From Cedecea neteri (GTDB taxonomy: Bacteria; Pseudomonadota; Gammaproteobacteria; Enterobacterales; Enterobacteriaceae): DNA of 64,000 bases. Shown here piece by piece: positions 1 through 64,000 of the stretch. The notes beneath the pieces are model-generated. The model saw nothing but the letters and a program-made list of their open reading frames with translations, did no database searches and was not told the origin of the DNA. The position numbers and the translations under genes were made by a program. The stretch covers positions 1,426,001-1,490,000 of the forward strand of contig NZ_CP009451.1 in NCBI RefSeq assembly GCF_000757825.1, written 5' to 3'. Position 1 is the stretch's first letter. Every line of letters starts with the position of its first letter.

Positions 1-1
1 C

Positions 2-835
2 ATGGCTCTGGAGTCGCGCGTGAGCGGCGTTGCGGCACGGCTAAACTGGCTATGGCGGCTCGTCATGACGGGCTTCTGCTTTGCGCTTTTTGGCCTCGGT
101 GGCCTGCTGCTTTCTACCGTCTGGTTTAACTTACTGTTGGTGTTTATCCGGGATAATGCGAAGCGTCGCCGCATTGCACGCCGCAGTATCGCCGCCAGCT
201 TTCGCCTTTTCCTGACGGTTGCCAGAGCCATTAAGGTGCTCGACTACCGCATCGAAGGCCAGAGCATTCTGCAAGCCGAGCGCGGATGCCTGGTGGTTGC
301 CAACCACCCAACGCTCATCGACTACGTGCTGCTCGCCTCCGTAATGCCAGAAACCGACTGCCTGGTTAAAGATGCTCTGCTGAGAAACCCGTTTGTCAGC
401 GGCGTTATTCGCGCAGCGGACTACCTGGTGAACAGCCAGGCCGATGCCCTGCTGCCGGCAAGCCGCCAGCGGCTACAGCAAGGTGACACAATTTTGATCT
501 TTCCCGAGGGCACGCGAACGCAGCCCGGCGGTAAAATGACGCTTCAGCGCGGGGCGGCCAACATCGCCGTGCGCTGCAACAGCGACTTACGCGTTGCGAC
601 GATCCACTGCAGTGAGAACCTGCTGGACAAGCAAAGCAAATGGTACAATGTGCCCCCCGCGAAACCCTTGTTTACCGTCAGGGTGCGCGAGCGGATAAGC
701 ATTGACCAGTTTCATCAGGCAAATTCACAAGAACCGGCGCTGTCCGCAAGGCAGTTAAACCGGCACCTTTTGCTTCAATTACAACAGGGGACGAAACCTC
801 TTTCGGGTATTAATGATGCAAGCGCTCTATCTTGA
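2..835 (+). CDS. apeD: Lysophospholipid-type acyltransferase of the aryl polyene cluster (start at window edge)
   Basis: PlsC-like acyltransferase, thought to help attach the aryl polyene chain to its lipid anchor at the inner membrane. An N-terminal hydrophobic segment (about residues 15-50) precedes the acyltransferase core. The catalytic H-x4-D motif reads NHPTLID near residue 102, and the FPEGTRT glycerophosphate-binding block lies near residue 168. The first ATG is the second base of the window, so the true start could lie slightly upstream, although the N-terminus looks nearly complete. It overlaps apeE by 23 nt. The position directly before the two carrier proteins fits apeD of the APE gene order; the symbol rests on that order. 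Confidence 0.8.
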   Translation: MALESRVSGVAARLNWLWRLVMTGFCFALFGLGGLLLSTVWFNLLLVFIRDNAKRRRIARRSIAASFRLFLTVARAIKVLDYRIEGQSILQAERGCLVVANHPTLIDYVLLASVMPETDCLVKDALLRNPFVSGVIRAADYLVNSQADALLPASRQRLQQGDTILIFPEGTRTQPGGKMTLQRGAANIAVRCNSDLRVATIHCSENLLDKQSKWYNVPPAKPLFTVRVRERISIDQFHQANSQEPALSARQLNRHLLLQLQQGTKPLSGINDASALS

Positions 836-1073
836 AATTAAAAATCTCATCATAAACACACTCAATCTGGATGAAATGTCGAGCGACGACATTGACACCG
901 ATGCCGCACTTTTTGGCGAGGGTTTAGGCCTGGACTCTATCGATGCTCTGGAACTGGGGCTGGCGGTGAAAAACCAGTATGGCGTGGTGCTTTCTGCCGA
1001 AAGCGAAGAAATGCGTCAGCACTTCTTTTCCGTTGCCACGCTGGCATCTTTCATTCACGCGCAACGAGCCTGA
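813..1073 (+). CDS. apeE: Acyl carrier protein ApeE
   Basis: 86-residue acyl carrier protein that carries the growing polyene on a 4'-phosphopantetheine arm. The attachment Ser is Ser42 in the G-L-D-S-I-D motif. A second ATG directly follows the first, and I see no strong Shine-Dalgarno for either. It is the first of two ACPs in tandem, as in characterised APE clusters, where ApeE and ApeF have separate roles in priming and extension. The start lies inside the end of apeD, which suggests translational coupling. Confidence 0.85.
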   Translation: MMQALYLEIKNLIINTLNLDEMSSDDIDTDAALFGEGLGLDSIDALELGLAVKNQYGVVLSAESEEMRQHFFSVATLASFIHAQRA

Positions 1074-1085
1074 GGAGAGTCCGTT

Positions 1086-1337
1086 ATGACCGACCCACAC
1101 GCTATCTATGAAGAAGTCTCCGCGCTGTTGGTAAAGCTGTTTGAAATCGATCCTCAGGACATCAAGCCAGAGGCTCGCCTGTATGAAGATCTGGAGTTAG
1201 ACAGCATCGATGCTGTCGACATGATCGTTCATCTGCAGAAAAAAACCGGCAAAAAAATCAAACCGGAAGAGTTCAAGGCCGTTCGCACCATACAAGATGT
1301 GGTCGATGCGGTAGAACGTCTGATACGAGAAGCGTAA
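1086..1337 (+). CDS. apeF: Acyl carrier protein ApeF
   Basis: 83-residue acyl carrier protein. The phosphopantetheine-accepting residue is Ser40 in L-E-L-D-S-I-D. It follows apeE by 12 nt and has a good Shine-Dalgarno (GAGGAGAG) before the ATG. In type II polyketide-like APE synthesis it works with the KS, KR and DH enzymes encoded downstream. The two ACPs here differ substantially, which supports distinct partners rather than recent duplication. Confidence 0.87.
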   Translation: MTDPHAIYEEVSALLVKLFEIDPQDIKPEARLYEDLELDSIDAVDMIVHLQKKTGKKIKPEEFKAVRTIQDVVDAVERLIREA

Positions 1338-1343
1338 CGCGCT

Positions 1344-1925
1344 ATGCGGTGCGCTCGCGCTTTTCCGGGTGTACAGCTGCTGACCGGTCTGCTACTGCTG
1401 GCCTGGCCTGGTATTATCTGGCTAGGTCTGGCGCATAACAGCCTGCACTGGCTGCTGCCGCTCATGGCTCTGCTGCTGTTTTTCCGCTTTCGCCAGACCC
1501 GGCGACAGGCGGGCCCTTTGCGAATCGTCACTCAGGTTGTTGCCGTTGCCGGAATCATCCTCTGCGCGGCCAGCTACCTGCTGAAAACGCATCAGCTGCT
1601 GCTGTTTTATCCGGTGGTGGTGAACAGCGTCATGCTCGCCGTCTTCGGCGGTTCGCTGTGGTCCTCGATGCCGATTGTCGAACGTCTGGCACGCCTGCGT
1701 GAACCGGATCTTCCTGAACCGGCGGTGCGTTACACCCGCCGCGTCACGCAGATCTGGTGCCTGTTTTTTGTGGCTAACGGCAGCATTGCGCTGTTTACCG
1801 CGCTGTACGGCGATATGACGCTGTGGACGGCATGGAACGGCATGATTGCCTATCTGCTGATGGGCACGTTAATGGCCGGAGAATGGCTGGTCCGCCGCCG
1901 GGTGATTAAAAGAGAATCTCAATGA
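1344..1925 (+). CDS. apeG: APE cluster inner-membrane protein (COG4648 type)
   Basis: 193-residue hydrophobic protein with about five or six predicted membrane segments (for example residues 7-30, 32-48 and 56-75). No catalytic motif is visible. Its place between the ACPs and the AMP-ligase, and its overall character, match the COG4648 membrane protein conserved in APE clusters. It is probably membrane scaffolding or part of lipid anchoring or transport, but its function is not established. The stop overlaps the apeH start (ATGA), so translation is probably coupled. Confidence 0.75.
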   Translation: MRCARAFPGVQLLTGLLLLAWPGIIWLGLAHNSLHWLLPLMALLLFFRFRQTRRQAGPLRIVTQVVAVAGIILCAASYLLKTHQLLLFYPVVVNSVMLAVFGGSLWSSMPIVERLARLREPDLPEPAVRYTRRVTQIWCLFFVANGSIALFTALYGDMTLWTAWNGMIAYLLMGTLMAGEWLVRRRVIKRESQ

Positions 1926-3283
1926 AGCAACCGCTTTCTCTGGCCGGGTGGCTAACCGCGCCACGCTCTTCGTCCACGCTCATTGCCTGGCTTGGCAATC
2001 AGGAATGGACGTTGGGGCATTTGCGCCACGACGTCGCACGGCTGATGCAGCAAATGGCCCATCGCCCCGGCCAGCGCTGGGCGCTGTGCTTTGAAAACAG
2101 CTACCTGTTTCTTGTGGCGCTGCTGGCGACGCTTCACGCCGGGAGAACGCCGGTTATCCCAGGGCACTGCCGGGTTGCGCTGCTCAATGAGCAACGCAGC
2201 CTGTTCGACGGCGTATTGAGCGACAAAGATCTTGCCTGGCAGGGGCCGCTTTGTATTGTGCGATCCGGGCAACAAACGGCAGAAGAAGCCGTCTTTTTCC
2301 CCGAGGTTGCTGCCGATGCCTTTGTGGAGCTGTTCACCTCAGGCTCGACCGGCACACCTAAACGCGTGGTGAAATCCATTGCTCGCCTGGATCGGGAAGC
2401 CGCCCTGCTCACGGCGCATTTTGCCGAACGGCTTGAAGGCTGCCGAATAGTCGCCTCGGTCGTGCCTCAGCATCTCTATGGGCTGACCTTCCGCATCTTT
2501 TTGCCTATGACGTTAGGCCAGCCGCTTCATGCCGCCATGCTTTATTACGCTGAACAGCTTGCCGCGCTGAGCCATGAACATCGCTACGCGTTTATCAGCA
2601 GCCCGGCCTTTTTGAAACGTCTGGATCTCCAGCTTTCTCCCCCGCCGGTAAAAACGATCCTCTCGGCGGGCGGCCTGCTGCCCTGGCAGGACGTGGCGCA
2701 GGCAGCGCAATGGCTGGGCGTCTTGCCGGATGAGATTTATGGCAGCACCGAAACCGGCGTGCTCGCGTGGCGCTACCGGGAGCACGATGACGTTGCCTGG
2801 CTGCCGTTCCCGGGCGTAAAAATCACTCCAGAAAGTGAATCCTTCCGCGCCAGCTCGCCGCTGATTGCCGCCGAAGAAGGGCTGCTGCTTGACGACGTCC
2901 TTCATATTGAGGAAGACGGCAGATTTCGCCTGATGGGCCGTCGCGGGCGCGTGGTGAAAATTGAAGAAAAACGTATTTCGCTGACGGAAATTGAGCAGCG
3001 TCTGCTGGAGCTGGAAGGTATTTCCGAGGCGGCGGCGCTGCCGGTTTCTCGCGGCGGGCGTCAGGGGATTGGCGTTCTGCTGGTGCTCAATGAATCTGCA
3101 CGCCAGCGCTGGCTACAGCGCAGCGGCAAGGCTCAGGAAATGGCCTGGCGAAGGTCGCTTCAGCCGTGGCTTGAACCGGTCGCTATGCCGCGCTACTGGC
3201 GCGTCGTGGACGAAATCCCGGTCAATAACATGAACAAGCGTGTCTATGCGCAATTACAGGAGTTATTTCATGAAACCTCATGA
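1922..3283 (+). CDS. apeH: Aryl-acid AMP-ligase (ACP ligase) ApeH
   Basis: 453-residue ANL-superfamily enzyme that activates the aromatic starter acid with ATP and loads it onto a carrier protein. The phosphate-binding loop FTSGSTGTPK lies at about residues 138-147. The adenylate-forming YGSTETG block lies near residue 272. The C-terminal subdomain has a G-R-x-x-R-V-V-K-I hinge, followed by E-E-K-R and a distal lysine region (N-N-M-N-K-R). It starts at an ATGA overlap with apeG and ends overlapping apeI. Confidence 0.87.
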   Translation: MKQPLSLAGWLTAPRSSSTLIAWLGNQEWTLGHLRHDVARLMQQMAHRPGQRWALCFENSYLFLVALLATLHAGRTPVIPGHCRVALLNEQRSLFDGVLSDKDLAWQGPLCIVRSGQQTAEEAVFFPEVAADAFVELFTSGSTGTPKRVVKSIARLDREAALLTAHFAERLEGCRIVASVVPQHLYGLTFRIFLPMTLGQPLHAAMLYYAEQLAALSHEHRYAFISSPAFLKRLDLQLSPPPVKTILSAGGLLPWQDVAQAAQWLGVLPDEIYGSTETGVLAWRYREHDDVAWLPFPGVKITPESESFRASSPLIAAEEGLLLDDVLHIEEDGRFRLMGRRGRVVKIEEKRISLTEIEQRLLELEGISEAAALPVSRGGRQGIGVLLVLNESARQRWLQRSGKAQEMAWRRSLQPWLEPVAMPRYWRVVDEIPVNNMNKRVYAQLQELFHETS

Positions 3284-3623
3284 AATTGAGCGCCATCAGG
3301 CACAGCCAGACAGGCTGGAAGTCGTGCTTTATCTCGACCCTTCCCTGTTTTGGTTCCAGGGCCATTTCGCCGTACAAGCTCTGCTGCCGGGCGTTGCTCA
3401 GCTGGACTGGGTGATGCTGTATGCACGCGAGGTCCTGGCGCCGGATTACCGTTTCCACAGCATTCAGAACGTGAAGTTCCAGGCTCCGCTGCTGCCGGAA
3501 ACCACCGTCACCTTAGCGCTGGAATGGCAGGCAGACAGGCAGATCTTAAGCTTTAGCTTCAAACGTCATGCTGGCGAGGAGCGCCATACCGCCAGCAGCG
3601 GGAAGATTCGCCTATGTCGCTGA
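3270..3623 (+). CDS. apeI: Hotdog 3-hydroxyacyl-ACP dehydratase ApeI
   Basis: 117-residue FabA/FabZ-like hotdog protein, one of two dehydratases that form the conjugated double bonds. The active-site block reads F-Q-G-H-F-A-V-Q-A-L-L-P-G-V, with the catalytic His in GHF. I placed the start at the ATG at 3270, which has an AGGAG Shine-Dalgarno at proper spacing. The open frame extends upstream only because it runs inside apeH. It overlaps apeH by 14 nt and apeJ by 10 nt. Confidence 0.85.
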   Translation: MKPHEIERHQAQPDRLEVVLYLDPSLFWFQGHFAVQALLPGVAQLDWVMLYAREVLAPDYRFHSIQNVKFQAPLLPETTVTLALEWQADRQILSFSFKRHAGEERHTASSGKIRLCR

Positions 3624-5305
3624 CTTTCCGCCCCTGCGTGCTTATCCCCTGCTATAACCACGGCGCCATGATGCCGGGCGTTCTCACGCGCCTTGCGCCC
3701 TTTGACCTGGCCTGCATCGTTGTCGACGACGGTAGCGATGAAACTACGCGCCGGGTGCTTGAGCAACTGGATGCCCAACACGCGAACCTGACGCTGATTC
3801 GCCTGCCGTCGAATGCCGGAAAAGGCGAAGCCGTCATTCAGGGGCTGAAGGCCGCCGCAGAAAAAGGCTATAGCCACGCCGTGCAGGTGGATGCCGACGG
3901 CCAGCACGCCGTGGAGGATATCCCGAAGCTGCTTGCGCTGGCGCAGCAGCACCCGGAGGCGCTGATTTCCGGGCAGCCCATTTATGACGACTCCATTCCT
4001 CGCTCGCGCCTGTATGGCCGCTGGGTAACCCACGTGTGGGTGTGGATAGAAACGCTGTCGCTGCAGCTGAAAGACAGCATGTGCGGGTTCCGGGTTTACC
4101 CGGTCGCCCCTACATTGCAGCTGGCCGGGCGGGTTCCCCTGGGCAAACGCATGGACTTCGATACCGAAGTCATGGTGCGCCTTTACTGGCAGGGCATCAC
4201 CAGCTATTTCGTGCCGACCCGCGTGACCTATCCGCTGGACGGCCTGTCGCACTTCGACGCGCTGAAAGATAACTGCCGCATCTCGCTGATGCACACCCGC
4301 CTGTTCTTCGGCATGCTGCCGCGCATCCCTGCCCTGCTGTTCCGCCGTAAAAAACAACACTGGGCAGAACAGAAAGAGGTTAAAGGCCTGTGGGGAATGC
4401 GCCTGATGCTGCTGGTCTGGCGTCTGTTGGGGCGAAGGGCATTTTCGCTGCTGCTTTATCCGGTGGTGGGCGTTTACTGGCTCACCGCTCACCGCGCACG
4501 TAAAGCCTCGCAAAGCTGGATTTCACGCGTACGCACGCAGCTTGCGGGCCGCAATATGCCAGTACCGGCCAACCTGACCAGCTTCCGCCACTTCCTGCGT
4601 TTTGGCGACGCCATGCTGGATAAAATCGCCGGCTGGCGCGGCGAACTGCGGCTGGGCCGTGACGTTCTGTTCGCGCCCGGCGCGGAGCAAACGCTCAACG
4701 CCAGCGGCACCACGGGCAAGCTGCTGCTCGCCTCTCATTTAGGCGACGTAGAGGCCTGCCGCGCGCTGGCGCAGCTGGAAGGCAGCCAGACCATCAATGC
4801 GCTGGTGTTTAACGATAATGCCCAGCGCTTTAAGCAAATTATGCAGGAGATGGCGCCTCAGGCCGGGCTGAACCTGATGCCGGTCACCGACATCGGGCCC
4901 GATACCGCCATGCTGCTCAAAGAGAAGCTGGATCGCGGCGAGTGGATTGCCATTGTCGGCGATCGCGTGGCGGTAAACCCTCAACGCGGCAACGAATGGC
5001 GCGTCTGCTGGAGTCAGTTTATGGGCCAGCCCGCGCCGTTCCCGCAGGGGCCGTTTATCCTGGCTTCTATTCTGCGCTGCCCGGTAGAGCTGATTTTTGC
5101 CCTGCGCGAGGACGGCAAGCTTCGCATTCACTGTGAACCCTTTGCCGACCCGCTGCTGCTGCCACGCGCGGAGCGCCAGGCCGCGCTGCAACGCACCATC
5201 GACCGCTACGCAGAGCGCCTTGAACACCACGCTCTGCGGTCGCCGCTCGACTGGTTTAATTTTTTCGATTTCTGGCAGCTGCCGGACGTCAAAGACAAGG
5301 AGTAA
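3614..5305 (+). CDS. apeJ: Glycosyltransferase-acyltransferase fusion ApeJ
   Basis: 563-residue two-domain enzyme. Residues 1-240 form a GT2 (GT-A) glycosyltransferase with the N-terminal IPCYNH motif, VVDDGSDE and a DADGQH metal/nucleotide block. Residues 320-563 resemble lipid A lauroyl/myristoyl acyltransferases, with an H-x4-E catalytic pair (SHLGDVE) and a conserved GDR segment near 455. A hydrophobic stretch near 265-300 joins the halves. It is likely to add a sugar and/or a fatty acyl group while building the membrane anchor of the aryl polyene lipid. Confidence 0.85.
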   Translation: MSLTFRPCVLIPCYNHGAMMPGVLTRLAPFDLACIVVDDGSDETTRRVLEQLDAQHANLTLIRLPSNAGKGEAVIQGLKAAAEKGYSHAVQVDADGQHAVEDIPKLLALAQQHPEALISGQPIYDDSIPRSRLYGRWVTHVWVWIETLSLQLKDSMCGFRVYPVAPTLQLAGRVPLGKRMDFDTEVMVRLYWQGITSYFVPTRVTYPLDGLSHFDALKDNCRISLMHTRLFFGMLPRIPALLFRRKKQHWAEQKEVKGLWGMRLMLLVWRLLGRRAFSLLLYPVVGVYWLTAHRARKASQSWISRVRTQLAGRNMPVPANLTSFRHFLRFGDAMLDKIAGWRGELRLGRDVLFAPGAEQTLNASGTTGKLLLASHLGDVEACRALAQLEGSQTINALVFNDNAQRFKQIMQEMAPQAGLNLMPVTDIGPDTAMLLKEKLDRGEWIAIVGDRVAVNPQRGNEWRVCWSQFMGQPAPFPQGPFILASILRCPVELIFALREDGKLRIHCEPFADPLLLPRAERQAALQRTIDRYAERLEHHALRSPLDWFNFFDFWQLPDVKDKE

Positions 5306-5308
5306 AGG

Positions 5309-5731
5309 GTGAATAACGATCCCCGTTTTACCGCAGAAGTCGAACTGACTATCCCTTTTCATGACGTCGACATGATGGGCGTCGCCTGGCACGGCAACTA
5401 TTTTCGCTACTTCGAAATTGCCCGTGAGGCGTTGCTGAACCAGTTCAACTACGGCTACCGCCAGATGAAAGAGTCCGGCTATTTATGGCCGGTGGTAGAT
5501 ACCCGCGTGAAGTACCGTAATCCGCTGACGTTTGAGCAGCGTATTCGCGTTCGGGCAAGCATTGAGGAATACGAAAACCGCCTGCGTATCGGCTATGAAA
5601 TTTTCGATGCCGAAACCGGAAAACGCGCCACCAGCGGCTACACCATTCAGGTCGCGGTTGAAGAAAAAAGTCATGAACTGTGCTTCGTCAGCCCGGACAT
5701 TTTATTTGAACGTATGGGAGTCAAACCATGA
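5309..5731 (+). CDS. apeK: 4HBT-type thioesterase ApeK
   Basis: 140-residue hotdog thioesterase. The signature D-V-D-M-M-G-V-A-W-H-G-N-Y with the conserved Asp at about residues 17-29 is typical of the 4-hydroxybenzoyl-CoA/YbgC thioesterase family. It probably releases or edits acyl chains during APE synthesis. The start is GTG at 5309, preceded by an AAGGAGTAAAGG ribosome site that includes the apeJ stop. The end overlaps apeL by 4 nt (ATGA). Confidence 0.83.
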   Translation: MNNDPRFTAEVELTIPFHDVDMMGVAWHGNYFRYFEIAREALLNQFNYGYRQMKESGYLWPVVDTRVKYRNPLTFEQRIRVRASIEEYENRLRIGYEIFDAETGKRATSGYTIQVAVEEKSHELCFVSPDILFERMGVKP

Positions 5732-6333
5732 AATATTGGCCAGTGCTGGCGCTGCTGCTCAGCCCCGTCGTCAACGCCCTGACGCTTGATGCCCTGCAAC
5801 AACGCTTCACCGAACAGCCGGTGGTCCGCGCGCACTTCGAGCAAACGCGTACCATAAAAGATCTGCCGCAGCCGCTGAAATCCTCCGGCGAGATGCTGAT
5901 TGCCAGAGATAAAGGCCTGCTGTGGGACCAGACAACCCCTTTCTCCATGAAGCTGCTGCTGGACGATACCCGCATGGTTCAGGCCATTAACGGCCAGCCG
6001 CCTCAGACGATCACCGCGGAAAATAACCCGCAGATGTTCCAGTTTAACCACCTGCTGCGGGCGCTGTTCCAGGCCGACCGCAAAGTGCTGGAGCAGAACT
6101 TCCGCGTGGCGTTTGTCGACAAAGGCGAAGGCCGCTGGACGCTGCGCCTGACGCCGATCGTCACGCCGCTGGACAAGATTTTCGCCAGCATCGACCTGGC
6201 CGGCGGCCAGTATCTGGACAGCATCCAGCTCAATGATAAACAGGGAGATCGCACGGATATCGCGCTCTCTCAACATAAACTCACTCCGGCTCAGCTCACC
6301 GATGACGAACGCCAACGCTTTGCCGCGCAGTAA
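5728..6333 (+). CDS. apeL: LolA-like outer-membrane lipoprotein carrier ApeL
   Basis: 201-residue protein with a clear signal peptide (hydrophobic residues 3-15, cleavage likely after V-V-N-A) followed by a LolA/DUF-type half-barrel sequence. LolA chaperones lipoproteins across the periplasm. In APE clusters this homologue is thought to help carry the polyene lipid to the outer membrane with the MMPL exporter encoded next. It overlaps apeM by 32 nt if that gene starts at 6302. Confidence 0.82.
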   Translation: MKYWPVLALLLSPVVNALTLDALQQRFTEQPVVRAHFEQTRTIKDLPQPLKSSGEMLIARDKGLLWDQTTPFSMKLLLDDTRMVQAINGQPPQTITAENNPQMFQFNHLLRALFQADRKVLEQNFRVAFVDKGEGRWTLRLTPIVTPLDKIFASIDLAGGQYLDSIQLNDKQGDRTDIALSQHKLTPAQLTDDERQRFAAQ

Positions 6334-8635
6334 CCGTAAAGCCCCCGCGGTGCTGTGGGGAATCGTCTGCCTGATAATGCTGGCTGCTTTGCTTACGCTG
6401 CTGCCCGGCTCACGGATGAACAGCAGCGTGCTGGCTATGCTGCCAAAACAGGCGCTGGGCGCTATTCCACCGGCCTTGAACGACGGCTTTATGCAGCGCC
6501 TGGACAAGCAGCTGGTCTGGCTGGTCAGTCCGGGTAAAAAAGCCGATCCGACCGTGGCGCAGGCCTGGCTCAGTCTGCTCCAGGGTTCGCACGCGCTGGC
6601 CGAAGTCAAAGGCCCGATGGACGCCGCCGCCCAGCAGCAATGGGGCGCGTTTTTCTGGCAACACCGCAACGGCATGCTTGATGCCGACACGCGGGCACGC
6701 CTGCAAAACGGCGGTGATGCCCAGGCGCAGTGGATCCTCTCCCAGCTTTATTCCGCCTTTTCCGGCGTCAGCGGGAAAGAGCTGCAAAACGATCCGCTGA
6801 TGCTGATGCGCGGCTCACAGCTGGCGATGGCCAAAAACGGCCAACGCCTCCGGCTGATGGACGGCTGGCTGGTCACTCAGGACGATCAAGGCAATTATTG
6901 GTATTTGCTGCACGGTGAGCTGGCGGGATCCTCTTTTGACATGCAGCAAACGCACGGCCTGGTCACCACGCTCGACTCGCTTAAACAGCTGCTGAGCGAG
7001 CGTTATCCGCAGGCGCAGGTCCTCTCTCGCGGCACGGTGTTTTACAGCGATTACGCCAGCCAGCAGGCGAAGAAAGACATCTCCACGCTTGGCGTCGCCA
7101 CCCTGCTCGGCGTGGTGCTGCTGATTGTGGCGGTCTTCCGTTCCCTGCGCCCGCTTCTGCTGTGCGTCATTTCCATCGCTATTGGTGCGCTTGCGGGCAC
7201 CGTTGTCACCCTGCTTATCTTCGGCGAACTGCACCTGATGACGCTGGTGATGAGCATGAGCATCATCGGTATTTCCGCCGACTATACGCTTTACTACCTG
7301 ACGGAGCGCATGGTGCACGGCGGCGAAGTCACGCCCTGGCAAAGCCTGGCGAAAGTGCGTCACGCGCTGCTTCTGGCGCTGCTCACCACCGTCGCAGCCT
7401 ATCTGATCATGATGCTCGCCCCGTTCCCCGGCATTCGCCAGATGGCGGTCTTCGCCGCCGTGGGGCTAAGCGCCTCCTGCTTTACGGTCATTTTCTGGCA
7501 CCCCTGGCTCTGCCGTGGCCTGCCGGTTCGCCCGGTGCCGGCCATGGTGCTGCTGCTGCGCTGGCTTGCGGCCTGGCGTCGGAATAAAAAGCTCTCAGTC
7601 GGGCTGCCGGTTGCATTGGCGCTCTTCTCGCTCGTCGGTATCGCTACGCTCAAAGTCAACGACGATATCTCCCAGCTACAGGCGCTGCCGCAGCACCTGC
7701 TGGCTCAGGAGAAAACCATTACCGCGCTGACCGGGCAAAGCGTCGACCAGAAATGGTTTGTGGTCTACGGCAGCACGCCACAGCAAACGCTGGAACGCCT
7801 TGAAGCGTTTACTCCTGCGCTGGAGCAGGCCAAAAGTCGCGGCCTGATTAGCGGTTATCGAACCCTGCCCGTCAACTCGCTCGCTCGTCAGCAGCAGGAT
7901 TTAGCGCTTTTACAGCGCGCTACACCAGCCGTTGCGCAGGCTCTGCAGCAGGCCGGGCTACAGGCGGTTAAGCCAGATCTTAGCCCCATGTCAGTGACGG
8001 TCGCCGACTGGCTAAAAAGCCCGGCAAGTGAAGGATGGCGCCTGCTGTGGGTAACCCTGGACAAAGGCGAAAGCGGCGTGCTGGTGCCGGTTGATGGCGT
8101 TAAGCAATCGGCAGCCTTGAGCGAACTGGCAGCACAACAGCCGGGCGTGGCCTGGATCGACCGGAAAGACACCTTCGACGAACTGTTTGCGCTTTACCGG
8201 CATATCCTGACCGGCCTGCTGCTGGTCGCATTAGCCGTCATCGCCTGCGGGGCCATGCTCCGTCTTGGCTGGCGTAAAGGCATCATCAGCCTGGTGCCAT
8301 CCGTTCTGTCGCTGGGCTGCGGCCTGGCCGTGTTATCGCTGAGCGGTCACGCCGTGAACCTGTTTTCGCTGCTGGCCCTGGTCCTTGTGCTCGGCATCGG
8401 CATTAACTACACGCTGTTTTTCAGCAACCCGCGCGGCACGCCGCTGACCTCGCTGCTCGCCATCACGCTGGCCATGGTCACCACCTTACTGACGCTCGGC
8501 ATGCTGGTCTTTAGCGCCACGCAGGCAATCAGCAGTTTTGGCATCGTACTGGTCAGCGGGATTTTTACCGCCTTCCTGCTGTCGCCGCTGGCTATGCCCG
8601 CTAAAAAAGGGAAAAGAAGAAATGATAAAGCTTAA
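6302..8635 (+). CDS. apeM: MMPL/RND-family exporter ApeM
   Basis: 777-residue membrane exporter with the MMPL layout: one N-terminal TM, a large periplasmic domain, five TMs (about residues 240-400), a second TM and periplasmic domain, then five more TMs (about 630-770). It most likely extracts the aryl polyene lipid from the inner membrane. I chose ATG 6302 because the frame upstream of it lies inside apeL, and residues from M-T-N-A-N-A lead straight into the first TM. No strong Shine-Dalgarno is visible, so coupling to apeL is plausible. Confidence 0.82.
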   Translation: MTNANALPRSNRKAPAVLWGIVCLIMLAALLTLLPGSRMNSSVLAMLPKQALGAIPPALNDGFMQRLDKQLVWLVSPGKKADPTVAQAWLSLLQGSHALAEVKGPMDAAAQQQWGAFFWQHRNGMLDADTRARLQNGGDAQAQWILSQLYSAFSGVSGKELQNDPLMLMRGSQLAMAKNGQRLRLMDGWLVTQDDQGNYWYLLHGELAGSSFDMQQTHGLVTTLDSLKQLLSERYPQAQVLSRGTVFYSDYASQQAKKDISTLGVATLLGVVLLIVAVFRSLRPLLLCVISIAIGALAGTVVTLLIFGELHLMTLVMSMSIIGISADYTLYYLTERMVHGGEVTPWQSLAKVRHALLLALLTTVAAYLIMMLAPFPGIRQMAVFAAVGLSASCFTVIFWHPWLCRGLPVRPVPAMVLLLRWLAAWRRNKKLSVGLPVALALFSLVGIATLKVNDDISQLQALPQHLLAQEKTITALTGQSVDQKWFVVYGSTPQQTLERLEAFTPALEQAKSRGLISGYRTLPVNSLARQQQDLALLQRATPAVAQALQQAGLQAVKPDLSPMSVTVADWLKSPASEGWRLLWVTLDKGESGVLVPVDGVKQSAALSELAAQQPGVAWIDRKDTFDELFALYRHILTGLLLVALAVIACGAMLRLGWRKGIISLVPSVLSLGCGLAVLSLSGHAVNLFSLLALVLVLGIGINYTLFFSNPRGTPLTSLLAITLAMVTTLLTLGMLVFSATQAISSFGIVLVSGIFTAFLLSPLAMPAKKGKRRNDKA

Positions 8636-9206
8636 CTTTTGGCACGCCGTGCCGCTTGTCGCCGCGCTGGTGCTGACCGGCTGTAGCCACTCGCCAAAAG
8701 ACCAGCAAGGTCGCCCACAGGCCTGGCTGGAACCTGGCGCCCGCGTCACGCTCCCGGCGCCGGGGATTTCTCCGACGGTGAACTCGCAGCAGCTGCTAAC
8801 CGGCAGCTTTAACGGTAAAACCCAATCGCTTTTGGTGATGCTCAACGCCGACGATAAAAAGCTGACGCTGGCCGGTTTGTCCTCGGTAGGGATCCGCCTG
8901 TTCCTTGTCACCTACGACGAGAAAGGGTTGCATACCGAGCAGTCTATCGTCGTCCCGCAGCTGCCCCCGGCAAGCCAGGTCCTGGCCGACGTTATGCTCA
9001 GCCACTGGCCGATTTCCGCCTGGCAGCCGCAGTTGCCGAAAGGCTGGACGCTCACCGACAAAGGCGATAAGCGCGAGCTACGCAATGCCAGCGGCAAGCT
9101 AGTGACCGAAATCACCTACCTGATGCGTAAGGGCCAGCGCGAGCCGATAAGCATTCAGCAACATGTCTTTAAGTACCACATCACCATTCAATATCTGGGT
9201 GACTGA
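8622..9206 (+). CDS. apeN: DUF3261 lipoprotein ApeN
   Basis: 194-residue predicted lipoprotein with a lipobox L-V-L-T-G-C (Cys21) after a short signal peptide. It is the DUF3261 member of APE clusters and probably acts in the outer membrane or periplasm with ApeL and ApeM. The start at ATG 8622 follows an AAAAGAAGAA ribosome site and overlaps the end of apeM by 14 nt. No enzymatic motif is seen. Confidence 0.8.
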   Translation: MIKLNFWHAVPLVAALVLTGCSHSPKDQQGRPQAWLEPGARVTLPAPGISPTVNSQQLLTGSFNGKTQSLLVMLNADDKKLTLAGLSSVGIRLFLVTYDEKGLHTEQSIVVPQLPPASQVLADVMLSHWPISAWQPQLPKGWTLTDKGDKRELRNASGKLVTEITYLMRKGQREPISIQQHVFKYHITIQYLGD

Positions 9207-9207
9207 G

Positions 9208-10377
9208 ATGATTTATATTTCCGCCGTCGGGATGATAAACGCGCTGGGCAATAACCTCGATGACATCGCCGCCAATCTGGCTCAGGGCTACGCGCCCGGT
9301 ATGCGGTCACGCAGCGGCTGGCTGCAGGGACCCGCAGAGGCCGTTTTGGGTGGCGTTGACGGCGAGCTACCGACCATTCCGGATACCTTCGCCGCCCACC
9401 GTTCCCGCAACAATCAGCTGCTGCTGGCCGCGCTGGCGCAAATTCAGCCGCAGGTCGATGAAGCGATAGAGAAGTTTGGTCACGACCGCGTGGCCGTGGT
9501 CCTCGGCACCAGCACCTCCGGGCTCGATGAAGGCGATATTTACGTCAACCAAACGCTTAACGATAGAGAGAACCACAGCTGGCAATACCCGCAGCAGGAG
9601 CTGGGCGATCCTTCCCGCTTCCTGAGCCACTGGCTGGGGCTGGACGGCCCGGCGTTTACGCTCTCTACGGCCTGCTCCTCCAGCGCCAGGGCAATTATCA
9701 GCGGCCGCCGTTTGATTGAGGCCGGGCTTGCCGATGTGGCTATCGTTGGCGGCGCCGACACGCTAAGCCGCATGCCGGTTAACGGCTTCCACAGCCTTGA
9801 GTCGCTCTCTGCCGAGCTGTGTGAACCCTTTGCCAGGAATCGCCACGGCATCACGATTGGCGAAGGCGCCGCGTTAATGCTGCTGACCAAAGCGCCGCAG
9901 CCTATCGCGCTGCTTGGCGTCGGTGAGTCCAGCGATGCCCACCATATTTCGGCCCCACATCCGGAAGGTGAAGGGGCTATTCGCGCCATTCGACAGGCGC
10001 TTGCCGACGCGGGAATGGCGCCGGGCGACGTCGGCTACGTCAACCTGCACGGCACCGCCACGCAGCTCAACGATCAGGTTGAATCCAAAGTCATGCACGC
10101 GCTGTTTGGCGAGGAGATCCCCTGCAGCTCCACCAAGCACCTGACGGGACATACTTTAGGGGCGGCGGGCATTACCGAAGCGGCCATTGCGATGCTGATT
10201 TTGCAGCGTGATTTGCCCCTGCCTCCGCAGGATTTCAGCCGTTCCCCACGCGATCCGGCCCTGCCGCCCTGCGGCATTATTGACAGCACGAGGCCGCTTG
10301 AGCGCCCGGTTATCCTCTCAAACTCTTTCGCCTTTGGCGGAAACAACGCCAGTATTCTGCTAGGGAGAATGCCATGA
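9208..10377 (+). CDS. apeO: 3-oxoacyl-ACP synthase ApeO
   Basis: 389-residue thiolase-fold ketosynthase. The Cys-His-His triad is visible: active Cys in S-T-A-C-S-S-S, His in L-H-G-T-A-T, His in L-T-G-H-T-L-G-A-A-G. In characterised APE systems ApeO is the elongating KS and pairs with the chain-length-factor-like ApeC, which lies outside this window. I used ATG 9208, two bases after the apeN stop. It overlaps apeP by an ATGA junction. Confidence 0.87.
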   Translation: MIYISAVGMINALGNNLDDIAANLAQGYAPGMRSRSGWLQGPAEAVLGGVDGELPTIPDTFAAHRSRNNQLLLAALAQIQPQVDEAIEKFGHDRVAVVLGTSTSGLDEGDIYVNQTLNDRENHSWQYPQQELGDPSRFLSHWLGLDGPAFTLSTACSSSARAIISGRRLIEAGLADVAIVGGADTLSRMPVNGFHSLESLSAELCEPFARNRHGITIGEGAALMLLTKAPQPIALLGVGESSDAHHISAPHPEGEGAIRAIRQALADAGMAPGDVGYVNLHGTATQLNDQVESKVMHALFGEEIPCSSTKHLTGHTLGAAGITEAAIAMLILQRDLPLPPQDFSRSPRDPALPPCGIIDSTRPLERPVILSNSFAFGGNNASILLGRMP

Positions 10378-10850
10378 GCCACTACTTATCCCCCACGGAA
10401 TACCTGCCGCATGACGCGCCGATGCTGCTGCTTGAAAACGTTGTCAGCGTGACGGATGACGCCGCAGCCTGCGAAGTCACGGTGACTGAAACCGGCGTGC
10501 TGGGGCCGTTTGTTGATGCGCAGGGAAACCTGCCGGGCTGGTATGCGCTGGAGCTGATGGCGCAGACCGTCGGCGTCTGGTCCGGCTGGCACCGCAAACA
10601 ATGCGGGCAAGACAGCATCAGCCTGGGCATGGTGTTAGGCGCGCGTGAACTCATCTGCCAGGCGGGCCTGCTGCCCGCCAATGACAGACTCATCGTCACG
10701 GTCAAACTACTCATGCAGGACGAGCGCTTCGGCAGCTTCGAATGCGCGATTAACGTGGGCGAGGAAACGCTGGCAACCGGCCGGGTGAACACCTTCCAGC
10801 CCACCAAAGAAGAATTAACCACGCTTTTTCATCAGAGATCTACAGCATGA
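10374..10850 (+). CDS. apeP: 3-hydroxyacyl-ACP dehydratase ApeP
   Basis: 158-residue FabA/FabZ-like hotdog dehydratase, the second DH of the cluster. The W-Y-A-L-E-L-M-A-Q-T-V helix is typical of the family, with the conserved acidic residue in LELMAQ. It probably forms a heteromeric pair with ApeI, as reported for APE systems. It is coupled to its neighbours by ATGA overlaps on both sides. Confidence 0.84.
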   Translation: MSHYLSPTEYLPHDAPMLLLENVVSVTDDAAACEVTVTETGVLGPFVDAQGNLPGWYALELMAQTVGVWSGWHRKQCGQDSISLGMVLGARELICQAGLLPANDRLIVTVKLLMQDERFGSFECAINVGEETLATGRVNTFQPTKEELTTLFHQRSTA

Positions 10851-11578
10851 GCCGTTCAGTTCTGGTTACCGGTGCCAGCAAAGGCATTGGCCGCGCCATC
10901 GCCCGCAAACTTGCCGCCGACGGGTTTATTATCGGCGTCCATTACCATCGCGATGCCGCAGGGGCGCAGCAAACCCTGGACGACATCCTCGCCGCCGGGG
11001 GAGCCGGACGCCTGCTTTGTTTTGACGTGGGTAACCGCGAGCAATGCCGCGAAGTGCTGGAGCAGGACATGGAGGCCCATGGCCCGTGGTACGGCGTGGT
11101 AAATAACGCGGGTATCGCGCGTGATGCGGCGTTTCCTGCGCTCAGTGAAGAAGACTGGGACTCGGTTATCCACACCAACCTGGACAGCTTCTATAACGTT
11201 ATCCAGCCGTGCATTATGCCGATGATCTCTGCGCGCAAAGGCGGCCGAATCGTCACGCTATCTTCCGTGTCTGGCGTGATGGGCAACCGTGGCCAGGTCA
11301 ACTACAGCGCGGCGAAAGCGGGCATTATCGGTGCCACTAAAGCGCTGGCCATTGAGCTGGCGAAACGTAAAATCACCGTCAACTGCATCGCGCCGGGACT
11401 TATCGATACCGGCATGATCGAAATGGAAGAGGCCGCGCTGAAAGAGGCGATGGCCATGATCCCCATGAAGCGCACCGGCCAGGCAGAGGAAGTCGCCGGG
11501 CTGGCCAGTTATTTACTGTCTGATATTGCGGGCTACGTGACCCGACAGGTTATTTCCATCAACGGAGGGATGCTATGA
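10847..11578 (+). CDS. apeQ: 3-ketoacyl-ACP reductase ApeQ
   Basis: 243-residue short-chain dehydrogenase/reductase of the FabG type. It has the NADPH-binding T-G-A-S-K-G-I-G loop at residues 8-15, N-N-A-G near residue 85, the catalytic Ser in L-S-S-V-S-G, and Y-S-A-A-K near 150. It reduces the 3-keto intermediate in each elongation round. It shares 4-nt overlaps with apeP and apeR. Confidence 0.88.
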   Translation: MSRSVLVTGASKGIGRAIARKLAADGFIIGVHYHRDAAGAQQTLDDILAAGGAGRLLCFDVGNREQCREVLEQDMEAHGPWYGVVNNAGIARDAAFPALSEEDWDSVIHTNLDSFYNVIQPCIMPMISARKGGRIVTLSSVSGVMGNRGQVNYSAAKAGIIGATKALAIELAKRKITVNCIAPGLIDTGMIEMEEAALKEAMAMIPMKRTGQAEEVAGLASYLLSDIAGYVTRQVISINGGML

Positions 11579-12804
11579 CACGTCGTGTCGTAATTACGGG
11601 CATGGGCGGCGTTACCGCCTTTGGTGAAGACTGGCAGAGCGTCTCCGCCAGGCTGCTGGCGTACGAAAATGCGGTACGCAAAATGCCCGAGTGGCAGGTT
11701 TACGACGGGCTGCATACGTTGCTCGGCGCGCCGATCGACAACTTTACGCTGCCGGAACACTACACCCGCAAGCGCATTCGCGCCATGGGCCGGGTTTCGC
11801 TGATGTCCACCCGCGCGACCGAGCTTGCGCTGGAGCAGGCGGGGTTAATCGGTGAAAATGTGCTGACCAACGGCGAAACTGGGATCGCCTACGGATCGTC
11901 GACGGGCAGTACCGGCCCGGTGAGCGAGTTCGCCACCATGCTGACGGAAAAACACACCAATAATATTACCGGCACCACCTATGTGCAGATGATGCCGCAT
12001 ACCACCGCCGTGAATACCGGGCTGTTCTTTGGCCTGCGTGGGCGAGTGATCCCGACCTCCAGCGCCTGTACTTCCGGCAGCCAGGCCATTGGCTACGCGT
12101 GGGAAGCCATTCGTCACGGCTATCAGACGGTGATGGTTGCCGGCGGGGCAGAAGAGCTTTGCCCTTCCGAGGCCGCGGTATTCGATACCCTGTTTGCCAC
12201 CAGCCAGCGCAACGATCGGCCCAAAACCACACCTTCACCTTTCGACCAGCAGCGCGACGGCCTGGTGATCGGCGAAGGCGCGGGTACGCTGATTCTGGAA
12301 GAGCTGGAGCATGCGAAAGCACGCGGCGCGACCATCTACGGTGAAATCGTCGGCTTTGCCACCAACTGCGATGCCGCGCACATCACCCAGCCACAGCGCG
12401 AAACCATGCAAATCTGCATGGAACAGTCGTTGAAAATGGCCGGGCTGAGCGCGCTGGATATGGGTTATATCTCGGCTCACGGCACGGCGACCGACCGGGG
12501 CGATATTGCTGAGAGCCTGGCTACGGCGGCAATCTATGGCGACAACGTGCCGATTTCTTCGCTGAAAAGCTATTTCGGCCACACGCTGGGTGCCTGCGGC
12601 GCGCTTGAGGCCTGGATGAGCCTGCAGATGATGCGTGAAGGCTGGTTCGCCCCTACCCTCAACCTGAGCAAACCGGACGAGCACTGCGGCGCGCTGGACT
12701 ACATCATGGGTGAAGCACGCCAGATTGACTGCGAGTATTTGCAGAGCAATAACTTCGCCTTCGGGGGGATCAATACCTCTATTATCATTAAGCGCTGGGC
12801 TTAA
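11575..12804 (+). CDS. apeR: 3-oxoacyl-ACP synthase ApeR
   Basis: 409-residue ketosynthase, the second KS in the window. Catalytic residues are visible: Cys in T-S-S-A-C-T-S-G, His in S-A-H-G-T-A-T and His in Y-F-G-H-T-L-G-A-C-G. In reported APE pathways ApeR acts with ApeO but appears auxiliary, perhaps in chain initiation or anchor acyl synthesis. It is the last gene of the cluster. Eight bases after its stop an interspersed repeat with strong hairpins begins, which may serve as terminator. Confidence 0.86.
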   Translation: MTRRVVITGMGGVTAFGEDWQSVSARLLAYENAVRKMPEWQVYDGLHTLLGAPIDNFTLPEHYTRKRIRAMGRVSLMSTRATELALEQAGLIGENVLTNGETGIAYGSSTGSTGPVSEFATMLTEKHTNNITGTTYVQMMPHTTAVNTGLFFGLRGRVIPTSSACTSGSQAIGYAWEAIRHGYQTVMVAGGAEELCPSEAAVFDTLFATSQRNDRPKTTPSPFDQQRDGLVIGEGAGTLILEELEHAKARGATIYGEIVGFATNCDAAHITQPQRETMQICMEQSLKMAGLSALDMGYISAHGTATDRGDIAESLATAAIYGDNVPISSLKSYFGHTLGACGALEAWMSLQMMREGWFAPTLNLSKPDEHCGALDYIMGEARQIDCEYLQSNNFAFGGINTSIIIKRWA

Positions 12805-12811
12805 TATTTTT

Positions 12812-13056
12812 CCCTCACCCTAACCCTCTCCCTGGAAGGGAGAGGGAATAAATAATGTACCCCATCGTCTGTTTTCCCCCTCTCCCCTTTGGGGAGAGGG
12901 CTGGGGTGAGGGTAAAAATAAGAAGCGAGGCTCGGTTCCGGCTTAAATCGCCTCCGTTTTCTCTCCGACTGGCCAGGGTCCGGACGTCGGGAACGGCCGG
13001 AGGCTGAGAGCGTCGGGAACGCATCTCAGCCGACCCAGGACTGGAAGTGAACGGAA
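12812..13056 (+). repeat. Interspersed repeat, copy A (partial)
   Basis: Copy of a repeat family also found at 24313-24951 and 59716-61370. From right to left it holds the terminal GTGAACGGAA end (13047-13056), a module of about 130 bp, and a hairpin module (12812-12913). The hairpin module has CCCTCACCC/GGGTGAGGG outer arms and two inner hairpins. Relative to the flanking module, the hairpin module is inverted compared with copies B and C. The other half of the element and its second terminal repeat are absent. The hairpins directly follow apeR. Confidence 0.85.
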
Positions 13057-13123
13057 TATGCGCGGCTCCTACATAATCGCGGAAAAATATGATAAAAAAC
13101 AGATCCCAGCGCCCCCTCAAACC

Positions 13124-13894
13124 TCAGAGAATCGCCTCCTCGGTCAGAATCCGCTTCGCCCCCAGGAAATGATCCTGCCAGTAATTGTCCGTCAGCTGGC
13201 TAATACGGATATTCAACCCGGTTCTTGGCGCCTCAATAAACTGCCCGTCGCCAAGATAAACCCCGACGTGATCCGCCCGATCCTGACTTTTGATACTGAA
13301 AAATACCAGATCGCCGCGCTGAAGCTGGCGTTGGTTGATGCGCTTTAATCTTTGATCCTGGAACATGCCGTTGGCGGTGCGCGGGAGCTTCTGGCTTAGC
13401 AGCTTGTTATAGGCGTAATAAATCAGCCCGCTGCAGTCAAAGCCCTGGTCCGGCGTCTGCCCGCCCCAGACATAGGGTTTACCCAACTGTAGTTTGAGCC
13501 GCTGAATAACCTTGTGAACAGTGGCTTCCACGCGCGGACTCGTCATCTCGGCCATCAGCGCCTCGGTCGCCAGCGGCCACAGGCCTTCAGAGCCGCCCAT
13601 CATTCCAGGACGCCAACGGGTATGCATGGCGAGCTGCTCACGATTCAAGGCGCGAGCGGCCAGCTTTTCGGCAGCCTGCCGTTTTTTCTGTTCGGGTGTA
13701 GGCGGCACAACCGCAAGGCGCTTTTTAGCGCTGCTCAGCAGCCTCATACGGTTTTTCATCCGTTCGCGGGCTTCTTTACTCTGCTGCTGCACGGCCTGCA
13801 TTGGCTTCTGTACAGGCTTAGGCTTCTTGCCGGGCGAGGCGCAGACCGAAGAAGAGAAAAGGACGAATAGCAGCAGAAAAAAAAATCCCGCCAT
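13124..13894 (-). CDS. NlpC/P60 peptidoglycan endopeptidase
   Basis: Secreted cysteine peptidase of the NlpC/P60 (MepS/Spr-like) family, expected to cut peptide cross-links in peptidoglycan. A signal peptide (hydrophobic run ending S-S-V-C-A) is followed by a basic, Q/K/R-rich, probably helical linker and a C-terminal NlpC/P60 domain. The catalytic Cys lies in G-F-D-C-S-G and the His in D-H-V-G-V-Y. I used the ATG at 13894. A TTG at 13960 with a better ribosome site (TCAGG) would add 22 residues including two arginines before the hydrophobic core, so the start is uncertain. It lies directly after lafU in the same direction, so it may be co-transcribed with the motor genes and open the wall for lateral flagella. 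Confidence 0.8.
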   Translation of the reverse strand: MAGFFFLLLFVLFSSSVCASPGKKPKPVQKPMQAVQQQSKEARERMKNRMRLLSSAKKRLAVVPPTPEQKKRQAAEKLAARALNREQLAMHTRWRPGMMGGSEGLWPLATEALMAEMTSPRVEATVHKVIQRLKLQLGKPYVWGGQTPDQGFDCSGLIYYAYNKLLSQKLPRTANGMFQDQRLKRINQRQLQRGDLVFFSIKSQDRADHVGVYLGDGQFIEAPRTGLNIRISQLTDNYWQDHFLGAKRILTEEAIL

Positions 13895-13977
13895 GCGTCG
13901 GGAGAGTTCGGACGCAGGCGGTAAAGTGGAGACAATTGAGGTGGAAATCAAAATCAGCAAATCAAATACCTGAAAAC

Positions 13978-14925
13978 TTATCGTGCCGGGGACGGCTGTT
14001 GCGCCACGCGCTCGGCCAGCGGCTTAAGAACTTTTTCGCCGTGCTGACCAAAGAACTGGTACAGCGAAGCGCTCGCGGAATGGGTCAAAACCATGATCTC
14101 GATGCGGCGGTTGGCCGAGCTGAGCGGATGTTCAGGATCGAGCAACATCTGGTCTGCCATGCCGCTAACCTGCAGCACTTTCCCGTTATCCAGCCCGCCC
14201 CTGGTCAGCGCTTTGCGCGCCTGCATCGCGCGTTCGCCGGACAGATTCCAGTTGTTATAGAGCTCCTGGTCGCGGAAACGCGTGGCATCGGTATGCCCGG
14301 TGATAATGATTTTGTTGTCGATAGAGTTCAGCGCCGTCGCAAACTCCGTCAGCAGGCGGTTAAAAAAGGGCGTCAGAATGGCGCTGCTGCGCTGGAACAT
14401 TTCCCGCTTTTGGTCATCCTGAACCAGGATACGCAGCCCCTGCGGAACAATTTCAATTTGTAGGTTGGACTGGGCGTCATAGGCGGAGGTGATTTTCATG
14501 ATAACCCGAGCCAGATCCTCAATCTCCTGCTCCGAACGGCGGTTGACGTCTTTCAGGCTCTCTCCCTTACTCGCCTGCTGGGTTAACGCCTGCAGGGCAG
14601 CAACATCCTGCTTGATGTCGCTGCTGGCATCACTCGACTTCGGTTTGCCCGCCAGAATGGTTACGCTGCCGCCGGAGCCGTCTGGCTGGGTAATCGGCGT
14701 GGCGGACATGCCCTCAAACAGCGAGTCGCTGTTAAGCAAAGAGACAATCTCCTTACGCTCTTCTTCGGTGACCGCCCCCATGATCCACAGCACCATAAAC
14801 AGCGCCATCATTGCGAGGGTGAAGTCGGCAAACGCAACCTTCCACGCGCCGCCATGAACCGCGTCATGGCCTTTGCGCGAGGCGCGTTTGATAATTGTGG
14901 TATGCCCTTTGCCGTGACCTCGCAT
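13978..14925 (-). CDS. lafU: Lateral flagellar motor protein LafU (MotB-like)
   Basis: 315-residue stator protein. A single N-terminal TM (about residues 30-52) carries the ion-binding Asp34 in A-F-A-D-F. The C-terminal OmpA-like peptidoglycan-binding domain contains G-H-T-D-A and N-x-x-L-S-x-x-R-A. It couples ion flow to rotation together with LafT. It is full length, unlike the remnant lafU of E. coli K-12. It shares a TAATG stop/start with lafT. The coupling ion cannot be read with certainty from the sequence. Confidence 0.9.
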   Translation of the reverse strand: MRGHGKGHTTIIKRASRKGHDAVHGGAWKVAFADFTLAMMALFMVLWIMGAVTEEERKEIVSLLNSDSLFEGMSATPITQPDGSGGSVTILAGKPKSSDASSDIKQDVAALQALTQQASKGESLKDVNRRSEQEIEDLARVIMKITSAYDAQSNLQIEIVPQGLRILVQDDQKREMFQRSSAILTPFFNRLLTEFATALNSIDNKIIITGHTDATRFRDQELYNNWNLSGERAMQARKALTRGGLDNGKVLQVSGMADQMLLDPEHPLSSANRRIEIMVLTHSASASLYQFFGQHGEKVLKPLAERVAQQPSPAR

Positions 14926-15788
14926 TACGCATCACCCGTCATCTGGTTCACCCAGCCGTCCAGCGTGGCAAAGGTCGGCTTAGAGTCCATCGGCAGCATT
15001 TTGCGCCCGGCATCTACCGCCAGCAGCGTCGGTTTACCGGCAACGTGATTCACCAGCACGGTACGCACACACTCCAGCACGGCCATCTGTTTTTTAGTAC
15101 GCTGCTCCATGGCGTTAGCCATCGGATCCATCAGGCAGTAACAGAAGAAGACCCCAAGGAAGGTGCCCACCAGCGCGGCCGCTACCTTCACCCCGATAAC
15201 GGCAATGGAGCCGTCGATAGACTGCATGGTGATGATTATCCCAAGCACCGCGGCACAAATACCGAATCCAGGCATCGCCTCAGCAATTCGCTGCAGCGAA
15301 CGCGACGGCAGCAACAGATCCTCTTCCATCGCCACCAGCTCCTGCTCGAGGATCCCTTCAAGCTCGTGTTCGTTAATTTTGCCCATCGCCATCAGGCGGA
15401 AGTTATCCGAGATAAAGGTGATCAGCGCTTTGTCACGCAGGATAAGCGGGTACTTTTGGAACAGCGGGCTACTCTCAGGGACCTCAATGTGCTCATCCAG
15501 CACCTTAAGTCCACCGTCCTGAACCAGCTCAAGCAGCTCAAACAGCAGCATCAGCAGCTGGCGCTGGTATTCGTCGGTGTGCTCGTTTTTGCGCATCACG
15601 CCGCGAAACTGGCGGTACATTTCAGCCAGCACAGGTTTGGGGTTAGCCAGCACCAGAGCGCCAAACCCTGCGCCCAAAATGATGATAATTTCACCGGGCT
15701 GCCAGAACGAAGCCAGTCGCCCGCCTGACATAAGAAAACCGCCAACGACACAGACGAAAATAATCACTAAACCTAATAATTTTTGCAT
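14925..15788 (-). CDS. lafT: Lateral flagellar motor protein LafT (MotA-like)
   Basis: 287-residue stator protein with four TMs: two near the N-terminus (residues 3-50) and two near 165-225. A large cytoplasmic loop between them carries the charged residues that contact the FliG homologue LfiG. P-G-F-G and V-G-T-F-L-G motifs in TM3-TM4 are typical of MotA. It is encoded between lafS and lafU in one minus-strand run. Confidence 0.9.
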   Translation of the reverse strand: MQKLLGLVIIFVCVVGGFLMSGGRLASFWQPGEIIIILGAGFGALVLANPKPVLAEMYRQFRGVMRKNEHTDEYQRQLLMLLFELLELVQDGGLKVLDEHIEVPESSPLFQKYPLILRDKALITFISDNFRLMAMGKINEHELEGILEQELVAMEEDLLLPSRSLQRIAEAMPGFGICAAVLGIIITMQSIDGSIAVIGVKVAAALVGTFLGVFFCYCLMDPMANAMEQRTKKQMAVLECVRTVLVNHVAGKPTLLAVDAGRKMLPMDSKPTFATLDGWVNQMTGDA

Positions 15789-15812
15789 GAGTTTCCACTT
15801 CTCAAAAAACCA

Positions 15813-16502
15813 CTAAAAAAACTGCTCAACTTTTTGCGCTATTTTTTTATTCAGCTGACAGATACGTGCCTCCGTCAGCCCCAGCACCAGCGCTATCTCT
15901 TTCAGGCTCATTTCATGCTGGTAGTACAGCGTCAAAATCATTTGCTCACGTTCATCAAGGCTTGCCAGCGCGGTTTTCAACGTTCGGCTCACCATCACTT
16001 CTTCTTCTAAATCCCGGCCATTCAGCGAGACGGAATGCGTTTCGCTACTGAGAATCTCATCAAGGCTGTCCATCGACTTCGCGCAGTCCAGCAGCAGATA
16101 CTCCTGATACTCTTCGGCGGTAATCTCCAGCCGCCCGGCAAGGTCAACAAAGCCAGGCGGACGACCCAGCTCGCGGGCTATCTCGCGGATGGCATCGTTC
16201 AGCTTGTGGGTCTTTTGCCGCAGGCGGCGAGGACGCCAGTCAAGCTGACGCAGCTCATCAAGAACCGCGCCCCGAATACGGTGCACGGCATAAGCCCCAA
16301 ACTGTTCATCAGGATGACCGTAACGACGCAAAGACGTGAGCAGACCCATCAGGGCAATTTGCTCCATATCTTCCCTGTCCATCACGCTGCTTGCCTGATA
16401 AGAAAGCTGCTTCACAACCCGATGCACCAGCGGTAAGTAAGCATTCACATAACGTGACTCTTCCGCAGGCGTCAGGGCCTCGTCAGCAATAAAATCCATC
16501 AT
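15813..16502 (-). CDS. lafS: Lateral flagellar sigma-28 factor LafS
   Basis: 229-residue FliA-type sigma factor. Region 2 (D-R-E-D-M-E-Q-I-A-L-M-G near residue 45) and region 4 with a helix-turn-helix (S-L-K-E-I-A-L-V-L-G-L-T near 205) are clear. It should direct class III lateral genes, including both flagellins, and be held by the anti-sigma factor LfgM until hook completion. Putative target promoters are listed at 21198, 22229 and 35427. Confidence 0.9.
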   Translation of the reverse strand: MMDFIADEALTPAEESRYVNAYLPLVHRVVKQLSYQASSVMDREDMEQIALMGLLTSLRRYGHPDEQFGAYAVHRIRGAVLDELRQLDWRPRRLRQKTHKLNDAIREIARELGRPPGFVDLAGRLEITAEEYQEYLLLDCAKSMDSLDEILSSETHSVSLNGRDLEEEVMVSRTLKTALASLDEREQMILTLYYQHEMSLKEIALVLGLTEARICQLNKKIAQKVEQFF

Positions 16503-16523
16503 TTCTCTTACCGCCGTGGTGAC

Positions 16524-16991
16524 TTACTGAAAGACCATCTTGCTGATGATCACATCCCGGAACGGTATCTTGCTGTTGAGGCTTTTAAAGCGCTCGGTAT
16601 AGGCCGTCATAAGCCTTTTCTTAAGATCAGAAACGCTCATACCGCGCACCGTTTCGTAGTCCATATCGGACAGCAGGCTTACCGTCGCACCGCGTATCGC
16701 GGGGGACATATCGTTGATCAACTGGACGTCGCGAGGCTCATCCGCCGCTAACGCCAGTTCAAGCAGCAGGTAACGCTCTTTGCTGCCGTTGCTTTGCAGG
16801 GTGATAACCACATTTTTGATTTCCACAAACTCAACGTGCTTTACATCCGAAGAGCTGAACAACGAGGTCAGCATGCCGCTTGCCCCGTCCTCTTTGGTCA
16901 GCACGTGAGTACCCACTATGGTCAAAACCGCCGCAAACGCGGCCGCAATAAGGGCAATGAGCAGCCCCAGAGAAAAAGTTTTTATTGTCAT
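16524..16991 (-). CDS. lafF: FliL-like basal body protein LafF
   Basis: 155-residue protein with one N-terminal TM (about residues 8-30) and a periplasmic FliL domain. FliL proteins surround the stator and support motor output. It lies between lafE and lafS in the minus-strand lafBCDEFSTU run, 12 nt after lafE. Confidence 0.82.
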   Translation of the reverse strand: MTIKTFSLGLLIALIAAAFAAVLTIVGTHVLTKEDGASGMLTSLFSSSDVKHVEFVEIKNVVITLQSNGSKERYLLLELALAADEPRDVQLINDMSPAIRGATVSLLSDMDYETVRGMSVSDLKKRLMTAYTERFKSLNSKIPFRDVIISKMVFQ

Positions 16992-17003
16992 AATCTTCTG
17001 TGT

Positions 17004-18059
17004 TTAAACGGTCAGTAGAACGGAGGCATCTTCACGGCGCGCGCTCGCGTCCGCCTCAATGCTTACGGCAGCCATAACATCCTGTGGCTGCTTCTGTGGC
17101 GCCGATTGATGCTGGCCATCGCGCTGTCCGTTTTGAGAGGAAACCTGGACGTTCACCTGCACAAAATTCTGCTCGGTCAGGCTCTGACGTAAGTCGTTAC
17201 TGACCTGCTGAAGCGCGCGGTAAACCTCCCCCTGGCTGGCATTAATCGTGACCTGCACGCGGCCATTTTCGATCTGCACGGCAATGTCTATCTTGCCCAT
17301 TTCCGGCGGGTCGAGACGGATAGTCGCGTGCTGAATCTGGTCCTTAACCTGTACCTGTAAACGCTCGCCCAGGGCAGACTGCAGCTGTTGAGCCCAGCGC
17401 GAAGGTTCAGGATCCAGCTTGACGGTTGGCGACATGGACGGCGTTTCTTTCCCCATAGCGCCAGGCTGAACCGACGGACGTGCCGTGGAGATAGCCACGT
17501 TTTCGCCCATGTTTAACATTGGCTGAACGGCGACAGACTCCGTGCTTTTTAACGTCACCGGCTGCATAAGCGGTAACGTACCGGCCTCGGCCAGCGTTGA
17601 AGCAGGTTGTTGGACCGGTGCTCTCACGCCGTGCAGGCCCGCGAGAGAAGGCTGCGCACCGCCCGGCCGTGCTGGATTAACGGCATCCGCCACCGCGTTA
17701 GCGACAGGATTAGCCGGCGCGGCAGAAGCTGCATTCACCGTAAGCAGCCCATCAAGAATTTGCTGGAGAAGCGCTACGGGCGCGTCCACGCTTACCGTGG
17801 TGTCAGCAGTTTCTTCTTCCATCACGGCGTTATCCGCATCGACGGTTTCCAGCCCAGCCTCACCTGCCGGCGCGGCTTGCAGCACGTTGAGTAATGCCTG
17901 CGTAAAGAGCGGTGGTGCGGATACCGCAGCCTGCAAACCGGAAGCAGCTGTAGTGATGCCCTGCGGAGTAGCAACGCCTTCTAAGCCTGGCATAACCCCT
18001 GAGACGGTTGTTACCGGCGCGTCGTGCAGCAAGATGGAGGCAGAACTGATATTCATCAT
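17004..18059 (-). CDS. lafE: Hook-length control protein LafE (FliK-like)
   Basis: 351-residue FliK homologue. The N-terminal two thirds is low-complexity (Ala/Pro/Val/Thr-rich). The C-terminal flagellar-hook domain (about residues 215-310) contains the I-R-L-D-P-P-E-M-G motif, which is diagnostic for the FliK C-terminal core. It measures hook length and triggers the export switch through LfhB. Two ATGs stand in tandem at the start, overlapping the lafD stop. Confidence 0.85.
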   Translation of the reverse strand: MMNISSASILLHDAPVTTVSGVMPGLEGVATPQGITTAASGLQAAVSAPPLFTQALLNVLQAAPAGEAGLETVDADNAVMEEETADTTVSVDAPVALLQQILDGLLTVNAASAAPANPVANAVADAVNPARPGGAQPSLAGLHGVRAPVQQPASTLAEAGTLPLMQPVTLKSTESVAVQPMLNMGENVAISTARPSVQPGAMGKETPSMSPTVKLDPEPSRWAQQLQSALGERLQVQVKDQIQHATIRLDPPEMGKIDIAVQIENGRVQVTINASQGEVYRALQQVSNDLRQSLTEQNFVQVNVQVSSQNGQRDGQHQSAPQKQPQDVMAAVSIEADASARREDASVLLTV

Positions 18060-18361
18060 CTAATGTCCCCCTCATCCATAAAGGCCGCGTAGGCCGCAAT
18101 GCCTTCCTGATTGCGACGCTGTAGCGCCATTTTTCGCTCAAGCTCTTCGCTTTTCAGGCGGCACTTGTCATTCACTTTGCGATGCATACGGCGCAGCGCC
18201 TCCAGCGCAACCCGCTTCTCATCGCTCAGCGGGTTACGCGCTAAAGAGGCCAGAAATGAGGCAATTTGCTTGTCCACTTCCTGCACCTGCGACCAGTTTT
18301 CGTTTTCTGCCGCCACCTCCAGCGCACGCGTCAGAAAGTGGATGACCTGAATATCATCCAT
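18056..18361 (-). CDS. lafD: FliT-like export chaperone LafD
   Basis: 101-residue helical protein, probably the FliT-type chaperone for the filament cap LafB. I used the ATG at 18361 (M-D-D-I-Q-V-I-H), which overlaps the end of lafC by 8 nt. The longer open frame upstream lies inside lafC. The call rests mainly on size, helical character and position in the conserved lafB-C-D-E order. Confidence 0.75.
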   Translation of the reverse strand: MDDIQVIHFLTRALEVAAENENWSQVQEVDKQIASFLASLARNPLSDEKRVALEALRRMHRKVNDKCRLKSEELERKMALQRRNQEGIAAYAAFMDEGDIR

Positions 18362-18749
18362 GCTGCTGGCCCATTTTTTGCCACCCGTCCTGCAGGTTGC
18401 CGAGGATCTTTTCCACCTCGTCAATGTACTCAACGGAAAGCTTGTGGCTCGCGTCATACAGGCGATACACGCAATAGTCGTAAAGATTGGCGAGGCTTAA
18501 CGCCAAATCGCCGCCTTTTTCATAATCCAGCGCGCTGGTGAGGGCGTTGAGAATATCGATACATTTATTGATGCTCTGCACTTTGCGCTCGTAGCGGCAA
18601 GCGGCAATGTGGCTCCTGGCGCGAACCAGCTCGTCCATCAGGCCGTTAAACAGCATCAGCACCAGCTGATGTGGACTTGCCGCTGCGGCCTGAATGGCCA
18701 GATCGGACTGCTGATACTGGCCGAGGGCCTCCTGCTCATTTCCATACAT
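18354..18749 (-). CDS. lafC: Flagellin export chaperone LafC (FliS-like)
   Basis: 131-residue FliS family protein that binds the flagellin C-terminus and keeps it unfolded for export. The typical Y-Q-x-x-x-I-x-x-A-S-P-H-x-L-V-x-M-L-F-N-G pattern is present at about residues 13-40. The start at ATG 18749 follows a GGGAGAG ribosome site; an earlier in-frame start would run into lafB. It lies 13 nt after lafB. Confidence 0.87.
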   Translation of the reverse strand: MYGNEQEALGQYQQSDLAIQAAAASPHQLVLMLFNGLMDELVRARSHIAACRYERKVQSINKCIDILNALTSALDYEKGGDLALSLANLYDYCVYRLYDASHKLSVEYIDEVEKILGNLQDGWQKMGQQHG

Positions 18750-18762
18750 AACTGACTCTCCC

Positions 18763-20082
18763 TTAGGCCAGGCCAAACATACTCATGGTGTTATTCATCT
18801 GCGTCATAATGGACTGCAGCTGGGTGAACTGTTTCAGATAGCGGTTATAAGAGGTTTCATAGCGCGTCTGAATCTTGTCGGTTTTGGTGTCAATTTCTGA
18901 CTGCTGGCGATCCAGAGTTTCCTGTCGCCCTTTCAGCAGCCCGTTAGAGGTATTGAGGTATTTATCCAGCGACTTATCCATGCTCTTAATCAGCCCGTTG
19001 TTGCCGTTGAACAGATCGTTCAGTCCTTGAGGATCGTTCTGCAGGGCCTTGTCGAGCTTGGTACTGTCGATAGATAAATTGCCGTCCCGGCCGGCGGTAA
19101 TGCCGTAGTCGGTCATATTTTTGTCGCCGAAGGTCTGGCGCAGCAGGTTATTCAGATCCCTTTCCAGCGAGGCAATCCCGGCATCGCCGGCAAACGCGCC
19201 GCGATCTTTCCCGTCGCTGCCGCTGTTGGTCAGCTTGCCGAGTTCGGTTTTCAAGGTATTAAACGCATCCACAAAGCTCTGCATCTGCTCTTTGGTTGCG
19301 GTGTTGTCCACGCCGATATTAATGCGCAGCGGCTCATCGCCGGTTTTTTGCGCCTTCGTCAGCTCAATGGTGACGCCGTCGATAAGCTTATCGAGAGTAT
19401 TTGAACTGCTTTCATAGACTTTGCCGCTCTCACCGAGCCTGAACTTTGCGTTTTGCGCGCTGGTTATCGTTTCCGACACGCTAAACTTTTGCGCGCTGGC
19501 GGCGTCCATTTTGCTGGTATCCAGCTCAACGATATTGTCGGCCCCACTTTCATCGCTGCTCAGCATCAGGCTGACTTTACCGTCGGTGCGAATCAGGGAG
19601 GCGGTTACCCCTGGCGCATCTTTATCGTTATTGGTATTGATCTTTTTGGTCAGGTCAGACATCGACTCCAGACCGTCCATCTCAACGTCCATCGACTTGC
19701 CGTTAATGGTGATAGTCATCGTGCCGGTCGCGTTCTTGATCGACTCGTCGGTCATGTCATCGAACGCAATCTGGTGGGCGGACGCCAGCTGCTCAACAAA
19801 CAGGTTGTAAGTCCCCTTCTGAGCTTTGCTTCCCGCCGTTACGGTAGCTACGCCTTCAACGTTGGTCGTCGCCACGTTTTGCAGCATACCGCTGTCGGTT
19901 TTGTTCAGCCCGGTCAACGCCGTGCGGAAATCACTCATTGCGGTACGTAACGCCGTTAATGCGGCTTTTTGGGCGGTCAGAGAGCTGGTCTGTTTTTTCA
20001 GCGCCGTCTGCATGGCGGCGATGTCATAGCCCGCAAGCTGCGTGGCCAGGTTTTGAGGATCCAGGCTGGTCAAATCAGACAT
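18763..20082 (-). CDS. lafB: Filament cap protein LafB (FliD-like)
   Basis: 439-residue FliD/HAP2 homologue that caps the growing filament. The N-terminal FliD_N region (L-D-P-Q-N-L-A-T-Q-L-A) and the C-terminal FliD_C coiled region (near 380-439) are present. It heads the lafBCDEFSTU run and is preceded by a near-perfect sigma-54 promoter at 20142-20157. The GGAG ribosome site lies just upstream of its ATG. Confidence 0.88.
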   Translation of the reverse strand: MSDLTSLDPQNLATQLAGYDIAAMQTALKKQTSSLTAQKAALTALRTAMSDFRTALTGLNKTDSGMLQNVATTNVEGVATVTAGSKAQKGTYNLFVEQLASAHQIAFDDMTDESIKNATGTMTITINGKSMDVEMDGLESMSDLTKKINTNNDKDAPGVTASLIRTDGKVSLMLSSDESGADNIVELDTSKMDAASAQKFSVSETITSAQNAKFRLGESGKVYESSSNTLDKLIDGVTIELTKAQKTGDEPLRINIGVDNTATKEQMQSFVDAFNTLKTELGKLTNSGSDGKDRGAFAGDAGIASLERDLNNLLRQTFGDKNMTDYGITAGRDGNLSIDSTKLDKALQNDPQGLNDLFNGNNGLIKSMDKSLDKYLNTSNGLLKGRQETLDRQQSEIDTKTDKIQTRYETSYNRYLKQFTQLQSIMTQMNNTMSMFGLA

Positions 20083-20120
20083 TTTTTATCTCCGGGAATG
20101 CGGGCACGTAGGGCTAGCCG

Positions 20121-20141
20121 AACGTAATATGCCATTACGTT
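20121..20141. repeat. Inverted repeat in the lafB leader
   Basis: Perfect 8-bp arms AACGTAAT and ATTACGTT separated by 5 nt. The repeat sits at the expected transcription start or early leader of lafB, immediately downstream of the sigma-54 promoter. It could be an operator or a leader stem. No regulator can be assigned. Confidence 0.55.
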
Positions 20142-20157
20142 AGCAAGTACCGTGCCA
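20142..20157 (-). promoter_or_regulatory. Sigma-54 promoter of lafB
   Basis: On the minus strand the site reads TGGCACGGTACTTGCT, an essentially perfect match to the sigma-54 consensus TGGCAC-N5-TTGCW (GG at -24, GC at -12). Transcription would start about 50-60 nt before the lafB ATG. This fits control by the sigma-54 activator LafK encoded in the same locus. Confidence 0.82.
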
Positions 20158-20248
20158 GTTTTTTATATCAATAAAATCAATAAATTAATTGATAAGGGGA
20201 AAGTGTATTTCCGCACAGGAGGAAACCGTTGCGCGGTCTTCAGATACA

Positions 20249-20276
20249 AAAACACCGCCCTAAAGCGGTGTTTTTT
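20249..20276 (-). terminator. Rho-independent terminator after the second flagellin gene
   Basis: A stem with AAAACACCGC and GCGGTGTTTT arms is followed by a T-run on the minus strand, 16 nt after the lafA stop at 20293. It is nearly the same hairpin as at 21266-21293, so the duplicated flagellin unit includes its terminator. It is symmetric and could work in both directions. Confidence 0.82.
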
Positions 20277-20292
20277 TGCCATCTCGCAAGCC

Positions 20293-21147
20293 TTAGCCCA
20301 GCAGAGACATCACCATGCCGGACATGCTGTTGGACTGCTTCAGCATCGACATGCTGGTCTGCGCCAGCATCTGGTTGCGGGTCATGGAAGACGCTTCGCT
20401 TGCGAAGTCGGCATCCTGAATGTTGCCCAGCGCCAGCTCGGTGTTATCTTTCATGTTGGCCAGGTTCGCGGCGGTGTGGCCCAGACGGTTGATGTTCGCC
20501 CCCAGCCCGGAACGCATTTCGCCCACAGCTTTCAGACCCGTTTCCAGAGAGGTCATCAGTGCCTTGGCGTTGGCCGCGTTCCCGGTACCGCTCAGCGTGG
20601 TGATAGCCGTAGTAATACCGCCCATACCACCAGATACACCGGTCAACTGCGTACCCAGATTCACCGTCATGCCTTCCCCGGTGCTGGCACCAATCTGGAA
20701 GTTCATGTCGGCGCTCAGCTTGCCGCCTGCACCAAACATCTTATCGCCACCGAAAGAGGTGTTGGTCATGATATTGCCCAGCTCTTTGTTCAGTTCATCC
20801 AGCTCGGCGTTGATCGCTTTACGATCGTCTGCGCTGTTGGTGTCGTTCGCAGACTGCGTGGCCAGGTCTTTCATGCGGTACATGATGTTGCTGACTTCAT
20901 CGAACGCGCCTTCAGCGGTCTGCAGCATGGCGGTTGCGTCAGAGATGTTACGCTGAGCCACGGCCATACCGTTGCTCTGGCCCTGCAGGCGGGAAGCGAT
21001 CTGCATACCTGCGGCATCATCGGCAGCAGAGTTGATGCGTTTGCCGGTACCCAGGCGTTCCATCGCGGTGGACAGCATGCTGTTGGATTTATTCAGCGCG
21101 TTGATGGAGGACATGGAGGAACCGCTGGTGAAAATAGATAATGACAT
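20293..21147 (-). CDS. lafA: Lateral flagellin LafA, copy 2
   Basis: 284-residue flagellin. The conserved N-terminal D0/D1 (residues 1-145, with N-A-L-N-K-S-N and S-A-A-D-D-A-A-G motifs) and C-terminal D1/D0 (about 200-284, ending S-L-L-G) are joined by a very short centre, so the outer D2/D3 domains are lacking, as in typical lateral flagellins. It is highly similar to the neighbouring copy at 21313-22173; differences cluster at residues about 118-202. It has its own promoter, leader and terminator. Ribosome site AAGGAG. Confidence 0.92.
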   Translation of the reverse strand: MSLSIFTSGSSMSSINALNKSNSMLSTAMERLGTGKRINSAADDAAGMQIASRLQGQSNGMAVAQRNISDATAMLQTAEGAFDEVSNIMYRMKDLATQSANDTNSADDRKAINAELDELNKELGNIMTNTSFGGDKMFGAGGKLSADMNFQIGASTGEGMTVNLGTQLTGVSGGMGGITTAITTLSGTGNAANAKALMTSLETGLKAVGEMRSGLGANINRLGHTAANLANMKDNTELALGNIQDADFASEASSMTRNQMLAQTSMSMLKQSNSMSGMVMSLLG

Positions 21148-21158
21148 AATGAATCTCC

Positions 21159-21199
21159 TTGATTCGGTAACTGTTACATAAGCTTCGTTACTGAATCAA
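21159..21199 (-). repeat. Inverted repeat in the leader of lafA copy 2
   Basis: 13-nt arms (21159-21171 and 21187-21199) match at 12 of 13 positions around a 15-nt spacer. The inner arm ends one base before the AAGGAG ribosome site of lafA; the outer arm touches the predicted -10 region. It could be an operator across the start site or a leader stem that affects translation or mRNA stability. The other flagellin copy lacks it and has only a small 5-bp-arm hairpin at 22203-22216. Confidence 0.65.
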
Positions 21200-21224
21200 A
21201 GCGTCACGCCGCGAAGAGAAATTA
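21198..21224 (-). promoter_or_regulatory. Putative LafS (sigma-28) promoter of lafA copy 2
   Basis: On the minus strand: TTAATTTC, 12-nt spacer, then GACGCTTT. It aligns position for position with sites before the other lafA (22229-22255) and before lfgM (35427-35454), and lies 51 nt before the start codon. The -35 part resembles the classical sigma-28 box TAAAGTTT. The -10 part departs from GCCGATAA. Confidence 0.5.
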
Positions 21225-21236
21225 AATGATGAAGTG

Positions 21237-21254
21237 AAAAAAATGCATTTTTTT
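21237..21254. other. A/T-tract palindrome upstream of the lafA copy 2 promoter
   Basis: Perfect 18-bp palindrome made of seven A, TG/CA, then seven T. It lies between the terminator of the first flagellin gene and the predicted -35 box of the second. It might act as an UP-like element or bend, or just extend the terminator region. Confidence 0.4.
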
Positions 21255-21265
21255 AGCCTACAAAC

Positions 21266-21293
21266 AAAAACACCGCCCGAAGGCGGTGTTTTT
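21266..21293 (-). terminator. Rho-independent terminator after the first flagellin gene
   Basis: A 12-bp stem (AAAAACACCGCC / GGCGGTGTTTTT) with a 4-nt loop lies 19 nt after the lafA stop at 21313 and is followed by T-rich sequence on the minus strand. It separates the two flagellin transcription units. Confidence 0.85.
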
Positions 21294-21312
21294 CGTTTCA
21301 TTCCGTGAGGTC

Positions 21313-22173
21313 TTAGCCCAGCAGAGACATCACCATGCCGGACATGCTGTTGGACTGCTTCAGCATCGACATGCTGGTCTGCGCCAGCATCTGGTTGCGG
21401 GTCATGGAAGAGGCTTCGGTCGCGAAGTCAGCATCCTGAATGTTACCCAGCGCCAGCTCGGTGTTATCTTTCATGTTCGCAAGGTTCGCGGCGGTGTGGC
21501 CCAGACGGTTGATGTTCGCCCCCAGCCCGGAACGCATTTCACCCACCTTTTTCAGACCCTCTTCCAGAGAAGTCATCAATGCTTTTGCGCTAGTCGCGGT
21601 GGTACCGCCGCTCAGGTTGGTAATAGCAGCAGTAATACCGCCCATACCGCTGGCCCCGGTAACGCCGGTCAGCTGCGTACCCAGATTGACGGTCATGCCT
21701 TCCCCGGTGCTGGCACCAATCTGGAAGTTCATGTCGGCGCTCAGCTTACCGGTTGCACCAAAGAGCTTATCGCCACCGAAAGAGGTGTTGGTCATGATAT
21801 TTTCCAGCTCTTTGTTCAGTTCGCCCAGCTCGGCTTTGATCGCATTACGATCGTCTGCACTATTAGTGTCGTTCGCAGACTGCGTGGCCAGGTCCTTCAT
21901 GCGGTACATGATGTTGCTGACTTCATCGAACGCGCCTTCAGCGGTCTGCAGCATGGCGGTTGCGTCAGAGATGTTACGCTGAGCCACGGCCATACCGTTG
22001 CTCTGGCCCTGCAGGCGGGAAGCGATCTGCATGCCTGCGGCATCGTCAGCGGCAGAGTTGATGCGTTTGCCGGTGCCCAGACGCTCCATGGCGGTGGACA
22101 GCATGCTGTTGGATTTATTCAGCGCGTTGATGGACGACATGGAAGAGCCGCTGGTGAAAATAGATAATGCCAT
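21313..22173 (-). CDS. lafA: Lateral flagellin LafA, copy 1
   Basis: 286-residue flagellin with the same layout as copy 2: conserved D0/D1 ends and almost no surface domain. The variable centre (about residues 118-205) differs by scattered substitutions and a short indel (for example V-T-G-A-S-G-M-G-G versus V-S-G-G-M-G-G). Many Ser/Thr residues in the centre are possible glycan sites. A strong AAGGAGAA ribosome site precedes the ATG. Confidence 0.92.
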   Translation of the reverse strand: MALSIFTSGSSMSSINALNKSNSMLSTAMERLGTGKRINSAADDAAGMQIASRLQGQSNGMAVAQRNISDATAMLQTAEGAFDEVSNIMYRMKDLATQSANDTNSADDRNAIKAELGELNKELENIMTNTSFGGDKLFGATGKLSADMNFQIGASTGEGMTVNLGTQLTGVTGASGMGGITAAITNLSGGTTATSAKALMTSLEEGLKKVGEMRSGLGANINRLGHTAANLANMKDNTELALGNIQDADFATEASSMTRNQMLAQTSMSMLKQSNSMSGMVMSLLG

Positions 22174-22228
22174 TTTTTATTCTCCTTGATGAACCTGATT
22201 TTCAGTCTCCTGACTGTTGTATGGAGAT

Positions 22229-22255
22229 AAAACGACACCTGCACTATTAAAATTA
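22229..22255 (-). promoter_or_regulatory. Putative LafS (sigma-28) promoter of lafA copy 1
   Basis: On the minus strand: TTAATTTT, 12-nt spacer, GTCGTTTT, 56 nt before the start codon. It is the same pattern and spacing as before lafA copy 2 and lfgM. The call is based on this three-way agreement together with the sigma-28 factor in the locus. Confidence 0.5.
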
Positions 22256-22862
22256 AATCTATTTTTATTTTTTACCTGCCCACATCCTCTTTATACAACA
22301 GGCAATGTCAGTGCATTAATAGTCATTCTCATTGGCAATAACAAAATATTAAAAGGGCAAATATTAAAAACCATAGCGACAAAATTAAGATAAATCTTAA
22401 ATGAAGAAATCAATAAAAAATCACCTTCTATTTCTTTAAAAAAAAGGCCAATAACGTTAATAACACGCTCGAGTGAAAACATCGTTTTCACATCTAAAAT
22501 CATCCATATAACATTCACCTCCTGCACTCATATTTATTAACTTCCCCTCATGTTATTTAATAATTCAGGCCGAGAATTGTCTTAAAACACATTGCGAATC
22601 ACACTTTTATAGCGTAAAAAAGGGACCAGGAAGTTTTTCTTCCTGGTTCCGGTCTTAAAAACCACACTTTTTCTTCCGCTTTTTGACCGTTGAATCCGTC
22701 ACAGGGCATAAGAACAGGCCGTTCTTCCGTTCCCTCCGCAGCGAGCGGCTGTTCAGTGATGAATACTAAATGGACTTAATGATGACGAATGTATTCGTGG
22801 CGCTCACGCATAAGCCTCACGATATCCGTTAATTATTACAGGAATGGCTGCAGCCAAAAAAA
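22256..22862. other. A+T-rich intergenic region between flagellin and lafZ, with one hairpin
   Basis: About 600 nt without a convincing gene. A 78-codon frame on the minus strand (22291-22527) has no family features and an A+T-rich sequence, so I do not call it. The clearest structure is a hairpin at 22623-22650 (CCAGGAAG / CTTCCTGG) with a T-run on the minus-strand side, a possible terminator. The region should hold the divergent control sequences of lafA copy 1 and lafZ. Confidence 0.5.
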
Positions 22863-23816
22863 ATGAATAAACGCTACTGCGCTGTGAATAACTGGCTGAT
22901 TGATATTAGCTCCGGCTCGATCCTTCATTTAACCAGTGGGGAACGAAAACGCCTCGGAGAATATCAGTTAAAACTGCTGGATACGCTCATTCAACATGCC
23001 GGAGAAATTCTCACCAGAGAAGAGCTGACCACGCTTGTTTGGGAACGAAGAGTTATTGGCAATAATAGTTTGCCGAACGCCATTCATGCTTTACGCACGG
23101 CGCTTGAAGATGACGGAAAACAGCAAAAGATAATCAAAACCATACCTCGAAAAGGTTATTTGCTGGAAGCCGATTATTGTAATGTTATTGAAAAAGATGA
23201 AGAAGAAGTTCTTGATACTTCAGCCGATGCGCTGCTAAGCGAAGCCGTATTCTATGAAGACCCGGTCGTTCTGGAAGCCGACGTTGCGGAAGAAAAACTC
23301 GCGGGGCCGGAACCCGCTTTCGTTGTTGTTGAAAGCCCAAACGGCGTGCCGGTAAAAACTCGCGCTCGCTGGTGGCAGGGTTTTCCCTGGATGACCTCGC
23401 TGATGGTCGTCGTCGTACTTATCGCTGCCTTTTCGACGTGGCGCTATTTTGAGTTCAGCGATCATCGTCTGCAGTATGAAGAGCAGGAAAGCAACGTCTA
23501 CAGCAATATTCGTCTCTACGAAATTGCCCCCTTAAGCCATGCAGTCAACAGTAAAGATCAGCTTTATAACAAGCTAAAAGGCACGCTTTACCAGATGAAT
23601 TTGCTGCTTAAGAGTCAGTCTATCGTGATGGATGTGTATTACCAGAGCATCGATCAGACGCTCAATTACACCTTTTCGTTGAAAAGCAGCTGCGAAAATA
23701 AACAGTTGGCAATGGCAATCTACCACTGGCGCATCGATATCAGCCAGCTCAACAACTTAATCCTGCGTGAAACGCGAAGAAAACTGGGTGAAATGGAGGG
23801 CTGCAGCGTTGGCTAA
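22863..23816 (+). CDS. lafZ: ToxR/CadC-like membrane-bound winged-helix regulator LafZ
   Basis: 317-residue one-component regulator. Residues 1-105 form an OmpR-type winged helix (L-G-E-Y-Q-L-K-L-L-D, then I-P-R-K-G-Y-L-L near residue 97). An acidic linker (about 110-155), one TM (about 180-200) and a periplasmic domain (to 317) follow. Such proteins sense periplasmic or surface conditions and bind DNA from the membrane. Flag-2 loci carry a transmembrane regulator called lafZ at this place; the symbol rests on position and architecture. Its stop overlaps the next gene by 8 nt. Confidence 0.75.
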   Translation: MNKRYCAVNNWLIDISSGSILHLTSGERKRLGEYQLKLLDTLIQHAGEILTREELTTLVWERRVIGNNSLPNAIHALRTALEDDGKQQKIIKTIPRKGYLLEADYCNVIEKDEEEVLDTSADALLSEAVFYEDPVVLEADVAEEKLAGPEPAFVVVESPNGVPVKTRARWWQGFPWMTSLMVVVVLIAAFSTWRYFEFSDHRLQYEEQESNVYSNIRLYEIAPLSHAVNSKDQLYNKLKGTLYQMNLLLKSQSIVMDVYYQSIDQTLNYTFSLKSSCENKQLAMAIYHWRIDISQLNNLILRETRRKLGEMEGCSVG

Positions 23817-24255
23817 ATGGATCCTGAGTACCTTAATGACGTGCCTGATATTGAGCACGCTCGGTTTTTACAGCTGGTCTCAGAGCAACACGCCGCCCGG
23901 GCACCAGATTACCGTCGATGTCCAAATGGGCTTTTATGACCTGATGTCGCGGCGAAAAGAGGTTTATGACTCGCACATGGAGATGGTCAATAACACGATT
24001 TTAACGACCATCACCAGCCCGGACGATCCGCGTTTTATACTCAAAGGGAAGTTTACCCAAACCGACATGCGCCAGGGGCGGCAGTGGTTCTCATGGTCAC
24101 CGATTTACTACAGCACCGCCAGCAAAGGGTTAATGATCGACGGTCTGGTAGACTTAATGATGAATATGGATGTCTGGATGCAGCCGCTAAAACTCAACGG
24201 GCAGCCGCTGGTGGTGGGCCAGAGCGGGATTATCTTCCTTTATCCATTGCAGTGA
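23809..24255 (+). CDS. Small membrane partner of LafZ (ToxS/YqeJ-like position)
   Basis: Single-TM protein (hydrophobic residues about 5-20) with a periplasmic domain of about 125 residues. I chose the TTG at 23809 because GGAGGG lies 7 nt before it. A GTG at 23767 (162 residues) and an ATG at 23836 are alternatives. The arrangement of an OmpR-type membrane regulator followed by a small overlapping membrane gene matches ToxR-ToxS, TcpP-TcpH and YqeI-YqeJ pairs, where the small partner stabilises or tunes the regulator. Function is inferred from this layout only. Confidence 0.65.
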   Translation: MAKWILSTLMTCLILSTLGFYSWSQSNTPPGHQITVDVQMGFYDLMSRRKEVYDSHMEMVNNTILTTITSPDDPRFILKGKFTQTDMRQGRQWFSWSPIYYSTASKGLMIDGLVDLMMNMDVWMQPLKLNGQPLVVGQSGIIFLYPLQ

Positions 24256-24312
24256 TAATTTCCCTTTCAATTCGGCTATCTCTTAGTCACAAATACGCCC
24301 TCTGTATGATTG

Positions 24313-24951
24313 GCTAAGGTTCCGTTCACTTCCAGTCCTGTTTCATATGTCACTCCCGAACCGGTGAACGACTCGGGGAAGTCACCGTCACTTCCCCGAG
24401 ACCCCGGACTCCCGGCCAAATAAATCGACCGCTAAAGCGGCAGACCTCCGTTTTATCTCCCAGTCCTGGGTCGGCTGAGACGCGTTCCCGACGCTCTCAG
24501 CCTCCGGCCGTTCCCGACGGCCGGACCCTGGCCAGTCGGAGAGAAAACGGAGGCGATTTAAGCCGGAACCGAGCCTCGCTTCTTATTTTTACCCTCACCC
24601 TAACCCTCTCCCTGGAAGGGAGAGGGAATAAAAAATGTTCTACGTTGGCTATTTTCCCCCTCTCCCTCTGGGAGAGGGCTGGGGTGAGGGTGGAATTGCT
24701 CCCCGGCTCTCATCGCCCCCGGTTATGACCCAACTCAGGCGGGGTTGAGCTGCCGGGAGCAGCGAAAGAGAGCGATCGTCGGGAACGAATCGCGAACGAC
24801 CCCGAATGTTTGGGTGATAGCCGGTGGGTTTACCGCTTCAGCGGCGATGAGCTCGCCGGGCGCCGGGGCTGTCCGGGGGATGGCGTTATCCCCCGGACAC
24901 GTTCACCGTTTTCGGAACGTGCAGGGGAAACAAATGTACGGGTGAACGGAA
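24313..24951 (+). repeat. Interspersed repeat, copy B (longest uninterrupted copy)
   Basis: About 640 bp bounded by inverted ends: GCTAAGGTTCCGTTCAC (24313-24329) and GTGAACGGAA (24942-24951). Inside, from left: a 128-bp segment flanked by the 9-bp direct repeat CCAGTCCTG (24332 and 24460), with an 11-bp-arm hairpin (24372-24400), absent from copies A and C; a module of about 130 bp shared with A; a double-hairpin module with CCCTCACCC ends (about 24592-24691); and a right module of about 260 bp shared with copy C. It carries no credible gene. It lies between the lafZ pair and lafW. Confidence 0.85.
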
Positions 24952-25050
24952 TAACTGCGGCTCGAAAAATATCTCCAGGAAGATTCGAAAGGAAAATGTG
25001 ACTAAGAGACAACGCCTTTCCAAGGAGAGGGTCGGAGTGAGAGCCCCACC

Positions 25051-26058
25051 CTACCCGAGTAAATTCTTCACCGTTGCTAGCTGCACGTTCGCCTGCGCGC
25101 CCAGCGCACGGTTAAGCGTGGAAAAACTGTCACCGCTTTTTTCCAGCACGTTGCCCAGCGCCCGCGCCGTTTCCTGCGCCTGCTGTGGGCTATACGGCGT
25201 GGCCATCTCATCAATACGGGAGCGAACGCGATCCTGATGCGCTCGCAGCTTGCCGCGCTGCATCGTTATCTGCTCCAGCGCCTGCTGCAGGCGTAACTGC
25301 CCGTCGCGGCTGCTGTCCGGACGCGCCGCCAGCTGCAGCAAATCTTCCTGCTGAGCCGTCTCAGGCTGAGCCGACAGCACGGTAAACGAATCTGACGGGA
25401 AATTATGCCCTTCACCGCGCACGCTAAGCTGCTGGCTGACCTGCTCCCAGCGGGACTCATCGACGCTGAAATTCACCTGCCCGCTTCTGTCGAGGCTGGC
25501 GTGAATGCCCATCCGGCCTAGCCCAATGTTAAGACGAGTCAAAACGGTACGCGGCGATCCTTCTGCGGGCAAGGCCACGGCGGCCAGCTCTCGCTTTGTG
25601 CCGCCTAGCATAAAGATCAGCGTTTCTCCGCCCGGCGCGCTCAGGACCTTCTCGCTGCCCGGCAAAGTGAAATTCACCTGCGACTGACTCTGCAGACGGA
25701 CGTTGAACTGGCGGTCAACCGTCCCGCCGGAAAGCTGGGTTCGGCGCGCCAGCAGGCGTTCCAGTCCGGCAGCCTGCTCCTGGCCTTTTCCCTGGCTCGC
25801 CGCATGGCGCAGCTGCAGAAGCTGCGTTTCAGTGCTGGAAAGATAGCTGTCCGCCTGCTGAACAGCCGTCAGCTGCTGGTTAAGCTGAACGTTGTAGCGG
25901 AGTGGACGAGTAGACAACAGCGCCGCTTCAGGAAACGGGCTGCGGGATGACGTCTTCTCTTCCACCTGACGGCGCTGCACGGACTGCGGAGCATTGATAT
26001 TGCCGCGGCTAAGCGCGGCGGCCTGGGAAGATGTTGTAGTGGCTAAACCAACCTGCAT
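25051..26058 (-). CDS. lafW: Flagellar hook-associated protein LafW
   Basis: 335-residue protein without a strong family motif. It is Gln/Leu/Arg-rich with helical N- and C-terminal parts, consistent with an exported axial or hook-associated protein. In Flag-2 loci lafW follows lfgL and precedes lafZ, exactly as here. It starts 2 nt after the lfgL stop. Identification rests mainly on position; the molecular role is unproven. Confidence 0.65.
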   Translation of the reverse strand: MQVGLATTTSSQAAALSRGNINAPQSVQRRQVEEKTSSRSPFPEAALLSTRPLRYNVQLNQQLTAVQQADSYLSSTETQLLQLRHAASQGKGQEQAAGLERLLARRTQLSGGTVDRQFNVRLQSQSQVNFTLPGSEKVLSAPGGETLIFMLGGTKRELAAVALPAEGSPRTVLTRLNIGLGRMGIHASLDRSGQVNFSVDESRWEQVSQQLSVRGEGHNFPSDSFTVLSAQPETAQQEDLLQLAARPDSSRDGQLRLQQALEQITMQRGKLRAHQDRVRSRIDEMATPYSPQQAQETARALGNVLEKSGDSFSTLNRALGAQANVQLATVKNLLG

Positions 26059-26060
26059 GG

Positions 26061-26978
26061 TTACATCACGCTAAACAGTGAGAGCTTACTGATCATGCTG
26101 TAAGCCTGGTTGGAAATCTGTACAGAATTCATATACAGCTGAAGGTTTACCGTCGCCGTAGCGGGGTCGCTGAAAGAGAGATCGCGTACCACCTGGTCGT
26201 TTGCCGCGCTGACGTCGGTATGCGCGTTGCTCAGCAGGGTTAAGCGGTTTTGTCGTCCCCCCACGTCGGTAAAGATCGCCGACACGTTATCCCGCGTGGC
26301 TTTGGCGGAATCCAGCATATCGGTGACCTCACTCTTATAATCCGCCGCCGGAATAGCCGGATCCTGCATTTTCTGCGACAGCGCTTTCAGCTTATTCAGC
26401 ATGTCCAGATCGTCACTGCCGGAAGAGAAGGCGCTGGCAACGTTGGTGTTTTCCTTAATGTTTACGCCGTTCGCCACGGTCGTCTCGCGCGTGCCGTCGT
26501 TACCGGCAAACACAAAGGTCTTCGCCGCTGCATCCCACTGCACCGGTTTCGTGCCGGTTTTCGTACCGGAAAACAGATAGCTGCCGTTTTCATTTTGCGC
26601 ATTCATCGACGCCACCAGCGAGTCCAGCATCGACTCAAGCTCCGCGCCGTAGCTCGCCATATCCTGCTGGCTGTTGGTGTCGTTGGCGGCGGCAAGCAGT
26701 TTGTCGTTCAGCGCCAGCAGCTGGTCGTTCATTGCCTGCAGGTGAGACTCCTGGCTTGCCAGCGTCCCGCTGATGCTGGTGATATTGCTCTGATATTGCT
26801 CAATTGCCGACTGCTCGCGGTTCAACTGCACCAGGCGGCTGGCGGCCACCGGGTCGTCCGACGGCACGTTAATTCGCTTCTGCGTAGAGAGCTGCTGCAT
26901 CAGCTTGCTGATGCTCTCGCTGTTTTTGCCCAGCTGGCTGAGCATCTGCGAGGAGTTGTAAAGGCTACTGATTCGCAT
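26061..26978 (-). CDS. lfgL: Hook-filament junction protein LfgL (FlgL-like)
   Basis: 305-residue FlgL/HAP3 homologue with flagellin-like helical ends: N-terminal M-R-I-S and P-S-D-D-P-V-A-A-S-R-L, and C-terminal S-N-Q-A-Y-S-M-I-S-K-L. It joins the hook-associated ring to the filament. It lies 20 nt after lfgK in the long minus-strand lfgB-to-lafW run. Confidence 0.9.
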   Translation of the reverse strand: MRISSLYNSSQMLSQLGKNSESISKLMQQLSTQKRINVPSDDPVAASRLVQLNREQSAIEQYQSNITSISGTLASQESHLQAMNDQLLALNDKLLAAANDTNSQQDMASYGAELESMLDSLVASMNAQNENGSYLFSGTKTGTKPVQWDAAAKTFVFAGNDGTRETTVANGVNIKENTNVASAFSSGSDDLDMLNKLKALSQKMQDPAIPAADYKSEVTDMLDSAKATRDNVSAIFTDVGGRQNRLTLLSNAHTDVSAANDQVVRDLSFSDPATATVNLQLYMNSVQISNQAYSMISKLSLFSVM

Positions 26979-26998
26979 AGTGTTTATCTTAATCCTCG

Positions 26999-28369
26999 TT
27001 AGAACAGGTTAAGCAGATCGCTGAAGATCTGGTCGCCCGTGGCGATCACTTTCAGGTTGGCCTGGTAGGACTGCATGTAAATCTGCAGGTTGATCGCCTC
27101 TTCGTCCTCGTTGACCGCGCTGAGGTTGTCGCGCTGGTTCTGAGCCTGACTGGCCACTGCAATAGCGGCTTCCTGTTCGGTTTTGTTCTGCCGGCTGGCA
27201 ATCCCGATGCGGGAAATAATCGCCGCAGCGCCCTCGTTGAGGCTCATGTTGCCCAGGCCGCCAATGTTCGTTTTGCTGTTTTTCAGGTCGATAAGAAGCT
27301 GCAGGTTATCGCCGTTGCCGGGCTCGCCCGCCGCGCCGGACAGCGCAATCTCATCGGGCTTCAGGTCGGTCACCTGCAGCATGCCCGCGCTGTTACTCGG
27401 GTCAAAAACAAACAGCGGCTTGCCCGGATTACCGTTGAGATCAAACCCCTGAGCCAGCTGATTGTTAAACAGATCTGCGACCGCTTCAGCCATGCCCTGA
27501 ATCGCGCCCTGCATCTCTTTCAGCGTGGTCGTTTCATAGTCGTAGAGCGCGCCAAGCTGGCCGCCCGTCGAAGGATTGAGGCTGAATTCGCTGGTGGAAA
27601 ACTTCAGGCTGAGGGTGCTGTTGCCGTTGGCATCCACGCCCGCTTTCATTTCACCTGCCGTTTTGCCGCTAACCAGCGGCTGCCCGCCCTTCAGGGCCAC
27701 GGTGTAGCTCCCGCTGCCGTCTTCGGTAACCTTCACGTCCGCCAGCTCGCTGAGTTTTTTCACCAGCTCGTCACGCTGATCGCGAAGCACGCTGCTGTTG
27801 CCGCCGGTAGACTCCAGTTCGATGATTTTCTGGTTGTAGCTGGCAATACCGGAGCTTAGCGAGTTGATGCTTTCCACCGCCGCGTTACGCTGGGTGGAGA
27901 GTGAATTTTTCTGGCTAGTGATAAAGTCATTCATGCTGTTAAAACGCGTGGCCAGGGAGCTGGCCTGGTTTAACAGCTGCTGGCGCAGCGCCGGAGATTC
28001 TGGCTGCGTGGTCATCGCGCTCAGGGCGCCAAAAAACTCATCCAGCCCGTTACCCAGGCTTGTAGAATCGGTGCCAATCACCTCTTCCAGGGCACCAAGA
28101 TACTGCTGTCCCGAAGTGAAATAGCTGGCCTTGGTGTTCGTCTGCCAGACCTGGTTCACCAGATACTGGTTGGAGATGCGGCGAATGCTGTCTACCTGCA
28201 CGCCGTTTCCGGCGGACAGGCCAACCTGGCCCATCGGCCCAATAGCACTTTGCAGCATCCCCTGGCGGCTGTAGCCGGGCGTCAGCAGGTTAGCGATGTT
28301 CATCGAGGTGACGCTCATCCCCGTCTGGGCAGCCTGAATGCCGCTGTAGGCAATATTAATGATGCTCAT
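26999..28369 (-). CDS. lfgK: Hook-associated protein LfgK (FlgK-like)
   Basis: 456-residue HAP1 homologue. The N-terminal flagellar rod motif (A-x-S-G-I/L-A-A-Q type) and the C-terminal I-N-L-Q-x-Y-M-Q-S-Y-Q-A-N-L-K block are typical. It is shorter than FlgK of the primary enteric flagellum. Its start is 3 nt after the lfgJ stop. Confidence 0.9.
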   Translation of the reverse strand: MSIINIAYSGIQAAQTGMSVTSMNIANLLTPGYSRQGMLQSAIGPMGQVGLSAGNGVQVDSIRRISNQYLVNQVWQTNTKASYFTSGQQYLGALEEVIGTDSTSLGNGLDEFFGALSAMTTQPESPALRQQLLNQASSLATRFNSMNDFITSQKNSLSTQRNAAVESINSLSSGIASYNQKIIELESTGGNSSVLRDQRDELVKKLSELADVKVTEDGSGSYTVALKGGQPLVSGKTAGEMKAGVDANGNSTLSLKFSTSEFSLNPSTGGQLGALYDYETTTLKEMQGAIQGMAEAVADLFNNQLAQGFDLNGNPGKPLFVFDPSNSAGMLQVTDLKPDEIALSGAAGEPGNGDNLQLLIDLKNSKTNIGGLGNMSLNEGAAAIISRIGIASRQNKTEQEAAIAVASQAQNQRDNLSAVNEDEEAINLQIYMQSYQANLKVIATGDQIFSDLLNLF

Positions 28370-28372
28370 GTT

Positions 28373-28762
28373 TTATGACTCCTGACCGCGACGCATCACG
28401 GGGATGACCGGGGTAGCTAATTCCGAGGGCTGCTGCGGTAAAGCGGCACTTTTTGCCTCGGCCTTAACTCCGGCGGGTACCAGCTGGGCAATAATCATCC
28501 CGGCAATGCCGGTGCTGCGCTGCGAAGCCAGCTCGGAGGCCAGCCGATCGTCGTAAAAATCTCGCATCATGCGCTGCTGCTTGCTGTTGAAAGGGCTGTC
28601 CTCGGCGGCCATCGCATCAGAGGCTTTGCGCATCTGCTGCATCATCGAGCGCAGAAACATCGCTTCAAACTGCTCGGCAGCCTGTTCAACATTTTGCGGT
28701 TTTACCTGCCCGGTCATATCGCCGGGCAGGACGGTTTGCTGCCGGTTAATCGGATTGATCAT
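28373..28762 (-). CDS. lfgJ: Rod-binding protein LfgJ without a hydrolase domain
   Basis: 129-residue protein that covers only the rod-binding half of FlgJ (A-A-E-Q-F-E-A-M-F-L-R-S-M-M near residue 27 and the M-M-R-D-F-Y-D block). The C-terminal glucosaminidase of enteric FlgJ is absent. Another enzyme must therefore open the peptidoglycan; the NlpC/P60 protein at the lafU end is a possible candidate (inference). Confidence 0.87.
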   Translation of the reverse strand: MINPINRQQTVLPGDMTGQVKPQNVEQAAEQFEAMFLRSMMQQMRKASDAMAAEDSPFNSKQQRMMRDFYDDRLASELASQRSTGIAGMIIAQLVPAGVKAEAKSAALPQQPSELATPVIPVMRRGQES

Positions 28763-28771
28763 TTGGGTTCC

Positions 28772-29863
28772 TTAAATCACCACCAGCTCGGCATCCAGCG
28801 CACCGGCTTCATGCAGCGCCTGCAGAATCGCCATCGTGTCATCCGGCGCTGCGCCCAGGCTGTTAATGGTGCTCACGATGCTGCGAAGGCTGGTGCCCGC
28901 AGGAATGGTGACCATCTGGCCGCGCCCGCGATTCACGCTGACGTCACTTTCCGGCGTGACCACGGTACGCCCCTGGCTGAACGCGCCAGGCTGGCTGACG
29001 TTGCTGCTTTCACGGATGGTGACCGTCAGGTTGCCGTGAGAAACGGCGGCGGCCCGGACCACTACGCCATCACCGATAACCACGGTGCCGGTGCGAGCGT
29101 TAAATACTACGCGCGGAGGCTGTTTCCCGGCGTTTACCTGCACGTCTTCCAGCATCGACATAAACCTGACGCGCTCGCCCGGATCCATCGGCGCACGCAC
29201 CGCCACGTTGGTCGCGCTTTGTGCGGTAGCCGTATTCGCCCCAAAGGTGCTGTTCAGCGCTACCGCCACGTTATTGGCAGTTTTAAAGCTTGGACGCTTG
29301 AGGTTAAGCATCACCTGGCTGTTGTCCTGAAAATCGGTTGGGATCTCGCGTTCGATAGAGCCGCCGTTCGGCACGCGCCCTACCGTAGGCGTATTCACGG
29401 TGACGCTGGAGCCGCTGTTTCCTTCCGCCTTCACGCCGCCAACGACCACGTTGCCCTGCGCCAGCGCATAGACTTCGCCGTCGGCCCCCCGGAGCTGAGT
29501 GAGCAGCAGCGTGCCGCCGCGCAGGCTCTTTGCGTCGCCAATCGAAGAAACGGTGACGTCAATCGACTGCCCGCGTGCATAGCCCGGCGGCAGCGTGGCG
29601 CTGATGGCGACCGCCGCAACATTTTTTACCTTCGGGTCGATTTTGGTCGGCAGCTGCACGCCAAACTGGCGCAGCATGTTGGTCACCGACTGGCTGGTAA
29701 ATTTCACCTGGTTTTTATCGCCGGAGCCATCAAGGCCGACCACCAGGCTATAGCCCACCAGCTGGTTGCCGCGCACACCCTGGATATCCACGATGTTGCC
29801 CAGCGTCTCAGCCAGCGAGCAGGTGCTCCACAGGAGCGTGAGGAAAAGCGCTACGTTACGCAT
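28772..29863 (-). CDS. lfgI: Flagellar P-ring protein LfgI (FlgI-like)
   Basis: 363-residue P-ring subunit with a signal peptide (ending C-S-L-A-E) and the conserved D-I-Q-G-V-R-x-N-Q-L-x-G-Y-x-L-V-V-G-L region. It assembles around the rod in the peptidoglycan layer. Two tandem ATGs exist (29866 and 29863); the second gives better spacing to the GGAG site. Confidence 0.92.
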
Positions 29864-29875
29864 CATCGGCTCCGG

Positions 29876-30541
29876 TTAGATAGGGAACAGCGGGTGGTTG
29901 AAGATACGCGTCAGCCAGCCCGCCGCGTTCGAGTCGCTCAGCGCCCCACGGCCCGCATACGAAATACGTGCATTGGCGATGCGCTGGGAAGAAACGGTGT
30001 TATCACGCTCGACGTCATCGGCACGGATCAGGCCCGTGACGCGCATGTACTCGTCGCCCTGGTTAAGGGTGAGCCATTTTTCGCCACGCACCGCCAGCAC
30101 GCCGTTGGGCAGCACTTTGAACACCGCAACGGTAATCGAACCGCGCAGGCTATTTTGCTGCTGGGAGCTGGCGTTGCCGTTGAAGTTACGCTCGCCGTCG
30201 ACCGATCCGCTAAGCTTGTCAACCGAATGGCCGAACGCCTGCGGCACGCCGATCGTGACGTCGTTTTTCTTACCGAAGTTGGTTCGCGCTTGCTTACTGG
30301 CCTGGGTAGACTCATCGAGACGTACGGTCAGGATATCCCCCACGCGATAGGCGCGGCGGTCCTGGGTCAGCGACCAGTTATAGCCGCCGTTGTAGACGCC
30401 ACCGCCCTGCACCGCCGTATCCGGCATAACAAAATCTTCCGGTGGCGCGAAGGCCGCATCGTCTTTATGCACCAGCAAAGCCGGGCTTTCGCACCCGGCC
30501 AACATCAAGGCCAGTAAACCGATAACACACTGCTTTTTCAT
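29876..30541 (-). CDS. lfgH: Flagellar L-ring lipoprotein LfgH (FlgH-like)
   Basis: 221-residue L-ring subunit, a lipoprotein with lipobox L-M-L-A-G-C (Cys17). The conserved region R-V-G-D-I-L-T-V-R-L-D-E-S-T-Q-A and the C-terminal D-S-N-A-A-G-W-L motif are present. I used ATG 30541; a GTG at 30553 would add four residues before the signal peptide. Confidence 0.92.
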   Translation of the reverse strand: MKKQCVIGLLALMLAGCESPALLVHKDDAAFAPPEDFVMPDTAVQGGGVYNGGYNWSLTQDRRAYRVGDILTVRLDESTQASKQARTNFGKKNDVTIGVPQAFGHSVDKLSGSVDGERNFNGNASSQQQNSLRGSITVAVFKVLPNGVLAVRGEKWLTLNQGDEYMRVTGLIRADDVERDNTVSSQRIANARISYAGRGALSDSNAAGWLTRIFNHPLFPI

Positions 30542-30568
30542 GACTCTCTTCACTTCATTGACCCATCA

Positions 30569-31354
30569 TCACATCGTCTGGGTGACAAACTTGAGCATAT
30601 CGTCGGCGGCAGACACCATTTTGGCGTTCATTTCGTAGGCGCGCTGGACGGTAATCATGTCCACCATCTCCTCGACGACCTGCACGTTAGACCCTTCAAG
30701 CGATCCCTGCTCGAGCTGGCCAAACGCCTCTTCACCGGGGATGCCTTCCACCGCTTCACCGCTGGCGGTAGTTTCGCGATAGAGGTTGCCGCCCACCGCT
30801 TCGAGGCCAGCCGGATTGACGAAGTTCACCAGGGTAATCTGCCCCAGCTCAACCGGATCGGTTTCGCCACCAACCAGCGCCATCACCGTGCCGTCTTTGG
30901 CAATCTGAAGCTCTTTGGTATTGGCCGGCAGCTCAATTTGCGGCACCAGCGGCAGGCCAGCGGCGTTGGTGATCACCCCTTCCTGATTGCGCTGCAGGTT
31001 TCCAGCGCGGGTATAGGCGATTTCACCATCCGGCGTTTCCACCTGGAAGAATCCCTGGCCGGTGATAGCCACGTCCAGATCCTGCCCGGTGTTCTGGATG
31101 CTGCCGGTGGAGAACTCTTTCTGCGTACCGACGATTTTCACGCCGCTGCCGAACTGAATGCCGGTCGGGGCGGTGTTGTTCTGATCGAGCTGGCCGCCGG
31201 GTGCACGCTGGTTCTGATAAAACAGATCCGAGAACATCACGCGGTCGCGCTTAAACCCCGAGGTATTCACGTTGGCGAGGTTGTTGGAAATCGCGCCCAT
31301 TTTGGCGTCCTGCGCCGCGAGCCCGGTTTTACTTATCCATAAAGCTGGATTCAT
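30569..31354 (-). CDS. lfgG: Distal rod protein LfgG (FlgG-like)
   Basis: 261-residue distal rod protein. The N-terminal rod motif (T-G-L-A-A-Q-D-A-K-M-x-x-I-S-N-N-L-A-N-V-N-T) and the C-terminal M-V-D-M-I-T-V-Q-R-A-Y-E-M-N-A-K block are clear. Full length for the family. Confidence 0.93.
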   Translation of the reverse strand: MNPALWISKTGLAAQDAKMGAISNNLANVNTSGFKRDRVMFSDLFYQNQRAPGGQLDQNNTAPTGIQFGSGVKIVGTQKEFSTGSIQNTGQDLDVAITGQGFFQVETPDGEIAYTRAGNLQRNQEGVITNAAGLPLVPQIELPANTKELQIAKDGTVMALVGGETDPVELGQITLVNFVNPAGLEAVGGNLYRETTASGEAVEGIPGEEAFGQLEQGSLEGSNVQVVEEMVDMITVQRAYEMNAKMVSAADDMLKFVTQTM

Positions 31355-31372
31355 CGTTCGTTATCCTTGTAA

Positions 31373-32104
31373 TCAACTGCCGCGCAGCAGGCGATTGCCC
31401 GCCGTGGCCAGATCTTCCGCCGCTTTCATCATCTTGATCTGAGCTTCGAACTGACGGTTCAGCGCAATGCTCGACACCATCTCGCTGATGGCCGAAACGT
31501 TGGCGCTTTCCAGGTGCCCGGAGGCCACCATGACTTCTTCGTTGCGCGGATTGTTCAGCGCGTTAGTGACGAGGAACCCGGCGCTGTTTTTCTGCACCTG
31601 TCCGGCAGGAATATCCACCAGCTTGAGGCGATCGATTTCCACCGGTATGGCAGGGCCGCCGTCGTCCGGCACAATGCTTATCACCCCGTCCTGGGCAATA
31701 GCGATTTGTGAAAATGGCGGCAGCACGATAGGTCCGCCGTCCCCTTCCACCGGCAGGCCGTTAATCGTCAGGTCGCCTTCCGGACCAACGTCGATTTGCC
31801 CGTTGCGGGTATAGACTTCGCGATTACCGCTGCTGAGGGCTATCAGGCCGCTCCCGCGCAGGGCAACGTCGAGGTCACGGCCGGTCTGCTTCATCGCACC
31901 CGGCGTCATATCAACCCCGCCGTTGGTCGGCTGCACCAGATAGCGCGAGTCATACCCCGCGCCTTCAATCTGCTGCGCCAGAGCGCTTTCCAGATCGCTG
32001 CGAAATCCCTGGGTATTCACGTTCGCCAGGTTGTTGGCGTGGATCTGCTGCTGGGACAGGCTGCGGTTTGCGCCGCTGACGGCGGTGTAAATTAAGTGAT
32101 CCAT
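31373..32104 (-). CDS. lfgF: Proximal rod protein LfgF (FlgF-like)
   Basis: 243-residue proximal rod protein with the N-terminal A-N-N-L-A-N-V-N-T-Q-G-F-R motif and a C-terminal Q-F-E-A-Q-I-K-M-M-K block. It shares a TAATG junction with lfgE upstream and is followed 18 nt later by lfgG. Confidence 0.92.
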   Translation of the reverse strand: MDHLIYTAVSGANRSLSQQQIHANNLANVNTQGFRSDLESALAQQIEGAGYDSRYLVQPTNGGVDMTPGAMKQTGRDLDVALRGSGLIALSSGNREVYTRNGQIDVGPEGDLTINGLPVEGDGGPIVLPPFSQIAIAQDGVISIVPDDGGPAIPVEIDRLKLVDIPAGQVQKNSAGFLVTNALNNPRNEEVMVASGHLESANVSAISEMVSSIALNRQFEAQIKMMKAAEDLATAGNRLLRGS

Positions 32105-33297
32105 TACACGGCCTGGAACAGCGCGTTCATCATGCTGTCGTTGGTGCTGATAACCTTAGTGTTGGCCTGGTAATTACGCTGGGCGCTCATCAGCCCAACC
32201 AGTTCCGAGGTCAAATCAACGTTTGAGGCTTCCAGCGCACCGGCTTTAATGGCACCCAACAGGCCGCTGCCTGGCGCTCCGGTCAGCGGGGTTCCGGAAG
32301 CTGCGGTCTGCATCCAGGTGGTGCCATCCTGCGCGGCCAGGCCGTTAGGGTTAGCAAAGTTGGCTAAAATCAGCTGTCCCTGAAGCATGCGCTCGCCGTT
32401 GGAGAACGTGGCATACACCGAGCCATCTTCATCGATCTGCTGGCCGGTTTTCGAGCCGGAGGCATAGCCGTTGCCCTTGTTTTTGCTGACCGAGAAATCA
32501 GAGCCATACTGCGTGGTGCCGGTGTAGTTCAGGTCAACGGACAACGGCTGCGCGCCAGGAATATCAATGGTCAGATCCACGGCTCCATTGGGCGAACTCA
32601 AAATGCCCTGATCGCTGAAGGTCAAGGTTTGGCTCGCCGGATTGGTCATCGGCTGGTCGTCCATGTAGTAATGCACTTCCCTGGTGTTTTCGTCAGTTTT
32701 TACGAAATACTGGTTGATGGTGTGCTCGCGACCCAGCGAGTCATAGACCTGCGTCGCGTAGGTGTTGTTGTAGGAAGTGTTGTCTTTAGGATCGAAATTA
32801 GCCGTAACGGGCTTCTCCGCGCGGGCATCAAGGTTAGCGGTAAAATCTAAACCATCGGTAGGCTTCGCGGCGATCGAGCCGTTGCTGATGGTTAAATTGC
32901 CAACGCTGCCCACCTGCAGCACGCCGTTCGCGTCAACCGGGTAACCCTGCAGGTTCATGCCGGAACTGTTGATCAGATTACCGTTGCTGTCGGTGCCGAA
33001 ATAGCCCGCACGGGTATAGGCCGTGGTGCCGGCAGTGTCGCGCACCACGAAGAAACCATTGCCGGAGATAGCCAGATCCAGGCCATTACCGGTGGCATTG
33101 ATAGCCCCGCCACGGCTGATGCTCTGGGTCATGCCGGTCACCCCCACGCCGAGCGGCTGGCTTTGGGCGTACAGGGCAGCAAACTCCGCCCGGCCGGACT
33201 TAAACCCTACGGTGCCGGAGTTCGCGATGTTGTTAGAGATCGCATTCAGCTGTTCGGTGATGGCGTTAAGGCCGGAGGTCGCAATACTAAAGCTCAT
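32104..33297 (-). CDS. lfgE: Hook protein LfgE (FlgE-like)
   Basis: 397-residue hook subunit. The N-terminal S-G-L-N-A-I-T-E-Q-L-N-A-I-S-N-N-I-A-N and C-terminal S-A-Q-R-N-Y-Q-A-N-T-K-V-I blocks are diagnostic. The central part forms the hook surface domains. It lies between lfgD and lfgF. Confidence 0.93.
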   Translation of the reverse strand: MSFSIATSGLNAITEQLNAISNNIANSGTVGFKSGRAEFAALYAQSQPLGVGVTGMTQSISRGGAINATGNGLDLAISGNGFFVVRDTAGTTAYTRAGYFGTDSNGNLINSSGMNLQGYPVDANGVLQVGSVGNLTISNGSIAAKPTDGLDFTANLDARAEKPVTANFDPKDNTSYNNTYATQVYDSLGREHTINQYFVKTDENTREVHYYMDDQPMTNPASQTLTFSDQGILSSPNGAVDLTIDIPGAQPLSVDLNYTGTTQYGSDFSVSKNKGNGYASGSKTGQQIDEDGSVYATFSNGERMLQGQLILANFANPNGLAAQDGTTWMQTAASGTPLTGAPGSGLLGAIKAGALEASNVDLTSELVGLMSAQRNYQANTKVISTNDSMMNALFQAV

Positions 33298-33332
33298 ATC
33301 ATGTCTTCCTGATTATTTCTGCTGGTCCTGAC

Positions 33333-34007
33333 TCATGCCTTGCCGGCAGGGGCAGATTGTCCAAATTGGGTGATGTAGTTGTAGGCAATTTCGCCCAGGC
33401 CCGAAATGTTGAGCATGGTCGGGCTGCCGTCCAGCGGGATGCGCACGTTATTGACGATGCCGCCAATTTCGACCGGAACTTTTTCTTCCCCGGTGTCGGT
33501 CACCACGCTAAGCGTGTATTTCCCTTCCGCCAGCCCCAGCGCTTCAGGGTCGATAGCAAAATCCACCTGCCCGGCTTCCTGTTTGCCCAGCTCAATTTTC
33601 TGCTCGGTGCCGGCGGAATCCTTGACGATAACGGTAACCACGCCGGCAGCATGTTCCAGCGTCAGGCGGCCATTCACGGTCGTGGCGCCGTCGGAGGTAA
33701 AGCTGTCGCTCTGCACCATCACCTTCTGCCCGACCAGATTGCCGGTGCTCAGCGTTTGCAGGTTGTCCATCAGTACCGAGTTGTTGGCCATCAGCCTGGA
33801 CATGGTTTCCATCGACTGCACCTGGGTCAGCTGCGCCAGCTGGCCGACATATTCGGTGCCGTCCGTCGGGTTGAGCGGATCCTGGTTCTGGATTTGCGCG
33901 ACCAGCAGCTGCATAAACAGGCCGTTCATGCCCGCCGCGCTGCCGTTATTTGCCACGCCGCCGTCGCCGTTGGCGCTCAAGTTACTGGTGTCGTTATTCA
34001 CGTTCAT
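33333..34007 (-). CDS. lfgD: Hook-capping protein LfgD (FlgD-like)
   Basis: 224-residue hook cap scaffold. The conserved Q-L-L-V-A-Q-I-Q-N-Q-D-P-L-N-P-T block at about residue 40 and the C-terminal FlgD Ig/tudor-like region are present. I chose ATG 34007; a GTG at 34013 overlapping the lfgC stop is the alternative. Confidence 0.91.
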   Translation of the reverse strand: MNVNNDTSNLSANGDGGVANNGSAAGMNGLFMQLLVAQIQNQDPLNPTDGTEYVGQLAQLTQVQSMETMSRLMANNSVLMDNLQTLSTGNLVGQKVMVQSDSFTSDGATTVNGRLTLEHAAGVVTVIVKDSAGTEQKIELGKQEAGQVDFAIDPEALGLAEGKYTLSVVTDTGEEKVPVEIGGIVNNVRIPLDGSPTMLNISGLGEIAYNYITQFGQSAPAGKA

Positions 34008-34009
34008 TT

Positions 34010-34435
34010 TCACACTTCTCCAAGGCGCAGCAGGCTTTGCTGCATGCTTTTCACGCTGTTAAGTACGTCAACGCTGGTTTCAAAACTGCGTGAGGCCGAC
34101 ATCATGTCCGCCATCTCTTCCACCACGTTCACGTCCGGGTAATAGACGTAGCCGCGGTCGTCGGCCATCGGGTGATTAGGTTCATAACGCTGCACCGCGT
34201 TACCGGTTTCCACCACGTCCATGACCTGCACTCTTGCCCCGGTCAGCGCCCGGTTGCCCATCAGCTCATCGTTTTGATAAACCGAGGCGAATACCGGGCG
34301 GCGTGCCTTGTAGACGCCATTCTCAGTCGCCGAGGGTGAGTCGGCGTTCGCCATGTTGCTGGCGATGGTGTTCAGGCGAACGGTCTGCGCCGTCATAGCC
34401 GAGCCTGAAACACGATAGATATTGTTAAATGCCAT
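34010..34435 (-). CDS. lfgC: Proximal rod protein LfgC (FlgC-like)
   Basis: 141-residue rod protein with the N-terminal S-G-S-A-M-T-A-Q-T-V-R-L-N-T-I-A-S-N-M-A-N motif and C-terminal M-A-D-M-M-S-A-S-R-S-F-E. Size and motifs match FlgC. It lies 22 nt after lfgB. Confidence 0.93.
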   Translation of the reverse strand: MAFNNIYRVSGSAMTAQTVRLNTIASNMANADSPSATENGVYKARRPVFASVYQNDELMGNRALTGARVQVMDVVETGNAVQRYEPNHPMADDRGYVYYPDVNVVEEMADMMSASRSFETSVDVLNSVKSMQQSLLRLGEV

Positions 34436-34457
34436 TTTGCATGGTTACCTGAGTTGG

Positions 34458-34808
34458 TTATTTCCCTTCGATAGCCTTTTTCAGGCCAACAAACTTCATG
34501 TTCAGAAACGCCAGGCTTGCCTGGTAGTCCTGCACATTTTTCGAAAACTCAGCCTGCTCCACGTCTAAGGCGACGGTGTTGCCATCGGAAGAAGGCTGAT
34601 ACGGCACGCGATATTTTTCCTGCGGCGAAGGGTCAGTTGAAAAACTCCACGCTGAACGTTGCATCTCCGCGGCAAAATCAATATCTTTAGCCTGGAAGTT
34701 TGGGGTGTCGACGTTAGCCAGGTTGGCGGATAGCAGCTCTGCTCGGGAAAGTCGAAGTGCTACTGCCTGCGGATGAACACCCAATGCTTTGTCAAAAGAA
34801 ATACTCAC
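34458..34808 (-). CDS. lfgB: Proximal rod protein LfgB (FlgB-like)
   Basis: 116-residue rod protein with the A-N-L-A-N-V-D-T-P-N-F-Q-A-K-D-I-D-F block. I prefer the GTG start at 34808 (V-S-I-S-F-D-K-A-L-G), which has GAGG 9 nt upstream. The ATG at 34817 lies directly on that ribosome site, and the ATG at 34871 would place the sigma-54 promoter inside the gene. It is the first gene of the lfgB-to-lafW operon. Confidence 0.87.
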   Translation of the reverse strand: MSISFDKALGVHPQAVALRLSRAELLSANLANVDTPNFQAKDIDFAAEMQRSAWSFSTDPSPQEKYRVPYQPSSDGNTVALDVEQAEFSKNVQDYQASLAFLNMKFVGLKKAIEGK

Positions 34809-34866
34809 AGCCCACATCCTCGTGATGAAAAACAACGGCAAAAAAATCGCTAACACATCCTTGTTT

Positions 34867-34882
34867 AGCAATTACCATGCCA
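34867..34882 (-). promoter_or_regulatory. Sigma-54 promoter of the lfgB operon
   Basis: On the minus strand the site reads TGGCATGGTAATTGCT, matching TGGCAY-N5-TTGCW with correct -24/-12 spacing. It lies in the divergent lfgB/lfgA interval and would give a leader of roughly 45 nt to the GTG start. It is likely to be driven by LafK with sigma-54. Similar in sequence to the lafB promoter. Confidence 0.8.
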
Positions 34883-34895
34883 GAGTTATAACATC

Positions 34896-35411
34896 ATGAA
34901 TTCAAAGATTTTTACCAGATTCAACAGCGATAAAGGGAAACCCGGTTTCCGCTTCTCCTTCCGCCTTGCTGCCGTGTTGGGTTTGCTGATACTGCCTCCG
35001 ACGCTGCTCGCCGCGGAACAAAACGTCGTGGTCGCCAAAAGCGCGCTTGATCGCGGCCATGTTCTGACCCAGGCGGATATTCAGCTCAAAGCTCTCCAGG
35101 CTTCGGGCACCCGTGGCGGCTACCTGACCAACCCCAAAGAAGCCATCGGCATGACGCTGAAGCGGCGCCTGCGCGCTGACCAGCCGATTACCCGCGCGCA
35201 CCTTGACGCCCCGGTGCTGGTTGAACGCGGCCAGCGCGTGCTGATGGTTGCCCTGCAGGACGGCATTGAAGCGAGAACCGTAGGCGAAGCGATGAAAAAG
35301 GGCCGCAAAGGCGAAATGATTAAGGTGAAGAACGAAAGCAGCCAGCGGGTAGTCAGCGCCGTGGTTGCCGACGCGGGCGTGGTGCGCATGCTCAACGCCG
35401 CTACAAAATAA
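34896..35411 (+). CDS. lfgA: P-ring assembly chaperone LfgA (FlgA-like)
   Basis: 171-residue periplasmic chaperone for the P-ring. A signal peptide (hydrophobic about residues 24-39, ending L-L-A-A) is followed by the SAF domain (V-A-K-S-A-L-D-R-G-H-V-L-T) and C-terminal FlgA block (V-K-N-E-S-S-Q-R-V-V). It is shorter than the roughly 220-residue FlgA of the primary system. Transcribed divergently from lfgB. Confidence 0.88.
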   Translation: MNSKIFTRFNSDKGKPGFRFSFRLAAVLGLLILPPTLLAAEQNVVVAKSALDRGHVLTQADIQLKALQASGTRGGYLTNPKEAIGMTLKRRLRADQPITRAHLDAPVLVERGQRVLMVALQDGIEARTVGEAMKKGRKGEMIKVKNESSQRVVSAVVADAGVVRMLNAATK

Positions 35412-35426
35412 TTTTAATTATGCGAT

Positions 35427-35454
35427 TAAAGTTTCGCTGTTGTCGGGTCGCTTT
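35427..35454 (+). promoter_or_regulatory. Putative LafS (sigma-28) promoter of lfgM
   Basis: TAAAGTTT, 12-nt spacer, GTCGCTTT. The -35 part is a perfect sigma-28 box. The -10 part matches the sites before both lafA genes (G-T/A-C-G-C/T-T-T-T). Flagellar anti-sigma genes are commonly transcribed by their own sigma-28, which supports the assignment. It lies 95 nt before lfgM. Confidence 0.55.
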
Positions 35455-35549
35455 ACACCGGTAAGGGAATGGGAAAGAAGCTTTCCTCCCCCGTGGAATC
35501 ACCTTGCACTCAATAAAAAACAGAACCACCGAGCAACCGGAGAACAGCG

Positions 35550-35822
35550 ATGAAAGTGAATACAACCCAGTACAGCCCTGCCATAACTGCGCTTAGCACC
35601 CACACCGCCGGGCAAACTCGCCCACAGGCCGAAGAAAGCTCAGGCAGCGAAAAAACTCGTCCGGTAGACCCGGTTCTGGGTGAGGCACAGCAGAACATGG
35701 CCGCGATGCCGGACGTTGATATGGCCCGCGTTGAAGCGATGAAAGAAGCCATCAGCGCAGGAAAAATCAGCATCAATCTGGATGAGCTGACCGGCGCGAT
35801 GCAAAAATACTATCAGAGGTAG
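35550..35822 (+). CDS. lfgM: Anti-sigma-28 factor LfgM (FlgM-like)
   Basis: 90-residue protein with a disordered, Thr/Gln/Pro-rich N-terminal half and a C-terminal FlgM helix region (D-V-D-M-A-R-V-E-A-M-K-E-A-I-S-A-G-K-I). It should bind LafS until the lateral hook is finished, then be exported. A CCGGAG ribosome site precedes the ATG. Confidence 0.88.
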   Translation: MKVNTTQYSPAITALSTHTAGQTRPQAEESSGSEKTRPVDPVLGEAQQNMAAMPDVDMARVEAMKEAISAGKISINLDELTGAMQKYYQR

Positions 35823-35825
35823 GTT

Positions 35826-36263
35826 ATGAGTAATGCAGCCCAGGACGTGAAGCAGTTAATCGAAGATATGATTGCCGATCGTAAATACTACACCGAGCTT
35901 AACGCCCTCCTGGAGCAGCAGCGTCAGCTTATTGTTGGCCGCCGGTCGCCAGAACTGGATCAGCTTAACGGTAAGCTGATTCAGATTTATGAGCGCCTCG
36001 CCGCAAGCAGCCAGCAGCGATACGCCACGCTTGCTGGTCTCGGCGTTCCCGCAGGCCCGCAGGGCATAAAAGCCTTATTCTCTCGCCTGCCAGTTTCACA
36101 TCAGGGCCAGGTCAGCGCGCTCTGGGAAGACCTTGAAACACAGGCCACCCGCTGCAAAACGGCTAATGAGGGGAATGGTTTGCTGCTGGGCATGCAGCAG
36201 GAGATTCTGGAAAACCTGGTGAACAGCAGCGAGCCGGAAAACTGGCTTTATCAGCAGGTTTAA
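35826..36263 (+). CDS. lfgN: Export chaperone LfgN (FlgN-like)
   Basis: 145-residue, mostly helical FlgN-type chaperone, which escorts the hook-associated proteins LfgK and LfgL. It follows lfgM by 3 nt. The variable cassette begins just after it. Confidence 0.84.
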   Translation: MSNAAQDVKQLIEDMIADRKYYTELNALLEQQRQLIVGRRSPELDQLNGKLIQIYERLAASSQQRYATLAGLGVPAGPQGIKALFSRLPVSHQGQVSALWEDLETQATRCKTANEGNGLLLGMQQEILENLVNSSEPENWLYQQV

Positions 36264-36320
36264 TCTATGGCTACGCAAAACACGACAGGCCTCGCCAGGT
36301 AAACCAGGTGAAATAATGAA

Positions 36321-37358
36321 ATGGAAAAGATAAGTATTATTGTTTCAGCCTATAATGCGAAGAAACACCTTCATGCGTGCCTCAGCTCCGTGCTTAATCA
36401 AACTTATGATAACTATGAAGTTATTATTATTAACGATGGTTCTACGGATACGACGGAACAAATCGGCAACGAATTTGTTCATGCCAACGATAAATTTACC
36501 TTAATCAATATTGAAAATGGGGGACCAGGCAAGGCCAGAAATAAAGGTCTCGATATCGCTCAGGGCGATTATATTCTATTTCTGGATTCGGACGATCGTC
36601 TGGTTCCGGGCTGCCTGGAAACTGCCGTTAAAGCCATTAAAAAAAACAACCTTGATATTATATTTTTCCATACACGCCTTGAATATACTTGTGCTTCACT
36701 ACGCAATAATGATGTCGACAATTATTACCGCTATCCTGTTGAAACCATAAATTCACCTACAACAGCAGAGCGGTTTTACCGTCAGTGTATTATGTCACTA
36801 TGTCAGTCAGGATTTGGTTATCCTGTCGTGGTTTGGGGCTATATTTTTGCTCGTCAAAAATATCAGCAGCAGCGTTTCACCCAGCACATTTATGAAGATG
36901 AATTTTTTACCACAATGCTACTTTTATCCGATCAGGATGCCAAAGTTAGCTGTCTGAAAAATAAATTGCATATTCATACTTTACACCTAGCGTCTTTAAC
37001 TCAACAACCGCTAACGCAAGACAATATATATACGATGGCCTGCGTCGCAACTGAATTAATACCACTCATCAATGTAATTGAAAACAAAAAAACTCGCCAC
37101 TGCCTTGCCATTAATATAACAATATTAATCTTAAGCGCCATTAATAAAAACGATCGCCTTCTTCGTGATGCAATCAATCCAATGGAGTTAATCTTCTCAC
37201 TTGTTCAGCATACTTTGTCAGAACAGAATCAGACTTTTACCACACCATTAGCCGAACTGATTATTATTGTCATTACAACCATTGCCGATCATTATCAGAT
37301 CAGAGAAACACCAGAAGTCATCAATATCATTAAAATGATTCATCAATATAAAAATTAA
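36321..37358 (+). CDS. GT2-family glycosyltransferase in the variable cassette
   Basis: 345-residue GT-A glycosyltransferase. The N-terminal domain has I-I-V-S-A-Y-N-A, I-I-N-D-G-S-T-D near residue 37 and the metal-binding F-L-D-S-D-D near residue 90. The C-terminal half (about 210-345) is divergent and helical. The gene is visibly A+T-rich against its flagellar neighbours, which points to acquisition from elsewhere. It lies 57 nt after lfgN on the same strand. A role in lateral flagellin glycosylation is inferred from position only. Confidence 0.8.
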   Translation: MEKISIIVSAYNAKKHLHACLSSVLNQTYDNYEVIIINDGSTDTTEQIGNEFVHANDKFTLINIENGGPGKARNKGLDIAQGDYILFLDSDDRLVPGCLETAVKAIKKNNLDIIFFHTRLEYTCASLRNNDVDNYYRYPVETINSPTTAERFYRQCIMSLCQSGFGYPVVVWGYIFARQKYQQQRFTQHIYEDEFFTTMLLLSDQDAKVSCLKNKLHIHTLHLASLTQQPLTQDNIYTMACVATELIPLINVIENKKTRHCLAINITILILSAINKNDRLLRDAINPMELIFSLVQHTLSEQNQTFTTPLAELIIIVITTIADHYQIRETPEVINIIKMIHQYKN

Positions 37359-37365
37359 GTTTTGC

Positions 37366-37403
37366 ACAAACAGACTTCTTCACATTTCAAGAAGTCTGTT
37401 TGT
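37366..37403. terminator. Bidirectional terminator between convergent cassette genes
   Basis: Perfect 15-bp arms (37366-37380 and 37389-37403) with an 8-nt loop lie exactly between the GT2 gene stop and the racemase gene stop. A/T-rich sequence on both outer sides allows termination in both directions. Confidence 0.85.
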
Positions 37404-37404
37404 A

Positions 37405-38154
37405 TTATCTAAGCCGGTCCTTTCGAAAATTAATTTCCCTGAGTGCTGCACGCGCCAGCGCCTCATTTGAATCAATAACCTTTACGTCTTGCCACAAAGA
37501 ATGGGTTTTAATTAAACTCAATTCTGTACACGCCAATATAATTGTATCAACACTTTGATTGCGCAGTACATTAATAAAACATTCAAGTTCAGCATATAGC
37601 GAATCTGTAATAGTCTGAGATACTTTCAACGCCGAAATACATTCATTAATTACAACCTGATGTTGACAGTTCAATACATGAACGCTGTGGCCCGCCGCAG
37701 TTAGCGCATGTTGATATAATCCGCTAAGAAGTAAATCTTTTGAACCTAATATTGCCACTCTTTTTTTAGAAGCAGAGAGACAACTTACCGTTTCGTTAAT
37801 AATACTTAATACAGGGATCGTCGCATTCTCTCCCCAACCAGAGAAGAGAATATGTGCAGTATTACAGGGAACAACTGCAACGGTAGCACCTGATTTAGCC
37901 AACTCATTAATAGACTCAAAAATAAAAGGTGAAGGGTCTCGCTCTCCCAACTGCAAGTGCCGTCCCCGGCTGGGAATTTTACTGTTACTATCAACAATTA
38001 CTCGAGGGTAATCCCAGTCTTTCTTAGCATCAATAAGCGAATAAACCTGTTGGCAAAAATTAAGCGTCGCCCAGGGAGCAACGCCAACAACGCCAATTAC
38101 ACCTTCATTTCCGGGCCAGGTGACATCAGAATGCACAGGAACAATATTAACCAT
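37405..38154 (-). CDS. Asp/Glu-racemase superfamily protein
   Basis: 249-residue protein of the PLP-independent aspartate/glutamate/hydantoin racemase superfamily. Both catalytic cysteines are present: V-P-C-N-T-A-H near residue 93 and L-A-C-T-E-L near 205. The family racemises amino acids by a two-cysteine mechanism. The substrate is unknown; in this setting it could supply a D-amino acid for a surface modification (inference). It is the last gene of the minus-strand cassette run and overlaps the methyltransferase gene by 8 nt. Confidence 0.8.
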   Translation of the reverse strand: MVNIVPVHSDVTWPGNEGVIGVVGVAPWATLNFCQQVYSLIDAKKDWDYPRVIVDSNSKIPSRGRHLQLGERDPSPFIFESINELAKSGATVAVVPCNTAHILFSGWGENATIPVLSIINETVSCLSASKKRVAILGSKDLLLSGLYQHALTAAGHSVHVLNCQHQVVINECISALKVSQTITDSLYAELECFINVLRNQSVDTIILACTELSLIKTHSLWQDVKVIDSNEALARAALREINFRKDRLR

Positions 38155-38851
38155 GACACTTACCAAAATAATACAAACGCAGCCGCGTTTCTGGATATTT
38201 ATTCAAAACATGTCCTTCAGGAAACATATTTTCATCCCTGAGTGTTTCAAACCCTACCCTCTTGAAAACAGCCTTATACTCTTGAGCCGTACGGTAAAGT
38301 GCTGAGTATTCAGTTTGTAATAGTTCAGAGAACTGATTATTGATCTCATAGCGTTCAGCCAGGCCTGTACCATCTCGTAGCATAATGATAGTGTCGTCAT
38401 GAACAACGTTTTTTAAATTACTGATTAACGTTTCTACCTGCCGATCGTTCAGGTAGACAAAAAGCCCAGAGATGAAGATAACATCGAACCGCTCATTACT
38501 GCGGAAGTCCTCAGCGCCAGAAACAATGAACTCAATGTTTTCAGCCTGCCGTGATTGCGCTTCAAGCCTGCCGATCTCAACCAGCGGCTCAGAATATTCG
38601 ACGGCAACGATACGCGAAGCACCCTGTGCATGAAACCTGAATGTCCACTGGCCTACGCCAGCGCCAAGGTCCAGAATAGACTTCCCTTTTAAGGATGGCA
38701 GCCATGAGAAGACTTTCGCCGTTTCATCCTGAACTTTTATTTTCAACAGTTCAGGATCATGTTCCATATTCACAATGCTTTCAAACGGCAGCTTATTGTA
38801 TAAAGCAGAACGGCTATCCCAAAACTTTTTTACTTTACTTTCATTTAACAT
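38147..38851 (-). CDS. Class I SAM-dependent methyltransferase
   Basis: 234-residue methyltransferase. Motif I reads I-L-D-L-G-A-G-V-G-Q-W near residue 60, followed by an acidic V-E-Y-S that binds SAM ribose, and post-I D-V-I-F-I-S. Target unknown; likely a small molecule or sugar of the cassette pathway. Start ATG 38851; a GTG lies one codon upstream. Followed with overlap by the racemase gene. Confidence 0.8.
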   Translation of the reverse strand: MLNESKVKKFWDSRSALYNKLPFESIVNMEHDPELLKIKVQDETAKVFSWLPSLKGKSILDLGAGVGQWTFRFHAQGASRIVAVEYSEPLVEIGRLEAQSRQAENIEFIVSGAEDFRSNERFDVIFISGLFVYLNDRQVETLISNLKNVVHDDTIIMLRDGTGLAERYEINNQFSELLQTEYSALYRTAQEYKAVFKRVGFETLRDENMFPEGHVLNKYPETRLRLYYFGKCHG

Positions 38852-38866
38852 CACTTAATCCACACG

Positions 38867-40099
38867 TTAGTTTTTATATTTCCAGTTAGCAGCATGTTCG
38901 CAAAAATGCACATCTGTTTTATCAATATTTATGACGCGACTATTACAGAGAAAATCAAAGTTAAATTGCGTAAACTCATTAACCTCCTTTCCAGGGATCG
39001 GCAACAGGCGTACACCCAGAGGTTTCTTTAATCGTACGGCTAGCGCGGAAGTATCCAATATAATCGCGGAAATATCCTCGACCAGCGTAGAGCCTGGAAT
39101 GGGTATCATGTCCAATCCACATCCACACACCGTTGACCACGCATTAAGCGTGTCGATGCTTAATCGGCGACGATTATTAGCACTCGCTAATTCGTCATCC
39201 TCAAGTACGGAGAACATGACACCATTAAAACCCGTAGCTAAGGCGTTGCTGCGCTTAACAGCAGTTTTAATGCAGTTTGTCAGAATACTGGTCAGGAATA
39301 ATGTTCCCTGACTCCCACTCGGACGCGCGCCCAGATTTGACAACAGTTTTCCGATGGAAATATCGCCATCCGGGAAAGGGGCCAGTGAAGCATCGAGACC
39401 GGCATATTCAACACCCGTTTTAGTGGCCAGCTCTCGAGCAAAAACATTTATCGCTTCTAAGCGTGCCTGTAAGTCATCAATAAACCGCTCCGCAAATATC
39501 TCGAGGGATATTTTTTTCTTCAGTACATCTTTACTAAGCTTTAAAGCCAAATCCGTCGTTTCCAACGCGAGGCTGAATTTAAACGTTTCCCCCTCATGGC
39601 GTGAAAACGGAAAAAAAGGGGCGTTTGGAGGACAGGCGCAGGAAGCCCCGACGCGGAAATTATCAAAACCATTGTTGCTTTTACGAGACACATTCTGAAT
39701 AAAGCGTGCCGCATGGCGGCCAGCCTGAAGGCTAATCTGCGTTTCATCCGCCACCATAAGATTAACAAACATTTTAGAATGGCTAAAAAGTGCGGCAAAA
39801 GCCAAATCTAAACGCTGCGAGAAATGGGGGCTGCCAACCATATCAATGGGCAGACAAAACCAGCGGATCCCCTGTTGCTCGGCCATTCGACTGATTGATG
39901 CCAGTTTTGCCGGCAGCGCAAAAATATCGTCTTCCTGCGCCTCACGCAGAGTTTGAAGCGACATTCGAGTTGTACGCAAAGGCCAGTTTCGTTCTAAGAG
40001 CAAGGCCTGCACGCCGGTTTGAAAGGTTTGAAGAACTGACCCGATATCAATGGCAGAAGCATTATTACTGGGAACGCCGAGGGTGATCGCTCGAATCAT
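38867..40099 (-). CDS. DUF711-family protein
   Basis: 410-residue protein whose opening (I-R-A-I-T-L-G-V-P) and glycine-rich middle (F-R-V-G-A-S-C-A-C-P-P-N-A-P-F-F-P) resemble DUF711/UPF0210 proteins, which share a fold with pyruvate formate-lyase-type enzymes but have no known reaction. I see no glycyl-radical loop. It overlaps the upstream nucleotidyltransferase gene by 4 nt, so it is probably part of the same pathway. Confidence 0.65.
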   Translation of the reverse strand: MIRAITLGVPSNNASAIDIGSVLQTFQTGVQALLLERNWPLRTTRMSLQTLREAQEDDIFALPAKLASISRMAEQQGIRWFCLPIDMVGSPHFSQRLDLAFAALFSHSKMFVNLMVADETQISLQAGRHAARFIQNVSRKSNNGFDNFRVGASCACPPNAPFFPFSRHEGETFKFSLALETTDLALKLSKDVLKKKISLEIFAERFIDDLQARLEAINVFARELATKTGVEYAGLDASLAPFPDGDISIGKLLSNLGARPSGSQGTLFLTSILTNCIKTAVKRSNALATGFNGVMFSVLEDDELASANNRRRLSIDTLNAWSTVCGCGLDMIPIPGSTLVEDISAIILDTSALAVRLKKPLGVRLLPIPGKEVNEFTQFNFDFLCNSRVINIDKTDVHFCEHAANWKYKN

Positions 40100-40773
40100 T
40101 TTGCTAAAGCTTCCTTCATCAGTCTCAAATAGTCGGCTGCGCTGTTAATTTCTTTAAAATAATTCCGACCAACATCATGAGCGTAAACTAAAGTCTCTTC
40201 GGTACAAGGTAAAGCCTGTGCAACAAATAGATTACTGTGACATAAACATCTATTTCTCCATTCGCCGAGCAGTTTTTCATCCGATAGTTTAAACAACCCC
40301 ATCGCTTCGGGATGGCTGACGGAACGTATAGGCCCTTGATACGTTTCTATTATTTTTTCTTGCTGACCCATTGCACAGTGAATAGAACTTAGCATACGGT
40401 TATCACGATTCTGCGTTAGAACAATATTATTCTTTCCGTTATCCATCTCGCTAATTAGTTCACGGTTAAAAAACATATCACCTGACACCACATAAGTGGG
40501 ATCCATATTCTCTAACAGAGCAAGGCCAAGACTCATGGCATTATTTGTTGTCGCCCAATCTTCATTCAATACATAATTCAACTGCGGGTAGCGCTCCATA
40601 ATCTTCAGCGCACCATACCCCACGACAACCGTAACTCTCTTACCAGCAAATGCCTCTATCGCATAATCGAGGATGGTTTTTCTGGTCACCGGATGCTTAA
40701 TTAAAACTTTGTTTTTTCCATCTAATTGCAGGCTTCTTCCCGCTGCAAGAATAATTGCATTTTCAACCATCAT
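40096..40773 (-). CDS. LicC-like nucleotidyltransferase 1
   Basis: 225-residue NTP-transferase fold (GT-A-like). The N-terminus I-I-L-A-A-G-R-S-L-Q-L is a shortened form of the usual G-x-G-x-R signature, followed by K-N-K-V-L-I. A V-S-G-D-M-F-F metal-binding Asp lies near residue 97. It resembles sugar-phosphate or phosphocholine cytidylyltransferases. Start ATG 40773 has GGAG 7 nt upstream and overlaps the ParB-like gene by 11 nt. The altered loop suggests a changed substrate or weakened activity. Confidence 0.75.
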   Translation of the reverse strand: MMVENAIILAAGRSLQLDGKNKVLIKHPVTRKTILDYAIEAFAGKRVTVVVGYGALKIMERYPQLNYVLNEDWATTNNAMSLGLALLENMDPTYVVSGDMFFNRELISEMDNGKNNIVLTQNRDNRMLSSIHCAMGQQEKIIETYQGPIRSVSHPEAMGLFKLSDEKLLGEWRNRCLCHSNLFVAQALPCTEETLVYAHDVGRNYFKEINSAADYLRLMKEALAK

Positions 40774-41152
40774 ATCCCAACTCCTGCAAAGTAAAACGGC
40801 AGGCCGGCATCGGGCTAACAAAATCGTGCTTTACTGTTTTGTATGGATAAATATCATTACGTAATGCTTTTTCGGTAACATCCTGCCAGTCAAACTGATA
40901 CTTTTCACGCAAAGAACGCAGGGGCACCTCAGGGTAATCAAGTTTCACTACCGGTACTCTTTTTAACCCCAGGCGTAACGCAACCTCCATTCGATGCTGT
41001 CCGTCCAGCACTAAATGATGGTTCAGATCCAGAGCTAAAGGTTTGATCCATACCCCTTCAGTTAAAATTTTATTACACAACCATTCAACGCGGCTTGCGC
41101 TGAACCGTTCAATATGTCGTAATAAATTTGGATCGCAAAAATTAATTTCCAT
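40763..41152 (-). CDS. Small ParB/Srx-fold protein (possible small-molecule kinase)
   Basis: 129-residue protein with the ParB/sulfiredoxin core: V-L-D-G-Q-H-R at about residues 48-54, then V-A-L-R-L-G-L-K-R-V-P-V. It is far too short and in the wrong context for a partition protein. Small ParB/Srx proteins include free-serine kinases (SerK, SbnI), so a kinase that makes a phosphorylated amino acid or alcohol for the neighbouring nucleotidyltransferases is a reasonable hypothesis. In-frame ATGs at 41170 and 41164 are alternative starts. It overlaps both flanking genes. Confidence 0.6.
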   Translation of the reverse strand: MEINFCDPNLLRHIERFSASRVEWLCNKILTEGVWIKPLALDLNHHLVLDGQHRMEVALRLGLKRVPVVKLDYPEVPLRSLREKYQFDWQDVTEKALRNDIYPYKTVKHDFVSPMPACRFTLQELGYDG

Positions 41153-41933
41153 TTTTTTTACCATTAACATAATTTGATATTAATGCGAGATAATCATCGC
41201 GGGCAGATTGATACTGTTCAGCCGTGTTAAAAGAACGTGCGTATAGTTGAGAAATATCTACAGTCACGCAGGGTAATTCCTGGCGGTGATGGACCCATGG
41301 CACCATATAATATTGTTGCAGGCCTTTCTTGAGCCAATTCTTTCTGAGGGAACGATCGCAATCCACTTCCTGGGGTGAAACACTAAGGATTCCGACCATT
41401 TTATACCAATTATCATATTTCTTATTGTAATGAGGCTGATAGGAAACTTGGGTAATCATTCCATCCGGCTCCTTTACCTCAACAATTCCGCCAGTCAATT
41501 CGGGACTATAGCGACCATGTGTAAGCCAGAAACTATGATTTGCTTTCTCATATTTTTTTATTCTATCCCAAGCATGAGGATCAAGTAGAATATCTGTTTC
41601 TATAATGGTATAGCCACGCTGTGGATATTTTAATGCTTCCACACCAAGTTCTACTGAAAGAATATTAACATCAGTTTCATAAAACTCATTATGCACAAAA
41701 GTAATATTATTTTTTGGATAACGATTGCGGACCCACTCTTCAATCTTATGTGCCTGATATCCGGTAACCAGCACCAACTCACGCCCGGTATCTCTTATCA
41801 ACGGTGCCAGAAGTGTATCAATAACAGCAGACTCGCCGACAGGTAGTAAACATTTCGGGTAATTGTCCGTTAACCCACCCATTCTTTTTCCCTGCCCTGC
41901 AACCAGCAAAATAGCAGCTCGCTTTATCGGCAT
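41142..41933 (-). CDS. LicC-like nucleotidyltransferase 2
   Basis: 263-residue NTP-transferase with an intact signature L-V-A-G-Q-G-K-R-M-G-G at about residues 10-20 and P-K-C-L-L-P-V (Lys27). The metal-site Asp lies in I-I-E-T-D-I-L near residue 110. It is closest in pattern to CTP:phosphocholine cytidylyltransferases and NDP-sugar pyrophosphorylases. It lies 5 nt after the GT25-TagF gene. The substrate cannot be read from sequence; a CDP-activated phospho-alcohol would suit the TagF-like neighbour. Confidence 0.78.
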   Translation of the reverse strand: MPIKRAAILLVAGQGKRMGGLTDNYPKCLLPVGESAVIDTLLAPLIRDTGRELVLVTGYQAHKIEEWVRNRYPKNNITFVHNEFYETDVNILSVELGVEALKYPQRGYTIIETDILLDPHAWDRIKKYEKANHSFWLTHGRYSPELTGGIVEVKEPDGMITQVSYQPHYNKKYDNWYKMVGILSVSPQEVDCDRSLRKNWLKKGLQQYYMVPWVHHRQELPCVTVDISQLYARSFNTAEQYQSARDDYLALISNYVNGKKNGN

Positions 41934-41938
41934 ATCAA

Positions 41939-43768
41939 CTACTCCGATTCCAGACTAAATGATTTTTTGATTATCTCGATAATCGCATGCCCCGCACCTT
42001 GCGGAGCAAAATATAGCTCTCGTGACAAAGCGGCAAGGCGCTCTTTTTGTTTTACATCATTTCCCGAGATGACATTTGACACAAATGTGTAGAGATCTTT
42101 TTCGTTCCATGCCACATCATAGTCATGATAAATAAAGCTTGCGCTGTTATTAATACCTAATCGTTTTTCATGAGTAAGCAATAGTATCGGTTTGCGTGAT
42201 GGTAAATACTCCAGCAGGAATGACCCAACGTCAGCCATCAGCGCATCTGACTGAGAATAGGCCATTTTATAGTCGGCACCAAAATCCCATATAACGTTTG
42301 AACGATTTTGTGTAAACGCTAATAGCTGTGCATATTGTTCTTTGACTTTGTCGCCAAAGTGATTTATCCATTGAATGAACAAGGGATGAGGGCGAATAAT
42401 AACATTCACTTTCCCTTGATCTATAATATCCATTATCGCGTGAGCATAGAGATCGAATGTTGACCAACGAGGGTCGTTTTCAATAATATATTGCGGTGCC
42501 CACAGAAGCGTTTTCAAATTATTCGTAAAGACTGTTTTCTCTGTAGAGCAGTAGCGTTCATGATAATGGTCAAATTTGGGATGACCAACCACATGAACAT
42601 GATCCTTACCCGCTGCGCAATGCAGCGCGAATTCATTTTTATGCCGCTGTGAACGAACGAAAATCCAGCTGGCAGAATTATGGCAGGCCATGTTGTACTG
42701 GAAATTTGTATTTAACTCACTCGCCCCCATATCCAGCCCATAGGGGATATACGCAATTTTAATACCGTTACGGATTAAATTTGCACAGCTAAATATACTC
42801 GGTCGATTTACGTCATACGGATTCTGCAGAAATACAACATCTGGCTTTCTTTCGTACAGATTATAGTTTTCATAACCGTAATAAGGCACTTCGCATTCGT
42901 CCAGAAATTCTCTTGCTGCCATATTAGTAGGGTCCGTAGAACCTTCCGAGGTAAATGGAATAACAATAATTCTACAATCGAATTTATCATCATTGCGCAG
43001 AGCGTCGATCACCGTTTCAAAATTTGTCCAGCCAGGAGACCATTGAAAAAGGATATCAACTTTGATCTTCTGGTTGCCAATACGCTTTTTGACCTGCCGT
43101 TGCGTTATTTCATTTAGCGGCTTAGCAAACAGGCCACGATAGTCGACATACTGGCCCTCAATATCGCTTTTATCCGGCTGCTGATAGCCCACATTAGGGA
43201 AAATCCCCAACCAACAATCCCGCAACATAGACTCGTGCCAGTAGACATCGAGTGCGTATTCATGCTGTTGCCCCCCCTGCAATAAAGCATTTATGCTCTG
43301 GGTGTAAACATGCTGGAGCTGTTGATAATAGTTTTGGTTAACAATATAGGCGCATGCACACCACGCTTTATTAGCCTTAACGATATAGTCAACGCTGCCC
43401 AATTGGGTCACATTTTGATAGTTCGCGGCCAAAAAGCCTACGTTCCAGTTAACATGGTTTAATGCATTGAAATATTTATTGATTCGCTGGTACGCATCAT
43501 CATCATGGTGAAAAGCAATATCATCCTCAAGGATCAGAACATTTTTCCACCCTTCTTTATCCGCCATGTGCAGAGCATGAAGGTGTGACATAGCACACCC
43601 GATATAACCAGGCGAATACTCAATAGCTTCAAGGCGAAAAATTTTATCCTTTGGGATCCCTAGCTTTTTTAACTCTCTGGAAAGATAAAGTCTTCTGTCT
43701 TTTCTTCTGTTCAGATTGATATAGATGACTTTATCAATAAAGTCCCAATTGATTGTAATCATGGTCAT
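41939..43768 (-). CDS. GT25 glycosyltransferase - TagF-like phosphotransferase fusion
   Basis: 609-residue two-domain protein. Residues 1-230 form a GT25 (LPS-type) glycosyltransferase with V-I-Y-I-N-L-N-R-R-K-D-R and the E-D-D motif (Glu81-Asp83). Residues about 235-600 resemble CDP-glycerol glycerophosphotransferases: I-P-Y-G-L, V-G-H-P-K, L-L-W-A-P-Q, I-I-R-P-H-P and the terminal S-D-A-L-M-A-D-V-G-S-F block. The second domain would transfer a phospho-polyol or similar group from a CDP carrier. No signal peptide or TM is seen, so it acts in the cytoplasm. First gene of the minus-strand cassette run; A+T-rich. Confidence 0.8.
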   Translation of the reverse strand: MTMITINWDFIDKVIYINLNRRKDRRLYLSRELKKLGIPKDKIFRLEAIEYSPGYIGCAMSHLHALHMADKEGWKNVLILEDDIAFHHDDDAYQRINKYFNALNHVNWNVGFLAANYQNVTQLGSVDYIVKANKAWCACAYIVNQNYYQQLQHVYTQSINALLQGGQQHEYALDVYWHESMLRDCWLGIFPNVGYQQPDKSDIEGQYVDYRGLFAKPLNEITQRQVKKRIGNQKIKVDILFQWSPGWTNFETVIDALRNDDKFDCRIIVIPFTSEGSTDPTNMAAREFLDECEVPYYGYENYNLYERKPDVVFLQNPYDVNRPSIFSCANLIRNGIKIAYIPYGLDMGASELNTNFQYNMACHNSASWIFVRSQRHKNEFALHCAAGKDHVHVVGHPKFDHYHERYCSTEKTVFTNNLKTLLWAPQYIIENDPRWSTFDLYAHAIMDIIDQGKVNVIIRPHPLFIQWINHFGDKVKEQYAQLLAFTQNRSNVIWDFGADYKMAYSQSDALMADVGSFLLEYLPSRKPILLLTHEKRLGINNSASFIYHDYDVAWNEKDLYTFVSNVISGNDVKQKERLAALSRELYFAPQGAGHAIIEIIKKSFSLESE

Positions 43769-43791
43769 TCTGCTCTTATCCGCAAACGACC

Positions 43792-44748
43792 TTAAGGCCG
43801 ATCAATAAGTAACGACAGGCCAACCAACAGGCTAAAGTCTGACGAGACTGCAGCTGCCTCAGCCTGTGGGCAATTACCGTCCCAGCCAAACCAGGCACTG
43901 AATAAAGTAACGATCTCCCCGTCGCTAAGCATTTGACGATCGGCGCTCCAGACAGCAAATAGCATTTTTAGCTGGAAGAACTGGCGCGTCAGAGCCTGAA
44001 ACGCCAGACCGTAATTTTCGCACTTAATGCCAGGGAAAACGTTCTGGTAAAGACGATAAATAAGGACATTACGCAAAATATGAGGCTGTTCAGTAAGCAC
44101 CTGACACTTCGCCAGGTTCTGCTGTAGCTCCTGGAAACGCTCGCTCAAACGATTGGGCTGCATGATGTTCAGCTCACTGAGCTTCAGCATCATCGACATC
44201 TTGTCGGCCATCGGCAAATTCAAATTCAGGCGCATCACGCCCATTTCTTTAAGCGCTGCTAGTCGGTGTTCTTTTATTACAGGCAACATCGTTAACTGCT
44301 CTTCCAGCACGCCGTGTTCGGCCAGTTGAGCAAGCTGCTCACCCATCGACATCAACAGCGCAGGATCGCGCTTGTCATCGACAAGATACTGCTGCGCTTT
44401 GCTCAGCAGCACGCCGATAGCGTACAGGCTCACCTCAAGGGAAAGCGCCGGGTGCACTGCCAGATTTATGCACTGCTGGTTGAGCATTTCATCCCATGCC
44501 GTCAGCTCAACGGTGCCCTGCACCTCGGCCTGTGAGATTTGCAGCTCAAACGCCTGCGGATTAAACAGCAGTTCACGGGCAACGCTTTCGCAGCCGGGAT
44601 CCAGGCTTTCGCGTAGCTGAGTGGTGAGCTTAACGTTGGCCTGCGGCCAGCCTTCGCTCGCCCGGCTACAGGCCGGGCAGGAGCAGGCTTCGCTTCGGGC
44701 GGCATGGCGAAGAACAAATTCAGGTTGATAACGTTCGATGATTTCCAT
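43792..44748 (-). CDS. FliB-like flagellin lysine-N-methylase homologue
   Basis: 318-residue protein resembling FliB, which methylates surface lysines of flagellin. The N-terminal pattern aromatic-x-x-x-F-V-x-R, a cysteine cluster, then G-W, matches FliB. The cluster is C-x-C-x-x-C (Cys22, 24, 27) rather than the usual C-x3-C-x4-C-C, so any metal site may be altered. The rest is helical. I used ATG 44748, preceded by GGAGAG. Unlike the cassette genes to its left it has GC-rich codons like the flagellar genes. Confidence 0.7.
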   Translation of the reverse strand: MEIIERYQPEFVLRHAARSEACSCPACSRASEGWPQANVKLTTQLRESLDPGCESVARELLFNPQAFELQISQAEVQGTVELTAWDEMLNQQCINLAVHPALSLEVSLYAIGVLLSKAQQYLVDDKRDPALLMSMGEQLAQLAEHGVLEEQLTMLPVIKEHRLAALKEMGVMRLNLNLPMADKMSMMLKLSELNIMQPNRLSERFQELQQNLAKCQVLTEQPHILRNVLIYRLYQNVFPGIKCENYGLAFQALTRQFFQLKMLFAVWSADRQMLSDGEIVTLFSAWFGWDGNCPQAEAAAVSSDFSLLVGLSLLIDRP

Positions 44749-44783
44749 TTCTCTCTCCAGGGCGGCCACGGCCTTCCCTTTCT

Positions 44784-46196
44784 TTATCTGTGTTTACGGA
44801 AAAACCAGTGGGTGCAGTCGACCGGCTGGCCGCTCTGGCCGTCCAGCGTTTGCTGGATAAACGCGAAGCTCGGGTAGAAGCCGAGCCAGCAGCTTTGTTC
44901 AAACAGAGGCTGCCAGGCCTCATCGCGGGTTTGTGTCCCAGCGATGGCTTCACGATATGCATCGAGCAAAGTGGCATAAAAACTGGCATTCACGGCGTAG
45001 GCACAGCCATTTTCAGAGGCCTGCACGCGCACCACGCCCGGCAGCGATTTCATCAGCCGCAGTTCACCGTACTTCCCGCCAAGCATCAGCGCCTGCCAGT
45101 CGATATGGTCAAGCTTGGTCAGCAGGGCGTTCACCTGCTGGACCGAGTTCTCTTTCTTTACAAAATGCACCGCCGCATCCAGCAGCACCACGTTACGCCA
45201 GCCCTCACGCTGAGCCTGTTCCAGTACCGCGCAGTGGGTTTTCAGCTCGGCAAGCGCCGGATCTTCGTCCTGATGAAGCGTCACCGGCAGCAGCTGGTCG
45301 GCTGAAAAACCAAAGTCGAGAAGCCCCCGGCATTGCGCCTCCAGCTCCATTTCCTGCTGCACTGGGTAGATAACCGCAACTTTGTCGAATACCGACCAGT
45401 GGACCTGCTGGTTAAGCGGCGCGCGGCTTAAGCGTCGGTAATGCGCAAGCAGATTTTCGTCCTTCACCAAATCCTCAAGGTGCAGATCCACCGGCGTGCT
45501 GCTGCCCATAATGAAGTCTTTGTCGTAGGTGTTGCTGCTGTGGGAGATACAGACAATCGCCTTCTCAGGCGCAATTTGCAGCACCGGCGTGGTGAAGTTC
45601 TTCAGAAACGCTTGCTCCTCCGCGAGCGTCTCTTCGTCCTTATAGCGATTTTTCTTCAGCAGGTTGCGGTGCAGCCCAAAGGTGCCATTGAGCGCATGCC
45701 GTGGGCCAAAGGGATGACTGAGGTACATTTTGTCGAGGTGGCTGTACCAGACGTAAATCTGGTCGCAGCCGGAAAACAGCGCGTTATGGCCCTGCATTTC
45801 CGCCACCTGGTGCGAGATTTTTTCCGGCGGATAATAGTCATCATCGTCAAAGCTGATGATGTATTCCCCGGTTGCCAGTTCGTTGAGCATATTGCGTTTG
45901 CGCCCCAGCGCCAGGCGTTCCGGGCTATGAATGTAGCGCACGTTATGCAGCGCCGGGTCGACCATCATGTCGATCAGATCCTGGTTACTCTCGGCGGAGT
46001 CATCCAGCACGATCAGCTCGCGCTTATCCGCCGGATAGTCCTGATACTGGTAGATGTAGAGCAGGTACGGCAGAAATTCACGTCGGTTCCAGGTCGGGCA
46101 AACGACGCTGACAAAGGGCGTTTTTTGCGGGGCGGCGGCGCGCTGACGCTTTAACAGGTTATCCAGCAGGGTGCTGCGGTTAGCGGTAGGTTTCAT
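44784..46196 (-). CDS. GT2 glycosyltransferase fused to a degenerate GT25-like domain
   Basis: 470-residue protein. Residues 20-240 are a GT2 domain with V-C-P-T-W-N-R-R-E, I-V-L-D-D-S and a metal-binding F-D-D-D-D-Y. Residues about 300-465 align with the GT25 domain of the protein at 41939-43768 (for example E-G-W-R-N-V-V-L-L against E-G-W-K-N-V-L-I-L, and S-C-W-L-G-F-Y-P against D-C-W-L-G-I-F-P). The E-D-D catalytic motif is replaced by D-A-A near residue 340, so the second domain is probably a binding domain. It lies next to lfiJ and is likely to act on flagellin or another axial protein. Confidence 0.78.
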   Translation of the reverse strand: MKPTANRSTLLDNLLKRQRAAAPQKTPFVSVVCPTWNRREFLPYLLYIYQYQDYPADKRELIVLDDSAESNQDLIDMMVDPALHNVRYIHSPERLALGRKRNMLNELATGEYIISFDDDDYYPPEKISHQVAEMQGHNALFSGCDQIYVWYSHLDKMYLSHPFGPRHALNGTFGLHRNLLKKNRYKDEETLAEEQAFLKNFTTPVLQIAPEKAIVCISHSSNTYDKDFIMGSSTPVDLHLEDLVKDENLLAHYRRLSRAPLNQQVHWSVFDKVAVIYPVQQEMELEAQCRGLLDFGFSADQLLPVTLHQDEDPALAELKTHCAVLEQAQREGWRNVVLLDAAVHFVKKENSVQQVNALLTKLDHIDWQALMLGGKYGELRLMKSLPGVVRVQASENGCAYAVNASFYATLLDAYREAIAGTQTRDEAWQPLFEQSCWLGFYPSFAFIQQTLDGQSGQPVDCTHWFFRKHR

Positions 46197-46206
46197 GGGT
46201 TAACTC

Positions 46207-46644
46207 TTAGCGGTGAGCGAGCCGCTGGCGCAGCCAGCACTGAGCGGAAACGGCATCCGTCGCCTTCCGCTCGCGTCGCTCTTGTTCTGCATGGCGCTCG
46301 CTGCGCTTCGCGTCGAGCACCACCTCAAGGCCTTTTTCACGCTTCGCCTCCTGCAGCAAAGCGCCCTGCAGCTGGCGGGCTTCCAGCTCGGCCAACGCGT
46401 GCTCCTGCTTCTGCCAGTCGATCACTCGCTGAAGGGTGCGCTTGTAGCCCGAGTGGTTCACCATCTGCAGCGCGGAGTTGCCGCTCTCCGGGCTTATACC
46501 GGCGGCAAGCGACGTCAGCGTGCTGATGTTTTTTTCATAGCGCTGGCACAGCTGCTGCTGGGCGTTTAACCGCGCGCCGGTCTCTTTTACCGCCCGGTTA
46601 CGTAGCGTGTGCAGCTGTTCCAGCGTGGCAATCAGTTTGCTCAT
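46207..46644 (-). CDS. lfiJ: Export protein LfiJ (FliJ-like)
   Basis: 145-residue, strongly helical coiled-coil protein rich in Gln, Glu, Lys and Arg, as expected of FliJ, the stalk that links the export ATPase to the LfhA gate. It lies 6 nt after lfiI. Identification rests on this character and on the conserved lfiE-J order. Confidence 0.82.
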   Translation of the reverse strand: MSKLIATLEQLHTLRNRAVKETGARLNAQQQLCQRYEKNISTLTSLAAGISPESGNSALQMVNHSGYKRTLQRVIDWQKQEHALAELEARQLQGALLQEAKREKGLEVVLDAKRSERHAEQERRERKATDAVSAQCWLRQRLAHR

Positions 46645-46650
46645 GGTCGA

Positions 46651-47970
46651 TTATCCCGCCTGCGACAGCAGGCATAAGTCGCTGATGGTATTGGCAAGCG
46701 GTGCGGGTTCATGCACCTCCTGCTGAAGAAACTGCGTAATCGCCGGGGCCAGTTTTACCGCCCTGTCGGCCTGCGGGTCGGCCCCGGCAACGTAGCCGCC
46801 GAGCGGCAGCAGCGGCTTGATGCTTTGGTATTCGGCATACAGCTGTTTCAGCGTCCTTGCCGCCAGCTGGTGCGGGCGTTCCGTCACCTGACTCATACAG
46901 CGGCTGATGGAGTGCCCCACGTCGATGGCCGGATAATGCCCGGCTTCGGCAAGGTGGCGAGAAAGCACAATGTGGCCGTCGAGCACCGCTCGGGCGCAGT
47001 CCACGATCGGGTCCTGCTGATCGTCCCCTTCCGCCAGCACGGTATAGATCGCGGTCATCGTGCCGCTGCCGGTGCTGTTGCCCGCACTTTCCACAAGCCG
47101 CGGGATCATGCCAAAAGCCGAAGGCGGATAGCCTTTAGTGGCGGGCGGTTCACCAAGCGAGAGCGCAATCTCGCGCTGGGCCATGGCGTAGCGGGTCAGG
47201 GAGTCCACCAGCAGCAGGACGTCTTTACCTTTGTCGCGGTAGTAGCTGGCGATGGTGTGGCACAGCTCGGTAGCCTTAATGCGCATCAGCGGTGATTCAT
47301 CGGCCGGTGCGGCCACAATGACAGACTTCGCCAGCCCTTCGGCCTGCAACGAGTTTTCAATAAATTCTTTTACTTCGCGCCCGCGCTCGCCAATCAGCCC
47401 GACCACCACCACTTCTGCCTGGGTGTAGCGGGTTATCATGCCAAGCAGCACGCTTTTACCGACGCCGCTGCCCGCCATCAGCCCGACGCGCTGGCCTTTG
47501 CCAATCGTCAGCAGGCCGTTGATGGTCCGCACGCCAACGTCGAGCGGCTGCGCCACGCTCTGGCGGGTGAGCGGATGAACCTGGGGCAAATGCAGCGGCA
47601 GCGGCGTGTCGCCGACCAGCTTGCCTTTGTTGTCCAGCGGCTCTCCCAGCCCGTTAACCACCCGGCCCAGCCAGCGGTCGCCAATCATCACGCCTTCCTG
47701 CTTATCCGCCGGGAAAACGCGGGCGCCAGCAATTAATCCCGTCGGATGCTTGAAGGGCATCAGCCAGGTCAGGTCGCGGTCAAACCCTACGACCTGAGCA
47801 TCAATCAGTTCGCTGTCCGCGCTTTCCACGCGGCACATCTGCCCAACCGCCAGACGGCAGCCCACGCACTCGAGCAGGATGCCGTTCACGCGCACCAGCC
47901 TGCCCGCCACGCGAGCAAGATTAATGTTTTCAATGGAGCGCAGCGCCTGCGCGAAGTCCAGATCACTCAT
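46651..47970 (-). CDS. lfiI: Flagellar export ATPase LfiI (FliI-like)
   Basis: 439-residue F1-beta-like ATPase that powers export of rod, hook and filament subunits. The Walker A loop A-G-S-G-V-G-K-S lies near residue 168, Walker B L-L-L-V-D-S-L-T near 255, and the family signature P-P-A-T-K-G-Y-P-P-S-A-F follows. It overlaps lfiH by 8 nt. Confidence 0.93.
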   Translation of the reverse strand: MSDLDFAQALRSIENINLARVAGRLVRVNGILLECVGCRLAVGQMCRVESADSELIDAQVVGFDRDLTWLMPFKHPTGLIAGARVFPADKQEGVMIGDRWLGRVVNGLGEPLDNKGKLVGDTPLPLHLPQVHPLTRQSVAQPLDVGVRTINGLLTIGKGQRVGLMAGSGVGKSVLLGMITRYTQAEVVVVGLIGERGREVKEFIENSLQAEGLAKSVIVAAPADESPLMRIKATELCHTIASYYRDKGKDVLLLVDSLTRYAMAQREIALSLGEPPATKGYPPSAFGMIPRLVESAGNSTGSGTMTAIYTVLAEGDDQQDPIVDCARAVLDGHIVLSRHLAEAGHYPAIDVGHSISRCMSQVTERPHQLAARTLKQLYAEYQSIKPLLPLGGYVAGADPQADRAVKLAPAITQFLQQEVHEPAPLANTISDLCLLSQAG

Positions 47971-48712
47971 CGTGCGTTTCCGGCAGCAGGTTTTCTTTCA
48001 GTACGTCCATACACTGCTCAAGGCGATGCTGACAGCCGATATCCATTTCGCTGGTATCGGTGATGACCCGGCATTCACCGGCGTCCAGGTCCGGGTCGGC
48101 GGCCAGGCCCCACTGGCGGGCTTTCTCCGGTTCGGCTTCGCTAATACGCTGATATTCTTCATTGTTAAGCAGCACACGAATCTGCTCGGGGATCTGAGGC
48201 AGGCCGTTAAGCGCCTCTTCAATCAGCGTCAGCATCTGGGTTGGATGCAGCGCAAGTTCACAGCGAATCACCTGGCGGGTGACTTTTTCTACCAGCTGCA
48301 GCAACTCTTCGCGGCGGCGTTGTTCATAAGCGCTGAGATACTGACGCAGCTCGTTTGCCACACCGTCCAGCGGCTCGGCCGCATCAAGAAACAGCTGGCG
48401 AGCGTGCTGTTTCCCCTCTTCCAGCCCCTTGCGCATCCCCTCTTCAAAACCGAGGCGAGCGCCTTCCTGGTAGCCCTCTTCTTTTCCTTCTTCCATGCCC
48501 TGCGCAAAACCACGGTTCAGGCCATCCTGAAAGCCCTGCACCAGCTGCTGCTGGTAAGCTTCCGGGTCAAGCGCCTGGCCCGATTGTTCAAGGCTTGCCT
48601 GCTGCCAGCTTTTACGCAACGGCGGGAATTTGTGCAGTCGGGGTTTAATCACGCCCTGACGGCGGGCGGTCAGGCTGCCCAGAGTGGCGGTTTTCGCGTT
48701 TTTGAACATCAT
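47963..48712 (-). CDS. lfiH: Export ATPase regulator LfiH (FliH-like)
   Basis: 249-residue FliH homologue. The middle has the tell-tale repeated G-x3-G pattern (Q-G-F-Q-D-G-L-N-R-G-F-A-Q-G and so on, residues about 55-100), which forms the long helical stalk that binds LfiI. It shares one base with the end of lfiG. Confidence 0.9.
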   Translation of the reverse strand: MMFKNAKTATLGSLTARRQGVIKPRLHKFPPLRKSWQQASLEQSGQALDPEAYQQQLVQGFQDGLNRGFAQGMEEGKEEGYQEGARLGFEEGMRKGLEEGKQHARQLFLDAAEPLDGVANELRQYLSAYEQRRREELLQLVEKVTRQVIRCELALHPTQMLTLIEEALNGLPQIPEQIRVLLNNEEYQRISEAEPEKARQWGLAADPDLDAGECRVITDTSEMDIGCQHRLEQCMDVLKENLLPETHDE

Positions 48713-49749
48713 TATTCCATCGTCTGCTCAGCGAACAGCTGAACCTGAATTTCGCCGTCTTCCGCCAGCTGACGCACGGTGCCCATAATCTCTTTGCGCA
48801 CCTGCTCAATTCGGCTGACCGGCACCGGCCCGAGGCGCGAAGTGGTGCTTTGCAGTAACTGCACCTGACGCTTTGGCATCACGTTACAGATGGTCTGTCG
48901 CAGCACCGGCTCGGTGCCCTTCAGCGCCACCGCCCACTCTTCCATCGAGACCTCTTCCATCAGGCGCTGCAGCGTATTCTGGTTCTGGCGACTGAGGATG
49001 AAGAACTCATACATTTCGTCTTTCAGCTCGTCGACCACCTCTTCGTCACGCTCGCGAAGCTGGTCCAGCAGCAGTTGCTGGTTTTCCGGAATGCGGTTGA
49101 CGATATTGGCGGCGTGCTTAATGCCGGTCACCTTCGAGCCGTGCTCGGAAAGTACCGCCACGCCACGGTCAACCAGCCTGTCCAACTCGTCGATAACGTC
49201 CCGGTTAACGTCGTCCAGCTTGGCAATGCGGTAAACGATTTCGTCCTGGCGCTCCTGCGGCAGCACGCTGAGCACGCTGGCCGCCACGTCCGGCGGTAAG
49301 AAAGCGAGGAACACGGCCTGCAGCTGCAGGTGCTCGTGTTCAATAAGCGCCGCCAGCTGCGGCACGTCTACCCATTGCAGGCGAGCCATGCGGTAGCGAA
49401 TCTCATCCCCGTAGATGCCGTTAATCACGCTGCGCGCAATTTCCCCGCCCAGCGCTTTTTCCAGAATGCTGCGCAGGTAGGTGCGCGAAGCGCCGTTAAT
49501 CCCGCTCTGCTCCCGGTAGTCCTGAAAAAAGTTGTTCATCGCCTGGCGAGCATGAGTCACCTTCACGCCGTGCAGCCGCGCCATGGTTTCGCTCAGTAAA
49601 AGCACCTCTTCCCGGCTTAGCTTCTGCATGACCTGAGCGGCGGCGTCTTCACCCACGCTCAGCAGCAGGATCGCCGCCTGTTCGATGCGCGAGCGCCCGT
49701 TGCTGCCGCTGCTACTTTTACTGTTCTTGCTTACTGTTGGTTCGCTCAT
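48712..49749 (-). CDS. lfiG: Rotor/switch protein LfiG (FliG-like)
   Basis: 345-residue switch protein that transmits torque from the LafT/LafU stator. The three FliG domains are recognisable, with charged residues in the C-terminal domain (K-D-E-M-Y-E-F and the V-R-x-E-I-M-G-T end). The first 32 nt overlap the end of lfiF. Confidence 0.92.
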   Translation of the reverse strand: MSEPTVSKNSKSSSGSNGRSRIEQAAILLLSVGEDAAAQVMQKLSREEVLLLSETMARLHGVKVTHARQAMNNFFQDYREQSGINGASRTYLRSILEKALGGEIARSVINGIYGDEIRYRMARLQWVDVPQLAALIEHEHLQLQAVFLAFLPPDVAASVLSVLPQERQDEIVYRIAKLDDVNRDVIDELDRLVDRGVAVLSEHGSKVTGIKHAANIVNRIPENQQLLLDQLRERDEEVVDELKDEMYEFFILSRQNQNTLQRLMEEVSMEEWAVALKGTEPVLRQTICNVMPKRQVQLLQSTTSRLGPVPVSRIEQVRKEIMGTVRQLAEDGEIQVQLFAEQTME

Positions 49750-51403
49750 TGCTGTTGATCCACTGTTTCAGTACTTCCGCCACGCGCTCGGTTTCGCTCT
49801 GGGCGAGCATCTGTAAGTATTCGACTTTCGTTTCAAGGCCAGAACTTTGCGGCGGCAGGTTGTCATCGTTCTGGAACGACGATTTCGGCAGGCCAGCCGC
49901 CAGGGCGTCATCGCTGGTGATTAATTCATTTTCAAGCAGCGCGCCGCTTTCCAGAGCCGGTTCGTTCGCGGCCTCGGTAACCGCCAGTTCACGACGGCTG
50001 AAGCGTTGTACGACCGGACGCACGCCGAACAACAGGGTTAGCAGTGCCAGCAGGCCAATGCCGCCGGTCTGTCCCCAATACTGCATGTGCGGATCCTGCC
50101 ACCATTTCAGCACCGGGAAGGCCGTCGCTTCTGGTTCGGTAAAGGCCATAACGTCCAGCGTCAGGGAGTCACCGCGGGCTTTATCTATCCCAGCCGCGTC
50201 TTCCACCAGCCGCGTCAGGCCGGCCAGTTTTTCCGGCGTAATCTTCGCCAGCGCGGGTGCACTTTGGTTCAGGGCGATGGCCACGCGCAGCTTCTCAAGC
50301 TGATAGCCTGGATGGCGGATATGGCGGATATCGCGGTCGTAGGCGTATTTACGCTGCTCGGAATTACGGCTGCTGAGGGACTGCGGGTTCCCAGCCGGAG
50401 CCGTGTTCGCGTTGGCATTAGCGTTAGCAGCCGCATTCGCCGCAGCAGGCGGCTGGTTGACCGGACGATTGCTGAGCGAGCCCGGCACGCCAAGGGCCAG
50501 CTCGTTGGTGACATTTTCCTGGCTGATGTTTTCATCGCTCACACGGGCGTCTTTCCCCAGACGTTCCTGGGTTTCTTCCACGCTGCTCATATCAACCTGC
50601 GGCGCCACGCTGATGCGGAAGTTGTTGCTCCCCACTAGCGAAGTCAGCAGGCCGGAAATGTTCTTTTCGGTGTCGACTTTCATGCGCTGCACAACGTCAT
50701 TGGCCTGACGAATTCCGGCCAGGCTGCCGCCGCCGTTTTGCAGGCCTTCAGAAAGCAGGTTGCCGCTTTGATCGACCACCCTCACGCTGCTGGCCTTCAT
50801 CCCCGGCACGCTGCCGGAAACCAGTTGGACGATGGCCGCGACCTGCGGTTCATCAAGGCTTTTGCCGTGGCGGAGCTGAACGATAACCGACGCACTGCTC
50901 TCCGGCTTGTTGCTCATGACAAAGGAGCTGGCTTCGCTTAGCCCAAGATGCACCCGCGCCATCTCCACCGGTTCCAGGCCCATGATGCTCTTCGACAGTT
51001 CCCCTTCGAGGCTGCGCTTGTAGCGAACGTTCTGCACAAACTGGCTGCTGCCGAGCATCTCTTCTTTGTCCATCAGCTCATAGCCTTCCGGCAACGCCGC
51101 GCTGATGCCCTTCGCCGCCAGCGCCATACGCGCCTTCGACAGTTTGTTTTCGGCCACCAAAATTTGCCCGTTGTCCGGGTTAATTCTGTAGGCAATGTTT
51201 TCTGCGCCCAGCACTTCAACCACCTGCGCGGTTGGCAGATTTTCCTGGGCGCCATATAGCGCGACATAGCCGCCGCCGCTGCGCCACAGAGAGGCAACAA
51301 TGGCGCCGGTCAGCAACACGGCTGCGGCGCCTATAAGCCATTTTTTATGATTTCCCTGCGGCAACGGCATCGCCGCAAGCTGATTTTTGATTTTGTTTAA
51401 CAC
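49718..51403 (-). CDS. lfiF: MS-ring protein LfiF (FliF-like)
   Basis: 561-residue MS-ring subunit with TMs near residues 24-44 and about 440-460 flanking the YscJ/FliF periplasmic domains. A Gln/Asn/Ala-rich linker sits near residues 315-345. The C-terminal tail that binds LfiG is present. I chose the GTG start at 51403, with AAGG 8 nt upstream and 10 nt after lfiE. An in-frame TTG at 51424 is possible but less likely. Confidence 0.9.
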   Translation of the reverse strand: MLNKIKNQLAAMPLPQGNHKKWLIGAAAVLLTGAIVASLWRSGGGYVALYGAQENLPTAQVVEVLGAENIAYRINPDNGQILVAENKLSKARMALAAKGISAALPEGYELMDKEEMLGSSQFVQNVRYKRSLEGELSKSIMGLEPVEMARVHLGLSEASSFVMSNKPESSASVIVQLRHGKSLDEPQVAAIVQLVSGSVPGMKASSVRVVDQSGNLLSEGLQNGGGSLAGIRQANDVVQRMKVDTEKNISGLLTSLVGSNNFRISVAPQVDMSSVEETQERLGKDARVSDENISQENVTNELALGVPGSLSNRPVNQPPAAANAAANANANANTAPAGNPQSLSSRNSEQRKYAYDRDIRHIRHPGYQLEKLRVAIALNQSAPALAKITPEKLAGLTRLVEDAAGIDKARGDSLTLDVMAFTEPEATAFPVLKWWQDPHMQYWGQTGGIGLLALLTLLFGVRPVVQRFSRRELAVTEAANEPALESGALLENELITSDDALAAGLPKSSFQNDDNLPPQSSGLETKVEYLQMLAQSETERVAEVLKQWINSNERTNSKQEQ

Positions 51404-51413
51404 GGTAAGGCCC

Positions 51414-51776
51414 TTAGAGCGCAATGTTCATCACTTCATCCAGCGCGGTGGTGAGCTTGTTGCGCACCTGCATCATTGCCGTAAACGCCACGCTGGCTTT
51501 CTGGCTTTCGATCATCGCGCCGGTTAAATCGTCGCTCTGGCCGGTGTCGATAGCGGCCTGGCGGGCGCTGGCGGCGTGCTGCATCTGGTCAACGTTGTTG
51601 ATGGCCTGGTTAAGGACATTGCCGAACGAGACGGAGGGCGCGGTACCCATCCCCGACGGCGCGAGAGTCTGAGGCGCGGCGATAGCGCCGGCACCGGCGC
51701 TTGCCGCCGTGTGCTGTAGCCGCATCAGCATTTCCTGCTGCCCCATCGGCATACCTAATCCTGAAATCTTATCCAT
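51414..51776 (-). CDS. lfiE: Hook-basal body adaptor LfiE (FliE-like)
   Basis: 120-residue FliE homologue that joins the MS-ring to the rod. The C-terminal F-T-A-M-M-Q-V-R-N-K-L-x-x-A-x-x-E-V-M block is diagnostic. Start ATG 51776 has a GGAAGGAAA ribosome site, 19 nt after the lafK stop. Confidence 0.88.
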   Translation of the reverse strand: MDKISGLGMPMGQQEMLMRLQHTAASAGAGAIAAPQTLAPSGMGTAPSVSFGNVLNQAINNVDQMQHAASARQAAIDTGQSDDLTGAMIESQKASVAFTAMMQVRNKLTTALDEVMNIAL

Positions 51777-51795
51777 AGTGGTTTCCTTCCCCCTT

Positions 51796-52839
51796 TCAGG
51801 AGTAACACCCAATTTCAATACCCTCTTCTCGCATCGAAGCCAGTCGGTAACGCAGCGCCCGAGGGGTAATGCCTAAAAACTGGGCGGTTTTCGATTTGTT
51901 GCCCTGATGACGCTTTAGCAGGTCGATGATGTACTGGTACTCGGCCATACGACCGTGCATCTTGACGTTGCGAATCGCGGCCGGGGCATCGCCCTCAGAG
52001 CGGTGGCCGGTTTCATGCCATGCCGGCATGATGCCAATGGCGGCGCTTTGCGGCTGTACGACCGGCGTCAGGCCGAAATCTTTGGCGGTGATTTCGCTCC
52101 CGTTACAGAGGATCAGGCCACGCTGGATAACGTTCTCCAGCTCACGAACGTTACCCGGCCAGTTATAGCTCAGCAGCGCGTGACGGGCGTCTTCGGCAAG
52201 CATAATCTTGCCCTGGTGGAACGTGTGATATTTGCTAATGAAGCGCTGGGCCAGCGGGATGATGTCCTGCTGACGCTCACGCAGTGGCGTAATGTGGATA
52301 GGCACCACCGAAATGCGGTAGAACAAATCCTGACGAAAACGGCCTTCGGCAATTTCAAGCTGTAAATCTTTATTCGTGGAAGCTATCAGGCGAATATCAA
52401 GTGGGATTTTTTTATGGCTGCCTAAACGCTCAACTTCCTGCTCTTGCAGCACCCTTAATAATTTGGCCTGTAGCGCCAGCGGCATATCACCAATTTCATC
52501 CAGTAATAATGTGCCGCCGTTGGCTTGCTCAAATTTACCCGCAACGCTTGCCACCGCACCGGTAAATGCACCTTTCTCATAGCCAAATAAAATAGCTTCC
52601 AGCATGCTCTCAGGAATAGCGGCGCAGTTCACACCAACATAAGGCGAATCGCTTCCCGTGGCGTGTTCATGAATATATTTAGCTACGCATTCTTTACCGG
52701 TGCCTGTTTCGCCAGTTATCAACACTGACACATTAAAATTTGCCACACGGCGTGCCAGCGCAAATACGCTAACGCTGGAAGGTGCCCTGGCCACAAAGCC
52801 GTTAAGATTTCCTGCGCTATGATCCATAAACATATTCAT
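51796..52839 (-). CDS. lafK: Sigma-54-dependent activator LafK
   Basis: 347-residue enhancer-binding protein and expected master activator of lateral flagellar class II genes. The AAA+ domain starts almost at the N-terminus: Walker A G-E-T-G-T-G-K-E (43-50), G-A-F-T-G-A sigma-54 contact loop (90-95), Walker B L-L-D-E-I-G. A Fis-type helix-turn-helix lies at the C-terminus (K-S-K-T-A-Q-F-L-G-I-T-P-R-A-L-R-Y-R-L). There is no N-terminal receiver or other sensor domain, so activity is probably set by expression level or partners. It leads directly into lfiE. Confidence 0.9.
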   Translation of the reverse strand: MNMFMDHSAGNLNGFVARAPSSVSVFALARRVANFNVSVLITGETGTGKECVAKYIHEHATGSDSPYVGVNCAAIPESMLEAILFGYEKGAFTGAVASVAGKFEQANGGTLLLDEIGDMPLALQAKLLRVLQEQEVERLGSHKKIPLDIRLIASTNKDLQLEIAEGRFRQDLFYRISVVPIHITPLRERQQDIIPLAQRFISKYHTFHQGKIMLAEDARHALLSYNWPGNVRELENVIQRGLILCNGSEITAKDFGLTPVVQPQSAAIGIMPAWHETGHRSEGDAPAAIRNVKMHGRMAEYQYIIDLLKRHQGNKSKTAQFLGITPRALRYRLASMREEGIEIGCYS

Positions 52840-53351
52840 GTTGCATCACCCACTTAGAGTAAATTCTACCTGGCGAGGACAGCAAAACAGACTTAATATT
52901 TCCTTTAATCATAATAATGAAAGAAAAATTAAGACCGTTTACATTCAGCGCCGTCAATCACCAGGTTATTCAACCACAAGTATTACAGCAGTGTGGTTAT
53001 CAGTGGGGTCAGTATACGGAGGGCACGATAATTGTCTCATTTTTAATGAGTATTAAAACATTAATTCTTTAAATACAATGAGTTATCGATTACATTAATC
53101 TGGAAGCAGGTTTTTAAATAATAGATTAATAAGCCCACCGCTATTGCAACAGCAAGCATAAGCAGGTCTAATCACCTTCCTGAAAAAAAGTGATGAGATG
53201 TTTTCCAATTATCTACCCGCTGCTGCTAATAAAGAGCGCCACCTCATTCTCGTAACTTAAATGCCCAGGTAAATTTTTCTTTGGCGAGCGATGAATCAAT
53301 ACTGAAGCTCATCGCTGACATCGCCAGATATCATGGTTATGCGGAAGAACT
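52840..53351. other. Intergenic control region between lafK and lfiM
   Basis: About 510 nt, A+T-rich, with no convincing gene. On the minus strand a TTGACG box (52952-52957), 18-nt spacer and CTTAAT (52928-52933) could be a sigma-70 promoter for lafK. Close to lfiM an 8-bp inverted repeat AGCGATGA / TCATCGCT lies at 53287-53316. An in-frame stop just upstream of 53352 fixes the lfiM start. Confidence 0.5.
52928..52957 (-). promoter_or_regulatory. Possible sigma-70 promoter of lafK
   Basis: Minus-strand TTGACG (5/6 to consensus), 18-nt spacer, CTTAAT (4/6). It is located about 90 nt before the lafK ATG. This is where the top of the lateral hierarchy would need a housekeeping promoter, but the match is only fair. 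Confidence 0.3.
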
Positions 53352-54236
53352 ATGCAGCCTGTATTACAACGACTCAGAGTTCATCACCGGGATCGGCTTC
53401 CCGAACTGGTGAAACTGGAAGTAAATAAGCTTGGCCGTCCGTGGCATAAGCTGCCAACAATAATGAATGATTGCTTCGACATTCTCGATGCAAGGCTAAG
53501 CATTTACTTTCTTAAAAAATTTAGAGTAAACGTTACGTTAAAAAATATGACGTTTGCGATCGATAAAAATTATAAAAACACGCAGATATTCTCTTCCACT
53601 TACGGCAATCTCGGCTTCGACATTGATCGTATTTTGCTGCTGAATATTCTTCATGATTTCTATGGCCTGAGTAAAGACAGCGCCCAGGTGGCGCCGGATT
53701 TATCTCAGCCGATTTCGAAAACGGAAGAACGGCTAAAAAATAAATTAGGCCAGGAACTGACTGCGCTTGTCGTCAATAAAGAAACCTTTGGCGAAGACCT
53801 GGATATAAAGAACGACTATTCCTCGGTGATTAGCCAGTGGTCATGGTGCATTACATTCAGCCTCGAAGGTTACGAGCAAGGCGGGTTCACTATCCTGCTC
53901 GACCAGCTGCATGTCGATCGCATGCTGGCGAAGCTGAGAGCGCCGGACGGCGGAGACGGCGAGAAAGAGTCTTCGATGAGCACCGGCCAAATCGAAAGGC
54001 TGTTCTACGATTTGCCGCTGAAGCTGAATGGTCGCCTTGCCTCGCTGAACCTTACCGTCGCGCAAATTGCCGACATTGAGCCAGGGGACATTATTCCCAT
54101 TTCACTGAATCAACCGATGCCGGTTTTTATCGGCAAAGAACAGATTTTCACCGCTGATATTGCGGAAGATCGCGGCAAACTGCTGCTGAGTGAATTTAAC
54201 GATAAGACTGCCGAGAAGCATTATGAGCCAAATTGA
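53352..54236 (+). CDS. lfiM: Switch protein LfiM (FliM-like), lacking the CheY-binding N-terminus
   Basis: 294-residue C-ring protein. The C-terminal SpoA domain (I-A-D-I-E-P-G-D-I-I-P-I near residue 238) is clear and the middle CheC-like domain is divergent. The N-terminal CheY-P-binding segment of FliM (L-S-Q-x-E-I-D-A-L-L) is absent, and an in-frame stop just upstream rules out a longer protein. This fits a motor that does not respond to chemotaxis. It overlaps lfiN by 14 nt. Confidence 0.83.
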   Translation: MQPVLQRLRVHHRDRLPELVKLEVNKLGRPWHKLPTIMNDCFDILDARLSIYFLKKFRVNVTLKNMTFAIDKNYKNTQIFSSTYGNLGFDIDRILLLNILHDFYGLSKDSAQVAPDLSQPISKTEERLKNKLGQELTALVVNKETFGEDLDIKNDYSSVISQWSWCITFSLEGYEQGGFTILLDQLHVDRMLAKLRAPDGGDGEKESSMSTGQIERLFYDLPLKLNGRLASLNLTVAQIADIEPGDIIPISLNQPMPVFIGKEQIFTADIAEDRGKLLLSEFNDKTAEKHYEPN

Positions 54237-54624
54237 TCAAGACCTGAGCCAGACCCTGGATCTGGACGACCTGAACTTCGGTGATGCCCCGCAGGAAGAG
54301 ACGGTGGAAGGCAACATCCGCATGGATCTGCAGGAAAACACGCCACGGGCAAACCCGATGGATCAGATTCGCAAAATGTCGCTGTTTAGCCGTATCCCCG
54401 TCACCCTCACGCTGGAAGTGGCTTCGGTAGAGATCTCTCTGGCTGATTTAATGTCGGTGAACAACGATTCGGTCGTTGAGCTGGACAAGCTCGCCGGTGA
54501 ACCGCTGGACATTAAGGTCAACGGCATCCTGTTTGGTAAGGGTGAAGTCGTCGTCCTGAACGACAAGTACGGGCTGCGCATCATCGAGTTCAACAACAAG
54601 AACCTCGGCGAGCTGGCAGGATGA
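54223..54624 (+). CDS. lfiN: Switch protein LfiN (FliN-like)
   Basis: 133-residue C-ring protein with a variable acidic N-terminus and the SpoA domain (I-P-V-T-L-T-L-E-V-A-S and V-V-E-L-D-K-L-A-G-E-P-L-D-I). Start ATG 54223 lies inside the end of lfiM. The end overlaps lfiP by an ATGA junction. Confidence 0.9.
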   Translation: MSQIDQDLSQTLDLDDLNFGDAPQEETVEGNIRMDLQENTPRANPMDQIRKMSLFSRIPVTLTLEVASVEISLADLMSVNNDSVVELDKLAGEPLDIKVNGILFGKGEVVVLNDKYGLRIIEFNNKNLGELAG

Positions 54625-55391
54625 ATAGCCTGCTACGCGGCCTGACGAACAGAAAGAGCGGCCTTGCGGCGCTGCTGACGCTCGGCCTGTGCTTCTCGCC
54701 GCTGCTGTTTGCCGCCCACGGTGAAGTGACCTTATTCAGCGCGAATAATACCGACGCGGGCCAGGACTACAACGTCAAAATTGAAATCCTGATCCTGATG
54801 ACCCTGCTCGGCCTGCTGCCGATCATGGTGCTGATGATGACCTGCTTTACGCGATTTATCATCGTGTTGGCGATTTTGCGCCAGGCGCTGGGGCTGCAGC
54901 AAAGCCCGCCGAACAAAATCCTGACCGGTATCGCGCTGGCCCTGACCTTGCTGGTGATGCGCCCGGTGTGGACCACCGTGTACAACGACGCCGTCGTGCC
55001 GTTCCAGAACGACAAAATCACGTTGAACCAGGCGCTGGCTACCGCCGAAGTGCCGCTGAAGAAGTTTATGCTGGCGCAGACCAACAATAAGGCGATGTCA
55101 CAGATGATGAGCATTGCCGGTGTCTCCGGCGACGCGCGCGAGCAGGACCTGACGGTCGTGACGCCCGCCTATTTGCTCAGCGAGCTGAAAACGGCCTTCC
55201 AGATTGGCTTTATGATTTACATTCCGTTCCTGGTCATCGACCTGATTGTCGCCAGTATTTTGATGGCGATGGGGATGATGATGCTGTCGCCGCTGATTGT
55301 CTCGCTGCCGTTTAAGCTGATGCTGTTCGTGCTGTGCGACGGCTGGACGCTGATCGTCGGCACCCTGACCTCAAGCGTGCAGGGGCTGTAG
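54621..55391 (+). CDS. lfiP: Export gate protein LfiP (FliP-like)
   Basis: 256-residue type III export gate component with a signal-peptide-like N-terminus and four TMs. The T-C-F-T-R-F-I-I-V and F-Q-I-G-F-M-I-Y-I-P-F-L-V-I-D signatures are diagnostic of FliP. It forms the P5Q4R1 gate with LfiQ and LfiR. Confidence 0.93.
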   Translation: MNSLLRGLTNRKSGLAALLTLGLCFSPLLFAAHGEVTLFSANNTDAGQDYNVKIEILILMTLLGLLPIMVLMMTCFTRFIIVLAILRQALGLQQSPPNKILTGIALALTLLVMRPVWTTVYNDAVVPFQNDKITLNQALATAEVPLKKFMLAQTNNKAMSQMMSIAGVSGDAREQDLTVVTPAYLLSELKTAFQIGFMIYIPFLVIDLIVASILMAMGMMMLSPLIVSLPFKLMLFVLCDGWTLIVGTLTSSVQGL

Positions 55392-55393
55392 CT

Positions 55394-55666
55394 ATGCTTA
55401 ATATGGATAACGCCGGCGACATCATGGCCTCTGGCATTCAGCTGGTACTGCTGATTTCCGCCGTGGCCATTGTCCCTAGCCTGCTGGTGGGCCTGTGCGT
55501 CAGTATTTTCCAGGCGACTACGCAGATTAATGAACAAACCCTGAGCTTCCTGCCGCGCCTGGTGGTCACGCTGCTGGTGCTGATTTTTGGCGGGAAATGG
55601 ATGCTGACCCGGCTGGTAGACTTCACGACCGAAATCTTTCACCAGGCCTCTTCGCTGGTCGGCTGA
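55394..55666 (+). CDS. lfiQ: Export gate protein LfiQ (FliQ-like)
   Basis: 90-residue protein with two TMs (about residues 17-37 and 50-72) and the central S-I-F-Q-A-T-T-Q-I-N-E-Q-T-L-S-F-L-P motif typical of FliQ. Start ATG 55394 is 2 nt after the lfiP stop. Confidence 0.92.
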   Translation: MLNMDNAGDIMASGIQLVLLISAVAIVPSLLVGLCVSIFQATTQINEQTLSFLPRLVVTLLVLIFGGKWMLTRLVDFTTEIFHQASSLVG

Positions 55667-55669
55667 CGC

Positions 55670-56443
55670 ATGGGAATCAACATTCACGATCTGCTTAATC
55701 CGCTGATGGCGATGATCCTGCCGTTTGTGCGCATTCTGGCGTTCATCCACTTTTGCCCGGTGCTCGACAGCAAAGCCTCCTCCCGCCGGATTAAAATTGC
55801 CACCGCGCTGACCCTGACGGTGCTGATTACGCCGATGCTGCACAATAACGTGGTGCTGAACGAGCTGATGTCGATGCGGGTTATCCTGCTGATCGGCGAG
55901 CAGCTGCTTTGGGGGCTGCTGTTCGGCATGACGATGCAGCTGGTGTTTGTCGCGCTGCAGACCGCCGGTCATATTCTGTCGATGAATATGGGCCTGGGCA
56001 TGGCGATGATGAACGATCCGGTTAACGGCGGCTCGACGGCGGTGATTTCGCAAATCATTTTTGTTTTCTGCGCCCTGCTGTTTTTTATCATGGACGGCCA
56101 TCTGCTGGTGGTGACCATTCTGGTAAAGGGTTTCACCTACTGGCCTATCGGTCAGGCCATCAATGAACCGACGCTTAAACAACTGGCGCAAAGCCTCGGC
56201 TGGATTATGTCTGCCGCCACGCTGATTGCGTTGCCCACCACTTTTGTGATGCTGATTGTGCAGGGCGGGTTTGGCCTGCTGAACCGCGTTTCGCCGACGC
56301 TGAACCTGTTTTCACTCGGTTTTCCCATCAGCATGCTGTTTGGCCTGCTGTGCATCACGATGATCGTTTCCCATATTCCGGAGCACTACCTCAATTTGAC
56401 CAATGAGATCCTCGCCCGGCTTGACGCCATAAGGGTGCAGTAA
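55670..56443 (+). CDS. lfiR: Export gate protein LfiR (FliR-like)
   Basis: 257-residue membrane protein with about six TMs, third component of the export gate. Conserved G-E-Q-L-L-W-G-L-L-F-G and A-G-x-I-L-S-M-N-M-G-L-G segments are present. It shares one base with the start of lfhB. Confidence 0.92.
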   Translation: MGINIHDLLNPLMAMILPFVRILAFIHFCPVLDSKASSRRIKIATALTLTVLITPMLHNNVVLNELMSMRVILLIGEQLLWGLLFGMTMQLVFVALQTAGHILSMNMGLGMAMMNDPVNGGSTAVISQIIFVFCALLFFIMDGHLLVVTILVKGFTYWPIGQAINEPTLKQLAQSLGWIMSAATLIALPTTFVMLIVQGGFGLLNRVSPTLNLFSLGFPISMLFGLLCITMIVSHIPEHYLNLTNEILARLDAIRVQ

Positions 56444-57582
56444 TGTCGTCATCCTCAAGCGGAGATAAGAGCGAAAAACCTACGGCGGGCAAGCTGCGTA
56501 AAGCCCGGCAGAAAGGGGATATTCCACGCTCAAAAGACCTGACGATGGCCGTGGGGCTGGTGGCCTCTTTCGTGACCATCAGCAGCTTCTTCCCCTATTA
56601 CAAGTCGCTGATAAGCGAGTCGTTTTTATCCGTGGGCCGCATGGCCGGACGGCTGGATGACAGCGGCGCGCTGAGCCAGTTCATGATGCTTAACGTGCTG
56701 GTTATCCTTAAGTTTATCGCCACGCTGGTGCCTATCCCCGTGGCCTGCATTATTTCCAGCCTGATCCCCGGCGGCTGGATATTTACCCCCAACAAGCTGC
56801 TGCCGGATTTTAAGAAAATTAACCCGATAAGCGGGCTTAAACGCATGGTGTCCGGCAGCCACTATGTTGAGGTTGGCAAGATGATGCTGAAATGCGGCGT
56901 GATCCTCGCCGTGCTTTACACCATGGTGAACGACTCGCTGGCCGGCCTGCTTTACCTGCAGCAGCTCTACCTGCGCCAGGCCATCAGCAGCGGTTTTGAT
57001 ATTTTTCACCATGTCATCAGCTACTTTGTCGCGGTTATCGTTATCTTCGCCCTGCTGGACGTGCCGCTCAGCAAATTTATGTTCACCAAAAAAATGCGCA
57101 TGACCAAGCAGGAAGTGAAGGAAGAACATAAGAGCAACGACGGCAACCCGCAGATTAAAGGCCGTATTCGCCAGCTGCAGCGCCAAATGGCGATGGGCCA
57201 AATCAACAAAACGGTGCCTTCGGCAGACGTTATCGTCACCAACCCAACCCACTACGCCGTGGCCCTGAAGTACGATCCAAACAAAGCAGAAGCGCCCTAC
57301 ATTGTGGCGAAAGGCGTCGATGACGTGGCGATGTTTATTCGTGAAGTCGGTAAGAACCACGGCGTGGAGATAGTCGAGTTCCCGCCGCTCGCCCGTGCGG
57401 TGTACTACACCACTCGCGTTAACCAACAAATTCCGGCGCAGCTGTTTCGCGCCATTGCTCATGTCCTGACCTACGTGATGCAGGTGAAAGCCTGGCGTGC
57501 GGGCAATGTTGAGCAAAAACCCCGCCTTAACAGGCAGATAGATCTTCCAAAAGAGGTATTAAAAGCCGATGGCGAACAATAA
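56443..57582 (+). CDS. lfhB: Export substrate-specificity switch protein LfhB (FlhB-like)
   Basis: 379-residue protein with four TMs (about residues 30-210) and a cytoplasmic domain that self-cleaves at N-P-T-H near residue 267. It switches export from hook to filament subunits in response to LafE. The N-terminus D-K-S-E-K-P-T-x-x-K-L-R-K-A-R is typical. It overlaps lfhA by 14 nt. Confidence 0.93.
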   Translation: MSSSSSGDKSEKPTAGKLRKARQKGDIPRSKDLTMAVGLVASFVTISSFFPYYKSLISESFLSVGRMAGRLDDSGALSQFMMLNVLVILKFIATLVPIPVACIISSLIPGGWIFTPNKLLPDFKKINPISGLKRMVSGSHYVEVGKMMLKCGVILAVLYTMVNDSLAGLLYLQQLYLRQAISSGFDIFHHVISYFVAVIVIFALLDVPLSKFMFTKKMRMTKQEVKEEHKSNDGNPQIKGRIRQLQRQMAMGQINKTVPSADVIVTNPTHYAVALKYDPNKAEAPYIVAKGVDDVAMFIREVGKNHGVEIVEFPPLARAVYYTTRVNQQIPAQLFRAIAHVLTYVMQVKAWRAGNVEQKPRLNRQIDLPKEVLKADGEQ

Positions 57583-59668
57583 GTTTACCCAGGCCGTGAC
57601 CGTGCTAAAGCAGACGCACGTCGGCGTGCCTGTTCTGCTGCTCAGCGTGCTGGCGATGATTATTTTGCCGCTGTCACCGCTGGTGCTGGATATCCTGTTT
57701 ACCTTCAATATCGTGCTGGCGGTCATCGTGCTGCTGGTGGCGGTCAACAGTAAACGCCCGCTGGATTTTGCGGTCTTCCCGACGCTGCTGCTCATCACCA
57801 CGCTGATGCGCCTGACGCTGAACGTAGCCTCCACCCGCGTGGTGCTGCTGCACGGCCATGAAGGGGAAGGCGCCGCCGGTAAGGTGATTGAAGCCTTCGG
57901 CCAGGTGGTTATCGGCGGCAACTTCGTGGTCGGCTTTGTGGTGTTCGTCATTCTGATGATCATCAACTTCGTGGTCGTCACCAAAGGGGCCGAACGTATC
58001 TCTGAGGTGTCGGCTCGCTTTACCCTCGACGCCCTGCCCGGCAAACAGATGGCGATTGATGCCGATCTTAATGCCGGCTTAATTAATCAACAGCAGGCCA
58101 AAACGCGGCGTAAAGACGTTGCTAACGAAGCCGATTTCTACGGGGCGATGGACGGGGCCTCGAAGTTCGTGCGCGGCGATGCCATCGCCGGGATCATGGT
58201 GCTTATCATCAACGTGATCGGCGGGATCTGTATTGGTATTTTCAAATACGATCTCGATGCCAGCCACGCCTTCCAGCAGTACGTGCTGCTGACCATCGGT
58301 GACGGCCTGGTCGCACAGATCCCCTCCCTGCTGCTGGCAACCGCCGCCGCTATTATCGTGACCCGCGTCAGCGACGGCGGTGACGTTAGCGATGAGATTA
58401 AGGCTCAGCTGCTCGCCCGCCCGAACGTGCTGTATACCGCAGCGTTTGTGATGTTCATCCTGGCCGTCGTGCCCGGCATGCCGCACGTTGCCTTCCTGAG
58501 CTTCACCGCGCTGTTGCTGTTTGCAGCCTGGCGGCAAAGCAAAGTGGTGCAGCCTGCCGAGCAGCAGGCTGACGACATGGAGGCCATTCAGGAGGCCCTT
58601 GCCCCGGACACGGAGCCTACCGTCAGCTGGGACAGCATTCCGCTGGTCGAGCCGATTGGCCTGAACCTGGGTTACAAGCTGGTTTCACTGGTGGATACCG
58701 CCAAAGGCAGCCCGCTGTCGCAGCGTATTCGCGGCGCAAGGCAAGTTATCTCGGAAACCTGCGGCGTGCTGCTGCCGGAGATCCGCATTCGCGAAAACTT
58801 CCGCCTGAAACCCGCCCAGTACGCGATCCACATCAACGGCATTCGCGTGGCGCTGGGGGAAGTGAATTCGGAAAAATTAATGGCAATCCCCGGCACCGAG
58901 CTGTACGGCGAGATAGACGGCGTGCTGGACACCGATCCGGCGTACGGGATGGCCATCGTCTGGATTGATCCGGACCAAAAATCGCGCGCGTTAAACCTTG
59001 GCTATCAGGTAGTGGACTGCGCGAGCGTGGTAGCCACCCACGTTAACAAGGTGGCGCGTCAGCATCTGCCTGATTTGTTCAACTATGACGATATTACTCA
59101 TCTGCATTCACGCCTTGCGCTGCAGGCGCCGAAGCTTGCGGAAGATTTAAATAACGCGCTGAATTTCAGCCAGTTGCTGAAAGTTTATCGCCAGCTTTTG
59201 CTCGAACAGGTGTCGCTGAAGGATATCGTCACCATTGCCGCCACGCTGCTGGAAAGCTCGGCGGTAACCAAAGATCCGCAGCTGCTCTGCGCTGACGTGC
59301 GCTACGCCCTGCGCCGTGCCATTTTGCATAACATCAACGGCGACCGCAGGCAGCTTGCCGCCTACACCATTGATAACGAACTGGAGAATATGCTGCTAAA
59401 CGCCCTGAACCAGGCCCAGCAGGCGGGGAAAGTGGCGCTCGACAGCTTCCCTGTCGACCCGAATATTCTGGCTCAATTGCAAAATACCATGCCGATGATT
59501 TACGAGCAGATGAAGGCGAATAGCCTGCCGCCGCTGCTGCTGGTGACGCCGCAGCTGCGCCCGATTCTGTCACGCTATGGCCGCCTGTTCAGCGCCGGGC
59601 TGCATGTGCTTTCGTATAACGAAGTGCCGGATGACAGCGATTTGAAGATTGTCGGGACATTAGCGTGA
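57569..59668 (+). CDS. lfhA: Export gate protein LfhA (FlhA-like)
   Basis: 699-residue main export gate protein with about eight N-terminal TMs (residues 15-320), the FHIPEP region (D-A-L-P-G-K-Q-M-A-I-D-A-D-L-N-A-G near residue 155) and a large cytoplasmic nonamer-forming domain. Full length, so the locus end is intact, unlike the fhiA remnant in E. coli K-12. It is the last flagellar gene, 48 nt before repeat copy C. Confidence 0.94.
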   Translation: MANNKFTQAVTVLKQTHVGVPVLLLSVLAMIILPLSPLVLDILFTFNIVLAVIVLLVAVNSKRPLDFAVFPTLLLITTLMRLTLNVASTRVVLLHGHEGEGAAGKVIEAFGQVVIGGNFVVGFVVFVILMIINFVVVTKGAERISEVSARFTLDALPGKQMAIDADLNAGLINQQQAKTRRKDVANEADFYGAMDGASKFVRGDAIAGIMVLIINVIGGICIGIFKYDLDASHAFQQYVLLTIGDGLVAQIPSLLLATAAAIIVTRVSDGGDVSDEIKAQLLARPNVLYTAAFVMFILAVVPGMPHVAFLSFTALLLFAAWRQSKVVQPAEQQADDMEAIQEALAPDTEPTVSWDSIPLVEPIGLNLGYKLVSLVDTAKGSPLSQRIRGARQVISETCGVLLPEIRIRENFRLKPAQYAIHINGIRVALGEVNSEKLMAIPGTELYGEIDGVLDTDPAYGMAIVWIDPDQKSRALNLGYQVVDCASVVATHVNKVARQHLPDLFNYDDITHLHSRLALQAPKLAEDLNNALNFSQLLKVYRQLLLEQVSLKDIVTIAATLLESSAVTKDPQLLCADVRYALRRAILHNINGDRRQLAAYTIDNELENMLLNALNQAQQAGKVALDSFPVDPNILAQLQNTMPMIYEQMKANSLPPLLLVTPQLRPILSRYGRLFSAGLHVLSYNEVPDDSDLKIVGTLA

Positions 59669-59715
59669 TAGGGCTTCGCGCTGATCTAAGAGAGAACACC
59701 TTCTATGAAGAATCG

Positions 59716-59886
59716 GCTAAGGCTCCGTTCACTTCCTGCCCTGGGTCGGAGAGAAAACGGAGGCGACTTAAGCTGGAACAGAGCCTCGCTTCTTATTTTT
59801 ACCCTCACCCTGCCCCTCTCCCTGGAAGGGAGAGGGAATAAAAAATGTTCCCCATCGTCTGTTTTCCCCCTCTCCCTCTGGGAGAG
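59716..59886 (+). repeat. Interspersed repeat, copy C, left part
   Basis: Begins with GCTAAGGCTCCGTTCAC, continues with a shortened first module and ends inside the second hairpin of the hairpin module, where the IS110-family element is inserted. About 80 bp present in copies A and B are missing between two GTCGG pentamers, as expected of a deletion between direct repeats. Confidence 0.85.
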
Positions 59887-59901
59887 ATACCGTCTTGTCG
59901 G

Positions 59902-60861
59902 TTATCCGGCAAGCGGTATTTCAGCGTTAAATTCACGCCCTGATTTCACCACCCCATAAGCCAGCTGTAGCAGCTTTCTCATTCCTGCACACACGCGTTC
60001 TTTGCCTGTCTTCCCCCTGCTCGCCATCCGGGTCATCAGGTCTTTCACCACTTCATTACATCTTCCCGCCACTACCGTAGGCATATACAGCACGCTACGC
60101 AGCTCACGGCTCCCCACTTTTGACAACCTGCTCTTTCCCTTCCACATCCCGGACTCACAACGTCGTGGGTTCAGCCCTGCATAAGCCACCAGAGCCTTAC
60201 TGCTCCTGAACCGCCTCAGGTTTCCCGCGAAGGCCAGAAGACTCGTACTCAGCACATCTCCCACTCCCGGGATACTCTCCAGCAGCGCTTTGTCTTTTCT
60301 CAGGTCCGGGTCATCATCAATGTGCTGTCTGATTTTCTTTTTGGTTTCTTTTATCAGTTCATCCAGCGTGGCGATGTGCTCTTTTAACGAGCCAGTGATG
60401 ACCTCATCTGCGGCCTCCAGCCTGTTCTCTTCCATCTGACGCATCTCTTCAAGATTTTTAAGATGCCGCACCAGCGCGGTCAGCTGTCGCTGGCTGAGAG
60501 GAGCCGGATGCCATTGGGCTGGCTGATACAGGGCACAATACCGTGCTATCAGGGCGGCATCGCTTTTATCCGTTTTGTTTCGGGTCAGTTCGGTGTTACT
60601 GAAGGCATGAATGCGGGCAGGGTTTTCCAGGCTGACGCGATAGCCGCCATCGGACAATGCCGTGGCGAGTTCCGTGCTGTAGCTGCCCGTCGCTTCCATA
60701 CAGACATGACAGTCCCCAAAGCGGGTCAGCCAGTGAATAAACTCACGACATCCCGCAGGCGTGTTAGCAAACTTTTTAGTTTTGTATTTCTGACCAGGCA
60801 GCAGGACAGCGACATCAAATTTTAGCTTAGCAATATCAACGCCGACAGAAGTGAGGGTCAT
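59902..60861 (-). CDS. IS110-family transposase (DEDD recombinase)
   Basis: 319-residue transposase. The N-terminal RuvC-like DEDD residues are visible: Asp9 (V-G-V-D-I-A-K), Glu56 (M-E-A-T-G), Asp98 and Asp101 (T-D-K-S-D-A). The C-terminal transposase_20 domain has I-P-G-V-G and A-G-L-N-P-R-x-x-x-S-G, and a Ser-rich segment (S-R-L-S-K-V-G-S) expected to hold the catalytic serine. The frame is intact, so the element may be active. Confidence 0.92.
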   Translation of the reverse strand: MTLTSVGVDIAKLKFDVAVLLPGQKYKTKKFANTPAGCREFIHWLTRFGDCHVCMEATGSYSTELATALSDGGYRVSLENPARIHAFSNTELTRNKTDKSDAALIARYCALYQPAQWHPAPLSQRQLTALVRHLKNLEEMRQMEENRLEAADEVITGSLKEHIATLDELIKETKKKIRQHIDDDPDLRKDKALLESIPGVGDVLSTSLLAFAGNLRRFRSSKALVAYAGLNPRRCESGMWKGKSRLSKVGSRELRSVLYMPTVVAGRCNEVVKDLMTRMASRGKTGKERVCAGMRKLLQLAYGVVKSGREFNAEIPLAG

Positions 60862-60889
60862 CTGATTCTCCGTAACCTTATGAATAATA

Positions 60890-61078
60890 TCGCCAGACCA
60901 TCCTTATATGTGGGTGCTCAGAGGCACAGGATACCGTTCGGTCTTGAGGCGACAGGGAATAAGGTTGCCGGGGCATAATCTCTCCCACGGGCTCGGAAGC
61001 ACCAGGGCCAGGGGATGCTCACCGGCAACCTCCCGATGATCAGTCGGGGATCTTCCCCGCACTGGCGGGGAAGTTCAA
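60890..61078 (-). ncRNA. Predicted bridge RNA of the IS110-family element
   Basis: In the transposase direction the leader forms a 5' hairpin with perfect 9-bp arms (61051-61072) and a first internal loop closed by GGTTGCCGG/CCGGCAACC (61022-61030 with 60963-60971). A second loop is closed by AGACC/GGTCT (60940-60944 with 60895-60899). The first loop holds GGCCCT (61004-61009) and GGGAGAG (60980-60986), which match and complement the two sides of the actual insertion site. The second loop holds ACGGTATC (just before 60928) and ATAAG (60903-60907), which match and complement the element's own ends. This is the layout known for IS621-type bridge RNAs. Confidence 0.8.
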
Positions 61079-61086
61079 GACATAAG

Positions 61087-61370
61087 GGCCGGGGTGAGGG
61101 TTGAATTGCCTCCCGGCTCTCAGCGCCCCCGGTTATGACCCAACTCAGGCGGGGTTGAGCTGTCGGGAGCAGCGAAAGAGAGCGATCGTCGGGAACGAAT
61201 CGCGAACGACCCCGACTGTTTGGGTGATAACCGGTGGGTTTACCGCTTTAGCGGCGATGAGCTTGCCGGGCGCCGGGGGTTGTCAGGGGGCATGGCGAAA
61301 TGCCACCTGACACGTTCACCGGTTCGATGGCTACATGTAGATATAGATTTGTGGTGAACGGAACCTTAGC
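61087..61370 (+). repeat. Interspersed repeat, copy C, right part
   Basis: Continues the interrupted hairpin module and the right module shared with copy B (24692-24951). It ends with GTGAACGGAACCTTAGC (61354-61370), the exact inverse of the GCTAAGGTTCCGTTCAC end of copy B. The 11-bp sequence CTAAGAGAGAA occurs on both sides of copy C (59686-59696 and 61397-61407). Confidence 0.83.
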
Positions 61371-61413
61371 AGCACTCTCATAGTATTGATTTGAAACTAA
61401 GAGAGAATGACTA

Positions 61414-62406
61414 CTACTTATCTAAAAACCGTAACTTCCAGCCCTGAAGCGTTCTCGGCAGCGGGCCTGTTTCGTTCCCTTTGGAGCGGTAAAACTTCGC
61501 TTCCTGAATGCCATTTTTCCCCGGAGAGGTGCGGGCCGCCCACATTTTTCCGTCAGATGTATACATCACAATTGCGGTATGGCGGTTTGCTTCGCCGCGG
61601 ACCCACATCGAAATCACCTTCGCACCAATGTTGTCGATATCGTCCTGGTAGATGTACACATTCGCGGCATCAACGAAGTTTTGGTAGTCATCTCCCACCA
61701 TCGCCCTGAAGCGAGTATCTGTCGCGGCATCCGGAAAGACGCCAATAGACAACAGCGTGGCTTTAGGCCGTGGATCCGTTTGGCTTTTGACATAGCGTCC
61801 GTCAATAAATACCCCCTTCGGCATCGACAGCTTACAGCCCCAGTCTGCGTTACTGTGTACCTGGATTGAGCCATCCTGGCGCGGGATAAAGAGCAGCTTG
61901 CAATTGCTGGTGTCCTTCACTTTCTCCACAATCGCCATGCCGTAGATCTTTCTGGCTTCTGCGGTGAAATCATCATGATTTGCGCCCGCCCAGGCCCTGA
62001 TGTCGACGGTCAACGACCATTCCGCGTTACGGCTAAGGGTTATATTTCCGCCGCTACGGTTAGCAGCCGTAGTATTCCACCAGTTTCCCTGCCAGTCGAA
62101 ATCCTCTTGCACGCCAGAAATTCGGCTAATTCCTTCATAATAGGCGCGCTCAATGCAGCCGTCAGATGTGCAGCTTTCAAGCGATTTATCCCACTCCAGA
62201 TAGTCTTTATGAACCTGAGCCGCATTGTTTTTCACCAGCATGGAGTGGTAAATCATGTCCATGGTACTGTCCAGCCAGTGCAAGGTGTCATTATTGCAGA
62301 TGGTATTGTCTAATGGCGTAGCAGCGCGCTGGCAATCAACGGCCATCGCATTACCGGCATAGAAACCCGCCATAAATAATAAGGTAGAAAGGATGCGCTT
62401 GAGCAT
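61414..62406 (-). CDS. Secreted protein with an LprI-like (DUF1311) N-terminal region
   Basis: 330-residue exported protein: a signal peptide (L-F-M-A-G-F-Y-A-G-N-A-M-A) followed by a Cys-containing region (D-C-x10-I-C-N-N-D-T-L) that resembles lysozyme-inhibitor LprI-type domains. The remaining roughly 230 residues I do not recognise. It has several cysteines that could form disulphides. The start at ATG 62406 gives a proper signal peptide; ATG 62454 is an alternative. Function unknown. Confidence 0.65.
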   Translation of the reverse strand: MLKRILSTLLFMAGFYAGNAMAVDCQRAATPLDNTICNNDTLHWLDSTMDMIYHSMLVKNNAAQVHKDYLEWDKSLESCTSDGCIERAYYEGISRISGVQEDFDWQGNWWNTTAANRSGGNITLSRNAEWSLTVDIRAWAGANHDDFTAEARKIYGMAIVEKVKDTSNCKLLFIPRQDGSIQVHSNADWGCKLSMPKGVFIDGRYVKSQTDPRPKATLLSIGVFPDAATDTRFRAMVGDDYQNFVDAANVYIYQDDIDNIGAKVISMWVRGEANRHTAIVMYTSDGKMWAARTSPGKNGIQEAKFYRSKGNETGPLPRTLQGWKLRFLDK

Positions 62407-62585
62407 AGGTACAAGAAAATTCCCAATCCGAAGTCGCCATTCTGACCAGAACATATTCAACTTGCAATATCAAACTGAAGGCATGGTTAATTGAAATTAA
62501 AATGAAAATAATGCGTTAATAAAACATCACTTATTATGATGAAATTAATGGCACATTGACAAATAAGAAACAATGAATATTGCCG

Positions 62586-63602
62586 TCAGGCGGATTCGCG
62601 CGGAACCAGCTCTCCAGAAATAATAATTCTCTGGGCGGGTAATTCTGGCTGTTTGATTTTGCGGACAATCAGAGAGGCGGCCTGTCGCCCGGTCTCTTCG
62701 CTGGATGCGGAGACATAGGTAAAGCTCGGCGAGGTAAGATTAATGTACATCATATCTTCGAAACCGATCAGAGAGACCTGCTGCGTTAAGAAGACGTCTT
62801 TCCCGACCGTTCTACCAACCTGCTGAATACCGGTGATGGCGCCGATAATGGCCGCCGGGGAATGGCACAGCATGGCGGTGATTTGGTTGCTTTTTTCCAG
62901 CATCAGGCGTGTGGCAAACGCCGAAGCCGAGGTATCGTCCGCGCATTCTGGCGCCCACTCTTCCCTGAACGGCAGGCCATACTGCTGCAGGGCGCTGCGG
63001 TAACCTGACAAACGCTCGGCGCGGATCAGGCAGCTTTTCGTGCCGCCCAGCCAGGCGATATTACGGTGGCCGCGCTCAATGAGAAATCGAGTGGCCTGGT
63101 TACCGGCCTGGCGATTATCCCGCCCAATAACGTCGCGCGTGCTGGTGATGGTTGATTCAGAGATGACTACCGTGGGCAGCGGGCAGTCGGTAATCGCCTG
63201 AGGTAGCTCAGCGGAGTGACAGTCGGCGGCCAGATAAATCACCCCGGCGACGCCCTGCTGGTTAAACGACGTCAGGCAGTTACGTAGCTGCTGTTCGTCA
63301 TCACGCGGCTGGCCGAGAAACACCATATAACCTTGTTTCTCAAGCTGCTGAACGACGCTTGCGGTGACGTTGACCGAAAAGGAATCGTTAAAATCGCGGA
63401 TGATCAGGCCAATCAGGTTGGACGTGCTGGAACGCAGGTTAGCGGCGGCAACGTTATGCACGTAACCTAATGTTTTGATGGCGGCGTTGACCTTATCAAT
63501 GGTCGCCTCGGAGATCTTGCCCTTCTGACGCAGCACCAGCGAAACCGTCGAGACCGATACGCCTGCCAGCTCCGCGACATCAATGATGTTGACCTTTTTC
63601 AT
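62586..63602 (-). CDS. LacI/GalR-family transcriptional regulator (MalI-like)
   Basis: 338-residue repressor. The N-terminal LacI helix-turn-helix reads I-I-D-V-A-E-L-A-G-V-S-V-S-T-V-S-L-V-L-R (residues 5-24), followed by the hinge helix and a periplasmic-binding-protein-like effector domain. The opening resembles MalI. It lies directly downstream of a glucose/maltose-type PTS permease gene on the same strand, which it may control. Start ATG 63602 has GGGGTGG upstream. Confidence 0.82.
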   Translation of the reverse strand: MKKVNIIDVAELAGVSVSTVSLVLRQKGKISEATIDKVNAAIKTLGYVHNVAAANLRSSTSNLIGLIIRDFNDSFSVNVTASVVQQLEKQGYMVFLGQPRDDEQQLRNCLTSFNQQGVAGVIYLAADCHSAELPQAITDCPLPTVVISESTITSTRDVIGRDNRQAGNQATRFLIERGHRNIAWLGGTKSCLIRAERLSGYRSALQQYGLPFREEWAPECADDTSASAFATRLMLEKSNQITAMLCHSPAAIIGAITGIQQVGRTVGKDVFLTQQVSLIGFEDMMYINLTSPSFTYVSASSEETGRQAASLIVRKIKQPELPAQRIIISGELVPRESA

Positions 63603-63672
63603 TCCACCCCTGCAACCGTACATCCATAAATTTCAGCCCCCTGAAACATACAGGAGGCCGAAAGGTATTACA

Positions 63673-64000
63673 TTATTTACCGATCATCGTCGACATTGTC
63701 TGCGCAATAAATTGCGCTCTGGCACCAAATATCACCTGAATACCCGAATCGCCGACAAACACTACGCCGCGTGCGCCCAGACTGTTCAGGCCATCTTTAT
63801 CAACCTTTGAACTGTCGTCCACTTCGAGGCGCAAACGGGTGATGCAGGAACCCACGGAGTTGATGTTTGGCGCCCCGCCCAGCAGGCCGATGATATCGCC
63901 AGCCAGTTCGGTATCGGTTTTATCCCCGGCGTTAGCGGTCACTTCGGTACGGCCCGGCGTTTTCACGTCGAAGCGGCGAATCACGAAGCGGAAGGTGAAG
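63673..64000 (-). CDS. PTS glucose/maltose-type EIICB permease, C-terminal part (truncated by window)
   Basis: The frame enters from beyond the window end (F-T-F-R-F-V-I-R-R-F-D at the edge) and covers the end of the EIIC domain plus the whole EIIB domain. The phosphorylated cysteine lies in S-C-I-T-R-L-R-L. Glucose, maltose and N-acetylglucosamine permeases share this layout, so the sugar cannot be fixed here. The neighbouring MalI-like regulator favours a MalX-type system. Confidence 0.82.
   Translation of the reverse strand, partial: FTFRFVIRRFDVKTPGRTEVTANAGDKTDTELAGDIIGLLGGAPNINSVGSCITRLRLEVDDSSKVDKDGLNSLGARGVVFVGDSGIQVIFGARAQFIAQTMSTMIGK

Follow-up and report, generated by a model that had tools for sequence, protein, structure and literature searches.

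A foreign-looking gene cassette in the lateral flagellar locus of Cedecea neteri and a putative pathway to a CDP-activated, serine-derived phospho-amino acid

Type A decoration of flagellin comprises phosphorylation of an amino acid, a proposed activation by CTP, N-methylation and TagF-type transfer onto the flagellin sugar (PMC10714395). CDP-threonine is proposed as the donor for flagellin phospho-amino-acid glycans and is called a so far undescribed metabolite, whose serine counterpart, CDP-serine, has according to the same paper been demonstrated in other prokaryotes (PMC10714395). In P. aeruginosa PAO1, PA1088-PA1091 bring together a GT-TagF fusion (PA1091), a methyltransferase (MT) and a nucleotidyltransferase (NT) in one small cluster (PMC11833859); the product of this b-type system is N,N-dimethylthreonine-phospho-deoxyhexose. 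In the flag-2 loci of Enterobacterales, the VR1 region between lfiJ and lfgN has already been described as a modification/cargo hotspot (PMC6993521), and section 9 of that paper records GT2, GT25, LafV, MTs, TagB and TagD as its cargo. A racemase, DUF711, a serine kinase and a LicC-like NT are all missing from that section, and the words "racemase" and "nucleotidyl" occur 0 times in the main text.

The cassette described here occupies this variable slot with a different composition. It has NT, MT and TagF families in common with Type A of C. difficile (CD0240-CD0244) and, like the b-type system, carries its GT-TagF fusion as a single protein. In Type A a PSP/ThrH-like HAD is proposed to move the phosphate from phosphoserine to threonine, whereas the cassette encodes a relative of SerK-type kinases; no Pfam match to a HAD (CD0241/PA1089 in the known systems) was found in the ten scanned proteins (36321-46196). 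Likewise, the b-type GT2 and PSP-like PA1089 stand where the cassette has a GT25 and the SerK relative, and its racemase, DUF711 protein and second NT are missing from the published Type A set. PntC and LicC are the nearest solved relatives of NT2, but the setting of PntC differs: Pfam and NCBIfam scans of the ten proteins showed no phosphonate mutase, and the PntC/LicC literature consulted does not mention kinase, racemase or DUF711 partners.

Our window is a stretch of 64,000 nucleotides of Cedecea neteri (contig NZ_CP009451.1). A sequence-only reading had noticed in it a block of different base composition between flagellar genes, and this is confirmed: G+C is 41.7% in positions 36321-43768 against 56.4% in the rest of the window, and 84 other stretches of the same size range from 51.9% to 60.4%. 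Promoter-like matches (33, versus 16.5 in shuffles) cluster in the A+T-rich part, and terminator-like matches (26, versus 19.5 in shuffles) are near chance; no conclusion is based on either. All eight ORFs of the first reading were recovered at its coordinates (Table 1), with all but the GT2 on the minus strand; as it had said, most of these overlap (four of the six junctions from GT25-TagF to the racemase, for the ORFs as called), the remaining gaps being 5 and 12 bases. The placement between lfgN and lfiJ needed correction on one side: lfgN is indeed one border, but the insert abuts lafV, and both lafV (43792-44769) and a GT2 (44784-46196) precede lfiJ. The locus is a lateral (flag-2) flagellar one, with homologues of LafA, FliI, FliG, FliF, FliD, FlgE, FlhA, MotA and FliA; the first lateral flagellin matches NF038071 LafA with 350 bits (cut-off 365) and the second is 94% identical to it. 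The cassette lies at the end of the lfi run, co-directional with the lfi genes and lafV and 23 bases from the latter. A lafV relative is at the same place in sister species (L026-L029), where the slot is empty or filled otherwise and the cassette is absent; it was found in one of eight species of the genus. No near copy of the block was detected in E. coli genomes by megablast. The cassette looks like a horizontally acquired, mobile biosynthetic unit. The GT2 at 36321-37358 was rejected as part of the conserved unit, being A+T-rich as well but without a match in L002 or L030.

Table 1. Genes of the cassette and its surroundings, in positions of the window
Feature	Coordinates	Strand	Remarks
GT25-TagF fusion	41939..43768	-	609 aa; GT25 domain about 1-225, CDP-X phosphotransferase (TagF) domain about 226-609
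NT2, LicC-like nucleotidyltransferase, predicted cytidylyltransferase for phosphoserine	41142..41933	-	263 aa
SerK/SbnI-type free serine kinase relative (formerly "ParB/Srx-fold")	40763..41170	-	135 aa as called; likely start 41152
NT1, second nucleotidyltransferase	40096..40821	-	241 aa as called; likely start 40773
DUF711/UPF0210-family protein	38867..40099	-	410 aa
SAM methyltransferase (MT), predicted N-methyltransferase	38147..38854	-	235 aa
Asp/Glu-type racemase (RAC), CuyB-like	37405..38166	-	253 aa; two cysteines C101, C213
GT2 glycosyltransferase	36321..37358	+	345 aa; PF00535 126.8 bits; convergent with cassette
LafV/FliB-like flagellin lysine methylase relative	43792..44769	-	resident, upstream of insert; NF038110 64.2 bits (cut-off 85)
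Resident GT2 with GT25-like C-terminal half	44784..46196	-	
lfiJ	46207..46644	-	end of lfi run reading towards cassette
lfgN	35826..36263	+	other slot border
Two tandem lateral flagellins, proposed acceptors	20293-21147 and 21313-22173	-	within 20293..22173

The protein first labelled ParB/Srx-fold turned out to be something else. A true ParB or sulfiredoxin role is rejected by the Pfam score (ParB_N 13.8 bits, under the cut-off of 26.3) and by the predicted fold, whose nearest neighbours are SerK and SbnI. Its E21 aligns with the catalytic E30 of SerK and is invariant in 37/37 sequences, and it has the DGxHR motif in common with SerK; KTx(K/R)H aligns with SerK solely in a stretch that is non-significant by itself. 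Judging from sequence, predicted fold and the invariant catalytic Glu, this protein is a compact relative of the SerK/SbnI free serine kinases. Since the NCBIfam SerK equivalog scores 31.4 bits, far under its cut-off of 380, it is a relative and not the archaeal SerK equivalog. With 135 aa it has about half the length of SerK (242 aa), and it is linked to NT and DUF711 genes, whereas SerK and SbnI are linked to cysteine or siderophore synthesis. In all, 650 relatives of the kinase were counted; none was found in phage records, and the plasmid relatives (97 records) are all below 60% identity.

The other families named in the sequence-only reading were borne out by Pfam and NCBIfam matches, TagF by way of homologues that carry PF04464. 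Both NTs match NTP_transf_3 (38.6 and 31.1 bits). NT2, with LicC (1jyk) and PntC (6pd1) as best PDB matches, keeps the A-G-x-G-x-R, K and E-x-D residues in 12/12 sequences, L005 being excluded because its NT2 is split over two frames. NT1 is nearest GlmU in the PDB, then LicC; it retains DG..K and SxD, whereas the canonical GxR is missing. The MT matches PF13649 (56.5 bits) and is nearest in the PDB to phospho(methyl)ethanolamine N-methyltransferases (5wp5, 5wp4); an MT match was present for 41 of the 120 TagF relatives listed, and the MT alignment was made without that of L011. The racemase matches PF01177 (108.8 bits) and lies above the curated Asp/Glu racemase cut-off (TIGR00035, 107.2 bits versus 93.1) but under that of NCBIfam CuyB, a cysteate racemase (167.8 bits versus 190); C101 and C213 are both invariant in 8/8. 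The DUF711 protein scores 210 bits with PF05167, above the Pfam cut-off, and its fold matches SP0239, the only Foldseek hit at E<=0.001; the match to a ribonucleotide-reductase-like barrel comes from VIA-align. No fusion partner of DUF711 was seen among the 120 matches listed, and of nine papers that contain the names of the family, none announces a functional study in its title. In the GT25-TagF fusion the GT25 domain matches PF01755 (33.4 bits) and the TagF part alone reaches 21.7 bits with PF04464, just below the cut-off of 22.1; the latter domain is found in 11 of the 34 nearest other GT25-TagF homologues (P0122-P0155, 47-55% identical), and P460-H461-P462 is invariant in 12/12 aligned TagF domains. 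Sequence search with the whole fusion gave no PDB match and 142 homologues at E<=1e-5. In their tree, a 31-row group with ribitol-type and lone copies is supported 100/100 and four cassette-linked rows (the link of P0122 being weaker) fall outside it, at an open fork where long branches meet, and we base no conclusion on this tree.

Taken as a pathway, these parts can be read as follows. The SerK/SbnI-like kinase would convert free serine into O-phosphoserine, going by its family, fold and catalytic residue, and NT2 would join O-phosphoserine and CTP into CDP-serine. The MT may add one or more N-methyl groups. The two-cysteine racemase might, with less assurance, invert the alpha carbon, a role suggested because phosphoserine resembles Asp and cysteate. 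The DUF711 protein and NT1 may catalyse or regulate one more step, which we do not name. Following the Type A model, the GT25 domain would glycosylate flagellin; onto the added sugar the TagF domain would transfer phospho-(N-methyl)serine, releasing CMP. The phosphorylation, cytidylyl activation, methylation and phospho-transfer predicted in the first reading are supported, with candidate enzymes by homology: a free-serine-kinase relative, a LicC/PntC-like NT2, an MT resembling PMTs and a TagF homologous to those of Type-A-like slot sets. NT1 and DUF711 are without an assigned step, and a pathway needing both may have a product different from CDP-N-methylserine. What the DNA shows directly is the set of parts with its conserved order, the exchange with other CDP-donor-type sets in the slot, the foreign composition and the absence from the slot of sister species. 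On balance we lean towards a cassette that makes a CDP-activated, serine-derived phospho-amino acid and attaches it to a sugar, in this genome most likely on lateral flagellin.

The acceptor is probably lateral flagellin by position. In related species the same slot holds CDP-glycerol-like or CDP-ribitol-like donor gene sets, or a HAD/NT/MT/TagF set of the type of C. difficile Type A and P. aeruginosa b-type flagellin. NT2, MT and TagF of the window are homologous to this last set, and the phosphorylating enzyme differs. Measured against the Type-A-like slot sets, the TagF is 44-46% identical, the MT reaches E 3e-20 to L034 and NT2 E 2e-12 to L035; the NTs of L034 and L035 score 71 and 78 bits with the NT2 profile and nearly as much, 67 and 69 bits, with that of NT1. 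A 720-aa protein of L029 was rejected as TagF-like, being a GT9, and the next two proteins are Glyphos_transf.

The same operon also occurs elsewhere. Among 13 loci with kinase and NT2 (leaving aside L018 and L019, with weak kinase matches and no other cassette gene, L013-L016, with distant kinases, and L001 and L012, from the own genome), eight, from at least two phyla, have NT2-kinase-NT1-DUF711-MT-racemase in full and with the genes in this order. NT1 is present in 11/13 and DUF711 in all 12 loci that could be evaluated, L005 being set aside for the DUF711, MT and racemase counts since its contig ends after NT1. The racemase is missing from 4/12; together with its score below the CuyB cut-off, this indicates that a D-product is not general, and racemisation is usually, not constantly, part of the proposed pathway. 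In L010 and L017, one archaeal MAG and one metagenomic contig, an NT2-type domain is fused to the kinase.

It could be that the same donor pathway serves another acceptor (LPS, capsule or flag-1 flagellin) and that the flagellar position is only a cargo hotspot, as VR1 is known to be (PMC6993521). Polysaccharide-type genes adjoin the core genes in L003, L004, L005, L010 and L017, and the two closest complete cassettes (L002, L030) are in genomes without a flag-2-like FliG, their only FliG being at 31-32% identity. Some results weigh against our preferred reading itself. In tblastn with 25 window proteins, for which L032 was the positive control, the fetched stretches of 12/13 loci had no flagellar gene. 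TagF was absent from the flanks of L004, L005, L008, L010, L011 and L017 (six of the 13; HMM, all frames) and from their proteins scanned with Pfam, family libraries having been run on part of the ORFs, and a co-occurrence test of TagF with the kinase gave only two shared cases, not above the control maximum. Against another acceptor stand the orientation of the cassette with the lfi genes and lafV, the GT25 or TagF relatives held by flag-2 VR1 (7/10 matches of the same family, own genome included) and the CDP-donor-type gene accompanied by Glyphos_transf proteins in the slots of L029, L032, L034 and L035. We judge another acceptor rather unlikely for this locus. Of the flagellin target advanced in the first reading, the positional argument and the VR1 relatives hold, and a pathway specific to lateral flagellin is not supported. 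The finding that this reading had set against itself, a gene set residing mainly in capsule or LPS loci without a flagellar link, was obtained in part, given the 12 loci, the five with polysaccharide-type neighbours and L002/L030. The pathway is general and its flagellar link local.

The nature of the donor leaves room for two further readings. Phosphoserine might first lose its carboxyl group, with DUF711 as the possible decarboxylase; methylation by the PMT-like MT and activation by a LicC-like NT to CDP-choline would follow, leading to phosphocholine or an N-methylated phosphoethanolamine. The nearest relatives of the MT, those of NT2 (CTP:phosphocholine cytidylyltransferase, also second for NT1) and the constant DUF711 agree with this, yet no known decarboxylase is present, the racemase of 8/12 loci would have no role after decarboxylation, and the slot has homologous Type-A-like MTs, the Type A residue being an N-methylated amino acid (PMC10714395); we hold it to be improbable. 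Scarcely different, and if anything slightly less probable, is a kinase whose substrate is a hydroxy amino acid other than serine (threonine or homoserine), arriving at a Type-A-like phospho-N-methylthreonine with an unrelated kinase. The homology of TagF, MT and NT2 to the Type-A-like slot sets would fit, but SerK and SbnI, the characterised relatives, both phosphorylate serine (PMC5120207; PMC12704722; also PDB titles), and racemase and DUF711 lie outside the published Type A set. That the block is decaying A+T-rich passenger DNA of no present function, as its foreign composition and its presence in one of eight species might suggest, is very improbable with all ORFs open, closely packed and keeping their catalytic residues.

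Returning to the serine-derived donor, no described pathway with this gene set was found in the literature searched, as the sequence-only reading had supposed. More tentatively, and with some doubt, we propose that bacteria, and an archaeal MAG at the least, share a widespread CDP-amino-acid pathway not yet described, in which a SerK-type kinase and a cytidylyltransferase would make CDP-serine, tailored by DUF711, an N-methyltransferase and a phosphoserine-type racemase, for glycans with an N-methylated, often D, serine phospho-decoration; lateral flagella would be one plugged-in acceptor. The core genes are found in distant bacteria and, as a partial set, in an archaeon, for the most part outside flagellar surroundings. 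In the flagellar slot, by gene content, the donor module appears to be swapped between glycerol-, ribitol-, threonine- and serine-like types. A class of short "ParB" annotations is suggested to be serine kinases, and the conserved kinase-cytidylyltransferase operon with its fusions offers small enzymes for direct tests of CDP-amino-acid chemistry on glycans. The orphan family DUF711 gains a pathway context, which, if true, would be its first functional one, possibly on a CDP-bound substrate.

The lateral (flag-2) flagellar locus of the window encodes homologues of FliD, FlgE, FliF, FliG, FliI, FlhA, MotA and FliA, together with tandem lateral flagellins of 94% protein identity. Its variable region 1 (VR1) slot contains a block with 41.7% G+C, against 56.4% in the remaining window and a lowest value of 51.9% among 84 other block-sized windows. 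On re-check, ORF calls and family searches returned the same ORFs and families for this block as the sequence-only reading, which had placed it between lfgN and lfiJ. The block does lie in this slot, but two resident genes not mentioned there separate it from lfiJ. Elsewhere in the genome, the flag-1 flagellin match (G000:C1:4496718-4497534) is split over two adjacent reading frames, which could mean either a broken primary flagellin or an error in the sequence.

Coordinates of the block and of other features in the window
Feature	Position	Strand	Remark
ORF run like an aryl-polyene or fatty-acid type cluster	1344-12804	+	upstream of flagellar genes; by eye only
LafA-type flagellin 1	20293-21147		tandem with flagellin 2
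LafA-type flagellin 2	21313-22173		tandem with flagellin 1
A+T-rich block	36321-43768		
FliB/LafV-like protein, resident	43792-44769		between block and lfiJ
GT2 with GT25-like C-terminal half, resident	44784-46196		between block and lfiJ
Transposase-like ORF	59902-60861	-	beside flagellar locus; by eye only

The block is real, foreign in composition and missing from the slot of sister species. Both lfiJ and lfgN are present in five of eight species of the genus, own included, and the cassette kinase in one of eight genus genomes. Among the other four species with both genes, L026 and L027 have nothing in the slot except the resident GT2 and lafV (lafV-lfgN distance about 0.1 kb). In L028 it is filled by a GT25 protein, with 55% identity to the window's GT25 domain, and by a Capsule_synth protein; the slot of L029 encodes two Glyphos_transf proteins, one GT9 protein and one TagD-like protein. 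Kinase matches occurred in 3/394 genomes of the order draw and 4/398 of the phylum draw, own included in each, the other two and three being distant only. The insert follows lafV on the same strand after 23 bases, the largest gap in the run lfiI-lfiJ-GT2-lafV-GT25/TagF-NT2-kinase-NT1-DUF711-MT-racemase, and such close spacing on one strand makes co-transcription likely.

Thirteen kinase loci were compared (the window, L002-L011, L017 and L030), 11 of them found by the kinase query alone, so that the other cassette genes were not selected for. An NT2-type gene adjoins the kinase in all 13, counting fusions in an archaeal MAG contig (L010:280-1431) and in a 335-kb IMG/VR contig recorded as viral (L017:9290-10405). 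DUF711 is present in 12/12 loci whose contig continues, NT1 in 11/13, the MT in 11/12 (the L011 copy is nearby on the opposite strand) and the racemase in 8/12. All six genes stand in identical order in the window, L002, L003, L004, L006, L007, L009 and L030, from taxa including Pantoea, Agrobacterium, Rhodobacteraceae, a gammaproteobacterial MAG, Burkholderiales and Thermoanaerobaculia. Co-occurrence, which the sequence-only reading had proposed as a check, was assessed by exact sizes (at least 3 kb) common to contigs from best-120 match lists, with 100 offset controls. Kinase and DUF711 shared 20 sizes (65 and 103 contigs; controls mean 0.24, maximum 3) and TagF and DUF711 shared five (mean 0.41, maximum 3); TagF and kinase shared two, equal to the control maximum of 2 (mean 0.35) and not above control. 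A TagF-like protein is found in seven of the 13 loci (the window, L002, L003, L006, L007, L009, L030; in L007 by HMM only). Kinase relatives were also seen in 97 plasmid records, mostly rhizobial. On an Agrobacterium vitis plasmid (L020, 2735-11863), a SerK-like protein adjoins a PEP mutase and a phosphocholine-cytidylyltransferase-family protein; the cluster, unusual in combining phosphonate and phosphoserine genes, also encodes an ornithine cyclodeaminase, a cysteine synthase and a CDP-alcohol phosphatidyltransferase.

VR1 was described as a hotspot with GT2, GT25, LafV, MTs, TagB and TagD, and teichoic-acid-like glycans were proposed, by De Maayer et al. 2020 (PMC6993521). Of 295 same-family genomes, 10 (the window's own among them) have GT25-TagF relatives (E<=1e-60); L036-L038 match by the GT25 half only and L034 and L035 by the TagF half only. 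This family is probably Enterobacteriaceae, to which one source assigns P0154, a protein identical to that of L032. Seven of the ten lie in VR1 (own and L032-L037; the L033 stretch does not include lfgN), and L030, L031 and L038 showed no flagellar match. The L033 relative (~8130-9946) is read in two frames and is probably a decaying copy. L032 carries, with GT25-TagF, a fusion of ribitol-5-phosphate cytidylyltransferase type (169 bits, cut-off 166) and an SDR part. In L034 the slot encodes TagF fused to an MT, together with an NT and a HAD protein of PSP/ThrH type; L035 has these four as separate genes. The TagD-like, ribitol-type and HAD+NT+MT sets of L029, L032, L034 and L035 in one slot indicate that VR1 swaps CDP-donor-type modules, several with transferases of one TagF family. 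In the wider database, the cassette MT was matched by 41 of the 120 TagF relatives listed.

The relatives speak against a pathway for lateral flagellin, which the sequence-only reading proposed as a candidate: the window alone among the 13 kinase loci is flagellar. In the fetched stretches of the other 12, tblastn with 25 proteins of the window's flagellar locus gave no flagellar genes, and the positive control L032 gave 21 matches. The finding which that reading itself had named as refuting, the same gene set mainly in capsule or LPS loci with no flagellar link, is seen in part: 12/13 loci show no flagellar gene in the fetched stretch and five have glycan contexts. These five are L003 (TagF, and a flippase-like match slightly below cut-off), L004 (GT4, GDP-mannose dehydratase), L005 (Wzy_C ligase, Wzm-Wzt type transporter), L010 (GT4 domain) and L017 (GT domain, sugar epimerase, sulfatase-like protein). 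The nearest complete cassettes with GT25-TagF, L002 and L030, have unrelated neighbours; in their genomes the only FliG match is 31-32% identical and flagellin matches are present. Because of the non-flagellar relatives, we treat the donor pathway and its use on lateral flagellin as separate claims. The phospho-donor pathway is better supported than this use, which has only operon position and slot exchange in its favour.

The flagellin sets known as Type A in C. difficile and as b-type in P. aeruginosa comprise TagF, MT, a PSP/ThrH-type HAD and an NT (PMC10714395, PMC11833859). Compared by family, the sets of L034 and L035 equal them. With L034 and L035 the window shares TagF (44-46% identity), MT (about 29%) and NT2 (about 30%). 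The L034/L035 NT has profile similarity to NT1 nearly as high as to NT2, and either window NT could correspond to it. In contrast, the HAD protein is replaced in the window by a kinase relative, and racemase, DUF711 and NT1 are added. A survey of ParB-fold proteins describes CTP binding by a SerK-like domain (PMC12704722), and CDP-L-serine and CDP-L-glutamine are stated in PMC10714395 as known in other prokaryotes. In the literature covered, searches on CDP-serine, CDP-threonine and the gene combination gave only the Type A and b-type papers or others apparently off this gene set. No description of a pathway with this gene set was found there, in agreement with the sequence-only reading, and "undescribed" is used in this sense. 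The best reading makes the cassette a putative equivalent, based on serine, of the Type A flagellin phospho-amino-acid system; the operon from which it is built occurs across phyla. We predict a mode of action like that of Type A but not membership of it, because the HAD phosphotransferase is absent. As for a serine-based, Type-A-like mechanism with lateral flagellin as acceptor, we lean slightly in its favour. In L034 and L035, gene content predicts a Type-A-like glycan on the lateral flagellin.
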